DNA of 45,397 nt from Candidatus Woesearchaeota archaeon (GCA_018221205.1 JAAOYF010000014.1:1-45397), one strand, 5' to 3'. Counted from the first letter of the stretch, positions 1-45,397 are shown. Notes: generated from the sequence alone by a model not told the origin. Translations and numbers: made by a program.

Positions 1-259
1 CAACCATATTGATCCGGTAATAGTCTTCATGTTCAAATTTCTTGACCACAAAGCCCTGTATGTATCGTGCATTGCTATCTATGGAGTTAAGGTCGATGAA
101 TCGTGAAGCGATTTCCCCCGGTTCTTCTTCAAATTCGAAATAACCAGAAAATCCAGTCTTCTTGAGGCCGAAAAAGGCCAGATACATCATAAGGACAAAA
201 AGTAGAAGGACAAAAACGATACTGAGAAAATTCTCCTTTTTCTTTCTAGGTCTCCCCAT
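1..259 (-). CDS. Truncated gene for a small-anchor membrane protein (N-terminal 86 residues)
   Basis: The reading frame starts at ATG 259 and runs off the left edge, so only the first 86 codons are visible. The protein opens with a basic stretch (GRPRKKKE), then one hydrophobic segment at about residues 12-31 (LSIVFVLLLFVLMMYLAFFG), then an acidic and mixed region likely outside the membrane. This is the pattern of an N-in signal anchor. A TATA box centred 32 bp upstream supports the start. It is the last visible gene after the coenzyme A operon but is separated from it by 88 bp and has its own promoter. I do not recognise a family, and the C-terminal domain that would identify it is outside the window. 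Confidence 0.75.
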   Translation of the reverse strand, partial: MGRPRKKKENFLSIVFVLLLFVLMMYLAFFGLKKTGFSGYFEFEEEPGEIASRFIDLNSIDSNARYIQGFVVKKFEHEDYYRINMV

Positions 260-284
260 CTTTTAACATGCAATCTACGAATAT

Positions 285-300
285 AATTTATAAATCTTTC
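285..300 (-). promoter_or_regulatory. TATA box and BRE-like element for the leftmost gene
   Basis: On the minus strand a purine-rich GGAAAG is followed by TTTATAAATT, centred near 291. Initiation about 25 bp downstream would put the transcript start only a few bases before ATG 259, giving a very short or absent leader. Confidence 0.55.
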
Positions 301-347
301 CTAGAAAAATACCTATCTATTAAATTCTCAAGAAGGGACAGAATAGA

Positions 348-1067
348 TTAACTACGTAATCTTTTCTCAGCAGCAAGAAGGGCCATCCCATTATTATACT
401 TCATGGTAGCATAAGGGGGTCCTTTTTTCTTCAGCCTTTTGATCTCGACCAGAAGGAGCACCATGCAGCGGACAATATTATCGACAATAGTGATGGTGGC
501 TGTCTTCGATGTCCGAGACTTCGGATTCAGATCAACAGTGATGACCTTTTTCTTATTCTTCACCAAAGCCTGGCACCTATCACCATCCTCAAGCGGAACA
601 AACACAACATCTGCTTTATAGATTCCCTCTTTATGCACATATTTCCTATTATGGTCAATACCTGAAATAGTAAATTGCCGTGAAGGCATCAAGACTTGAG
701 AAGCACCCAAATGAAGTAGTTCTTTCTTCATAGCCGATTCACGTTTCTTAGAGGTATGGAAGATATTCACCTCAAGAGGGGCAGGAATTGCCTTGCTCAG
801 CTGGATCAATTCCTTTCCCACTAAAGCAAGAACATTCCCATTCACAGAAATGATAGGATGTTTTGCTTTCAAAAGAAGACGGGCAGCAGCATCGATCGCC
901 TTAAGAGCAAAATCATGGGTCTTTTCCCCAAGAAGATAATCAAATGACTCTCCTCGACCATGAGCCATCAATCCTTCGAGAGAAGTGATGCCTTTCTCCA
1001 CTCCCCTGACAAGCTTCTGCTGTGTCGACAGCATGACATACCGAGGATGGGACTTGGGAATCTTCAT
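348..1067 (-). CDS. 4-phosphopantoate--beta-alanine ligase (archaeal phosphopantothenate synthetase)
   Basis: The 239-residue product matches the archaeal phosphopantothenate synthetase family (COG1701/DUF137), which joins 4-phosphopantoate and beta-alanine with ATP. Together with pantoate kinase it replaces the bacterial PanC/PanK order. Recognisable stretches are PKSHPRY near the N-terminus, GLMAHGRGE around residues 32-40, the ISVNGNVLAL segment, and the VDLNPKSRTS segment near residue 180. The length suits the family. Its ATG lies in a 4-base ATGA overlap with the stop of the pantoate kinase gene, so translation is probably coupled. It is the last gene of the minus-strand panB-coaBC-kinase-synthetase operon. 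Confidence 0.9.
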   Translation of the reverse strand: MKIPKSHPRYVMLSTQQKLVRGVEKGITSLEGLMAHGRGESFDYLLGEKTHDFALKAIDAAARLLLKAKHPIISVNGNVLALVGKELIQLSKAIPAPLEVNIFHTSKKRESAMKKELLHLGASQVLMPSRQFTISGIDHNRKYVHKEGIYKADVVFVPLEDGDRCQALVKNKKKVITVDLNPKSRTSKTATITIVDNIVRCMVLLLVEIKRLKKKGPPYATMKYNNGMALLAAEKRLRS

Positions 1068-1861
1068 AAGAGATAGGCACCTTTCTTTGATATATATGCT
1101 TTTTTACTTCCAGCAAAAGAAAGAGTGCTGAAGACAGCATTCCCCAGCATGATCATAGAAGCTCTCCCACCTTTCTGTTCAACAGAATGGATGATTCTCT
1201 TCACTTGAGCATGCCTCAACAACCCACTTTCAACTGCAAATTGCTTTGATATTTCCACAAGCCTCTCAAAAGAGCCATTGTTTATCTTTTTCAAGGCTTT
1301 ATCACCAGCTTTATTGATCAAAAATTCTTTCCTCTTACTATTGATTATCTTTTTAGTCTCGATAGGCCCAAAAACACGATAGTAGATAGCATCCTGCTTG
1401 CAAGCTAATCTTCTGACAGACAAAGGATCTGCTTTATTCTTCTTGATCATCACACCACCAGTGAACTGTCCGCCGACATCCCCTAATCCAGTCCGATGCT
1501 TAACTTCACTTTCATGAGCTATCAATCCTAGTTCTCTTTTTGCCTTCCCCAGTTTAAGCAGTTTATTCACAGCAAAGGCAACAGCCAAAGCGCTTGCACC
1601 GCTCATGCCGAAACCACAGCCGAAAGGAAAGTCACTTTTGAGAGCAACCCCAACCGGCTCGTTTGTCAATCGTTTGACAACTTCTTTCACCGTCGGAAAA
1701 GAAGCCCTTTTCCCATTGATCATAACTACCTGTTTTCCTTTTTTCACAGAAGCAACAACACCTTTTTTCAAGGTAAAACCGACTCCTAATGAGCCCCTTT
1801 TGCCTTTATGCCGATAGATCCGAAAGATACAGCTCACATTAGCAGGCGCAAACGCTTTCAT
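1064..1861 (-). CDS. Pantoate kinase (archaeal PoK, GHMP kinase family)
   Basis: This 265-residue protein is a GHMP-family kinase of the archaeal pantoate kinase type (COG1829), phosphorylating pantoate to 4-phosphopantoate with ATP. The glycine/serine-rich ATP loop PFGCGFGMSGASALA lies at about residues 79-93, and the N-terminus (KAFAPANVSCIF) has the usual GHMP first strand. The segment HRTGLGDVGGQFTGGV near residues 116-131 is characteristic of this family. Both ends overlap neighbours by 4 bases (ATGA with coaBC upstream and with the synthetase downstream), a tight translationally coupled arrangement matching the shared pathway. Confidence 0.9.
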   Translation of the reverse strand: MKAFAPANVSCIFRIYRHKGKRGSLGVGFTLKKGVVASVKKGKQVVMINGKRASFPTVKEVVKRLTNEPVGVALKSDFPFGCGFGMSGASALAVAFAVNKLLKLGKAKRELGLIAHESEVKHRTGLGDVGGQFTGGVMIKKNKADPLSVRRLACKQDAIYYRVFGPIETKKIINSKRKEFLINKAGDKALKKINNGSFERLVEISKQFAVESGLLRHAQVKRIIHSVEQKGGRASMIMLGNAVFSTLSFAGSKKAYISKKGAYLL

Positions 1862-3030
1862 TTCGCAACCTCATCGATGATGTAAGAAGCAATAACCTCT
1901 TTTGATGCTTTTGGAAGCTTCTTCACACCGTGTTTTCTTACGATAGTCACTTGATTATCATCTGAACCGATAAATTTAGCATTGTTAGCGACAATGAAGT
2001 CTGCTTGAGACTTTTTCAGCAACTCTTTCGCCTTCTCTTGCAGTCCAGAAGTGTCAGCTTTGAATCCTACTAAGAGAATATTCTTCTTCATCTTCTTGAT
2101 TCTATCGATGATCTTGATGTTAGGCACTAAAGTAAGCTTCAATTCTTCTTGAGAGGAGATTTTCCCTGTCCGTTTCCTCACCAAAAAATCACTCACAGCA
2201 GCAGCATGCAGAATAATATGGGCTTTCTTGGCATTTTTCTTAAGAGCATCTAACAATTCCATTGAACCATTGACTTTGATATCCTCAACAACAACACCCG
2301 GCTCCACATCAGTCCTTCCCCTGATGAGTGTAACAGCAGCCCCCCTTCTGAAGCACTCCTCTGCTAACGCAATGCCCATCTTTCCAGAGCTTCTGTTAGT
2401 CAGAACACGAACATCATCAATCTCCTCTTCAAGAGCACCAGCTGTAACAATGATTTTCTTACCTTTCAGCTGAGTTCTTTTCTTCATCAGCGTCTCGACA
2501 CCCTTCTCAATCTTTCCGAGATCAGCCAATCTGCCAACTCCAGTGTAGCCGCATGCCAGGCTGCCTTCTTCAGGATGGATGAAATGGAATCCACGTTTCT
2601 TAAGAAGAGAGATATTGTTTTGCGTTGCCTTGTTCTTCCACATATTCACATTCATCGACGGACATAATAAGATAGAGGCCCGAGTAGCAAGGACAGTTGT
2701 CGTCAACAGATCCTCTCCAATACCATGGGCCATTTTAGCAAGGGTATTCGCTGTACAAGGAGCAATCACCATGACAGCCGCCTTATCTGCTAATCCGATA
2801 TGATCGACTTTCCTCTGCTTCAGCACTTTTTTGTAATCAAATCCTTTGGGAAAAAGCTCAGAAGCAACCTTATTCCCAGAAGCTTTAGCAAATTCCTTAG
2901 GAGAGATCATCCGCTTGGCAGAATCAGTCATGACCACAATGACATTATGCTTCTTTCGAAGCTTTTTCACAAGATCAAGGATCTTATATGCAGCGATTCC
3001 TGAACTGACCCCCACAAGTACAGTTGTCAT
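1858..3030 (-). CDS. coaBC: Bifunctional phosphopantothenoylcysteine decarboxylase / phosphopantothenate--cysteine ligase
   Basis: The 390-residue product is a full fusion of both domains. Residues 1-180 are the FMN-dependent decarboxylase (CoaC): VGVSSGIAAYK at the start, likely catalytic His77, the substrate motif PSMNVNMW at 124-131 with Asn127, and Cys160 in LACGYTGVGR. Residues about 190-390 are the ligase (CoaB): IIVTAGALEEEIDDVR, then NRSSGKMG, AAAVSDF and DFIVANN. It makes 4'-phosphopantetheine from phosphopantothenate and cysteine. It follows panB by 32 bp, and a TATA-like sequence in that gap suggests a second promoter for the downstream three genes. Confidence 0.93.
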   Translation of the reverse strand: MTTVLVGVSSGIAAYKILDLVKKLRKKHNVIVVMTDSAKRMISPKEFAKASGNKVASELFPKGFDYKKVLKQRKVDHIGLADKAAVMVIAPCTANTLAKMAHGIGEDLLTTTVLATRASILLCPSMNVNMWKNKATQNNISLLKKRGFHFIHPEEGSLACGYTGVGRLADLGKIEKGVETLMKKRTQLKGKKIIVTAGALEEEIDDVRVLTNRSSGKMGIALAEECFRRGAAVTLIRGRTDVEPGVVVEDIKVNGSMELLDALKKNAKKAHIILHAAAVSDFLVRKRTGKISSQEELKLTLVPNIKIIDRIKKMKKNILLVGFKADTSGLQEKAKELLKKSQADFIVANNAKFIGSDDNQVTIVRKHGVKKLPKASKEVIASYIIDEVAK

Positions 3031-3049
3031 GATGCAAAGGAGAAAAAGT

Positions 3050-3066
3050 CCTTTTATAATATTTAC
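3050..3066 (-). promoter_or_regulatory. Internal promoter candidate before coaBC
   Basis: On the minus strand ATATTATAAAAGG overlaps the panB stop codon, centred near 3056, about 26 bp before the coaBC ATG. The spacing equals that of the other TATA boxes in this window. It could let the three lower genes be expressed apart from panB. Confidence 0.4.
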
Positions 3067-3812
3067 TTAAATGACTCTTCCTCAGAAGGAAAACTGCCTT
3101 TTTTCACATCAGAAGAATACTGCTCAACAGCCTTACTCACTTCTTTCTTCAGGTCAGCGTACTGCCGGACAAATTTAGCCTGAAGATCAGGATACAATCC
3201 CAGCATATCATAGCTCACAAGAACTTGCCCATCAACTTTATTACCCGCGCCTATGCCGATAGTAGGGATAGTAAGTGCATTGGTGATCTCCTTAGCCAAA
3301 GAATTAGGCACACACTCGATAATCAGGACAAAGGCACCAATTTCCTCCATCTTTGTAGCCTGCGAAATAATCTCTTCCCCTCTGACAACACCTAGTTTCT
3401 CAGCAGTCTGAGGCAATAATCCAAGGTGTGCCACAACAGAAACATCATTCTTGACTAAAAATTCAACAATCTCAGGTTTTCCTTCAGGTTTGACAGAATG
3501 GGCACCAGCAGATATCAATTTTCGAGCATTTTCCAAAGCCCCTTCTTTAGTCTCATAGCTTCCATAAGGCAGATCTCCTACAATATGGGTATCAGTAGCT
3601 CCTCGAGAGACAGCTTCGACATGCCGTATCATATCTTGCATAGTAACTTTCTTGGTCCGTTCATAACCAAGGACAACATTTCCCAAAGAATCTCCCACAA
3701 GGATCATATCAACTTTACCATCCATTGCTTTGGCAAAGCTATAATCATAACAGGTAAGCATAGAGATTTTCTCTTTTCCTTTCATATCTTTCAGTTCTTC
3801 TGCAGACTTCAT
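3063..3812 (-). CDS. panB: 3-methyl-2-oxobutanoate hydroxymethyltransferase (ketopantoate hydroxymethyltransferase)
   Basis: PanB transfers a hydroxymethyl group from methylene-tetrahydropterin/folate to 2-oxoisovalerate, the first committed step to pantoate. The 249-residue protein keeps the expected active-site set: Asp41 in LVGDSLGN and Asp80 in VGDLPYGSY as metal ligands, Lys108 and Glu110 in SVKPEG, and catalytic Glu166 in IIECVP. Other family stretches include HLGLLPQ (129-135) and IGIGAGNKVDGQVLV. It is slightly shorter than the bacterial enzyme. As first gene of the minus-strand CoA operon it is preceded by a TATA-like TTTAAAAAA about 28 bp before its ATG. A ketopantoate reductase is not present nearby. 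Confidence 0.93.
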   Translation of the reverse strand: MKSAEELKDMKGKEKISMLTCYDYSFAKAMDGKVDMILVGDSLGNVVLGYERTKKVTMQDMIRHVEAVSRGATDTHIVGDLPYGSYETKEGALENARKLISAGAHSVKPEGKPEIVEFLVKNDVSVVAHLGLLPQTAEKLGVVRGEEIISQATKMEEIGAFVLIIECVPNSLAKEITNALTIPTIGIGAGNKVDGQVLVSYDMLGLYPDLQAKFVRQYADLKKEVSKAVEQYSSDVKKGSFPSEEESFK

Positions 3813-3833
3813 AGGTTAAGCTAATAAATCACC

Positions 3834-3862
3834 TTTTTTAAATGATTCGTTAACTTCTTATA
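3834..3862. promoter_or_regulatory. Divergent promoter region between panB and the TatD-like gene
   Basis: Minus strand: TTTAAAAAA centred near 3840, about 28 bp before the panB ATG. Plus strand: TTCTTATA centred near 3858, about 27 bp before ATG 3885. Both imply near-leaderless transcripts. The plus-strand element is weak. Confidence 0.4.
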
Positions 3863-3884
3863 CCGCTTCTCTTCTTCCTACCTT

Positions 3885-4640
3885 ATGGTACCCTTGATTG
3901 ACATCCATTGCCACCTGGATTTCCCAGAGCTCTATGAACAGATAGAGGAAGTCATCAAGAAAGCCCAGAAAGCACAAGTAGAGATCATTCTCACCAACGG
4001 CATAGATCCAAAGACAAACAGGATTGCATTAGAACTGGCAGAAAAATATGGCAGTGTCGAATCCGCATTAGGTTTCTACCCTCCGGATTACAGCAGAAAA
4101 GCATTCAATGAAGAAGAATTCAGCGATGAATTAGCATTCATCAGCAAAAATAAGGATAAGATAGCAGCTATCGGCGAAATAGGTATGGATTATAAGAATG
4201 TCAAGGACAAAGAGCTCCAAAAGATGATCTTCACCAAACTTGTAAAGCTGGCAAAAAACATAGACAAGCCCATGCTCATACATTCAAGAAAAGCAGAGGA
4301 AGATGTTATCGATATCCTCGAGAAAGAAGGAGCAAAAAAAGTCATCATGCATTGCTTTTCAGGAAAAAAGAAGCTCATAGAAAGAGCTTCAGACTTAGGA
4401 TACTATTTTTCCATCCCGACTGCAGTCGTAAAGTCAGAACAATTCCAGGAAACAATAAAAATCGTCCCCATAAACCAATTGTTCGCAGAGACAGATGCAC
4501 CATTCCTCTCCCCATTCAAAGACAAGAGAAACGAACCAGCTTTCATCGTAGAATCCTACAAGAAGATTGCAGAAATCAAGAACATGACTCTTGAAGAAGT
4601 AAGAAATAATATCTTCATGAATTGGCAGGGATTATTCTAG
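3885..4640 (+). CDS. TatD-family metal-dependent hydrolase (DNase-like)
   Basis: This 251-residue protein is a TatD-type amidohydrolase-fold hydrolase, a family with metal-dependent deoxyribonuclease activity in several members. Visible metal-site motifs are IDIHCHLD at the N-terminus (His8 and His10), GEIGMDY in the middle, HSRKAEEDVI, HCFSG and ETDAPFLSP near the C-terminus. The set is complete and the length is normal. It starts at the first ATG, 72 bp from the divergent panB start, and ends 2 bp before the stop of the convergent nucleotidyltransferase gene. Family membership is sure; the physiological substrate is not. Confidence 0.88.
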   Translation: MVPLIDIHCHLDFPELYEQIEEVIKKAQKAQVEIILTNGIDPKTNRIALELAEKYGSVESALGFYPPDYSRKAFNEEEFSDELAFISKNKDKIAAIGEIGMDYKNVKDKELQKMIFTKLVKLAKNIDKPMLIHSRKAEEDVIDILEKEGAKKVIMHCFSGKKKLIERASDLGYYFSIPTAVVKSEQFQETIKIVPINQLFAETDAPFLSPFKDKRNEPAFIVESYKKIAEIKNMTLEEVRNNIFMNWQGLF

Positions 4641-4642
4641 GA

Positions 4643-5632
4643 TTATAGGGCAACTACACCTTCATCCATAAGGTCTTCCAACCCACGCCGATCTTCTTGT
4701 GTATTATCATAATCGTAACTTGCTCCAACATCGGTGATAGGGATAAGCAAAGCACCCTTCTCTATGCACAAAGTCTGCCCTATAGCCTTAGCGAGTTCTT
4801 TTACAGTCAACTTTTTGGTCGAATATTTGCTGATGACTTTTCCGAGGCCAAATTCCCTAAGAAAAGTTTTCAGCCGATGTTGCACGGCATTGGACAGGAG
4901 TTTTCTCATCGAATAGAAAGTATTGGCCATATCAATATCTATATCAAAAGGATTCGCTATAATGTATGAACCTATCCTAAAACCATGTCGGTGAGTCACC
5001 CATGTCCGGAACCTTCCAGTAAGATCGTAGGCAGTATCATTGACTAAGAAGAGGTATTTTCGATGGAATGCCTTTCTCCAGGCCGGTCGCTCCACCATAC
5101 TGATGATAGGACTGATGACACTTGCCCAATCTAAGAAAGGTTCAATCTCTTTAAGGAAATTCTCTATACCTTCTCTTGAAGTAAGAGGAGAATCGCAAGC
5201 CATGAATAAGGCATGTTCTCTTTTACCATAAGCCCCAGTTGCCATATATGCTTTCACTGCATTTCCAGCTATAGAATCAGTTGGCAAATCCTCACCTACT
5301 GTGAACGTACCATATGCTTCTTCAGGAAGAGGGTCTGTCTGTTCTATGATCTCCTTGAATGCTCGAGAGGTTCGCAGCCAAGGATGTAGTTTACCTTCAA
5401 GCTGGTTCCTATCTCCGACAATAACGATTTCATCGATAGCTTCAATAGAATCAAGCTTTTGCAGTGTAGGGAGAATAAGGGGAACACGCTCGACTCCCCT
5501 CCCATATCTGATCTTCAGATCTTTGATAGCCTTATATCCCGGATCAAACTGCTCCCCATAAGCAGAGAGCTGTCTTTGATAATCAGCAAGTTCTTCTTTC
5601 CTGTACCCAGCCATGACTATTGCACTGACCAT
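4643..5632 (-). CDS. Nucleotidyltransferase-like protein (MobA/NTP-transferase fold)
   Basis: The 329-residue product has an N-terminal SAIVMAGYR strand-loop, EIVIVGDRNQL around residue 70, and HALFMACDSPL around residues 137-147. This is the layout of a Rossmann-like nucleotidyltransferase with a metal-binding Asp. The usual glycine-rich GGxGTRM signature after the first strand is replaced by AGYRKEEL and a roughly 25-residue insertion, so the nucleotide site is unusual. The C-terminal part (about 190-329) is helical and not recognised. It has a TATA box 25 bp upstream of the ATG, back to back with the promoter of the small gene at 5699. The donor and acceptor cannot be told from sequence alone. 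Confidence 0.6.
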   Translation of the reverse strand: MVSAIVMAGYRKEELADYQRQLSAYGEQFDPGYKAIKDLKIRYGRGVERVPLILPTLQKLDSIEAIDEIVIVGDRNQLEGKLHPWLRTSRAFKEIIEQTDPLPEEAYGTFTVGEDLPTDSIAGNAVKAYMATGAYGKREHALFMACDSPLTSREGIENFLKEIEPFLDWASVISPIISMVERPAWRKAFHRKYLFLVNDTAYDLTGRFRTWVTHRHGFRIGSYIIANPFDIDIDMANTFYSMRKLLSNAVQHRLKTFLREFGLGKVISKYSTKKLTVKELAKAIGQTLCIEKGALLIPITDVGASYDYDNTQEDRRGLEDLMDEGVVAL

Positions 5633-5652
5633 AGGGAGAAGAATATTTTCCC

Positions 5653-5677
5653 ATTTATAAGCATAAACTATTTATAC
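5653..5677. promoter_or_regulatory. Divergent TATA boxes for the nucleotidyltransferase-like gene and the small acidic protein gene
   Basis: Minus strand: CTTATAAATGGG centred near 5657, 25 bp before ATG 5632. Plus strand: TATTTATACTC centred near 5673, 26 bp before ATG 5699. The two core promoters are so close that use of one may interfere with the other. Confidence 0.55.
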
Positions 5678-5698
5678 TCACTCCCCCATAGAGATAAT

Positions 5699-5920
5699 AT
5701 GAAGATTACCATCGACACCAAAGAGGATTCACATACCGAAATAGCAAAGCTCATCAAGATGCTGCAGCATCTCATTAATCACCATGAGTATACAGAACAA
5801 GGCCCTTCTGAAGAAGCAACACAAGCGTTCGGTAACATGTTTGGCGAGACTCCGACAGTGGCAGAACCAGAACAAGAAGTGCAGGAAGACGAGTCCAGTC
5901 CAGATATCCAATTATACTGA
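5699..5920 (+). CDS. Small acidic conserved protein (73 residues)
   Basis: The open frame extends further upstream, but the ATG at 5699 lies 26 bp after a TATA box and gives a compact 73-residue protein. The N-terminal half (KITIDTKEDSHTEIAKLIKM, residues 2-21) predicts a short strand and an amphipathic helix. The C-terminal half is Glu/Pro-rich and probably disordered, ending SSPDIQLY. I recall small proteins beginning with the ITIDTKEDSH pattern in Woesearchaeota-type genomes, but no function is known to me. It precedes the archease gene by 45 bp, with a separate promoter between them. Confidence 0.7.
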   Translation: MKITIDTKEDSHTEIAKLIKMLQHLINHHEYTEQGPSEEATQAFGNMFGETPTVAEPEQEVQEDESSPDIQLY

Positions 5921-5934
5921 AAATCCTCCTAAAA

Positions 5935-5946
5935 CCTTATATAATC
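5935..5946 (+). promoter_or_regulatory. TATA box for the archease-rtcB operon
   Basis: CCTTATATAATC is centred near 5940, 26 bp before the archease ATG. It is one of the clearest TATA boxes in the window and predicts a leaderless or near-leaderless mRNA. Confidence 0.6.
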
Positions 5947-5965
5947 TCCAAGAATTCTTTGCACT

Positions 5966-6382
5966 ATGAAAAAGTTCGAGTTTATCGACCATACAGCAGA
6001 TGCAAAGTTCATCGCCTATGGAAAGGACATAGAAGAAGCATTCACAAATGCAGCCTTAGCTTTCATTACATTAGTTACCGATATCCATAAGGTCAAGCCA
6101 AAGCAAGAAAAGACTATTGAGATAGCCGCAGAAAAAAAGCAGTCCTTGTTGTTTGATTTCCTTGAGGAACTTATCTACTTGATGGACACAGAAGGCTTCT
6201 TGCTTCATGACATACCTGAACTGAAGATCGAAAAGAAAGATAAGTACACTCTTAAAGCAAGAGTAAGGGGAGATGCAGGAGATTACGAAATCCTTACTCA
6301 GATCAAAGCCATGACTTATAGCGATATGTTTATTAAGGAAACTGAAGGCAAAGTAGAGATACAAGTGGTGCCAGACATATGA
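5966..6382 (+). CDS. Archease (activator of RtcB RNA ligase)
   Basis: Archease speeds RtcB guanylylation and lets the ligase turn over many times. The 138-residue product has the family N-terminus FEFIDHTADAKF (acidic metal-site residue in DHTAD at 8-12), the LFDFLEELIYLMDTEGF helix around residues 55-71, and the C-terminal VVPDI that matches the usual hydrophobic-Asp-Ile end. Length is normal. It sits directly upstream of rtcB, the standard partnership. Its TGA stop falls inside the left arm of a 10-bp perfect hairpin that fills much of the gap to rtcB. Confidence 0.93.
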   Translation: MKKFEFIDHTADAKFIAYGKDIEEAFTNAALAFITLVTDIHKVKPKQEKTIEIAAEKKQSLLFDFLEELIYLMDTEGFLLHDIPELKIEKKDKYTLKARVRGDAGDYEILTQIKAMTYSDMFIKETEGKVEIQVVPDI

Positions 6383-6428
6383 CAAATGAGCAGAAGCGAT
6401 TTTGTCATATCAGGGCAATCGGAGATTG
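6377..6428 (+). promoter_or_regulatory. Two hairpins between archease and rtcB
   Basis: ATATGACAAA at 6377-6386 pairs perfectly with TTTGTCATAT at 6401-6410 around a 14-base loop. The left arm contains the archease stop codon. A second small hairpin, CAATC-GGA-GATTG at 6416-6428, follows. Together they occupy nearly all of the 53-bp gap before the rtcB ATG. No U-run follows, so a simple terminator is unlikely; a processing, attenuation or autoregulatory site is possible. Confidence 0.6.
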
Positions 6429-6435
6429 ACCGCAT

Positions 6436-7872
6436 ATGACTGAAATAAAACCAAAAAAACTGAATGAGTATTCTTATCTTATTGAAAAGCATGGAGATAT
6501 GAACGTCCCAGTAAAGATTTTCGCCTCAGAAGAGATGCTCGAAAAGATGATGCAGGATAGATGCATCCAGCAAGGCATAAATGTAGCGTGCTTACCCGGA
6601 ATAAAAGGATTCTCAATCATGATGCCTGACGCCCATCAAGGATATGGCTTCAGTATAGGTGGAGTAGCAGCCATAGATGCAGAGAACGGATGCATCAGTC
6701 CAGGAGGAGTAGGATTTGATATCGGTTGTGGTGTACGGCTTCTTCAGACAAATCTAAAAAAAGATGAGATCTATCCAAAGATCCACCAGCTGCTTGACAA
6801 ATTATTTGAGAGCATACCCCCTGGAATAGGGGCAAAATCAAAATTCCGATTAGATGATACAGAATTGGACAAAGTCCTCAACACAGGAGTGGATTGGGCA
6901 GTAAAGAACAACTATGGAACAAAAGAAGACCAGGAGAACTGTGAAAGCCAAGGAAAACTGACAGAAGCAGATGCCGCAATCATCAGCCCGAAAGCAAAGA
7001 AACGTGGAAGAGGGCAATTAGGCACGTTAGGCTCTGGAAATCATTTTATCGAGGTCCAATATGTCAACAAGATATACAATAAAGAGGTGGCAGAAATATT
7101 CGGCCTGAAAGAAGAAGGCCAAGTCGTAATAATGATACACTGCGGCTCTCGTGGCCTAGGACATCAGACCTGTTCTGAATTCTTACGGAAATTAGAGGAG
7201 ACTTATCCAGATGTTATGGCTTCTTTACCAGAAAAAGATCTTATCTATGCTCCTGCAAAGAGCCAGATGGCAAAAGAGTACTATAAAGCAATGTGCGCCT
7301 CTGCAAATTTCGCCTGGACCAATCGTCATATGATAGGCCACCAGACAAGACTGGCTTTCAAGGAAGTGTTTGGAGAAAAAACAGAACTGAAAACAGTCTA
7401 CGATGTCCACCATAATATAGCAAAACTGGAAGAGCATACGTTCGATGGAAAGAGATGCAAGGTATGGGTCCATCGGAAAGGCGCAACAAGAGCCTTTGGC
7501 CCAAACATGCCTGACTTACCGAAAGACTACAAGAAAGTGGGTCAACCGATCTTGATTCCTGGAAGCATGGGCACCAGTTCCTGGGTTTTAGTAGGAACAG
7601 CTGAATCCATGGACGAAAGCTTCGGCTCCACAGCCCATGGCGCTGGAAGGATGATGTCAAGGAAGCAGGCCAACCAGACATGGAGGGGGGATCAATTGAA
7701 GAAGGATCTGGAAAGAGAGAAGATCTACATCAAAGCAGCTTCCTGGAGAGGCATAACTGAAGAGGCCCCAGGCGCCTATAAAGACGTCGATGAAGTCGTG
7801 AATGTCTCAGATAAAGCAGGCATAGGAAAATTAGTCGCTCAGTTGAAACCGATAGGAGTAGTCAAAGGTTAG
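6436..7872 (+). CDS. rtcB: RtcB tRNA-splicing / RNA-repair ligase
   Basis: RtcB joins 2',3'-cyclic phosphate and 5'-OH ends with GTP and Mn2+, sealing tRNA exons. The 478-residue protein is full length with no intein. Visible active-site parts are PDAHQGYGFSIGG, the metal ligand Cys98 in FDIGCGVRLL (same position as in the Pyrococcus enzyme), HCGSRGLGHQ, VHHNIAKLEEH, RKGATRAFGP, and the guanylylated His401 in GSTAHGAGRMMSR. It lies 53 bp after archease and is presumably co-transcribed. Its stop overlaps the stop of the convergent membrane protein gene by 4 bases. Confidence 0.96.
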   Translation: MTEIKPKKLNEYSYLIEKHGDMNVPVKIFASEEMLEKMMQDRCIQQGINVACLPGIKGFSIMMPDAHQGYGFSIGGVAAIDAENGCISPGGVGFDIGCGVRLLQTNLKKDEIYPKIHQLLDKLFESIPPGIGAKSKFRLDDTELDKVLNTGVDWAVKNNYGTKEDQENCESQGKLTEADAAIISPKAKKRGRGQLGTLGSGNHFIEVQYVNKIYNKEVAEIFGLKEEGQVVIMIHCGSRGLGHQTCSEFLRKLEETYPDVMASLPEKDLIYAPAKSQMAKEYYKAMCASANFAWTNRHMIGHQTRLAFKEVFGEKTELKTVYDVHHNIAKLEEHTFDGKRCKVWVHRKGATRAFGPNMPDLPKDYKKVGQPILIPGSMGTSSWVLVGTAESMDESFGSTAHGAGRMMSRKQANQTWRGDQLKKDLEREKIYIKAASWRGITEEAPGAYKDVDEVVNVSDKAGIGKLVAQLKPIGVVKG

Positions 7873-8576
7873 CTGATTACTTTGCTTGTCTTGGTAAGAT
7901 ACTCATCTGTTTCTCGATCATAAAGCCTTAGTTCAATCGTTTCTTCTGCACTCTGCGGATCAAAGAACGTGCTGTCAAACTTATCAATCGTCAGGCTGAC
8001 ACTTTGTCCTTTCTTGAATATCGCCAAAGACAATGCAGCCCTGATCTTATTCTCGATGACATCTGAAGAATCCTCATCATACCAGTGGACCCTGACATCA
8101 GGCTTGAAATTTTTCCACCTGTTATCCATCCTAAACTGGATGCTCGTCATCCTCGTTGGCCTGTCATTATTATCAGCATCTTTCTCATACACCATATCTA
8201 AGATGGTGAGATCAAAATTGCCTGCGAATGGAACAACAGTCCCATTGGTCTCTTCTGTCGCTTCCACAATCTCTTCAACAGCTTCAGTAACCTCTTCCTC
8301 TGGATTCGTAACTGAGTTGACCGTTATTTCAGGTTCTTCAATGACAGTGTCTGCAACAACTACCCCAGTAAGATTATTCTCTCCACAGTTCTTGTCGACA
8401 GGGTCGATATAGATGACTGCAATTAATGCAATGATGATGAGAATGTATACAGACCTCTCCAAGAACCTTTTATCCAAAGTGAGGGTGATCTTTACCTTTT
8501 TCTCAGGCTCTTCCTTCGGCTGCTCTTTAGGTCTATCAGTGCTGATATCCACGATTGAATCAAAAGGATTGCCCAT
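7869..8576 (-). CDS. Single-pass membrane protein of unknown function
   Basis: The 235-residue protein has a charged Pro/Glu/Lys N-terminal tail, one membrane segment at about residues 42-57 (SVYILIIIALIAVIYI), a Glu/Val/Thr-rich flexible linker to about residue 115, and a C-terminal domain with alternating hydrophobic residues that looks like a beta-sandwich. Orientation is probably N-in with the C-terminal domain outside. I do not recognise a family. It is a single gene with a TATA box (ATTTAAAT) about 31 bp before its ATG. The C-terminal WKNFKPDVRVHWYDEDSS stretch may help a profile search. Confidence 0.7.
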   Translation of the reverse strand: MGNPFDSIVDISTDRPKEQPKEEPEKKVKITLTLDKRFLERSVYILIIIALIAVIYIDPVDKNCGENNLTGVVVADTVIEEPEITVNSVTNPEEEVTEAVEEIVEATEETNGTVVPFAGNFDLTILDMVYEKDADNNDRPTRMTSIQFRMDNRWKNFKPDVRVHWYDEDSSDVIENKIRAALSLAIFKKGQSVSLTIDKFDSTFFDPQSAEETIELRLYDRETDEYLTKTSKVIS

Positions 8577-8600
8577 TTTCGTATTTTTTAATGCATATCT

Positions 8601-8613
8601 TCTATTTAAATAT
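8601..8613 (-). promoter_or_regulatory. TATA box for the membrane protein gene at 7869-8576
   Basis: Minus-strand ATATTTAAATAGA is centred near 8607, about 31 bp before ATG 8576. Confidence 0.45.
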
Positions 8614-8646
8614 TTGCATACTGGTATAGTCTATGCTATATCAAAA

Positions 8647-9324
8647 TCACAGCTCAATGATTTTCCCTTTTCTGCCGACGTTGATGACTTTTGTCTTGCC
8701 GACAATCTCCTCGATACCCTCTGCTTCATGCACATGGGAGCAAAGCAGGATATCCGGCTTGAATGTCGTGAGTGCTTTCTTCACACCAGTGCTTCCTGGA
8801 AAGAATTTCGTGAATTTCTCCATCTTCGTGCCTTCAGGATGCACGTGTGTCACCATGATCTTCTTTTTGAGGTATTTTATCTTGTCATAGCCTTTGTTCA
8901 ATAGCCCAAACATCTCCTCCTCGGGAATTTGGAACAGGCCTATGTTAGCTCCGCCAGCGCCAAAGATGCCCACTTCTTTATATTTGACAGAATAGCCATG
9001 GATATTTTTCGCATCATAGAGTTCTGCAAGAAAATCAGCTGTTGCGATAGTCTCATGATTGCCTGGAATAAGCAGCACTTTCTCCCCTCTTTTGACAAAC
9101 GGCCCGACAATACCTTCTGTGCTCTGTTCCATCATCGTCAGATCGCCGCAAAGGATGACTAGATCGACTTTCTCTTTCTTAGCCCTGACAGCAAGCTTCT
9201 CAGCAAGAGATCTATCACCATGTAGGTCTCCAGCCGCAAGTATTTTCAATTTTTTATGAGGATGGAGGCTTGTAGAACTCTGTTCTATATTGTCTCCAGC
9301 AGCAAGAATCTTTAATTTTTTCAT
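8647..9324 (-). CDS. Metallophosphoesterase (calcineurin-like) with a duplicated N-terminal segment
   Basis: This 225-residue protein carries the metallophosphoesterase metal motifs in order: GDLHGD at about 32-37, LCGDLTMME near residues 58-66, GNHET near residue 92, then THVHPEG and CSHVHEAEG. It probably hydrolyses phosphoesters; the substrate is unknown. The N-terminus is odd: KKLKILAAGD occurs at residues 2-11 and again at 24-33, a 22-residue period, with the two DNA copies differing mainly at silent sites. Normal family members start at the second copy. The gene follows the Sua5-like gene by 6 bp, indicating an operon. Confidence 0.87.
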   Translation of the reverse strand: MKKLKILAAGDNIEQSSTSLHPHKKLKILAAGDLHGDRSLAEKLAVRAKKEKVDLVILCGDLTMMEQSTEGIVGPFVKRGEKVLLIPGNHETIATADFLAELYDAKNIHGYSVKYKEVGIFGAGGANIGLFQIPEEEMFGLLNKGYDKIKYLKKKIMVTHVHPEGTKMEKFTKFFPGSTGVKKALTTFKPDILLCSHVHEAEGIEEIVGKTKVINVGRKGKIIEL

Positions 9325-9330
9325 CGGAAC

Positions 9331-9903
9331 TTATCTTTTCTTGACGACCGGCTCATCACCAGTAAGGTCAACAACAGTAGAAGGTCTTCCCTTTTTCTCA
9401 TCTTCATAGATCGCAAAAGCCATCTGCTTCGCGATATCAGGATGCAGGTCATCGATAGAAGTCATGAAGTCTTTACCTGACTTGTTGGCAGAGGTTGTGA
9501 CGCAAGGTCTTCCTAATCTCTCGACAGCTTCGCTGAACCAATGGTCAGGGATCCTCACCCCAAGTGTATCGAAATCACAATTCACATTAGGTGCGATGCA
9601 TTCTTTATTTTTCAGCTTAAGGATCAATGTATAAGGCCCAGGCAGTTTATTGACCCATTCTTTTGCCTTGCCATTGATATCACAATTGGTATAGATCCAA
9701 TCTTTGCTGGGAGCGATGACAGAGAAAGGGCTCTCATGCCTCTCCTTCACTTTTCTGATATTCTTGACAGCAGCCTCATGGGTGGCATCACAGCCTATAC
9801 CGTAGATAGTATCCGTCGGATGGATGAATAATACTCCATCTTCTATATTCTCTCTGAGATCATCAAACCCCACATTGAACTCATCTTTAGTCAGGACGTT
9901 CAT
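9331..9903 (-). CDS. Sua5/YrdC-family protein (threonylcarbamoyl-AMP synthase-like)
   Basis: YrdC-domain proteins make threonylcarbamoyl-AMP for the t6A modification of ANN-decoding tRNAs. The 190-residue protein is a stand-alone YrdC domain without the Sua5 extension. Visible signatures are FIHPTDTIYGIGCDA at about residues 27-41, VKERHESPFSVI at about 52-63, GPYTLILK, LGVRIPDH and TTSANKSGKDF. It starts 26 bp after a TATA box and is followed by the metallophosphoesterase in the same operon. A YciO-like relative with another role cannot be excluded. Confidence 0.85.
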   Translation of the reverse strand: MNVLTKDEFNVGFDDLRENIEDGVLFIHPTDTIYGIGCDATHEAAVKNIRKVKERHESPFSVIAPSKDWIYTNCDINGKAKEWVNKLPGPYTLILKLKNKECIAPNVNCDFDTLGVRIPDHWFSEAVERLGRPCVTTSANKSGKDFMTSIDDLHPDIAKQMAFAIYEDEKKGRPSTVVDLTGDEPVVKKR

Positions 9904-9923
9904 ACTAGCACAAAATAGGAAGC

Positions 9924-9936
9924 GATTTAAAAATGT
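9924..9936 (-). promoter_or_regulatory. TATA box for the Sua5-like operon
   Basis: Minus-strand ACATTTTTAAATC is centred near 9930, about 26 bp before ATG 9903. Confidence 0.5.
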
Positions 9937-9968
9937 TGCTGTTCAGACAAAAGAAAAAATTATAGAAA

Positions 9969-10076
9969 TTATAAGGCTCCCATATAGCCGATCATAAATC
10001 CTTCTTCTGCAGAGTTGATCTCATCATCCTCTCGCAGCCCATAGATAGCTTCCTCATCATAAAACTCCTCTTCCAT
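9969..10076 (-). CDS. Small acidic protein (35 residues) behind a strong Shine-Dalgarno site
   Basis: Two adjacent ATG codons follow the minus-strand SD sequence GGAGGTGAGC at 10080-10089. The second ATG (10076) sits 7 bases after GGAGGT, the same spacing as in the small ORF upstream, so it is preferred; the first would add one Met. The product starts EEEFYDEEAIYGLRED and ends EGFMIGYMGAL, very acidic and probably helical. I recall short acidic proteins of this shape in Woesearchaeota-type genomes. Most first genes in this window lack an SD, so this one is notable. It overlaps the upstream small ORF by 20 bases in another frame. Confidence 0.65.
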   Translation of the reverse strand: MEEEFYDEEAIYGLREDDEINSAEEGFMIGYMGAL

Positions 10077-10155
10077 CATGCTCACCTCCTAGTGTCAAAT
10101 TCCGTATCTGTTGGAAACAGAGGTTCCGTATCGTATCATGGCTCAAGTCTATCAT
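10057..10155 (-). CDS. Possible 32-residue leader peptide with its own Shine-Dalgarno site
   Basis: On the minus strand GGAGGT at 10163-10168 lies 7 bases before ATG 10155. The frame encodes MIDLSHDTIRNLCFQ followed by a Gly-rich end and stops at TGA 10057-10059, inside the start of the next small ORF. The overlap suggests that translating one affects the other. It may be a regulatory leader peptide, not a stable protein. No family recognised. Confidence 0.45.
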   Translation of the reverse strand: MIDLSHDTIRNLCFQQIRNLTLGGEHDGRGVL

Positions 10156-10162
10156 AGTGAAT

Positions 10163-10202
10163 ACCTCCGGACAAGCAGGAAGGGGGTTTCTCCTGCTTAT
10201 CC
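10163..10202 (-). promoter_or_regulatory. 5' leader hairpin abutting a Shine-Dalgarno site
   Basis: Minus-strand arm GGATAAGCAGGA (10202-10191) pairs over 12 bp, one G-U pair included, with the arm at 10180-10169 around the loop GAAACCCCCT. The SD GGAGGT (10168-10163) begins at the very next base after the stem. The C-rich loop could also pair with the GGGT just upstream, giving an alternative fold. This is a plausible expression switch for the two small ORFs. Confidence 0.5.
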
Positions 10203-10225
10203 TTACCCTAAATCATGGCCAAGCT

Positions 10226-10240
10226 CATTTATATATCTCA
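10226..10240 (-). promoter_or_regulatory. TATA box for the structured leader and small ORFs
   Basis: Minus-strand TGAGATATATAAATG is centred near 10232. Initiation near 10206 would start the RNA just before the hairpin, giving a leader of about 50 bases. Unlike most genes here this transcript is not leaderless, fitting its SD sites. Confidence 0.55.
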
Positions 10241-10323
10241 CACACCCAAGAACAATGTCCAGTGCAAGTGCACAATGACCAATAGTGAAGAATTTGAAGG
10301 AATTAAACCTTAATCCTCTGTCC

Positions 10324-10346
10324 TGTGGTAAACTATATATACCACA
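10324..10346 (+). promoter_or_regulatory. TATA box inside an inverted repeat before the acylphosphatase gene
   Basis: TGTGGTA (10324-10330) and TACCACA (10340-10346) form a perfect 7-bp dyad around AACTATATA, which contains the TATA box about 27 bp before ATG 10364. A protein bound here would block TBP, so this reads as a repressor operator. Confidence 0.5.
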
Positions 10347-10363
10347 ACAACTATCGAAAAACT

Positions 10364-10636
10364 ATGAAGCGCGTAAAGATAATTGTCCAGGGCAGCGTTC
10401 AGGGCGTCTTCTTCAGATATTTCATCCAAAAGAATGCCTCCTCATTAGGCCTAAAAGGTACCGTAAAAAATCTAGATAATGATAAAGTAGAGATCATAGT
10501 AGAAGGAGAAGAGAACAGACTGAAAGCATTGATTCAACTCTGCCAGCAAGGACCTCCAGCTGCAGAAGTGGAAAAAGTAGATGTTGAATACCAAGATTAT
10601 GAAGGCAATCTCGAAGATTTCTCAGTGGATTATTAG
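10364..10636 (+). CDS. acyP: Acylphosphatase
   Basis: Acylphosphatase hydrolyses acyl phosphates such as carbamoyl phosphate. The 90-residue product shows the full signature: VQGSVQGVFFRYF with phosphate-binding loop and catalytic Arg18, then GTVKNLDNDKVEIIVEGEE with catalytic Asn36. The upstream extension of the frame is not needed; the ATG at 10364 fits both the usual N-terminus (KRVKIIVQG) and the TATA spacing. The stop overlaps the convergent cdc6 stop by 4 bases. Confidence 0.92.
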   Translation: MKRVKIIVQGSVQGVFFRYFIQKNASSLGLKGTVKNLDNDKVEIIVEGEENRLKALIQLCQQGPPAAEVEKVDVEYQDYEGNLEDFSVDY

Positions 10637-11703
10637 AAATCAGCCAACGTTTTGGTTCTTTCTTTATACTCGACAATCGTCGTATTGCCTCCCTCGCCGG
10701 TGCTTTTCGTCAGGTTAACAAAGCCTTGCTCTTCCAATGCTTTAATCTTCCTCTGAAACGTCTTGTATACAGACTTCCCACCCGCTTCAGTATATAATCT
10801 AAACAGCTCTCCTATCTTTTTCTTAGAGTTCTTCTTCACGATGCTCAGGATGACTTTATCTTCATTTTTCAGGTCAGTGCTTCGAAGAGTCTCAAACTCA
10901 TCTCTTTTAGCAAGAGATTCCTTAGCATGGTCTGAAGTTATTTTTCGGGAAGCTTTGTTCTCCGCAGCATCTCCACAGTCTTTCAATAAATGGATACCGA
11001 CGCGAACATCTTGTAAGCTTGCAGCCTTTTGAACGACCATCTCAAATGCTTCGGTCTCCCAGACATCAGGAAAAAAAGCATATTCAAGCCTCTGCTTCAA
11101 TATGCCAGACATCTCATCAACATTATAGGGCTTGAATTCAATCAGCTCTGGCATCAATCTTGAGGTGATCCGATCGTCCATACCTTCTAAGTAAGTCCGG
11201 TAATTCGTGATTAAGATGATCGTCTTCCGGTAGATATCCTCCAGAAGGGTATAGATGAAATCACTATCTTCAGCTTTGTCGATCTCATCAAACACAAAAA
11301 CAACCTTTCTCTTGTTCAGCTGCTTCACGATCTCCTTGAACAATTCATCAGTCTTCTTATTCTGTGTAAAACGATAGCCAAGCTGCTCACAGATCTCAAT
11401 GACAACTTTATAGCTGGTATTCTTCTGCCAGCAATTGACATAGATAGGGATGATATCATCACTCTTCTCCTCAAGCTCTTGCAAGACCTTTTTGCAGGCA
11501 ACAGTCTTGCCCACTCCAGGAAGGCCATGGATAAGCAGATTCTTCCCATTTCTGTCAGAAAACAATGGTTGGACCGCAGCAGCAACTCTTCGCTGTTCCC
11601 CCTCTCTATAAGGGATGATCTTCGGGACAAATGCAAAGTCCAGAGCATCGATATTCTTGAACAGACTCTCATCCGCTTTCAATATCTTATCAAACACACC
11701 CAT
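10633..11703 (-). CDS. cdc6: Orc1/Cdc6-type replication initiator ATPase
   Basis: Cdc6/Orc1 binds archaeal origins and helps load the MCM helicase. From ATG 11703 the protein is 356 residues: Walker A GLPGVGKT at 60-67, Walker B VFDEID ending near residue 142, sensor-1 region LITNY, the sensor-2 region RVGIHLLKDCGDAAE, and a C-terminal winged helix (about 270-350) ending LADF. An ATG four codons earlier exists (11715), but the TATA box centred near 11730 predicts transcription from about 11704, which favours the 11703 start and MGVFDKIL. Only 31 bp separate it from the next gene, so no origin-like array is visible beside it. Confidence 0.88.
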   Translation of the reverse strand: MGVFDKILKADESLFKNIDALDFAFVPKIIPYREGEQRRVAAAVQPLFSDRNGKNLLIHGLPGVGKTVACKKVLQELEEKSDDIIPIYVNCWQKNTSYKVVIEICEQLGYRFTQNKKTDELFKEIVKQLNKRKVVFVFDEIDKAEDSDFIYTLLEDIYRKTIILITNYRTYLEGMDDRITSRLMPELIEFKPYNVDEMSGILKQRLEYAFFPDVWETEAFEMVVQKAASLQDVRVGIHLLKDCGDAAENKASRKITSDHAKESLAKRDEFETLRSTDLKNEDKVILSIVKKNSKKKIGELFRLYTEAGGKSVYKTFQRKIKALEEQGFVNLTKSTGEGGNTTIVEYKERTKTLADF

Positions 11704-11723
11704 AGAAACAAGCATATCTCAAT

Positions 11724-11738
11724 GGTTTTTATAGTTAA
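11724..11738 (-). promoter_or_regulatory. TATA box for cdc6
   Basis: Minus-strand AACTATAAAAACC is centred near 11730, 27 bp before the chosen cdc6 ATG and only 15 bp before the alternative upstream ATG. It overlaps the 3' end of the zinc-ribbon gene. Confidence 0.5.
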
Positions 11739-12094
11739 CGATGAAAGCTTCTGCCGCCGCATTTATGGCAGAACTTGTCAAAGTGCCTCATCACTGCTCC
11801 ACAATGTGAACAATATTTTACATTCTTGCCATGAGGCTGCTTAGGAGGATGATGCTCATGCACAGCATGCTGGTGATGCTGTCCTTTCTGGGAATAATTC
11901 TCTTTTGCCACTTTTGGCTTTGATCGCATCCCGGAAAACATCCGAAAACTGCCGAACAGAAGAAAACCAGCACCGACCCAGATGAACAGCATGAACTTCT
12001 GGACATCTAAGGACTCATTGACCGTGCCAACATAATAGGAAAAGCCGATAAGAAACGCTCCGACAAGCGCGAAAATGCTCCCAGGAATTCTCAT
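11735..12094 (-). CDS. Two-pass membrane protein with C-terminal zinc ribbon
   Basis: The 119-residue protein has two membrane segments (about 5-24 and 36-52), a basic His-rich linker (HQHAVHEHHPP, around residues 74-84), and a C-terminal zinc ribbon with Cys95-x2-Cys98 and Cys109-x2-Cys112 (CSHCG and CHKCGG). The His-rich linker could itself bind metal. Such zinc-ribbon/TM proteins are common in archaea without assigned roles. A TATA-like ATTTAAACT lies about 27 bp before the ATG, overlapping the end of serS. Confidence 0.75.
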   Translation of the reverse strand: MRIPGSIFALVGAFLIGFSYYVGTVNESLDVQKFMLFIWVGAGFLLFGSFRMFSGMRSKPKVAKENYSQKGQHHQHAVHEHHPPKQPHGKNVKYCSHCGAVMRHFDKFCHKCGGRSFHR

Positions 12095-12119
12095 ATCCTT
12101 GTCTAAGAAAAAGCCTTAT

Positions 12120-13382
12120 TTAAACTTTTTTAATGCCGTTCATGTAGGGACGCAGCACTTTCGGAATAACGACGCTCCCATCTTTCTGTTGAAAATTCTC
12201 AATAATTGCCCGTAAGGCTCGAGAAGTCGCAATCGCAGTGCTATTCAGTGTATATACATACTCTTTTTCAGCACCCTTCTTATACTTGACATTCAATCTG
12301 ACTGCCTGATAACTTGTACAGTTTGAACAGGAAACTGCTTCCCTATATCTTTTCTCTCGGGGCATCCACACTTCCAGGTCATATTTTTTAGCAGCGACAA
12401 TGCCTATGTCTCCAGTACAGATATTCACGATCCGATAAGGCAGTTCCAATGCCTTGAACAGTTCCTCAGCATTCCCTATGAGCTCTTCAAAATGCTCCCA
12501 GGAATCCTCTGGCTTGCAGAAGATGAACTGCTCGACTTTATTGAACTGATGCACCCTGAACAGCCCCTTAGTATCAAGACCATGGCTGCCTATTTCCCGT
12601 CTGAAACAGGCACTCACTCCAGCATATTTGACAGGCAGCTTTTCAATAGTTTCATCCATGAATAATGCACCGATAGCATGTTCAGATGTCGCAATAAGAT
12701 ACAGGTCATCATTATCGATCTTATACATGACTTTCTCAAAATCCTCCAGGTCAGTTACTCCTTCATAAGGCTTTCTCCGCAGCATGAAAGGCGGCTCAAC
12801 TAACGTATATCCTTTCTCAACAAGGGAATCGATAGCGAATTTCTGCAATGCCAATTCAAGCAATTTGATCTTATCTTTCAGATAGTAGAAGCCGGCTCCG
12901 CTCACCATGGCAGCTTTCTTGAAATCAGCCTGATCGTTCTTCTCAAGCCATTCCCCATGGCTTATGAGCTCGAAATCATGCTCTTTTTTCTTCCCTACTT
13001 CTCTGATGACTTCATTTTCAGTATCATCCTTGCCTATGGGGACGCTTTCATGTAATATATTAGGCAGCCGCATCCTTTTCCCTTTGATCTCTTGAGCAAG
13101 CTTCCCGCTTTTTTCCTCTAAACTCTTGATCTTTTCAGGGATGGATTTAGCTTCAGCTAATTTCTCAGAGATATCCTTGCCAGCTTTCTTCAGTTCATTG
13201 ATATCTGCAGTGAGCTTGTTTCGGGTATGCCTTAATTTCTGGGATTCCTGCAATAATTCCCGATAAGAAGCATCTTTTGTGATGATCTCATCTACCCAGG
13301 AGAGCTTTTCATTGTCCCCTCTCTTCTCAAGATCCTTGCGAATGATCTCAGGATGCTCCCGGATAAATTTCATGTCAAGCAT
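12120..13382 (-). CDS. serS: Seryl-tRNA synthetase (class II, common type)
   Basis: SerRS charges tRNA-Ser, one of which is encoded in this window at 17523. The frame is open upstream, but the start at 13382 (MLDMKFIREHPEIIRKDLEKRG region) gives a normal 420-residue enzyme and lies 26 bp after a TATA box. Residues about 30-105 form the long antiparallel coiled coil that grips the tRNA variable arm. The catalytic core shows motif 2 (ACFRREIGSHG, then RVHQFNKVEQF) and motif 3 (SRALRAIIENFQQKDG). It is of the bacterial/archaeal common type, not the rare methanogen type. Confidence 0.95.
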   Translation of the reverse strand: MLDMKFIREHPEIIRKDLEKRGDNEKLSWVDEIITKDASYRELLQESQKLRHTRNKLTADINELKKAGKDISEKLAEAKSIPEKIKSLEEKSGKLAQEIKGKRMRLPNILHESVPIGKDDTENEVIREVGKKKEHDFELISHGEWLEKNDQADFKKAAMVSGAGFYYLKDKIKLLELALQKFAIDSLVEKGYTLVEPPFMLRRKPYEGVTDLEDFEKVMYKIDNDDLYLIATSEHAIGALFMDETIEKLPVKYAGVSACFRREIGSHGLDTKGLFRVHQFNKVEQFIFCKPEDSWEHFEELIGNAEELFKALELPYRIVNICTGDIGIVAAKKYDLEVWMPREKRYREAVSCSNCTSYQAVRLNVKYKKGAEKEYVYTLNSTAIATSRALRAIIENFQQKDGSVVIPKVLRPYMNGIKKV

Positions 13383-13399
13383 ATCTGGCAACAATCCCA

Positions 13400-13436
13400 C
13401 GTAGTTTATAATCTTTTTCCAAAATATTAATAAACC
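13400..13436. promoter_or_regulatory. Divergent promoters for serS and the pilin-like gene
   Basis: Minus strand: GATTATAAACTAC centred near 13408, 26 bp before serS ATG 13382. Plus strand: AATATTAATAAACC centred near 13432, about 35 bp before ATG 13467. The plus transcript would carry a roughly 10-base leader including GGGG at 13461-13464, a weak SD-like site. Confidence 0.45.
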
Positions 13437-13466
13437 GCTCTTCCTGATTACTATAAAAAAGGGGAA

Positions 13467-14558
13467 ATGATGAAGAAAGCGCAGCAAGCTGTAGAGTTTC
13501 TTATGAATTACGGTTGGGCCCTAATCATATTCCTCCTCATTGTTGCAGTATTGACTTACGCAGGGGTCCTTAACTGGGCATTCCTCTCTCCCCGCACATG
13601 CATCTTTCCAGCAGGCATCTCATGCCGGGATTTCGAGATCAGGCAGACAGATGACGAGATAGCCATCGCCTTCAAGAACAGTTTAGGTGCGGATATAACA
13701 GATGTCTCTATCTTCATTCCAGGGTGCGTCGGTGACGGCCCTCTGCTCAACATCAAGAACGATGATAGATTCATAGGCATCATGACAGACTGCCCTGTAA
13801 CAGATGGGGTGGTGGATACTCCTGCCTTCGTGAGATATACCAATATCCAATCAGGCCTCACCTTCACTGTAGAAGGGCACCTCCAGACCCGGGTCGGCTG
13901 GGGCAAGCAGTCCTCTTCCATAGGTAATGATCCAGTGAGCTGTCCGGTCCCCTTACCAGTATGTAGAGACGGAAACATAGAAGATAACGCCTGCATCTTC
14001 ACCTTCACTCCTGAAAGTCAGAACCACCCAGCATGCACAGAAGTATGCGACGGCAGCGGTAATTGTGTAGAGTGCACCACAAAAACGCACTGCGCAACAA
14101 AATTTATCGGAACAGATGACAATTGGGAATGCATTGATTACACTTGTGTACCAGTTCCATTAGCACAAGGCGAGATACTGTCTGTGACCATACAAGGAGC
14201 CGCTGATCATTGGTTCTCAGGAGTAGAACCGTTCCAGCAAAACTGGAAAGATTTTGGATATGCAGTGTTTGTGACTGAACAAGCTGCAGGTTGCTTAACA
14301 GGCTCAAATTGTGGGACAATTGAAGAGATTCGAACTACCTGCTGGAACGACTGCCCAGTTGATTCAGGCCAGGACTGCATGCAGATCGCTGCAACAATAG
14401 CAGAAACACCTTTTACAGAAGCAGTATGCGCTGGAACAGGTTTCGGTCCTGCCAATGCCAATACAAAACAAGACTGTACGCTCAACGAAGAATATTTCAT
14501 CTATGAAAATCCCTGCGCATGCTTTGTAGCATGGGAAAAGCCCTGGTTGTGTCCATAA
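13467..14558 (+). CDS. Pilin-like secreted protein with class III signal peptide and Cys-rich C-terminal region
   Basis: The N-terminus KKAQQAVEFLMNYGWALIIF is a class III (type IV pilin-like) signal: short basic leader, cleavage expected near A-QQ, Glu at mature position 5, then a hydrophobic helix to about residue 35. Cleavage would be by an archaeal prepilin peptidase and the helix would pack in a filament or hold the protein in the membrane. Residues about 36-140 look beta-rich. The C-terminal part has many Cys residues (for example CRDGNIEDNAC and CDGSGNCVEC), suggesting disulfides outside the cell. At 363 residues it is long for a simple pilin. ATG 13470 is an equal start candidate. The stop overlaps the next start (TAATG). 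Confidence 0.8.
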   Translation: MMKKAQQAVEFLMNYGWALIIFLLIVAVLTYAGVLNWAFLSPRTCIFPAGISCRDFEIRQTDDEIAIAFKNSLGADITDVSIFIPGCVGDGPLLNIKNDDRFIGIMTDCPVTDGVVDTPAFVRYTNIQSGLTFTVEGHLQTRVGWGKQSSSIGNDPVSCPVPLPVCRDGNIEDNACIFTFTPESQNHPACTEVCDGSGNCVECTTKTHCATKFIGTDDNWECIDYTCVPVPLAQGEILSVTIQGAADHWFSGVEPFQQNWKDFGYAVFVTEQAAGCLTGSNCGTIEEIRTTCWNDCPVDSGQDCMQIAATIAETPFTEAVCAGTGFGPANANTKQDCTLNEEYFIYENPCACFVAWEKPWLCP

Positions 14559-15199
14559 TGAACAAAGAACTCGTTGAAAAGATCCGGAAACAGCTGAGAG
14601 AGGGAAAATCTCAGAGTGAGATAAAATCTAACTTTGTACATAGAGGGAACGACATCCTTCAGGTAGAGTCAGCAATTAGCGACGCACTTTTTCGGAATAG
14701 GATAATGGAGGCTGAGGCCCATCCGAAACATGTAAGCAAGAAACTCCTGATGGTAGCATTGATATTGCTTCTTGGCGTCACATTGTTCCTTCAGACAGAT
14801 ACGATCAGAGAAGAGGATCCATTGGAGTTTCTTAATGAGACATTCACGGATCGCGATACTCCTCTCACCGAAGAAGAGATAGGGGAGCTTAAGGAAAAAG
14901 GTATCGATGTTTCACTCTTGGCGAGATTAGGGGGAGATAGCAGCGACTCAATCGATCCGAGGGCTGAAGTAAGATGGTGTACAACAAATGCAGTCTGGAC
15001 AGACCCCATAGTAGATTCAGATGATCCATTGATTGTTCGAGGTTTTGTGGCCTATGGCACAACAAATATCTGCCACGCTTCCCCGGATAAGGCCCCTAGG
15101 CTGGGATATTATTTCACCAAAAACAATAATTTCATCTGGGAGCTCCGCATGATTGACGGCGGTCTTGACAAATTCCAGATCAAACCTTTACTTTCTTAA
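14558..15199 (+). CDS. Single-pass membrane protein coupled to the pilin-like gene
   Basis: Starting at ATG 14558, which shares a base with the preceding TAA, the product is 213 residues. Residues 1-50 are a charged helical cytoplasmic region (ELVEKIRKQLREGKSQSEI), residues 62-79 a membrane segment (KLLMVALILLLGVTLFL), and the remainder an acidic linker and a small outside domain with two Cys (WCTTNAVW and TNICHASP) that may form a disulfide. The frame is open upstream, but the overlap strongly favours this start. Co-transcription suggests a role with the pilin-like protein. It ends convergently with the transglutaminase gene, overlapping 12 bases. Confidence 0.7.
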   Translation: MNKELVEKIRKQLREGKSQSEIKSNFVHRGNDILQVESAISDALFRNRIMEAEAHPKHVSKKLLMVALILLLGVTLFLQTDTIREEDPLEFLNETFTDRDTPLTEEEIGELKEKGIDVSLLARLGGDSSDSIDPRAEVRWCTTNAVWTDPIVDSDDPLIVRGFVAYGTTNICHASPDKAPRLGYYFTKNNNFIWELRMIDGGLDKFQIKPLLS

Positions 15200-17230
15200 G
15201 ATGATATAGATAGAGACTCCAAAGAAAAGGATGATGAACGTTAGATAGACCCAAGGCGTGAAGAATTTCCTCTCCATCTGGTTGATCCAAACCAGGACCC
15301 TCTCCATAGTGCTCAATCCAGTCAATTCAATCATGGTCTGAGTATTCTCACTGTAGCTATTCCCGTCTTTATCCTTATAATTCACGATGATCCGAAGGTC
15401 ATTCTCTCCAGCTTTCAGATCTTTTCCTTTCATATCAACGACAATCTGCCTGTTCCCCACCAATTCCTCGATGTTCCATGTCCGTTGATAATCATCATGA
15501 TCGAGGATGATCTCAATATCATAGGCATTTCCGTAAGAATCTTTTTTCAATACAAACTCTAGTACATATTCATCCTTGTAACCAATAGTAACAGGATGCT
15601 GTATCTCCACAATCTCCACGGACGGCTTTTCCAGGACCCGATAAGAGATCCGTTGTGTTCCCAGGACCTCATCTGAGCGTATCATCATGACCGCTTCCCG
15701 CTTTCCCGGTTCATTCCCAGGCAGAGTAAATGAAACTTTTTTCTCCTGAGCTATTCCCAGGCTCAATTCCTGACAGCTCTTATCAAGGCAGATAGACAAT
15801 TTCTCAAAGAAGGTATTTCCTTCGTTCACCACATCACATCTCAAGATGCTCTCTTCCCCTAGATAAAATTCCTCTTTGGCCAGGACACATTCCAAAGCAA
15901 TATCTTTAGCATAGCTTTTGCCATTGCTCTCCTGCCTCTCTTGTAGGATATCCTCGATATCATTCCTGCTCAGGATGACTTCATCAGGATGCACCAGGAA
16001 TGAGCCTTTCTGGCTGACATTCTGCGCTGTATAGATCAAAACAGGGAAAGTATAATAATATCCCTCTTCCAGTTGGCCAATACGGACAATCCAGGAGACC
16101 TCTTTCTCCTCACCAGGCTCCAAGACAACAAATCGAGCACCATTATCTTCAACAATCATATCTTTTGATTTCACAAGGCGCAATTCTTCAGAGACATAGT
16201 AATCATTGGTATTTTTCACAAAGGCATTGATAAGATTGTATGAATTGAATCCGATGCTTCCCCTCTCAGCAACTACCTGAAGGGTGATGCCTGTTTCTAT
16301 ATCTCCTTCAAAATCAAGAAGAGTGGTGTCAAAATCAATGATGCTTGTCCTTACTTCAACACTCTTTCCCAGCCAGCTTAATCCGACCGCGGGCTCGGTT
16401 GCATCCACACTCTCCCTTAATTTGATATGAGTAGGATCGATAAAGCCCAGTTGCCCATAGGTAACATCATAGGCGACCCAGCCATAATCAGGGAAATACA
16501 CCTCTGCCCAGCCATGTGCCCCCCATTTCTCAGGAAACAGCGGTGACTCAGTATATGCTATTCCGGACACAAATCTGGCAGGAATCCCCAGGCTGCGGGC
16601 CATCGCGAGAAACAAATTTGTCAATTCATCACAGACCCCCTTCCTTTCCCGCAACACCCAAGATGCAGGTTGGGCAACAGATGCAGTAAGTGTGCTGAGG
16701 TTATATTGGATATTGGTGCCAGACCATGCAGCCAGTTTATGGACAGCTCTGAACAGATCATCCTCTCCGCTTGCTAGAGTACTGGCTAAGATGATGATAT
16801 CTCCATTATCAGAATCGATAGTAGCAGAGGGCAGGGTATACTTCCTCAATTCTCTGGGAATGTTTTCGATAGGAAAATCAACCTTCCCCTTCACTTTGTT
16901 GCGCACACTCTTCAATCGCACATCTGTATCGATCAAGAAAGAATACTCTCCGAAATAAGGTCTGTCCCAGAAAAAAGGCACAACACCGTTCTGGACATTC
17001 GTCTCAGGATTAGTGGTAAAGCGCAATATCTCTTGCCGATGATCTTCAATAGGGAAGAACGAGACATTCGCTCCGATATATTTGATCAAGGCACCTGCCC
17101 TCTCTTCCTCAACGATAAAGTCGCTCGAGATCTTCACATTCACATCAACGGTGTCAGCGTGGAAGAACCATTGGGCATAGCTATAAGGGACAAGCACTAG
17201 GAGAAATACTATCACCAAACTTTTTTTCAT
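15188..17230 (-). CDS. Secreted, membrane-anchored transglutaminase-fold protein
   Basis: The 680-residue protein has a signal peptide (about 1-19, ending SYAQ), an N-terminal beta-rich region, a transglutaminase/protease core, and Ig-like domains before a C-terminal membrane helix at about 656-677. The core has the triad: Cys200 in RKGVCDELTNLFLAMARSLG, His239 in GAHGWAEV, and Asp255 in WVAYDVTYGQ. Such archaeal proteins could cross-link or cut surface proteins; which is not shown by sequence. It faces the pilin-like operon and is close to the giant adhesin gene, so a role in anchoring or processing surface proteins is a fair inference. A TATA box (TATATAAAA) lies 27 bp before the ATG. Confidence 0.87.
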   Translation of the reverse strand: MKKSLVIVFLLVLVPYSYAQWFFHADTVDVNVKISSDFIVEEERAGALIKYIGANVSFFPIEDHRQEILRFTTNPETNVQNGVVPFFWDRPYFGEYSFLIDTDVRLKSVRNKVKGKVDFPIENIPRELRKYTLPSATIDSDNGDIIILASTLASGEDDLFRAVHKLAAWSGTNIQYNLSTLTASVAQPASWVLRERKGVCDELTNLFLAMARSLGIPARFVSGIAYTESPLFPEKWGAHGWAEVYFPDYGWVAYDVTYGQLGFIDPTHIKLRESVDATEPAVGLSWLGKSVEVRTSIIDFDTTLLDFEGDIETGITLQVVAERGSIGFNSYNLINAFVKNTNDYYVSEELRLVKSKDMIVEDNGARFVVLEPGEEKEVSWIVRIGQLEEGYYYTFPVLIYTAQNVSQKGSFLVHPDEVILSRNDIEDILQERQESNGKSYAKDIALECVLAKEEFYLGEESILRCDVVNEGNTFFEKLSICLDKSCQELSLGIAQEKKVSFTLPGNEPGKREAVMMIRSDEVLGTQRISYRVLEKPSVEIVEIQHPVTIGYKDEYVLEFVLKKDSYGNAYDIEIILDHDDYQRTWNIEELVGNRQIVVDMKGKDLKAGENDLRIIVNYKDKDGNSYSENTQTMIELTGLSTMERVLVWINQMERKFFTPWVYLTFIILFFGVSIYIILRK

Positions 17231-17250
17231 ACTCTTCCTTTATAAGGCTC

Positions 17251-17263
17251 GTATATAAAATTT
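17251..17263 (-). promoter_or_regulatory. TATA box for the transglutaminase gene
   Basis: Minus-strand AATTTTATATACG is centred near 17257, 27 bp before ATG 17230. A GGAAGAG stretch just before the ATG may assist translation. Confidence 0.5.
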
Positions 17264-17314
17264 ACCCCGAAAAGACAGAAAGAATAGAATCAGGACAGTG
17301 ACGCCGGCTGCCTT

Positions 17315-17417
17315 AGGGGGCTTTATGCCCCCTTTGTGCTCCTACAAGAATCAAAGATTCTTGAGGTTCCGAAATCATTTGATTTCGGTAACTTTGCCGA
17401 GGATTTTGAAAATCCTC
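17315..17417 (+). repeat. Hairpin array, copy A (four hairpins)
   Basis: Four perfect hairpins follow each other: AGGGGGC-TTTAT-GCCCCCT (17315-17333); CAAGAATC-AAA-GATTCTTG (17345-17363); CCGAAATC-ATTT-GATTTCGG (17369-17388); and an 8-bp stem GAGGATTT with loop TGA (17399-17417). The spacer after hairpin 1, CCTTTGTGCTC, recurs in copy B. There is no reading frame here. GCCGAGG at 17396-17402 equals the 5' acceptor strand of the neighbouring tRNA-Ser. Confidence 0.7.
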
Positions 17418-17426
17418 ACAAAAACC

Positions 17427-17440
17427 TTTTAAACTAAATA
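17427..17440 (+). promoter_or_regulatory. TATA box upstream of the tRNA-Ser locus
   Basis: TTTTAAACTAAATA is centred near 17430. Initiation about 26 bp downstream falls at 17456-17459, the first base of the partial tRNA 5' copy and not at the intact tRNA, which begins 64 bp later. Confidence 0.45.
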
Positions 17441-17453
17441 GTCGTTCTTGACA

Positions 17454-17534
17454 TCCATGCCGAGGTCGCACACGTTAAGATTTTGCTGACGCAAAATCCA
17501 CTGGCGCGACTCGTCATTCCATGCCGAGGTCGCA
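17454..17534 (+). repeat. 17-bp direct repeat: partial copy of the tRNA-Ser 5' end
   Basis: TCCATGCCGAGGTCGCA occurs at 17454-17470 and again at 17518-17534, where it begins the intact tRNA. The 64-bp unit between the repeat starts can fold on its own: CGAGGTCGC (17461-17469) pairs with GCGACTCG (17506-17513) with one bulged base, enclosing a perfect 8-bp hairpin GATTTTGC-TGAC-GCAAAATC (17479-17498). It would lie at the 5' end of the tRNA transcript. Confidence 0.65.
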
Positions 17535-17606
17535 TAACCTGGTATTGCGCAGGATTGCTAATCCTGTTTCCTCACGGATATGTGGGTTCAAATCCCATCC
17601 TCGGCG
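17523..17606 (+). tRNA. tRNA-Ser (anticodon GCU)
   Basis: Acceptor arms GCCGAGG (17523-17529) and CCTCGGC (17599-17605) pair over 7 bp, with discriminator G at 17606 as expected for serine tRNAs. The anticodon stem CAGGA/TCCTG encloses TTGCTAA with anticodon GCT. A long variable arm (TTTCCTCACGGATAT) and the T arm GTGGG-TTCAAAT-CCCAT complete a class II tRNA. No intron is needed, and CCA is not encoded. It reads AGC/AGU serine codons. Confidence 0.93.
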
Positions 17607-17736
17607 TAGCCTTGGGGAACTTTTAGTTCCCCTTTGTGCTCTTCTACGAGATACTGAGAAACTCAAAGAGTTTCTGGTATGCTCAGAAATCTTCGATTTC
17701 TGACATCTTTGAAAGACCTCAAGACCATCCTCGGCG
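17595..17736 (+). repeat. 12-bp direct repeat of the tRNA-Ser 3' end bracketing hairpin array copy B
   Basis: CCATCCTCGGCG occurs at 17595-17606 (tRNA 3' end) and at 17725-17736, a 130-bp shift. The bracketed DNA is hairpin array copy B. The arrangement resembles a small insertion at a tRNA 3' end that restored or duplicated the end sequence. Confidence 0.6.
17614..17713 (+). repeat. Hairpin array, copy B (three strong hairpins plus one weak)
   Basis: GGGGAAC-TTTTA-GTTCCCC (17614-17632), spacer CCTTTGTGCTCTTCTAC, AGAAACTC-AAA-GAGTTTCT (17657-17675), TCAGAAATC-TTC-GATTTCTGA, then a weak TCTT-TGA-AAGA. Order, loops AAA and TGA, and the spacer match copy A, while stem sequences differ but remain paired. 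This is what a conserved RNA shape would leave. Confidence 0.65.
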
Positions 17737-17746
17737 TTTTTTTTCT
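17731..17746 (+). terminator. T-run terminator after the tRNA-Ser locus
   Basis: TCGGCG is followed by an uninterrupted run of eight T. Archaeal RNA polymerase commonly stops at T-runs, so the transcript may include the tRNA and all of hairpin array copy B. Confidence 0.55.
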
Positions 17747-17843
17747 TAAGAAAATACTTCATAACAAAGAGAGAAGCCCATTCTGAAATTTTTTACATAT
17801 CCTTTCCGAATCAGTTAGGCACCAGAAGTTGGCGCGCGTTAGA

Positions 17844-17992
17844 GTTACATATTAGTAATAAAAAGCTATATATTAGTACCATTAGACTACAAATTAGTAT
17901 AAAATTATTACATAATAGTAGATAAGGCTTACAAAATAGTATATTAGTAGTTACATAATAGTAACCTTTATAAATAAATCAGCCTATTAGTA
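17844..17992 (+). repeat. Phased operator-like repeat array upstream of the double-HTH gene
   Basis: Copies of (A/T)(T/A)TAGTA start at 17851, 17872, 17893, 17914 and 17935, exactly 21 bp apart, then at 17943, 17957 and 17986. The wider context is TTACA-TAATAGTA; two copies are near palindromes (GTTAC-N6-GTAAT at 17844 and GTTAC-N6-GTAAC at 17950-17965). A 21-bp step is two helical turns, so proteins would line up on one face. The last copies flank the TATA box of the HTH gene. Confidence 0.75.
17966..17976 (+). promoter_or_regulatory. TATA box for the double-HTH gene
   Basis: CTTTATAAATA is centred near 17971, 29 bp before the TTG start at 18000. Transcription should begin right at or just before the start codon. 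Repeat copies on both sides suggest autorepression by steric block. Confidence 0.6.
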
Positions 17993-17999
17993 GCCTAAA

Positions 18000-18503
18000 T
18001 TGGATATTCGGGAGAGAACTGAAGTAATCAGCGAAATTTCTAGACTGTTAAGTGGGTTAAGGGAAGATGAAAGAAGGCAAATTCTCGTCAATATCGAGAG
18101 TCTGCAAGAAGATATTCCTATTTCCGCATTCAGATCCCCCATTTCTGGTTTGGAAGTTATTGTCAAGTTTCTCAAGGAAAACGCAAGAAGAACGACAAAA
18201 GAAATCGCAAAGATCCTCAACAGGAAACTCACAACTATCTATACAACCTACAGTGCGACAAAGATCAAACATCCCGAGCCCTTAGACCTCACAGGACGAG
18301 GAATTCTCATTCCCACACAAATTTTCCAAAATCGTCGTTATTCCATTCTTGAGTCGCTTGTTGCCTTCCTGAAGGAGAACAAGCGCTTCTCATTACACGA
18401 AATTGCCGCTCTCCTGAATAAGCAATACAACACCGTCAAGACAGTCTATCGGCGGTATATGATAAAGAGACGTGGTAGAGCTAAGAGTGAAAGAAAAAAA
18501 TAA
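18000..18503 (+). CDS. Double helix-turn-helix DNA-binding protein
   Basis: The frame begins with TTG at 18000, which has no in-frame ATG alternative before residue 153 and fits a leaderless transcript from the upstream TATA box. The 167-residue basic protein has an N-terminal helical region (1-35) and two related HTH domains: about 50-88 (LEVIVKFLKENARRTTKEIA then KILNRKLTTIYTTY) and about 115-156 (LESLVAFLKENKRFSLHEIA then ALLNKQYNTVKTVY). Both share LE-x2-V-x-FLKEN and EIA-x2-LN. I recall similar paired domains in DPANN genomes. It lies downstream of the phased repeat array and overlaps the giant surface gene start, so it likely regulates itself and that gene. Confidence 0.75.
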   Translation: MDIRERTEVISEISRLLSGLREDERRQILVNIESLQEDIPISAFRSPISGLEVIVKFLKENARRTTKEIAKILNRKLTTIYTTYSATKIKHPEPLDLTGRGILIPTQIFQNRRYSILESLVAFLKENKRFSLHEIAALLNKQYNTVKTVYRRYMIKRRGRAKSERKK

Positions 18504-21500
18504 GGTGATAGAGTCATTGAAAAGGGCTTTTGCTAATAAGAGCTCTGTCCTAGTTTTAGCTGTACTCTTAGCCACCATGCTCTTCGCTGCTTTGCTTTAT
18601 TTCAACCCGACCATAACAGGATTTGCAGTATTTGACCAGAATGAGATCTCAGAAAAAGTGGAGTGGAATCTGGACAAGACAACACAGAAGACTATCACGC
18701 TGAATGCGACAAAAGAACTGACAGCTATCTCCATATCCGGTGAATTGAACGGTTCTGCTAGGGTCTATCTCCTTTACAATGATGAGAGATATCTTATCTT
18801 CGACGGATCGAACGTTACGTCGCTAGTCTATCCACTGCAAGCGAACGTATCAAATGCATCCATAACAACCATCTTGAAATATCAATCAGGGACAGCATTC
18901 GACCCTGATGATGACGGCATCTCTCTGGATACAGAAGCGATCGACTTCACCGTAAATGAATCTAGGATAAACGAAACCTTAAACGCATCCAATCTCTGCA
19001 CAGTATGGGCAGCAGAACAATCTCTTTGCCATGGCTCATCTTCATGCTGTGATTTCCTCGATCTCAACCAAGATTCAGAGGACTGGGATGATGCATTCTA
19101 TCTCACCTCCAAACAGCCCTCTTACAGTGTTTCAGCCCAGATTTTCTATATAGACTACAGCCTTGATCCTAAAAATCCATATACAGATTTCTATTCAAGC
19201 AGCAAAGCCACCTTGCCTGCATTCTTCTACAAAACCCAAGGCACCTTCACAGCAGAGTGCACGGATACGTGCACATTGTCAGGAATCAAAGGATCCTCTT
19301 TCACCTTGCTTATTGAGATAGATGACGGTTCCATGACCATAGATGGACTGCAGTACTCACTTGATTCAGCAACAAATTCACCGCCTTCCTTCCAGGATCT
19401 CCCAAATCTTACCATAGAGAAGGACTCAACCTATATGTTGAATCTTTCTGACTATGTCTCTGATAGCGAGGGAGATATCTTGACCTATAAGGTGTTCCAG
19501 CTGGATAACATAAGCATAAACTTCTCAGGAAATCTCGCATACCTGACTCCAGATCCAGGCTATAGGGGGCAGGCTTCAACATTTATCATAGCAAATGACT
19601 CACAAGCGATCGGTATTTCCAACATCTTCACCATAATGGTGGAAGAGACTGAAGAGCCATTCAAACCCATAAAGCAAGTAGAGCTTGGAAAGCCTGTTAC
19701 GTGGAGAAAACGCCTCTCAGCAACCAAGAATCTTACCTTCAATCTCACACCGCATGCCTACAATATCTCAGTGAAGCAGATCATCACAGATATCTCTCTG
19801 AAAATTCCAGAAAGATTCATCGCCATAGCAGGAAAATCTCTGAAAAAGTACAATAACGACACCTTCATCAAAGTGAAGCAGAAGCTGCTCAAGGCCCAAC
19901 AGCAAGACATACAGCTGAACATTGAAAATACCACAGGAACAGTCGAGATTGAGTACATGACAGAAGGCCCTGAAGCATTTGAGTCTTCTCTCGACAACGG
20001 AAAACAAGTAATCATCAGTTCAGAGGTCCATTATGAGGATATAAAAGCATTCACCACCATAAGAGAAAGCTCTCTCAGCTCGATCAATCTCTTCCACGTC
20101 ATCAATGGTACCAAGCAAAAGATAGCGTTCAACGCATCCGATACTGATGGAGATTCATTATACGATTACATCGAGTGGACCATTCCCCATTTGAGCAACC
20201 AGACCTATGAGATCATATACATCTCAAAAGCAGAACACTTGGATACAAACAGGACATTCATTGCTGACATAACTGACAAAGTAGAAAGCAGGGATGGTGA
20301 TTGGATAGCTGTCCCAGATAGCAATTACGTAAGGATTACGTTCGAAAGAAAACTCTCAAAAGGCCGCGACATCACGATCTTCGCGAGATCGAATGATTCC
20401 GCAACTGTGGAAGTATTCCTCGAAAACTCCACAGACCAACTCGCTAATTTTGGCTCCATCAATATAGATCAGCGCTACCAGATATTCCTCAATAATCTCA
20501 CTCAAGAAGCAGATACATTCGATTTATTGGTAAGTGGAGGGACAGTTGAGTTTGATTATATCGTTGATCCAGCTGTCGGAGTGAATATAACTCAGCCTGA
20601 CGCAGCTGCTCCAGGAATGGACGTTGTCGTGCAATTCGTCGGAACAAGCTTTGATGCTACTGATACAGTGACCGTAAATACAACAGATATCATTGTTGGA
20701 CCAATAACAGTCACTGATCAAACTGGTGCTGTAGTCTCTTCAGGAGGCCGCGTCTTAACGACAGTCTTCTTTATCAGCGATGTAGCGACAGATCAAGATG
20801 TGCAGGTGAATATCACCGGTTCAACAATCCCGAATCCATTCAAGATTATAACACCAACAACTGGTTCAGGTAATTTCACCGGCGCTTCCGGAACAGTAAC
20901 AATTGGTGATGGCAATAACGGCACGCGGACACAAGGTGGAGCGATAATTCTTGACAGCCTCATTATACCATCGGGTGTGACAGTAATAGTTGATACCTCT
21001 GATCCCGATGCCACCGCAAGCAATGGAAATCAGGGATTCCTTCCTGCAGTGATATTAGTTGACGGCCCCGTAAACATCTCTGGAACGTTGAACATAAGCG
21101 GCCAAGATGGAGCAGTTGGTGCAAGTGCAGGAACCGGCGGAGCAGGCGGAGATGGAGGTCCAGGAGCAGGCGGAGGAGGTTCTGCTGGAGGAGACGGTAC
21201 AGCTGCCATAGGTGCTGGAGGAGATGGATTCTCAGGCGGCGGCGGCGGAGCGAGAGGCTCAGGCGGAGATGGCGGAGATGGCGGAGCAGGCACTGGCGGG
21301 CCAGGAGTGGCTGGCGGAGATGGCGGCGGCGGAGATGGCGGCTATCCAATGTTTGGTGATTCACCCTTGGGAGGCCAAGGTGGTGAGGATCCTGGAGGAA
21401 GTGCAGGAAGTACTGGAGCAGGCGGTTCAGGAGATCCTTTCGGTACCCAAGCTACAGCAAGTGCTGGAGTGAATACTGCTGGAGAAGGAGGTGCAAGCGG

Positions 21501-24500
21501 CGCTGGTGAGAGCGGCGGAGCTTCCGGCGGAGGCGGAGGCGGATTTGGAACAGCAGGTACAGATGGCCAACAGCAATCCGGCGGAGATTTAAACGAACAA
21601 GGCTATGGCGGTTTGGTAGCAGGAAATCAATTCTTAGTTCCACTCTCAGGAGGTTCGGGTGGATCAGGAGGTTCTCCAGATGACGGAGGCTCCGGAGATA
21701 GGATGGGGGGAGGAGGCGCAGGTGGAGGAGGAAGTGTCCTTATCTACTCACCAATTGAAATCAGAATAACCGGTTATATCTTATCAGAAGGTGGAGATGG
21801 TGGAAATGCTGGTCCCGGAGGAACTCAACGTGCCGGCGCAGGAGGAGGAGGTTCAGGCGGTGCAATAACACTTCAATCTCCAATAATCAACAATACGGGC
21901 CTTATCAATACCACAGGAGGAGGAGCAGGAACCTATGGAGGAACTGGCGCTGCAGGTGGAACAGGCGGCTTAGGAAGATTGAGGATTGATGGTGCTCGAG
22001 ACTCAACCTATTTTGGATCTGGATCAACTTATGGCAGCGGTTTCATAGGTCCTGCGTTAACTGAAATTGAAGTAGACCAAATCTCAGGAATTGCGGCTGC
22101 TTCTTCAACCGTTGATATCAGAATAATAAATTCACTTGGCACCGATTATTACAAGACAACAGCAGATAGTGATGGAGACTTTACTATCACTCCCGCATAT
22201 AGAAAGGGGTTGAACTATATCTCAGCCATGCAAAATACAAGCAGCGATACTTATTCAGTTATGGGATCTGCCTCAGTTGGAGTCTTTGATTACACACCAC
22301 CACCGAATATTACCGCCTTGGATTATCCACCAGATGTATCTTTTGTCAATGATGTTCCTCTCGACTATAACTTCACCGTTCATGATGATCAATTCATTGC
22401 AAACTGCAGCCTTTGGACAAATATGAGTGCTACCTGGACACTCAATACAACAATAGTACCAACAACAAATAATTCCCAGACATACAATATTACCCTAATT
22501 GTTCCAGATGGGAAGTTTAAATGGAATGTGCAGTGCTACGATAATGCATCCGGGTCCTCTTGGTTCAGCACAAATTACACCTTTACATTGGATTCAATCA
22601 AGCCAGAGGCGACAATCATATCAATTGATCCAAATCCAGCAAATCAGACATTGGACAATGTGACTGTTGAATGGGCTGCTTCCGATATCCATCTGCACAC
22701 CGCTTACGTAAATGTAACGTATCAAGATGGCTCCTTTATCAGCCAGTACACTGATAATTTCACCTTGACAACGATCAACCTCTCTGATGCAGGGAACTAT
22801 ACGATAACCTTATTTGCGAATGACTCAGCCGGTAACATCAATACGACATCAAGCATATTGACAGTAATTGACAGAATTCCGCCGAATATCACCCTGATCA
22901 ATCCAACGAATAGGACGTATGATATGGATGGCAACATCAATTTCACGTTTAATATAACAGATTTCTCATCTATCTTGAACTGCAGCCTCTTGTTCAGCGG
23001 AATCCCGATATCTTCTAATACAAGTGTCAATAAGAGCATTGCACAGAAATTTAGACAGACGAATATGGCTGATGGAGATTATATCTGGCATATCAGCTGC
23101 ACCGATGCTGAAACCAATCTCGGCCGCTCTTCAAACTGGACAGTGATTGTCGATAAAACCTTACCAACAGTCACGCTCAATTATCCCGAAAACAATAGGT
23201 ATTTCTCCCAATTAACGCTTCAGATGAACCACACGCCGGATGATCCCGGAGTGGCAGATCATCTAGAGGCATGTGAGCTTTGGACTAATTTTTCAAGCAG
23301 CTGGCAGCTCAATCAGACAGAATATTCTCCAAAATCAGACCAGAACAACGGATTTGACTTTGTCACGCTGTCTGAAAATGTCTACAGCTGGAATGTCGTC
23401 TGTAACGACACGGCGAAGAACATCGGCTGGGGCACAGCAAATTACACCTTTACTGTTGATATCACAAACCCAACTGTTGAATTTATCTGGCCTACCCCCA
23501 TAAACAACAGTAATCAGACCTCTTCAAGCCTGACCATAAATGTCAGCCACACCGAGATCCATCCCGAAATCCTGGTGCTTCTCATCAACTCTTCAAGAAA
23601 TGTCACCAAGCCTTACAGCGGATCATTCACCAATATGACCCTCACTGATCTTGACGATGGCATATACACAGTCAGGGTAGGCGTAAATGATTCTGCAAAG
23701 AATATCAATTATACAGAGATAAGACTTATACGTATCGATGCAACACCCCCACAGCTTTATCTGGAATCACCCCTTAATGATACCTGGAAGACGAGCACGA
23801 GTGTGGACTTCAATTACAACACATCGGATAATCTCATTGGTGTAGAGAACTGCACACTCTATATAGCCGGAACTCTGAATGACACCAGTTCATCGATAAC
23901 AGAAGGCATTTCCCAACAGCTCTCCGCAAATATAGGCAACAGCTTCAGTAATGAATGGTATGTCAGCTGTATTGACAGGCTTGGAAACACCAATGACTCA
24001 GAGACAAGGATAATCAAAGTGGATATTACGTTCCCCGGCATGGAGGATGAAGCCATTAACGGTACAGAGTTTGATGTCAATGACCATATCTGCCTCAACG
24101 TCACGGCTTCAGATACCTATTCAGGTGTTGCCCAGGTACTGGCAGAGATTGACTATCCTACATCCGGTTTGACTAATGTTTCCCTATCAAATTCAAGTAC
24201 CTGTAAAGGTGCAGGTGGAGCTGTCTGGGCAGCAGCATTGCAGCTCGTCGAGGACAAGAACTATAATTGGAGCAGGACCTTTGCTGTTGACATAGCAGGG
24301 AATGTGAATATCACCTATCCTCCAACAATCCTTAATTGGTCAGCAAATGCAACAATCTTCCTCAATACCACGATTCTGCAGCCAACGATTAATTTCGTAC
24401 TCAATGAATCATCAAATTCCATTAATGTCAGTTATTTGCAGCAATGTAACGTAAGTTGCCGTGATGATTCTAGCGCATCATGCGAAGGCATCTATCTCTT

Positions 24501-27500
24501 CACCGATTACTTCGAAGGTTCATGGAACACTATAACGACGACGACGCAGACATTCATCAGCAGCCTTGATAATTACTCCTGCGGTACGCTTGCAGCGGAA
24601 GAATCATGCCAGCAGACCTTCAATGTGACCATAGGCAGAGAATCAGGAGGGTCTACCTACAGGATGAGGTGCCGGACCTCATCGACAAACGCACCATCAG
24701 ATTATTCAGTCGAGTTTAATCTCACTGTAAATGATTATCCTGTGGCCAAAATGCTTTATCCTACAAACAACGAATGGCTTCATGGAATCGAGATTATCAA
24801 CGTTTCAACAAGTACTGATGACAGAGAAATAACACAGTATATCTTTGAGGTGGACAACAACACTGACTTTGACTCACCGACACTGCTCTGCGACACCCTC
24901 AATACAGGAGCGCAGGGTACTGCATCTACGGGCAATCTCACAGGAACCTATGGCCAGTCAGGAGGAAACTATACTAATACAACACAGAACGACACTTCCT
25001 ACTGGTTCGTTGGCAATAGTGGTTCGTTTTCCATAAATGCCTATGCAGTCGCAACATACAATCTGTCAAAGACAGGCGTTGCGGAAGAGGATCTCACAGC
25101 ACTTTCCTTCAGCATGGTCTATTGTCACAGCGGAAGTGATTATCCAGGGGTGGAATGTGCAGGAACAGCAGCAACTGGTTCAGTCGATGGCACACAGCAG
25201 GTAGAGGCATTCAACTATTCTAACAGCCAGTGGACGGATATTGGAGACTTAAGGACGGATGATGCAGGGAACGAGATTTACGACGAGTTTAGCGTGCCAG
25301 GAAATCTTTCAGACTTCATCAACGATACGAGCGATGAGATCCGTATCAGATATGAGATGGATTATATTAACGCCTTCGCTGAAGACCGCAGTTTCCTGGT
25401 CATCGATCATGCGATCCTTGATATCAGCTATGACCTGGGCCTGGACTCCTGTTCTTTTGACACGACAAACCAGACGCAATGTGATGAAGAATCACAGACC
25501 TGTTATCTGCGATTGAATGTGACAGATTCAGATGGCCTAAGGAATTCAACATACATCACTATTAGCATAGATAACATCGGTCCGACAACCACCCTTCTCA
25601 GACCGATCAATTTCACGAATATAACTGCGAGCACCTATCTCATGAATGTTTCAGTACAGGATGTTGGATCTGGTGCCGATACCATCACTTACCTCTACAG
25701 AGAAAACAATACTGCTTCATGGAACTCATTATGCACACGTTCTACTACTCCCTATAACTGCACCTGGGACCTCTCTTCACTTGAGGAGGGCCGAAACTAT
25801 CAGCTGAGGGCATATGCGAATGATTCCGAAAGCAATCTTGGCGGCAACGATACTGCTATGAATATCACCCTGGACAGGCTCGGCCCTATTATCACTCTGA
25901 ATGCTCCTGGAAACAACACCTGGAACCTGGACGACATAATCTTCAATTATACGGTGAATGACATTCATTCAGATATCGCGAGCTGCAGCCTGCTGATTAA
26001 TTCCATCACCAACCAGACCAATACCACTATTACCGAGGGAGCAGACCTTAAATTCACCATAAACGGCATAGCCGATGGATATTACACCTGGAGAGTGTTA
26101 TGCAAGGATATGCTGGACAATGTAAATAACTCAGAGATAAGGATCCTCAAAGTGGATAATTCAGGGCCGACGAGCACAGTCATCAATCCCCCGGATTTCA
26201 CCAATATCTCTGGCTCTTACACGGTGAATGCGACCGTCACCGATGCAGGCAGCGGCGTCAATACTACTCTCTTCTACTATCGCCAGAATCTCTCCGCATC
26301 CTGGATGCTCATCTGTTCAGATGAGACATCTCCCTATGAATGCAATTGGGATACCAGCTCTTTGCCAGAGGCCGTAAGCTATGAAGTGAGGGCATATGCG
26401 AATGACAGCTTGGGGTACATTGGGGATAATGACACTAATACGAACATTTCTGTTGACCGGACGTCACCAGTAATTAACCTCCTTGCCCCAGGGAACAATT
26501 CACAGGATGTTGACGGCATCGTTGACTTCAATTTCTCAGTGACTGATGCATTATTGGGAGTGCCGAACTGCAGCCTCATCATCAACGGTTCAGTCAATAG
26601 GACTGCTTTCGGAATCCAGGAATCTTCCGCTGAGAACATAACCCTAGACAATCTGGTGAATGGCTTCTATCACTGGAATGTCAGCTGTTCCGATGATGCA
26701 GGCAACACAAACACTTCTGACACGCGGGCAGTCACCATAGCGCCCGATGCAGATCCGCCGAATGTCTCTCTCAACTCTCCTACAAATAGTTCAACTATCT
26801 CGAACCAAGATGTGGCCCTCACTTATACCGTGACCGATGCCCTCTCAGAAATATCAAACTGCAGCTTATTCTTCCTGGAGACATTTAATCAGACCAATTC
26901 CACGGCAGTCACAGAAGGCGCATCAAATGTCTTCAATGTTTATAATCTTGACAATGGGAATTACTCGTGGCGTGTTGAATGTACTGATACAGCAGTCTCT
27001 CCGAATACAGGAGCGAGCGGAACCTACAATTTCACAGTAAACAACTTGCCTTCAATGAGGATAAACCTTACTGCAGATCAACTACAGTATGAAGTTGGAG
27101 AGAGAGCATCTCTCAATACTTCAACTAGTGACGAGTTCGGCAACCCGATAAATACAACAGTCACTACAGATATCATCTTAGGGAATACCAGCACGCCATG
27201 GTGGAACACCTCCTGGAAGAGGAGGAAGCCGGTTTTCATAAATGACACTACCGGATCTTACAGGGCAGATGTATTAGTGAACGTTAATGTCAGTGGCCTG
27301 GGGGGCTATATCACTGACTGCACTAACGAAATAAGGGTTGTAGGCAACAATTCGCTGAGCTTTTCAGATGTCCCGGTCAATATAGTAGGAGGCGACAACT
27401 CGACGTACTGCGACATCACCTTTAGGGGCAATGTCTCCGCAAGTGCAGTTGATGAGAACACTTATTTCGTGTACTACAATAATTCTGGTGCAGCTGATCC

Positions 27501-30500
27501 TGGCCATGGCCTTATGAATATAACGGAAAATGTCACTTTTGATACTTTCGAGGCTGATTTCGGTAATTGGACAGACCAAGGAGGGACTTGTCTCTATGTA
27601 CGGAATCAGGATGTTACTCCATCCGCTACAACTGGATTTGGTAATACAGGAGGGCAAGGGTTTGACCATACTTTAGGTACTTCTTCTGGATGGTATATCT
27701 ATGTGGAGGCCTCTGGAAACGTGTGCCAGGGCGGAGATACTGAAGCAGATGTGGTAAGTAATTCTTTCACAGCCGGTTCGGCAAGCACAACGTTATCATT
27801 CTGGTTCCAGATGCATGGAAATGCTGTCGGAACACTGCATGTTGATGTCAATGATGGTGGGTGGAACAATGACCTCTGGACACAGGTTAATCAGAATCAG
27901 AGTTCGCCTCTTGATCCCTGGGCATTTGCTCAGGTTGACCTTAGTGCTTACTCAGGGCAATTACAGGTGAGATTCAGATATGATGGAGTGACTGGGTGGC
28001 AGGCAGACCAACTGCTTGATGATATCAATATAACAGTAGGCAATCGGATCAGTAATGGTCTGGCGTCGTATACAGGAGAGACAGAGGAATTTATACAGGA
28101 AAACACAAGCGTGACAGGGGATGATGGATATTGGATTTGGTCTTGGAATACTTTTGGTCAGAGCTTCGGTAATTACTCTGCTGTTTCACTATCGACCAGC
28201 CAAGACTATGACGATGGCTCGGATTATACACTCTTTGAAATCATACCCGACACCTCAAACCCCCGGATTTCATTGAATTATCCTTACAATAATTCATGGA
28301 ATAATACTAACAGTTTGACTTTCCATTACACTCCGACAGACAATGCCCACCACTTTGCAAATTGCTCCTTGTACTTCAATAGCATATTAAATAAGACAAA
28401 TACAACATCAATTTCTGACGCACAGCAAAATAGTTTCTCGCTTTCAGGTATTGTTGTAGGAAAGCATAATTGGAGCATCTCCTGTTTCGATATTTCCGGA
28501 AATCAGAATTCTTCTGAAACAAGGTTCTTCTTCATAGATCAGACCCCCCCTTCAATAAATCTAGATTGGCCTATCGATGGCTATAATACCACTACCTCGA
28601 TGCTTGATCTGAACTTTACAGCATTTGACAACATGGATACGGGTTTGACATGCAATATCACGTTGGATAATGTCATGCTTTCATCTATAGGGGCAGCAAA
28701 TGGTACTCTATCAGGCGCAAACGCTGAGGATCTCACAAATAGTCTCCATAGGTGGAACGTCACTTGTCAGGATAATGCAACGAATGTCAACACCAGCCTC
28801 ACCAGAACATTTATTGTCGATAGTATCGCTCCGACAATTGAATTAAACAAACCGTCTAATGACAGTTGGGATAATTCAGGATTGATAGAATTCAACTTTA
28901 CAGCAACCGATACTTATCTGCACCGATGTGAACTGTGGGGAAATTTCAGCGCTTCTTGGTTGAAGAATCGGACAGTATATGGTCCACCTTCTGGTTCGGA
29001 GACAAACTTCAGCAAAGTGACTATCCCTGATGGCATCTATTACTGGGGAGTCAACTGCTCGGATTATGCAGGCAACCTCAATTGGAGCAATGCCAACTTT
29101 ACGATAAAAATCGACACGACCATTCCGCAGATCGGTTTTGCTTCAAACAATCCAATCAACAATTCAAATCAATCTTCAACGTCAGTGTTTATTAATGCCA
29201 CCCACACCGAAGTGAATTCCCACACGATTATCTTCTACTGGAATGGCTCTCAGAATGAAACGAGGGCATATTCATCACTCTATACAAATATTACTTTGCC
29301 CAATATTGTAGATGGGCCTTATACTTATTATGTCTGGGTAAATGACTCCGCTACCAATGAGAATCAGACCGAAACAAGGACTATAACAATAGATACAATC
29401 GCCCCAGATCTCTCTCTTGTATCACCACAGAACAACTCATGGATAAATAACGCCTCTAATCCTGCTCTTTTCATCTATACGGCAGACGATGACTTGCTCA
29501 TAGTGGAAAATTGCAGCCTCTATGTCGATAGCATCTGGAACCAGACAAATGCGACGATAAGTGAAGGCATAAATCAGAACTTCACCTTGCAGCTTTACAG
29601 CGCAAATTATACCTGGAATGTACAGTGCTATGACACAGTCGGCAATCTCAATACCTCTGAGACTCGGAAAGCGAAGGTGGATCTCTCCTTCCCCACAATT
29701 GCCAACACCAACACCAACAACACCAATACCACAGTGAGTGATTACATCTGCATCAATGCGACAATAGCAGATACCTTCTCACAGGTGCTCCAGGCCTATG
29801 CGCATATCGTCGATCCTGATAGCGTGACGCAGACAGTCTATCTCGTCGACAACTCAACAACAACCTGCGATGGATCAAATGGAGATGGTATCTACTCTGC
29901 TACCTATCAGCTGACAAAGGCAGGCACGTACAACTGGACGCGCATGTACGCGAAAGACTTCGCAGGCAACCTCAATCTTACTTTTGTCGGCATTGAGATG
30001 AACTCGACAAGCTTCATCTCCATGAATTCCACCTTATACTACCCGACAGGCACATTCGAAATTAACGAATCGACAGGAAGCTTTGCCATGAACTGCTCTG
30101 CCACCTGTGATCCGACATCTGAGACCTGTACGAATGTCAGGCTGAGGGCAAGCTATAATGAGAGCGGCAGCAGCTACATTACCACCTTAACCACCGATTT
30201 GACAAACGATATCAACGGTTATGTCTGTGGAGATCTCAGCCCAGGAGCAACATGCAGCAATGTCTTCACTATTGATGCATCTGATACCTCAGGCCAGGAG
30301 AACTGGCGTGTCTGGTGTACGGGGAACTCAGATAATGCAGGATCGATAGATTCAGAAGATGAAGTTAATCTCACGATCAATGACAGGCCTTACGCCATGT
30401 GGGATTACCCTATTGATTTGGAGTGGCTCAGCGGCACTGAGAATCTGACAGCTCTCTCCTCCTATGATAATGATGGCTCCCTTGGTCTCTATACATTCGA

Positions 30501-33500
30501 GCTAGACAATAACACCGCTTTCAGCACACCGACAACCATCTGCGACTCAACAGACGGCAACTGCACTTTTGATACGACATCACAATCACAATGTACTCAG
30601 CATACCTTCGACTGCTACCTGAAATTAACAGTGACGGATGATAATTATGCCACCAACAGCACCATTCTCAACATCGGCATTGACAATATTGGACCCACAA
30701 CGACAATACTGAGGCCATTGAACGGCACAAACATAAGCACCTCGGTCTATGAGATGAATGCTTCCATTGTAGATACAGGATCCGGAGTCAACACCACGAT
30801 CTTCGAACAGAGGCCAGATATACTGAGCGGATGGCAAGTAGCCTGTACAGATACTGACGGTACCTCGCCATTCAATTGCAGTTGGAATCTCGCATCCCTG
30901 GATGACGGCAAGAGCTATCAGGTCAGGATGCGGGCAAATGATTCTGAAGGCAACTACGGTAGCTATATCACAGTCTACAACATCACGGTAGACCGGTACG
31001 GTCCGGCAATCGATCTCAATAGTCCTGCAAACAATACCTGGAGCCTCAACGATATCATCTTCAGGTACACTCCAGATGATGCGTTCTCATACATTACGAG
31101 CTGCAGCCTCTATCTGAATGCGCAGCAGAATAAGTCAAATTCTTCAATAACAGATGGTCTTTCACAGAATGTCTCAGTATGGGATATGGCAGATGGCGAC
31201 TACAACTGGAGCATTCAATGTACAGATAGCCTCGGCAATCAGAACTCTTCATTGACAAGAAAGATAAAGATAGACAATACCGGCCCGACCGCATCTCTGG
31301 ACCAGCCGCAGAACTTCACTAACATCTCAGGCGCCTATACGGTAAATGCCACAGTCATGGATGCTGGGATAGGAATAAACGCAACATCATTCTACTACAG
31401 GCAGAACTTCTCAGCTTCATGGTCTTTGCTCTGCTCTGACACAACCGCCCCCTACGGATGCAACTGGAACACCCTTGGCTCTCCGGAGCGGAATTCCTAT
31501 GAAGTGAGGGCTTTTGCCAATGATAGCCTAGGAAATAGAGGAGCTAACTATACAAGCTACAATATCACGATTGACAACACCCCACCCTCTCTCGCGCTCA
31601 TCTTACCTGATAACAACAGCCAGGATATAGATGGCGCAGTGAATTTCACCTTCACTGTGTCAGATGCATTGATCGGCATCAGCCAGTGTATCTTGATCAT
31701 CAACAGCTCCACTAACGCAACATATAATTCGCCAGCAGAAGACGCAACCCTCGGTTTTTATGTCACGACGCTGAGGAATAATTCTCACCAATGGAGTGTC
31801 AACTGTACAGATACAGCAGGCAATACGCAGGCCTCAGATTTCAGGAATATCACCATAGGCCCAGATAATGACGCACCCCTCATCACCTTACTGACACCAG
31901 CAAATGAATCGACCTACACAAGCAGCGACATAGCATTCAATTATGTCGTTAATGACTTGCTTTCAGGAATAGCAAACTGCTCACTTTATTTCGACAGCCA
32001 GTTCAACCAGACCAATTCATCGGCGATAACAGAGGATGAGACAAACACATTCTCCATCAACAATGTTCCCAATGGCAACTACTCCTGGCAAGTAGAATGC
32101 ACGGACACAGCCGCCCCGCCGAATTCTGCGTTGAGTGTCATCCATAATTTCACCCTAGTCGAGACACAGGCATTGCATGTCAATGTGAGCCTGGATCAGA
32201 CAGTGTATGAACAGGGTGAGATAGCAATCATAAACTCTTCTGCAACTGACATCTTTGGCAACCCGATTGAGGCAAATGTGACGACAGACATCATTTTGGG
32301 AAAAACAGAAGTAGGATGGTGGAATTCCAGCTGGCTGCTCCGTAGAAGATTCAATCTAACCACTCCCGATGAGTCAAACAGGACCGCTGAGATAGTAAAG
32401 GTAAACATCTCAGGGCTAGGCGGTTCAATAGAGAGCTGCAGCAATGAGCTCCGCATAATTAGGGGCACAGTAGTGAAGACAGAGATATCCTTCACTTCTG
32501 AAGCAGGAGATGACAGCACATACTGTTATGTGAGATTCATTACGAATATAACCTATGGCACTCCAGAGATATATTACGCATATTACAATAATTCAAACGC
32601 CCCTGCACCAGGGTATTCAACAGTGGCAACACAGTACGTCGCGAATGGAAATATGAATGGGGCGTCAGACTGGACATATACAGAGACTGAAGCGAGTGAT
32701 GTTGGAGAATATTCTACAGCGCAATCAAATTCACCATCACGATCATATCATATCTACAATGACGGAACAAGTGGAACAATAGGACTCTATGGTGAAATCT
32801 ACCAAGATATTGAGCTACCTTGTGTTGGCTGCAATCTCACGATAAGTGCGTATAATAGGCTAGAAAGTGCAGGATCAACAGTTGCTGCATTTGTAGCCCA
32901 CATTATTATCGATACATTTTATTTATCAAGTATTGATTTTCCTGGAAGTGCCGGATCACCCATAGATTGGACGATACGAAGTAATACCAGCTATAGGCCG
33001 CAATCATCAACTGAGCGGCTTTATCTACGAATGACCACTAACATGGACTTCGCCGGATGGGGCCAGCGTGATTCCTATTGGGATGATGTTAATATTACGA
33101 TTAATAAACCAATTGATACGAGTATGGTCATGTCAGCGGAAGAGAATTGGATAAGCACCAACTCAAATGAGACAGGTGATGGTGGTTACTGGATATGGTA
33201 TTGGAGTACATACACCCAAGAAGTCAGCAATTATTCCGCTGTTTCATATGTGACAAATCCGAACTATAACCCCGGGTCCAATTCTTCCTTCTTCGAGATC
33301 CTGCCCGACACATCAAATCCAGCTGTTTCACTTATATCTCCACTGAATCTTTCCTGGAATAAGACAGGAAATGTGACCTTTAAGTACATTCCTACAGACA
33401 ATGCCCATCGGTTTGCGAATTGCTCGCTGATACTGAATGATGCATTCAACAAGACAAATTCATCTGCAATCACAGAAGCAGTCCAGAATAGCCTGAGCCT

Positions 33501-36500
33501 GAACAATATGGCAGAAGGAGCATATAACTGGAGCATCACCTGCTTCGATCTGGAAGACAACCAGAATACTTCAGTTACTCAATTCTTCTACGTGGATAAG
33601 ACTAAGCCCGCCATCAGCCTTGAATATCCTATTGACAGTTTCAATACATCGCTTACGACGATAAATTTCAATTTCACCGTAACAGATTATTTCTATCCAG
33701 ACAATATGAATTGTGAGCTCTACTATGACAGCAAAATCAACAATTCTGCATCACTCTTAGTGCCGAACGGAAGCTACAGCAATTACACAGTGAACAATAT
33801 GGTGGGAGGATCCCATACATGGAGAGTGACATGTCAGGACAACGCGACAAATCTTAACACCAGCCTCACAAGATCGTTCATTATCGACTTCATCGCACCA
33901 TCAACAACACTGAATGCACCAGAGAACAACAGCTGGGATGCCGATGGCTCTGTCCAGATGCAATACACACCAGTAGATACTTACCTCAAATCATGCGACC
34001 TCTGGGGTAACTTCTCAGGCAGCTGGGCATTCAATCAGACCGATAGTAATCCGTCCTCAGGAAGCCAGAACTCATTCAATGCGATAGCATTGACAGATGG
34101 CTATTACATCTGGGCTGTCAATTGTACAGATCATTCATTGAATTACAACTGGAGCAAAAATAATTTCTCCATAAACATCGACACTACGGCGCCGACAATT
34201 GACTTTGCAGGAGGCACCGCATCCGATGACTCTTATTATAATAGGGACTATATCTATGTCAACGTGACCGCTTCTGACTCCAATGAGGCCAATATCACCT
34301 TCAGGCTCTATAACACGACCTCAATAGTGAATATCACAACATTGCCTGCAGGCTATCGCGACATAAACTTTACCGGCCTGAACACGAACGAGCAGTATAC
34401 CTATAACGTAACGATACTGGACAAGGCAAGGAATAATGCCTCAACCTCAACAAGGACACTGACGCTGGACTCAATAAACCCGATAGTCAGCTTAGATGCT
34501 CCAGCTGACAGCCACCTCACTAATAGCACCATTATAACATTCAATTATACTTCCTTTAATACAAATGCCGATTCCTGCACAATCTACCATAATGCATCAG
34601 GATGGGCAGCAAATGATACCCAATCAGTCACTTCAGGAGTGCAGAAATCAGTCTCCAAGACATTCTTCGATGGAGATTTCATCTGGAATGTCTTCTGCAA
34701 TGATTCCGCAGGCAATGCTGCTTGGAACGCCACCAACTTCACTTTCATCATAGATACTACCGCACCTTCAATTGACTTCGCAGGCAATAATCCAGTAAAT
34801 AATTCAAATCAGAGTTCAAGTCAGGTCTTTATCAACACAACACATACTGAAGTCCATCCAGACACCATCAGGCTTTACTGGAATGGGGTCCAGAACCAGA
34901 CAAAGACATATGCAGCAACCTACACAAATTTCACCCTCATCCCGATAGCAGACGGCTCCTATACCTATTATGTCTGGATCAACGATACTGCCTGGAACAA
35001 GAACCAGACAGAGACGAGGAAAATAACTGTTGACACCACACCACCCACACTCTCCCTGAATGCACCAGAGAACGATACCTGGAGTAATGAACTGAGGACA
35101 CTCTTCAATTTCACCACAAATGATGCCCTCATCGGTGTCCAGGCATGCAGCTTAGTGATAGACAGCAAGCTGAATCAGACGAACAGTTCGATTAGTGAAG
35201 GAGTCTCCCAGTACTTCAATCATGTGCTTGGAAGCAGCTATGGGTACAACTGGTCTGTCAATTGCACTGATACATTAGGCAATGAGAATATCTCAGAGAC
35301 ACGGATCATCAAGATCGACAAGAGTCTTCCCACAATAACCGGAGAGAACATCAACGAGACCTCTCTAGAGGTAAACTTCCAGATCTGTTTGAACGTCTCT
35401 GTCACCGATACTTATTCCGATCTCGCTTCAGTCATAGCAACAGTTGAGTTCCCATCAGGTGAGCAGAACGTTTCCTTGAGCAACACAACAGGCTGCGGCA
35501 ATGTCGGCGGTAGTATCTGGACAGACGAACTGTCCTTGCCAGAGCAGGGCGATTACAATTGGACACGTACCTACGCGACTGACAACGCAGGAAACACCCA
35601 GCTCAATTATCTTTCTGTACAAAGGAACTGGTCTACCTTTGCCAATAACTTCCTGAACTCGACCATCACCAGGCCAATAGCAAATTTCGAGCTTAATGAA
35701 TCCACCGTAGCAGCAGTAAGCTACTACAACCAGTCTTGCGAGGCTTCCTGCGAAGTAAGCTCAACTCTGGACTGCGAAAATGTCTATATTTTTGCAGACT
35801 ACTATGACGGCAGCTGGACCAAGATCACGACAGCAACAACAAAATTCTACGCAGATGTCGACAACGGATCCTGCGGCACCGTGACAAAAGGAGATACCTG
35901 CAGCCAGCAGTTCAATGTCAGTGTAGGCACAAATGCAGGAGGCACGATCTATCCGATCAGATGTAGGGCTGCTTCAACCAATTCCGCAACCAGCTATTCC
36001 ACAGAAACGTTGGAAGTGAATGCAACCATCAATGATTTCCCTGTTGCCAGGTTCTCCCACCCGACGAATAGCACTTGGCACTACGGCGTCGAGATCCTGA
36101 ATGCATCGACATCGACAGACGATCAAGGCATTTCCTTATACAGCTTTGAGCTCGATAACAACCAAGCATTCAGCAGCCCGACCTTGCTCTGTTCAACCGC
36201 TGACGCAAATTGCACATTCAACACATCAGCGCAGACCGAATGCACCGAAGAAGTGATGGGCTGCTATCTCAGGCTGAATGTAACAGATTCAGACGGCCTC
36301 AAGAATTGGACCATCATAACCTTTGGAATTGACAATACCGGTCCCACTGCTGTCTTAGACAGGCCAAGAAACTTCACGAACACCTCTTCAAACGCTTATA
36401 CCGTTAATGCATCTCTCTCAGATGCAGGCAACGGCTCAATCTCCGCTGCAATATTCCAGTATAGAGAGAATTTCCAGGAGACATGGACTACAGCCTGTAT

Positions 36501-39500
36501 TGATTATACTGCACCATTCGCCTGCTCCTGGAACCTTGCAGCACTTCCAGACCACAACCAGTATGAATTATTGGTATATGGCAATGACAGCTTCGGCAAT
36601 ATCGGAGGAAATGACACTCACTATAACATCACTCTTGATAAGACCCCTGCAGCGATCACTCTTTTCAATCCAGACAACAATTCAGTTGATACAGATGGAT
36701 TCATTGCATTTAGCTACAACGTGACCGATAATCTCTCATCACCTTCATCTTGTACATTGGTCCTCAACTCAAAAGCAAATGAGACCAACTCCTCAGTCCT
36801 AGAATCACAGAACAACAGCTTCTCATTGGAATATATGGGAGAGCAGAAGTATAACTGGAGCATCAACTGTACAGACACCCTCGGAAATGTAGGGTCATCA
36901 GTAAATTATAATCTCACCGTGGATATCGATGATGACGCACCCAATATCACCCTGGTGGCACCAGAAAATGAGTCAACCTATACAAGCAAGGTCATCATCT
37001 TCCAGTATGATGTTGTGGATGCTCTATCAGGAATCGCCAATTGCAGCCTCTATTTCAACAATGAATTCAACCAGACGAACAGCTCGACAGTATCAGAAAG
37101 CGTGACCAATACCTTCACCATCACCAATGTCAACGACGGAAACTACTCCTGGTACGTGCAATGTGCTGATTCCAACTGGAAATATCATAGCGTAGGGACT
37201 TCAGATATCTTCAATTTCACCCTGGTCGTGACCACAAACATCAAAGTGAATGTCACCGCGAGCAGCGCGACCTATCAGCAGGGTGAGTTTGCAAACATCA
37301 CGACAAAGACAGTGGATAAGTTCAGTAATGCAATCAACACATCAGTCACTACCAGCTTCATAAATGCTTCTACGACCATACCTTGGTGGAATTCCAGCTT
37401 CTCCTATAGGCGTCAGATGAATATCACTAATCCGAGCACAGCTACTCTGTCTGCCAATTACACTGCCAACTATACCTTAGACACAACAGGATTCGTCTCA
37501 GCCGGTCTGATGCAGACCTCTGGCAAAGACTTGAGGATTGCGTGGTGGAATAACGAGACAAATAGCTGGACAGAGATGGACAGGCTCGTCACCAGCATGA
37601 ACACAGCCTCAACCACCGCCCTGTTCAAGATACGAAGAAATATCTCAGCCAGTTCTTCAGACCTCAGCTATTATCTCTATTACGGAAATAGTTCAGTGGC
37701 AGATGGGCCCACGGATAGGAAAAACATCTACTTCTACTTCGATGGCTTTGATACAGATACACTCAGCAATTATAATACTACAAGAGCATTCAGCTCCTCA
37801 TCAGAGGAATCAGATGATAATCTGACACATGATTCGCGCGGATGGATAAACTATTCTGGTTCAGCAAATTATGGTAAGTCGCTGAGAAAAGAGATTCCAA
37901 ATATCAAAGATGCGATTATAGAAATAGACCAATATGTCGACACCATGCTTGGAGCGCCCACAGCCTCAAGGCTCGAGGTAGCAGCGAAGATGAATGAAGA
38001 CAGCTATTATTACTTCTATGCCTCCACAAATCTCTTCAACAGCCAGCTCGGCAGGTATAATGACGGGTCAGAGACGTTCTCAACGACAAGGAATATCCAG
38101 TATACAGATGTCGACACCTGGTACAGGCTCAAGTTTGTCGTTTATGATAATGGCTCTAACGTCTATCTCAACTCTTATGTGGACGGATCGTTGATGATAG
38201 GCTATAATGATACTAATGTGCAGAAGCTCAACACTACCGGAGGCTTCGGTATAGGCAGCTATCAGCTAGACGGCAGATGGGACAATCTCACAGTGAGCAG
38301 GTACTTTGATACTCCGCCAACGTTCTCTACAAAAGGAGAGGAATACTTGGTCGCAACCCAAACAGAAGAGACTGGCCTGGACGGCATACTCACAATCTTG
38401 CAGGATACTATTACGTTCGAGACTGGCAGCCACACAGCAATTTCACTAGCTTCAAATCCAAACTATCTCAATGGTTTCAATTACACCACTATCACTATAG
38501 TGGCAGATACGGACTATCCGCAAGTGAGCCTTGTCTCTCCAGAGAATAATTCCTGGCTCAACAATCAGAACGTATCATTCGTCTATGTCCCAACCGATAA
38601 TACTCAGAAGTTTGCAAACTGCTCCTTGATCCTGAACAGTATCTACAATGAGACAAACTCTACACCACTGACCCATAATGCCCAGAATAATTTCACGTTG
38701 AATGACATGCCACAAGGCTATCACAACTGGAGCATAACGTGCTTTGATCTTGCGCAACAGCAGAATACCTCAGTCACGCAGTATTTCTACATCGATACTA
38801 CAGATCCTACGGTAACTCCCCAATATCCATCAGATGATTCTTATCTATCGCTAGTAGATATCAATTTCAATTTCACAGTGAGCGATAATCTTGATGCAGA
38901 GCTTCTGTGCAACCTGACATTAGACAGCAAGCAGAATAACTCTCAATATATCGTTGCCCAGAATGGATCGTATGCAAACTACACGATACATAACATCATC
39001 AATGGCAACCATACCTGGAGCGTGACTTGTTCCGATAACGCCACAAATGTACAGACAACCTCAACACTTTCTTTAGTTGTCGACACCATAGAGCCAGGCA
39101 TCACCTTGCAGGCTCCAGCACCAGCATTCGCGACCGGAGACGACTTCATCAGCTTCAACTGGACAGCAATCGATAATCTTGACACATCCTTGTTCTGTAA
39201 CCTCACTGTAGATGGCAAGGTGAATGCATCCACTGTTGTCTCTCCAAACGGCACCATGGTGAACCACACCACCCATAATCTAGGATTCGGCACCCATTAT
39301 TGGAATGTCACCTGCGAAGACACTTCCCTTAATACAAATACATCATTGACAAGAAACTTCACTATTTCAGGACAGCCGCCTTACTGGAGCAATAACCAGA
39401 ATTTCACTCCAGCTACTTATTCACCAACACAACAAAGCTCCTTTAACATCACCTGGCAGGATGACATCTCCATAAATTCAGCATGGTTCGAGAGCAATTA

Positions 39501-42500
39501 CTCAGGATCAAGGACTAATCTCAGCATGACTGATCTCGCTGCTGACAAATATAATTTCTCAGGCATATTGCCTGCAGGAACCCATTACTGGAGATCGCAC
39601 GCTAATGACTCTTCAGGATTATGGAATCAGACTAATGAATGGACCTTCACCATAGCAAAAGTGTCTACATCATGTTCATTGGATGTAAGCGCCTCTCCAG
39701 TAAGCTATAGCGTACAGACCCAGGCAAATTGTTCCTGTACAAATCTTGATCTCTCAGCGTCATTATTCAGGAATGGATCTGATGTCACATCGCAGAATGG
39801 CACTTTTACGACATTGGCAGCAGGAAATTGGTATTACACCTGTAACGTAACGTCCACCCAGAACTATACGACAGACTCAATCTCAAGATGGATAAATGTG
39901 ACACAGGCAGCAGGAACACTCAACCTCTTCATAAACAGCAGCACAGCAGACTATAGGTATAATGTAAGCTTCGACACCAATATCACCTGCCTACTAGCAA
40001 CACCTTCAACAGGAAACCTTACTATCTATGAAGACGGTGTCCAGATACAGTCAGCAATCGCCGACAGAGCAAACCTGACAAGGACATATACAGCACCAGC
40101 CCAGCACAACATTACTTGTATACTCGAGGATCATCTGAATTATACTGCGTCAGACTTCAGCTGGCTCAACGCCACAGACGAAGACAGCCTCTCCCTCTCC
40201 CAGAACTATCCACCACAGAACTACTACAATGACTCATCAGATCCTTATCAGATAACATTCGACTGTTCTGCCACCGATAACTATAATCTGCAGAATATCA
40301 CTCTTTATATGACGGGTCCATTGAATCAAAGCTTCGCTCCAAACCAATCTGCCTCCCTCACAGGCACATCCGATAGCGCAACATGGCCAGTGACATTAGG
40401 AAACGGCAATTATACGTGGAACTGCCTGGTCTATGATGAATATAATAATACATTATGGGGTGTGAACCGGACTGTTCTCATAAATTACACCATTGACATC
40501 AACATCTCCGATCTGGCAGGAAACAGGCTCGACTATACGCTCGAGAATCTTGGCCAGACAGACGGCCTTTACGATTTAAGGATAACATTCACATCAGAAG
40601 ATCCCGATGCAATGCTTATCAGAGGCTATAATGACACTGCAGAGGGTTACATACTCTTTGAATCTCCAACAAACGAGACATGGGGACAGGATAGTTATGC
40701 AATTTCAATAGAAGGAGCAGTCTTGAACAACTTGACCCTTACTTTAGTTGCGAATGGTTCCTATGTCTATAAGTGTGACAACTGGAATATGAGCAATCTG
40801 ACCTGTAAGGATGAGAATGTCTGGGACACGATTGCCCTGCCGACACTGAATCAAAAATATAACATAACCATAAATTCAACGGATCCAGGTTTCGTAGAGC
40901 TCAATATACCAGAATCTGATGTCTTAGATGACAGCATAGCAGGAGAATCTTCTCCATCAACAGAATGGGGAGGAGCATCAGTGACTGCTATCCAGAATTA
41001 CACAAATAACGCAGCCCATTCCATGTATAAATTCAATATCTCAAGTATACCCAGCGATGCAAATATCCAGAGCGCCACACTTTATCTTACCTGTAATCAG
41101 GAGAACCTCGAGTCAGGAGATAGCATCAGCTTCGGCGCCCATAGGGTCTATGGCAACTTCGGCTGGATTGAGGGAACAGGTTCTGGAATCGGTGGCGCAG
41201 CCTGCACAGGAGAAGAGTTCTGTTGGAACAATAAACCTACCCAAGGAACAGAATACAACGCAACAGCAGAAGATTCAGATACCTTCGGCAATGGATGCCC
41301 AGGAACACAAGTAGCATTGAACGTTTTCCATATGGTAAAGGCAGCCTACCTCAATAGCGAGGATAACATCTCAATCTATATCGTGCCGAACGGAACGACA
41401 GCTGGTACCGTAACAAATGATTGGATAAGGATCGCTTCTAAGGAAAACAACAATCCTGCAAGAAGACCAGTCCTTAATATTACTTATACGACTGTGCCTA
41501 AAGTCATCAATCTCACACCCAAAGCAGGAACGGTCTTCGATACGAATGTAGGAGTCAATATCTCAGCTAATGTGACAGACAACCCAGCTGCCGCGAACAT
41601 CTCATGGGTACTGGTCAACATCACCTTGCCAGATGCATCATTAGAGCAGATAAGGCTCAATAATACACAAGGAGATGACATCTACTATGGCAATTATTCG
41701 AACACTTCATTGATAGGGACCTATACAGTGAGATTCATAGCCAACAACACTGATGATGTAGAGAATGCGTCAGAGACAACATGGTTCTACATCCGGGATA
41801 GCATATCGCCGGTAGTGAGCCTCCAAAGCCCCATACCTAATTATTATAATGATACTAGCGATCCATCCGATGTCTTCTTTAACTGTTCGGTGACTGACAA
41901 TTATAACTTGCAGAATCTCACATTATACTTGACCGATTCATTGAATCAGAGCTTTGTTCCAAACAGCTCTGCCAGCATTAATGGCACATTTAATTATTCT
42001 ACCTGGACAGTCTCGCTAGGAAACGGAAACTACACCTGGAACTGCCTGGCATTTGACGAATTCAACAACACCGACTGGGGCATAAACCGGACAATATTGA
42101 TCAATTATTCTGACAAGCCGCCATACTGGAGCAATAATCAGAATTACACAGTAAGTACCTATTCCTCAACTGAAAGAAGCAGTTTCAATATCACCTGGGA
42201 AGATGACTATGGGGTAAGCTCAGTCTGGTTCGAATCCAACTACACAGGGACGGCAGAGAATTACAGTATGAATGCATTAGGCAGCAGCAAGTATAATTAT
42301 TCAGCAGTGTTCCCAGCCGGAACATTCTATTGGAGATCCTATGCAAATGACACATTGAATCAATGGAATCAGACAAGCCAATGGTTGTTTACAGTAGCGA
42401 GAGCTGCAAGCAGTGTAAATCTCTCACTCAATTACACAGATGCAGATATAACAATAGAAGCAGGCTCCACCATAAACATCTCAGCAGATCTTTTAATTCC

Positions 42501-45397
42501 AAGCTATGGCTGGATAGAGCTCTACCAGAATGCATCTCTCGTAAACTCAGGCTACAATTTCATCTCTAACTTGACCACGTTCAACTCCCCAGCCTACTAC
42601 AACTACACTGCAATCTATAACACAACAGAAAACTACTCAACAAGCCAAGAGACCCATCACTTAACAGTCCAGGACACCACAACTCCAACAATCTCAATCA
42701 TTGCTCCATTAGACGACGAATTACTAGGCTGGACAATCTTATTGAGAGCAAACGTAACCGATCTTAACCTCCATACTGTAAGATACCAAGTCCATAATGG
42801 CACAAGTAACGATAAGATAATAGATTCAGGAATCATGAACAACTTCCAAGGAGATTTATTCAACGGCACGTTATACACAAACGCAACCTGGCCTTATCCA
42901 ACTGCTTTCAGGAACTCAACTAATCTGACATTCATAATCTTCGCCAATGACACTTCTGGAAACTTAATTAACCTCTCAACCAATTTCACCTTGGATAACA
43001 CTCGCCCAAGCATACAATACCTCACTCCACCACCAGGAGGAATCTTCTACAACGCAGACTTCGATATGAACATCTTCCTAGCTAACACATTACTAAATTA
43101 TAGCTACGTCAACATCTCCCAAATATCAACCATCCAATTCAATGACACCAATTTATCAGTCTCAACCTTTACTTGGGCAGATCACGTCGATATTGACTCA
43201 TACAATGAAGGCAATTACACCGTAACCACTTTAGCAAGAGACTACGTCCAGAACAATCGCACTAGAGAGACCTGGTTCTACGTAGACAAGTCAGCTCCAA
43301 ATGCATCTAACTGGATTACTCCAACCTCAGCAAACAACACCTTCACCAACGTACAGATTCAATCCTTCAACTTCACCTGTTCAGATTCATTCCTCGATGA
43401 TGTCTGGCTAGACTTCGAAGGAACCCTAAACAGCACTCCATTCAACAACAATGACGCTTACTGGTGGACCTTCAATCTAGGAGAAGGAACATACGATTAT
43501 ACAGCATACTGCAACGACTCAGCAAGCAACATAAACCAGACTCAGGCATGGAGAATAAACATAGACTTGACCTCTCCAACCTGGTCAAACAATGACACAG
43601 ACCCACAATCTCCAGTAACTTATGCAAGTGGAGCCAGCTACCAATTCAACATCACCTGGAATGACAATTACGGAGTCAATTCCACAATATTCGAGCATAA
43701 TTTCACAGGAACTCTAACCAACTACTCAATCGCAGGCTCAAATGGTAACGAGTACTACTACGACTACTCTGACTTGGCAGCAGGTTACTACATCTGGAGA
43801 AGTTATGCTAATGACACCGCTGGAAACTACAACGTAACTGATCAATTCACCTACACTGTAACCAAAGCAGCATCTTTAGTAAACTTAACATTAAATGACA
43901 CTGATGATAATATAAGTGTAGAAGTAGGAACATTAGTCAACCTCTCAGGATATCTCATAACTCCAAGCTTCGGATCTATAGAATTATACTACAATGACAC
44001 CCTTATAAACTCTGGAAACAACTACATCAGCAACCTCACCCTATTCACAGCCAACGGAACATTCAACATAACTGTCTTGTATCCAGCAACAGAGAACTAC
44101 TCAACAACCTTAGAGACCCATTACATAGACGTCATAGACTCCACAGCACCAACTATCACCTTAAATGCACCCATAGACGGCTACAATACCACACAGACAG
44201 CAATAAACTTCTCCTGGATACCCTATGACAATTACGATACTTCATTATCCTGTAATGTAACCATAGACAGCGTAGTGCAAAGCTCAAATATCATCTCACC
44301 AAACGGATCAATACAGAACTCAACAGTAACCAGCCTCACAGAAGGCCTCCATTCCTGGAACGTAACTTGCTCAGACTACTCCCAGAACATCAATACTTCA
44401 GAAACACGTGTATTCAGGGTTGACACAATAGCCCCAACCTGGTCAAACAACGATACCGATCCACAATCACCAGTAGTATACAGCCAAGGAGCCAGTTACC
44501 AGTTCAACATCACCTGGCAGGATGCAGGAGTTGGCGTAGAGACAGTCTTATTCGAGCACAACTTCACCAGAACCTTCACCAACTACTCAATAAGCGGAAG
44601 CAACAGCAATGAATACTATTATGATTACTCCGACTTAGCTGCAGGCTACTACGTCTGGAGAAGTTACGCCAATGACACTTTAGGAAACGAGAATATCTCT
44701 GACCAGTTCACTTACACAGTAACAAGAGCGACAAGCGACATAAATCTCTCATTGAACTACACTGATGCAGACCTGACAATCGCAGCCTACTCAACAATCA
44801 ATATCTCAGGAGAATTATTGACCCCAAGCTTCGGCTACATCGAATTATGGCAGAATGATACCTTAATCAACTCCGGACCGAATTACATAAGCAACCTTTC
44901 AACATTCAATGAGATAGGTTATTTCAACATAACAGCCATCTATAACGCAACAGAGAACTACTCAACAAGCAGAGAGACCCATTTCCTCACAGTAACTGAT
45001 GCAACACCACCAAGGGTTGACTTAAACGCACCGATAGACGGCTACAACACCACTCAAACAGCAGTAAACTTCAGCTGGATACCATACGATAACTTCGACA
45101 CCAGTCTGCTCTGTAATCTCACGGTGGACGGAGTGTTCAACAAGACAGATATCATCTCTCCAAATGGATCAATCCAGAATTCAACAGTCTTAGGCTTCTA
45201 TGACGGCATCCATTCCTGGAACGTCACCTGTACTGATGATTACAACAATGTAAATACTTCACTAACAAGATCATTCAGGATCGACACCATAGCTCCAACC
45301 TGGTCAAATAATGATACAGACCCACAATCACCTGTAACATACGCACAAGGAGCCAACTATCAGTTCAACATAACTTGGCAGGATGCAGGAGTAGGCG
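18487..45397 (+). CDS. Giant modular surface adhesin, open at the window edge (at least 8,970 codons)
   Basis: One frame stays open from the HTH gene end to the window end; I read it through without meeting a stop. GTG 18487 is the chosen start (17-base overlap with the HTH gene); GTG 18472 and 18505 are alternatives. Residues 21-39 are a membrane segment followed by PTITGFAV. Next: an N-terminal beta-rich region, a cadherin-like domain (about 295-385), the DTDGDSLYDYIEW region (about 552-564) that I recall from DPANN surface proteins, and a glycine-rich block (about 872-1168). From about 1270 on there is a long chain of Ig/FnIII-like domains, many with the Cys pair NCSLY and W-x-V-x-C-x-D. 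Three DUF2341-like domains, varied plug-in domains and a DNRLRE-like domain are inserted. It is rich in Asn, Thr, Ser and N-glycosylation sequons. Role inferred: cell-cell or host adhesion. Confidence 0.88.
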   Translation, partial: MKEKNKVIESLKRAFANKSSVLVLAVLLATMLFAALLYFNPTITGFAVFDQNEISEKVEWNLDKTTQKTITLNATKELTAISISGELNGSARVYLLYNDERYLIFDGSNVTSLVYPLQANVSNASITTILKYQSGTAFDPDDDGISLDTEAIDFTVNESRINETLNASNLCTVWAAEQSLCHGSSSCCDFLDLNQDSEDWDDAFYLTSKQPSYSVSAQIFYIDYSLDPKNPYTDFYSSSKATLPAFFYKTQGTFTAECTDTCTLSGIKGSSFTLLIEIDDGSMTIDGLQYSLDSATNSPPSFQDLPNLTIEKDSTYMLNLSDYVSDSEGDILTYKVFQLDNISINFSGNLAYLTPDPGYRGQASTFIIANDSQAIGISNIFTIMVEETEEPFKPIKQVELGKPVTWRKRLSATKNLTFNLTPHAYNISVKQIITDISLKIPERFIAIAGKSLKKYNNDTFIKVKQKLLKAQQQDIQLNIENTTGTVEIEYMTEGPEAFESSLDNGKQVIISSEVHYEDIKAFTTIRESSLSSINLFHVINGTKQKIAFNASDTDGDSLYDYIEWTIPHLSNQTYEIIYISKAEHLDTNRTFIADITDKVESRDGDWIAVPDSNYVRITFERKLSKGRDITIFARSNDSATVEVFLENSTDQLANFGSINIDQRYQIFLNNLTQEADTFDLLVSGGTVEFDYIVDPAVGVNITQPDAAAPGMDVVVQFVGTSFDATDTVTVNTTDIIVGPITVTDQTGAVVSSGGRVLTTVFFISDVATDQDVQVNITGSTIPNPFKIITPTTGSGNFTGASGTVTIGDGNNGTRTQGGAIILDSLIIPSGVTVIVDTSDPDATASNGNQGFLPAVILVDGPVNISGTLNISGQDGAVGASAGTGGAGGDGGPGAGGGGSAGGDGTAAIGAGGDGFSGGGGGARGSGGDGGDGGAGTGGPGVAGGDGGGGDGGYPMFGDSPLGGQGGEDPGGSAGSTGAGGSGDPFGTQATASAGVNTAGEGGASGAGESGGASGGGGGGFGTAGTDGQQQSGGDLNEQGYGGLVAGNQFLVPLSGGSGGSGGSPDDGGSGDRMGGGGAGGGGSVLIYSPIEIRITGYILSEGGDGGNAGPGGTQRAGAGGGGSGGAITLQSPIINNTGLINTTGGGAGTYGGTGAAGGTGGLGRLRIDGARDSTYFGSGSTYGSGFIGPALTEIEVDQISGIAAASSTVDIRIINSLGTDYYKTTADSDGDFTITPAYRKGLNYISAMQNTSSDTYSVMGSASVGVFDYTPPPNITALDYPPDVSFVNDVPLDYNFTVHDDQFIANCSLWTNMSATWTLNTTIVPTTNNSQTYNITLIVPDGKFKWNVQCYDNASGSSWFSTNYTFTLDSIKPEATIISIDPNPANQTLDNVTVEWAASDIHLHTAYVNVTYQDGSFISQYTDNFTLTTINLSDAGNYTITLFANDSAGNINTTSSILTVIDRIPPNITLINPTNRTYDMDGNINFTFNITDFSSILNCSLLFSGIPISSNTSVNKSIAQKFRQTNMADGDYIWHISCTDAETNLGRSSNWTVIVDKTLPTVTLNYPENNRYFSQLTLQMNHTPDDPGVADHLEACELWTNFSSSWQLNQTEYSPKSDQNNGFDFVTLSENVYSWNVVCNDTAKNIGWGTANYTFTVDITNPTVEFIWPTPINNSNQTSSSLTINVSHTEIHPEILVLLINSSRNVTKPYSGSFTNMTLTDLDDGIYTVRVGVNDSAKNINYTEIRLIRIDATPPQLYLESPLNDTWKTSTSVDFNYNTSDNLIGVENCTLYIAGTLNDTSSSITEGISQQLSANIGNSFSNEWYVSCIDRLGNTNDSETRIIKVDITFPGMEDEAINGTEFDVNDHICLNVTASDTYSGVAQVLAEIDYPTSGLTNVSLSNSSTCKGAGGAVWAAALQLVEDKNYNWSRTFAVDIAGNVNITYPPTILNWSANATIFLNTTILQPTINFVLNESSNSINVSYLQQCNVSCRDDSSASCEGIYLFTDYFEGSWNTITTTTQTFISSLDNYSCGTLAAEESCQQTFNVTIGRESGGSTYRMRCRTSSTNAPSDYSVEFNLTVNDYPVAKMLYPTNNEWLHGIEIINVSTSTDDREITQYIFEVDNNTDFDSPTLLCDTLNTGAQGTASTGNLTGTYGQSGGNYTNTTQNDTSYWFVGNSGSFSINAYAVATYNLSKTGVAEEDLTALSFSMVYCHSGSDYPGVECAGTAATGSVDGTQQVEAFNYSNSQWTDIGDLRTDDAGNEIYDEFSVPGNLSDFINDTSDEIRIRYEMDYINAFAEDRSFLVIDHAILDISYDLGLDSCSFDTTNQTQCDEESQTCYLRLNVTDSDGLRNSTYITISIDNIGPTTTLLRPINFTNITASTYLMNVSVQDVGSGADTITYLYRENNTASWNSLCTRSTTPYNCTWDLSSLEEGRNYQLRAYANDSESNLGGNDTAMNITLDRLGPIITLNAPGNNTWNLDDIIFNYTVNDIHSDIASCSLLINSITNQTNTTITEGADLKFTINGIADGYYTWRVLCKDMLDNVNNSEIRILKVDNSGPTSTVINPPDFTNISGSYTVNATVTDAGSGVNTTLFYYRQNLSASWMLICSDETSPYECNWDTSSLPEAVSYEVRAYANDSLGYIGDNDTNTNISVDRTSPVINLLAPGNNSQDVDGIVDFNFSVTDALLGVPNCSLIINGSVNRTAFGIQESSAENITLDNLVNGFYHWNVSCSDDAGNTNTSDTRAVTIAPDADPPNVSLNSPTNSSTISNQDVALTYTVTDALSEISNCSLFFLETFNQTNSTAVTEGASNVFNVYNLDNGNYSWRVECTDTAVSPNTGASGTYNFTVNNLPSMRINLTADQLQYEVGERASLNTSTSDEFGNPINTTVTTDIILGNTSTPWWNTSWKRRKPVFINDTTGSYRADVLVNVNVSGLGGYITDCTNEIRVVGNNSLSFSDVPVNIVGGDNSTYCDITFRGNVSASAVDENTYFVYYNNSGAADPGHGLMNITENVTFDTFEADFGNWTDQGGTCLYVRNQDVTPSATTGFGNTGGQGFDHTLGTSSGWYIYVEASGNVCQGGDTEADVVSNSFTAGSASTTLSFWFQMHGNAVGTLHVDVNDGGWNNDLWTQVNQNQSSPLDPWAFAQVDLSAYSGQLQVRFRYDGVTGWQADQLLDDINITVGNRISNGLASYTGETEEFIQENTSVTGDDGYWIWSWNTFGQSFGNYSAVSLSTSQDYDDGSDYTLFEIIPDTSNPRISLNYPYNNSWNNTNSLTFHYTPTDNAHHFANCSLYFNSILNKTNTTSISDAQQNSFSLSGIVVGKHNWSISCFDISGNQNSSETRFFFIDQTPPSINLDWPIDGYNTTTSMLDLNFTAFDNMDTGLTCNITLDNVMLSSIGAANGTLSGANAEDLTNSLHRWNVTCQDNATNVNTSLTRTFIVDSIAPTIELNKPSNDSWDNSGLIEFNFTATDTYLHRCELWGNFSASWLKNRTVYGPPSGSETNFSKVTIPDGIYYWGVNCSDYAGNLNWSNANFTIKIDTTIPQIGFASNNPINNSNQSSTSVFINATHTEVNSHTIIFYWNGSQNETRAYSSLYTNITLPNIVDGPYTYYVWVNDSATNENQTETRTITIDTIAPDLSLVSPQNNSWINNASNPALFIYTADDDLLIVENCSLYVDSIWNQTNATISEGINQNFTLQLYSANYTWNVQCYDTVGNLNTSETRKAKVDLSFPTIANTNTNNTNTTVSDYICINATIADTFSQVLQAYAHIVDPDSVTQTVYLVDNSTTTCDGSNGDGIYSATYQLTKAGTYNWTRMYAKDFAGNLNLTFVGIEMNSTSFISMNSTLYYPTGTFEINESTGSFAMNCSATCDPTSETCTNVRLRASYNESGSSYITTLTTDLTNDINGYVCGDLSPGATCSNVFTIDASDTSGQENWRVWCTGNSDNAGSIDSEDEVNLTINDRPYAMWDYPIDLEWLSGTENLTALSSYDNDGSLGLYTFELDNNTAFSTPTTICDSTDGNCTFDTTSQSQCTQHTFDCYLKLTVTDDNYATNSTILNIGIDNIGPTTTILRPLNGTNISTSVYEMNASIVDTGSGVNTTIFEQRPDILSGWQVACTDTDGTSPFNCSWNLASLDDGKSYQVRMRANDSEGNYGSYITVYNITVDRYGPAIDLNSPANNTWSLNDIIFRYTPDDAFSYITSCSLYLNAQQNKSNSSITDGLSQNVSVWDMADGDYNWSIQCTDSLGNQNSSLTRKIKIDNTGPTASLDQPQNFTNISGAYTVNATVMDAGIGINATSFYYRQNFSASWSLLCSDTTAPYGCNWNTLGSPERNSYEVRAFANDSLGNRGANYTSYNITIDNTPPSLALILPDNNSQDIDGAVNFTFTVSDALIGISQCILIINSSTNATYNSPAEDATLGFYVTTLRNNSHQWSVNCTDTAGNTQASDFRNITIGPDNDAPLITLLTPANESTYTSSDIAFNYVVNDLLSGIANCSLYFDSQFNQTNSSAITEDETNTFSINNVPNGNYSWQVECTDTAAPPNSALSVIHNFTLVETQALHVNVSLDQTVYEQGEIAIINSSATDIFGNPIEANVTTDIILGKTEVGWWNSSWLLRRRFNLTTPDESNRTAEIVKVNISGLGGSIESCSNELRIIRGTVVKTEISFTSEAGDDSTYCYVRFITNITYGTPEIYYAYYNNSNAPAPGYSTVATQYVANGNMNGASDWTYTETEASDVGEYSTAQSNSPSRSYHIYNDGTSGTIGLYGEIYQDIELPCVGCNLTISAYNRLESAGSTVAAFVAHIIIDTFYLSSIDFPGSAGSPIDWTIRSNTSYRPQSSTERLYLRMTTNMDFAGWGQRDSYWDDVNITINKPIDTSMVMSAEENWISTNSNETGDGGYWIWYWSTYTQEVSNYSAVSYVTNPNYNPGSNSSFFEILPDTSNPAVSLISPLNLSWNKTGNVTFKYIPTDNAHRFANCSLILNDAFNKTNSSAITEAVQNSLSLNNMAEGAYNWSITCFDLEDNQNTSVTQFFYVDKTKPAISLEYPIDSFNTSLTTINFNFTVTDYFYPDNMNCELYYDSKINNSASLLVPNGSYSNYTVNNMVGGSHTWRVTCQDNATNLNTSLTRSFIIDFIAPSTTLNAPENNSWDADGSVQMQYTPVDTYLKSCDLWGNFSGSWAFNQTDSNPSSGSQNSFNAIALTDGYYIWAVNCTDHSLNYNWSKNNFSINIDTTAPTIDFAGGTASDDSYYNRDYIYVNVTASDSNEANITFRLYNTTSIVNITTLPAGYRDINFTGLNTNEQYTYNVTILDKARNNASTSTRTLTLDSINPIVSLDAPADSHLTNSTIITFNYTSFNTNADSCTIYHNASGWAANDTQSVTSGVQKSVSKTFFDGDFIWNVFCNDSAGNAAWNATNFTFIIDTTAPSIDFAGNNPVNNSNQSSSQVFINTTHTEVHPDTIRLYWNGVQNQTKTYAATYTNFTLIPIADGSYTYYVWINDTAWNKNQTETRKITVDTTPPTLSLNAPENDTWSNELRTLFNFTTNDALIGVQACSLVIDSKLNQTNSSISEGVSQYFNHVLGSSYGYNWSVNCTDTLGNENISETRIIKIDKSLPTITGENINETSLEVNFQICLNVSVTDTYSDLASVIATVEFPSGEQNVSLSNTTGCGNVGGSIWTDELSLPEQGDYNWTRTYATDNAGNTQLNYLSVQRNWSTFANNFLNSTITRPIANFELNESTVAAVSYYNQSCEASCEVSSTLDCENVYIFADYYDGSWTKITTATTKFYADVDNGSCGTVTKGDTCSQQFNVSVGTNAGGTIYPIRCRAASTNSATSYSTETLEVNATINDFPVARFSHPTNSTWHYGVEILNASTSTDDQGISLYSFELDNNQAFSSPTLLCSTADANCTFNTSAQTECTEEVMGCYLRLNVTDSDGLKNWTIITFGIDNTGPTAVLDRPRNFTNTSSNAYTVNASLSDAGNGSISAAIFQYRENFQETWTTACIDYTAPFACSWNLAALPDHNQYELLVYGNDSFGNIGGNDTHYNITLDKTPAAITLFNPDNNSVDTDGFIAFSYNVTDNLSSPSSCTLVLNSKANETNSSVLESQNNSFSLEYMGEQKYNWSINCTDTLGNVGSSVNYNLTVDIDDDAPNITLVAPENESTYTSKVIIFQYDVVDALSGIANCSLYFNNEFNQTNSSTVSESVTNTFTITNVNDGNYSWYVQCADSNWKYHSVGTSDIFNFTLVVTTNIKVNVTASSATYQQGEFANITTKTVDKFSNAINTSVTTSFINASTTIPWWNSSFSYRRQMNITNPSTATLSANYTANYTLDTTGFVSAGLMQTSGKDLRIAWWNNETNSWTEMDRLVTSMNTASTTALFKIRRNISASSSDLSYYLYYGNSSVADGPTDRKNIYFYFDGFDTDTLSNYNTTRAFSSSSEESDDNLTHDSRGWINYSGSANYGKSLRKEIPNIKDAIIEIDQYVDTMLGAPTASRLEVAAKMNEDSYYYFYASTNLFNSQLGRYNDGSETFSTTRNIQYTDVDTWYRLKFVVYDNGSNVYLNSYVDGSLMIGYNDTNVQKLNTTGGFGIGSYQLDGRWDNLTVSRYFDTPPTFSTKGEEYLVATQTEETGLDGILTILQDTITFETGSHTAISLASNPNYLNGFNYTTITIVADTDYPQVSLVSPENNSWLNNQNVSFVYVPTDNTQKFANCSLILNSIYNETNSTPLTHNAQNNFTLNDMPQGYHNWSITCFDLAQQQNTSVTQYFYIDTTDPTVTPQYPSDDSYLSLVDINFNFTVSDNLDAELLCNLTLDSKQNNSQYIVAQNGSYANYTIHNIINGNHTWSVTCSDNATNVQTTSTLSLVVDTIEPGITLQAPAPAFATGDDFISFNWTAIDNLDTSLFCNLTVDGKVNASTVVSPNGTMVNHTTHNLGFGTHYWNVTCEDTSLNTNTSLTRNFTISGQPPYWSNNQNFTPATYSPTQQSSFNITWQDDISINSAWFESNYSGSRTNLSMTDLAADKYNFSGILPAGTHYWRSHANDSSGLWNQTNEWTFTIAKVSTSCSLDVSASPVSYSVQTQANCSCTNLDLSASLFRNGSDVTSQNGTFTTLAAGNWYYTCNVTSTQNYTTDSISRWINVTQAAGTLNLFINSSTADYRYNVSFDTNITCLLATPSTGNLTIYEDGVQIQSAIADRANLTRTYTAPAQHNITCILEDHLNYTASDFSWLNATDEDSLSLSQNYPPQNYYNDSSDPYQITFDCSATDNYNLQNITLYMTGPLNQSFAPNQSASLTGTSDSATWPVTLGNGNYTWNCLVYDEYNNTLWGVNRTVLINYTIDINISDLAGNRLDYTLENLGQTDGLYDLRITFTSEDPDAMLIRGYNDTAEGYILFESPTNETWGQDSYAISIEGAVLNNLTLTLVANGSYVYKCDNWNMSNLTCKDENVWDTIALPTLNQKYNITINSTDPGFVELNIPESDVLDDSIAGESSPSTEWGGASVTAIQNYTNNAAHSMYKFNISSIPSDANIQSATLYLTCNQENLESGDSISFGAHRVYGNFGWIEGTGSGIGGAACTGEEFCWNNKPTQGTEYNATAEDSDTFGNGCPGTQVALNVFHMVKAAYLNSEDNISIYIVPNGTTAGTVTNDWIRIASKENNNPARRPVLNITYTTVPKVINLTPKAGTVFDTNVGVNISANVTDNPAAANISWVLVNITLPDASLEQIRLNNTQGDDIYYGNYSNTSLIGTYTVRFIANNTDDVENASETTWFYIRDSISPVVSLQSPIPNYYNDTSDPSDVFFNCSVTDNYNLQNLTLYLTDSLNQSFVPNSSASINGTFNYSTWTVSLGNGNYTWNCLAFDEFNNTDWGINRTILINYSDKPPYWSNNQNYTVSTYSSTERSSFNITWEDDYGVSSVWFESNYTGTAENYSMNALGSSKYNYSAVFPAGTFYWRSYANDTLNQWNQTSQWLFTVARAASSVNLSLNYTDADITIEAGSTINISADLLIPSYGWIELYQNASLVNSGYNFISNLTTFNSPAYYNYTAIYNTTENYSTSQETHHLTVQDTTTPTISIIAPLDDELLGWTILLRANVTDLNLHTVRYQVHNGTSNDKIIDSGIMNNFQGDLFNGTLYTNATWPYPTAFRNSTNLTFIIFANDTSGNLINLSTNFTLDNTRPSIQYLTPPPGGIFYNADFDMNIFLANTLLNYSYVNISQISTIQFNDTNLSVSTFTWADHVDIDSYNEGNYTVTTLARDYVQNNRTRETWFYVDKSAPNASNWITPTSANNTFTNVQIQSFNFTCSDSFLDDVWLDFEGTLNSTPFNNNDAYWWTFNLGEGTYDYTAYCNDSASNINQTQAWRINIDLTSPTWSNNDTDPQSPVTYASGASYQFNITWNDNYGVNSTIFEHNFTGTLTNYSIAGSNGNEYYYDYSDLAAGYYIWRSYANDTAGNYNVTDQFTYTVTKAASLVNLTLNDTDDNISVEVGTLVNLSGYLITPSFGSIELYYNDTLINSGNNYISNLTLFTANGTFNITVLYPATENYSTTLETHYIDVIDSTAPTITLNAPIDGYNTTQTAINFSWIPYDNYDTSLSCNVTIDSVVQSSNIISPNGSIQNSTVTSLTEGLHSWNVTCSDYSQNINTSETRVFRVDTIAPTWSNNDTDPQSPVVYSQGASYQFNITWQDAGVGVETVLFEHNFTRTFTNYSISGSNSNEYYYDYSDLAAGYYVWRSYANDTLGNENISDQFTYTVTRATSDINLSLNYTDADLTIAAYSTINISGELLTPSFGYIELWQNDTLINSGPNYISNLSTFNEIGYFNITAIYNATENYSTSRETHFLTVTDATPPRVDLNAPIDGYNTTQTAVNFSWIPYDNFDTSLLCNLTVDGVFNKTDIISPNGSIQNSTVLGFYDGIHSWNVTCTDDYNNVNTSLTRSFRIDTIAPTWSNNDTDPQSPVTYAQGANYQFNITWQDAGVG
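21100..21990 (+). other. Glycine-rich low-complexity block in the giant protein
   Basis: Codons about 872-1168 are dominated by Gly with Ala, Ser and Asp, as in GGDGGPGAGGGGSAGG and GGGGAGGGGSVLIYSP. It sits between stretches that look like parallel beta-helix rungs (GAIILDSLIIPSGVTVIV, then GGAITLQSPIINNTGLINTT). A beta-helix with glycine-rich loops, or a flexible spacer, would fit. The DNA is GGA/GGC-rich, which also creates meaningless long frames on the other strand. Confidence 0.8.
24890..25440 (+). other. Extra beta-rich domain inserted in the first super-repeat copy
   Basis: Where copies two and three read directly from LLC/TIC into NCTF, the first copy carries about 180 additional residues between LLCDTLNTG and LDSCSFDTT. 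The inserted part has alternating hydrophobic residues (AYAVATYNLSKTGV, QVEAFNYSNSQWTDIG, FLVIDHAILDISYD) like a jelly-roll domain. No family recognised. The frame is kept. Confidence 0.55.
27199..27510 (+). other. DUF2341-like domain 1 of the giant protein
   Basis: WWNTSWKRRKPVFI starts at about residue 2905, with NEIRVV and YFVYYNNSGAADP later. This is the W-N-x-S-W-x2-R start and YYxN end typical of DUF2341. Related copies begin at 32317 (WWNSSWLLRRRFNLT) and 37384 (WWNSSFSYRRQMNIT). Confidence 0.75.
27538..28045 (+). other. MAM-like domain of the giant protein (plug-in domain 1)
   Basis: Residues about 3018-3186 run in MAM order: FEADFGNW, TPSATTGFGNTGGQGFDHT, GWYIYVEASG, LSFWFQMHGNAVGTLHVDV, LWTQVNQ, and QLLDDINI at the end. 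MAM domains are adhesion modules best known from animal receptor phosphatases and meprins, and also occur in some prokaryotic surface proteins. Confidence 0.75.
32317..33115 (+). other. DUF2341-like domain 2 followed by a carbohydrate-binding-like domain (plug-in domain 2)
   Basis: The DUF2341-like domain covers residues about 4611-4715. It is followed at about 4715-4877 by VANGNMNGASDWTYTE, then YQDIELPCVGCNLTISAY and YWDDVNITI at the end. This is the start (NGxF/M...W) and end (DDV-x-I) pattern of galactose-binding-like modules such as CBM4/9. It occupies the slot filled by the MAM-like domain in the previous unit. Confidence 0.6.
37384..38320 (+). other. DUF2341-like domain 3 followed by a concanavalin/LamG-like domain (plug-in domain 3)
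   Basis: The DUF2341-like domain covers residues about 6300-6415, ending YYLYYGNSSVADGP. The next about 200 residues begin IYFYFDGFDTDTL and include WYRLKFVVYDNGSNVYLNSY, VDGSLMIGY and GGFGIGSYQLDGRWDNLTVS, the usual layout of a concanavalin A-like/LamG lectin fold. Same slot as the MAM-like and carbohydrate-binding-like domains. Confidence 0.65.
40960..41497 (+). other. DNRLRE/CBM96-like domain of the giant protein
   Basis: Residues about 7492-7671 show MYKFNISSIPSDANIQSATL, HRVYGNFGWIEGTG, WNNKPT, VALNVFHMVKAAYL, and ARRPVLNITYT at the end. This is the order of DNRLRE (disaggregatase-related) modules, some of which bind polysaccharides. It occurs once in the visible part. Confidence 0.6.
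43582..45397 (+). repeat. Tandem 286-287-residue modules at the visible end of the giant gene
   Basis: The Trp codon opening WSNNDTDPQSPV occurs at 43582, 44440 and 45301, spacings of 858 and 861 bp. Each module has three beta-sandwich domains (WSNNDTDP..., INLSLNYTDAD/VNLTLNDTDD..., LNAPIDGYNTTQTA...). Copies differ mostly at silent positions. A related, more diverged arrangement starts near 42112 (PPYWSNNQNYT). The array continues past the window edge. Confidence 0.8.

Follow-up and report, generated by a model that had tools for sequence, protein, structure and literature searches.

Bacterial RTX adhesins carry Ig-like split domains that project sugar-binding and other modules off the axis of the protein (PMC10865825, PMC12077191). 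Nanohaloarchaea encode giant Ig-rich proteins ("SPEARE") that presumably contact hosts (PMC10266531), and a role at the pilus tip has been proposed, by analogy with PilY, for DUF2341-containing proteins linked to type IV pili of archaea (PMC4858521). The giant predicted protein analyzed here, from a Candidatus Woesearchaeota archaeon, can be compared with each of these.

With the RTX adhesins FrhA, AhLap, and MpIBP it shares a long Ig stalk, a probably sequence-discontinuous Ig-like domain, a module of CBM or other predicted ligand-binding type that emerges from an Ig loop, and the presence of several different modules in one giant protein. It differs from them in being archaeal, in the putative DUF2341 collar that precedes the module within the split domain, in the spacing of these sockets (once per 1,700-aa super-repeat, whereas those of RTX adhesins cluster near the C-terminus), and in drawing on about a dozen head families across one order. 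The RTX nonapeptide GGxGxDx[LIFV] is absent from the 8,975 aa sequenced, which stop short of a C-terminus lying beyond the contig, and the archaeal host makes membership of the RTX adhesins with a type I secretion signal unlikely. SPEARE proteins are similar in size (∼9,000 aa), in their Ig/fibronectin-like composition, in their presumed contact with hosts, and, probably, in belonging to DPANN archaea; the available part of the SPEARE account describes a VirB4/TraG-like ATPase domain and mentions no exchangeable sockets (PMC10266531), and the C-terminus of the present protein lies beyond the contig. As in the pilus-associated proteins, DUF2341 occurs in a large adhesin-like surface protein (PMC4858521), but here it sits inside what is probably a split Ig domain, ahead of variable heads, and no pilus genes were recognized within the window. 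The literature searched, which covered few subscription journals, yielded no description of a split-Ig/DUF2341 socket, and the split-domain papers found were bacterial. By analogy, the locus is best read as a putative archaeal variant of the bacterial split-domain principle, and the protein may be an adhesin with several specificities.

Giant Open Reading Frame and Super-Repeats

The window, that is, the whole stretch of DNA analyzed (45,397 nucleotides; GCA_018221205.1, JAAOYF010000014.1:1-45397), is the whole of contig C52 in a 1.28-Mb genome that is 95% complete and divided into 74 contigs. Genes in the 0–17 kb region encode an archaeal-type phosphopantothenate synthetase, RtcB, a Cdc6-type AAA protein, a seryl-tRNA synthetase, and a transglutaminase-like protein. 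The first and third of these mark the genome as archaeal, and its size together with the giant proteins suggests a DPANN archaeon; a search of the genome for archaeal 16S gave no match. The giant open reading frame (18472..45397, plus strand, as are all features given below) runs uninterrupted for ∼27 kb to the end of the contig and encodes at least 8,975 aa; GTG is listed as its provisional start codon. A hydrophobic segment near the N-terminus is followed by extracellular-type repeats. Because the contig ends inside the gene, any C-terminal anchor or enzyme domains fall outside the sequence covered. The genome has a further giant frame, of 9,180 aa, on contig C28.

Self-comparison and full alignment divide much of the protein into three super-repeats of ∼1,700 aa within the one frame: super-repeat 1 at 23053..28263 (aa 1528–3264), super-repeat 2 at 28264..33321 (aa 3265–4950), and super-repeat 3 at 33322..38520 (aa 4951–6683). 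Self-BLAST of the protein gave offsets of ∼1,686–1,733 and 1,880 aa, with E-values down to 1e-75. In 60-column blocks of the full alignment of the three copies, identity is mostly 30–65% and falls to ∼10–30% at the heads, the only places where it reaches background. Between copies, identity is 33–50% over the upstream 600 aa, 40–54% in the first Ig half, 30–38% in DUF2341, 31–54% in the half after the head, and 45–54% over the downstream 200 aa. Each window copy finds its best-matching outer flanks in the other window copies; for the upstream flanks of copies 1 and 2, a flank from another genome is a close second.

A repetitive gene of this kind in a metagenome-type assembly of 74 contigs could in principle be an artefact, in which different genes or strains were joined at the repeats. 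The repetition lies at the protein level, however, where copies are only ∼33–54% identical, so that DNA repeats are unlikely to have misled the assembly; moreover, the frame is uninterrupted over 27 kb and the same pattern appears in genome G083 and in other separate assemblies. We regard a misassembly as barely credible.

Different Heads at Matching Places

A reading of this DNA from sequence alone had proposed that, at the matching place after DUF2341 in each super-repeat, a different binding module is inserted. The slot is real, and each copy holds a different segment: the head of copy 1 at 27502..28080, that of copy 2 at 32611..33138, and that of copy 3 at 37702..38337, all within ∼60 bases of the positions first proposed. 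The flanks align in order. The motif said to be shared after the slot, GD(D/G)GYWIW...PDTSNP, is strong in copies 1 and 2 (54% identity) but gives way in copy 3 to GLDGILTI...ADTDYP (31–36%).

Pfam and NCBIfam left the flanks and heads almost entirely unnamed. Within the slots, Pfam named MAM in slot 1 only and DUF2341 in copy 3 only, near the cut-off; the remaining domain names rest on homology and folds. Of the names suggested by the sequence-only reading, MAM was confirmed for copy 1 (PF00629, E = 9.5e-15, 55.2 bits against a cut-off of 26.4; PDB match to the enteropeptidase MAM domain, E = 1e-6). A CBM_4_9-like identity for copy 2 found weaker backing: CBM_4_9 (PF02018) had no Pfam match to the window head itself, and its match to the homologous head in genome G068 (E = 0.03, 15.1 bits) lies below the cut-off of 25.9. 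The head 2 family had no match when its profile was searched against PDB. The structural model of copy 2 has an overall pLDDT of 78, with most of the head at 60–79 and residues 151–193, at the head start, below 50. In whole-chain Foldseek searches it matched many CBM-bearing enzymes, among them fold matches to CBM6E and CBM22; the isolated CBM6E match has a probability of 1.00 over 116 columns but a TM-score of 0.18. On these predicted folds, the head of copy 2 is a probable CBM-like jelly roll. The LamG-like label given to copy 3 held at the level of fold and not of profile: the LamG and Laminin_G_3 Pfam profiles gave no match, and the model (overall pLDDT 78, pTM 0.76) matched CBM66 and galectin-3 with target-normalized TM-scores of 0.63–0.68, a ConA-like (galectin/CBM66) fold.

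Could the three heads be diverged copies of one ancestral jelly-roll domain that was duplicated along with the super-repeat, with no exchange at all? A beta-sandwich/jelly-roll fold is probable for all three, a deep superfamily common to MAM and galectin-like domains is conceivable (Pfam clans), and heads 1 and 2 are faintly similar: in shuffle tests the z score was 4.4 for this pair, compared with 0.8 for heads 1 and 3 and 0.9 for heads 2 and 3. Forced alignment of the three gives 24–29% identity. Yet flanks that are 33–54% identical enclose heads for which hhalign assigns a probability of ≤0.5%, and each head is closer to heads in other genomes than to its neighbors (head 2, 62% identity to G068; head 3, 51% to G083; head 1, 36% to G144). 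The DUF2341 of copy 3 also groups with ConA-type DUF2341 domains elsewhere. Descent from one ancestral head without exchange is thus highly improbable in our judgment; by sequence, the three heads are not detectably related and are not recognizable as diverged copies of each other.

The modules projected in this way have folds typical of lectins and CBMs: MAM in copy 1, CBM-type fold matches in copy 2, and the galectin/CBM66 fold in copy 3. The protein as a whole contains 543 N-X-S/T sequons against 209 expected from shuffles (6.05 vs. 2.3 per 100 aa), with a lower density of about 3.0 per 100 aa in the heads. This distribution, together with the hydrophobic N-terminal segment, suits a glycosylated stalk with exposed heads. 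Since the giant is mostly stalk and ligand binding by the heads is a prediction, the heads might instead be structural spacers or S-layer-type packing domains devoid of ligand specificity. Their membership in families of lectins, CBMs, and adhesion domains (MAM, galectin/CBM66 fold, CBM-like, LamG3, GH114_assoc) and their paucity of sequons relative to the stalk speak against such a role, which we consider quite improbable.

Super-repeat 1 holds a further insert, slot B (24907..25446), in another of its Ig loops. This GH114_assoc-like head of 180 aa, a homologue of the h3 heads (E ∼1e-16), has no DUF2341; in the full alignment, super-repeats 2 and 3 have nothing inserted at the corresponding site.

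A Probable Split Ig/MG2-Like Host Domain

The sequence before DUF2341 and that after the head are most likely the two halves of one split Ig/MG2-like domain. The first halves lie at 27061..27198 (copy 1), 32179..32316 (copy 2), and 37246..37380 (copy 3), and the second halves at 28081..28263, 33139..33321, and 38338..38520, respectively. Their boundaries come from profile and segment alignment; for the copy 3 first half, the segment-alignment boundary lies one residue before the WW. For the socket search, profiles of the pre-head sequence (Ig half plus DUF2341) and of the post-head sequence were run over the stretches from relatives. Where DUF2341 was accompanied by the first Ig half, the second half followed downstream in 29 of 33 untruncated cases, compared with 0 of 15 where the first half was missing; the Fisher p of 3.5e-9 counts related sequences separately and is only indicative, most loci having been found by searches with the window sockets. 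The second half went undetected behind four full-length DUF2341 matches. A protein in genome G116 has an uninterrupted domain across the junction, matching the Ig profile at E = 4e-4 and Pfam MG2 at E = 1.8e-6, the latter below the MG2 cut-off. We think it most likely that the flanks are one domain, because the halves co-occur and this continuous relative matches both.

In the models, strands are present on both sides of the insert, mostly with pLDDT >80. That the two halves pack as one domain is a proposal. Searching PDB with a profile of the rejoined host Ig gave weak matches only (dextranase N-terminal region, E = 0.04). The scaffold first described as constant is probably a single Ig-like domain that the insert interrupts.

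DUF2341 and the Probable Unit of Exchange

DUF2341 occupies 27199..27501 in copy 1, 32317..32610 in copy 2, and 37381..37701 in copy 3. The first two, assigned by alignment and tree to subtype A, are below Pfam detection and homologous by alignment; the third, of the ConA-associated subtype by tree, scores 26.5 bits with PF10102 in the genome search and 22.3 in hmmscan (cut-off 23.4). In the DUF2341 tree, one clade of the three window copies is rejected (delta lnL 99.9): copy 3 is placed among ConA-type domains from other genomes, and a different clade (96/99) holds copies 1 and 2. Because of this rejection, DUF2341 appears to have been exchanged together with the head in at least one copy, and the exchanged unit is, judging by the tree, at least sometimes DUF2341 plus head. 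Head type required 14 changes on the DUF2341 tree against a shuffle mean of 20 (0 of 300 shuffles), and the fit to the host-Ig tree was weaker (17 changes, 1 of 300 shuffles); from these phylogenies, head and DUF2341 tend to move together. The first DUF2341 clade also includes changes of head behind DUF2341. Exchangeable heads on a constant scaffold are well supported, and far outside the window as well, but DUF2341 is no simple part of that scaffold.

The host-Ig tree is poorly resolved. It does not reject monophyly of the three copies (delta lnL 2.5), and it groups copies 1 and 2 together as sisters (94/88). For these two, duplication followed by replacement, as originally suggested, is favored because their flanks match each other best, and it should be read as a probable history on a poorly resolved tree; for copy 3, the same data would also allow the entire split domain to have been exchanged. 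Taken further, whole sockets (split Ig, DUF2341, and head) might have been acquired or shuffled as units, in which case the Ig host would be no constant scaffold. ConA-type hosts as one clade are likewise not rejected by the host-Ig tree, and in the G116/G059 pair discussed below the Ig halves have diverged as much as DUF2341. The host halves of copies 1 and 2, however, are 54% identical and sisters while their heads differ, and the same head types occur in different host Ig families, so that host and head are separable. Shuffling of entire sockets seems to us unlikely.

Recurrence in the Order

A comparison of the slot across related genomes showed the same socket recurring order-wide with other heads. 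By profile, 30 complete sockets were found in 16 genomes of the order, with heads in 11 clusters named by Pfam, in some cases below cut-off: ConA-like (9), repeated beta-rich (4), GH114_assoc-like (3), H-lectin-like (3), MAM (2), Laminin_G_3 (1), CBM-like (1), and four others. The true Laminin_G_3 head occupies the same socket type in G144. Genome G337 added two sockets, bearing a CBM-like head and a head of a twelfth type, respectively, and G059 added one with an h11 head, for a total of at least 33 sockets in 17 genomes and ∼12 unrelated head families. Pairs of head clusters had hhalign probabilities of ≤13%, a comparison of low power given the small alignments. MAM is rare in the order, with matches above cut-off in 7 of 353 genomes and a match in six genera; clear members of the head 2 family turned up in just two further genomes.

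Several of these loci serve as natural experiments. The giants of G116 and G059, two genomes of a single genus, are collinear, and the genes downstream of them are syntenic (67.7% for one gene). At one socket the flanks are 45% and 51% identical and DUF2341 29%, with unrelated heads, ConA-like vs. repeated beta-rich; the Ig halves (28% and 36%) are less alike than the outer flanks. Control pairs keep their heads: a second G116/G059 pair shares h11 heads at 53%, and G041/G109 share h3 heads at 48%. In G083, whose giant has 8,257 aa, the two copies whose flanks are most alike (55%/47%) differ in head, whereas the heads of copies 1 and 3 are still related (46%). Heads also occur in other hosts. 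G068 has a CBM-like head, with its DUF2341, in a different Ig domain that is rich in cysteine; this same type of host carries a MAM head in G133, without DUF2341. G092 and G337 share a genus, and their giants are not clearly orthologous.

Discussion

Overall, we consider a giant surface adhesin with split-Ig sockets and replaceable inserts to be the likely explanation for these data. The protein would be secreted and surface-anchored, with a sequon-rich stalk of Ig-like domains from which the heads project. In each super-repeat the chain would leave one Ig/MG2-like domain after its third or fourth strand, form DUF2341 as a collar and then the head, and return to complete the Ig domain, a socket that would tolerate unrelated heads. 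After duplication of the stalk unit, recombination, which we infer to be the route of exchange, would have replaced the insert, either DUF2341 with its head or the head alone. A diversity-generating retroelement was considered as the motor of exchange and is not favored: reverse transcriptase (PF00078) was not matched in the 95%-complete genome, and it is entire domains that differ.

The outcome would be several binding specificities in one protein, whose ligands are probably glycans or glycoproteins of partner or host cells; ligand binding and cell–cell adhesion by the heads are suggested by analogy with related modules. More tentatively, the split-Ig/DUF2341 socket could be a dedicated exchange site of DPANN archaea, into which heads from an order-wide pool are swapped, several per polypeptide, changing the range of hosts or partners, so that the set of heads would predict the cells attached. 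We hold this extension to be possible, though somewhat doubtful.

The filled and empty slots, and the orthologues with different heads, provide natural pairs for studying module movement in giant genes. The head modules have mappable boundaries and could be expressed singly for glycan arrays. With this locus, the split-domain principle known from bacterial adhesins would reach into the archaea, and, as partner recognition by ultra-small archaea is largely unknown, the approximately one dozen head families offer candidate recognition modules.

Composition of the Giant Protein and Related Proteins

Threonine, asparagine and serine together make up 33% of the residues of the giant protein (window ORF 18472–45397), and N-glycosylation sequons occur at 2.6 times the shuffled expectation. 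The N-terminal third includes a stretch rich in glycine (GGAGGDGG...; window about 21064–22011), where GC content is higher than in the remainder of the gene, and a match to the carbohydrate-binding module CBM96 lies in the C-terminal part (window 40945–41131, E 9e-7).

Another giant of 9,180 aa is encoded in the same genome (G000:C28:8181–35720, loci L005–L006). FG-GAP-like repeats are also present in this protein, and its three pairs of DUF2341 and a LamG-like domain are hosted by what is apparently a different split Ig.

Elsewhere in the order, two MAM heads in genome G133 (C140, L081) are hosted by cysteine-rich Ig-like domains without DUF2341. The socket head of a G337 protein (C96, L114; residues about 1400–1659) seems unlike a jelly roll, possibly alpha/beta, and had no match in Pfam. 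Genome G083, from another family of the order, encodes an independent giant (C48, L093) that repeats the pattern of the window's giant, with three sockets bearing H-lectin-like, h8 and H-lectin-like heads.
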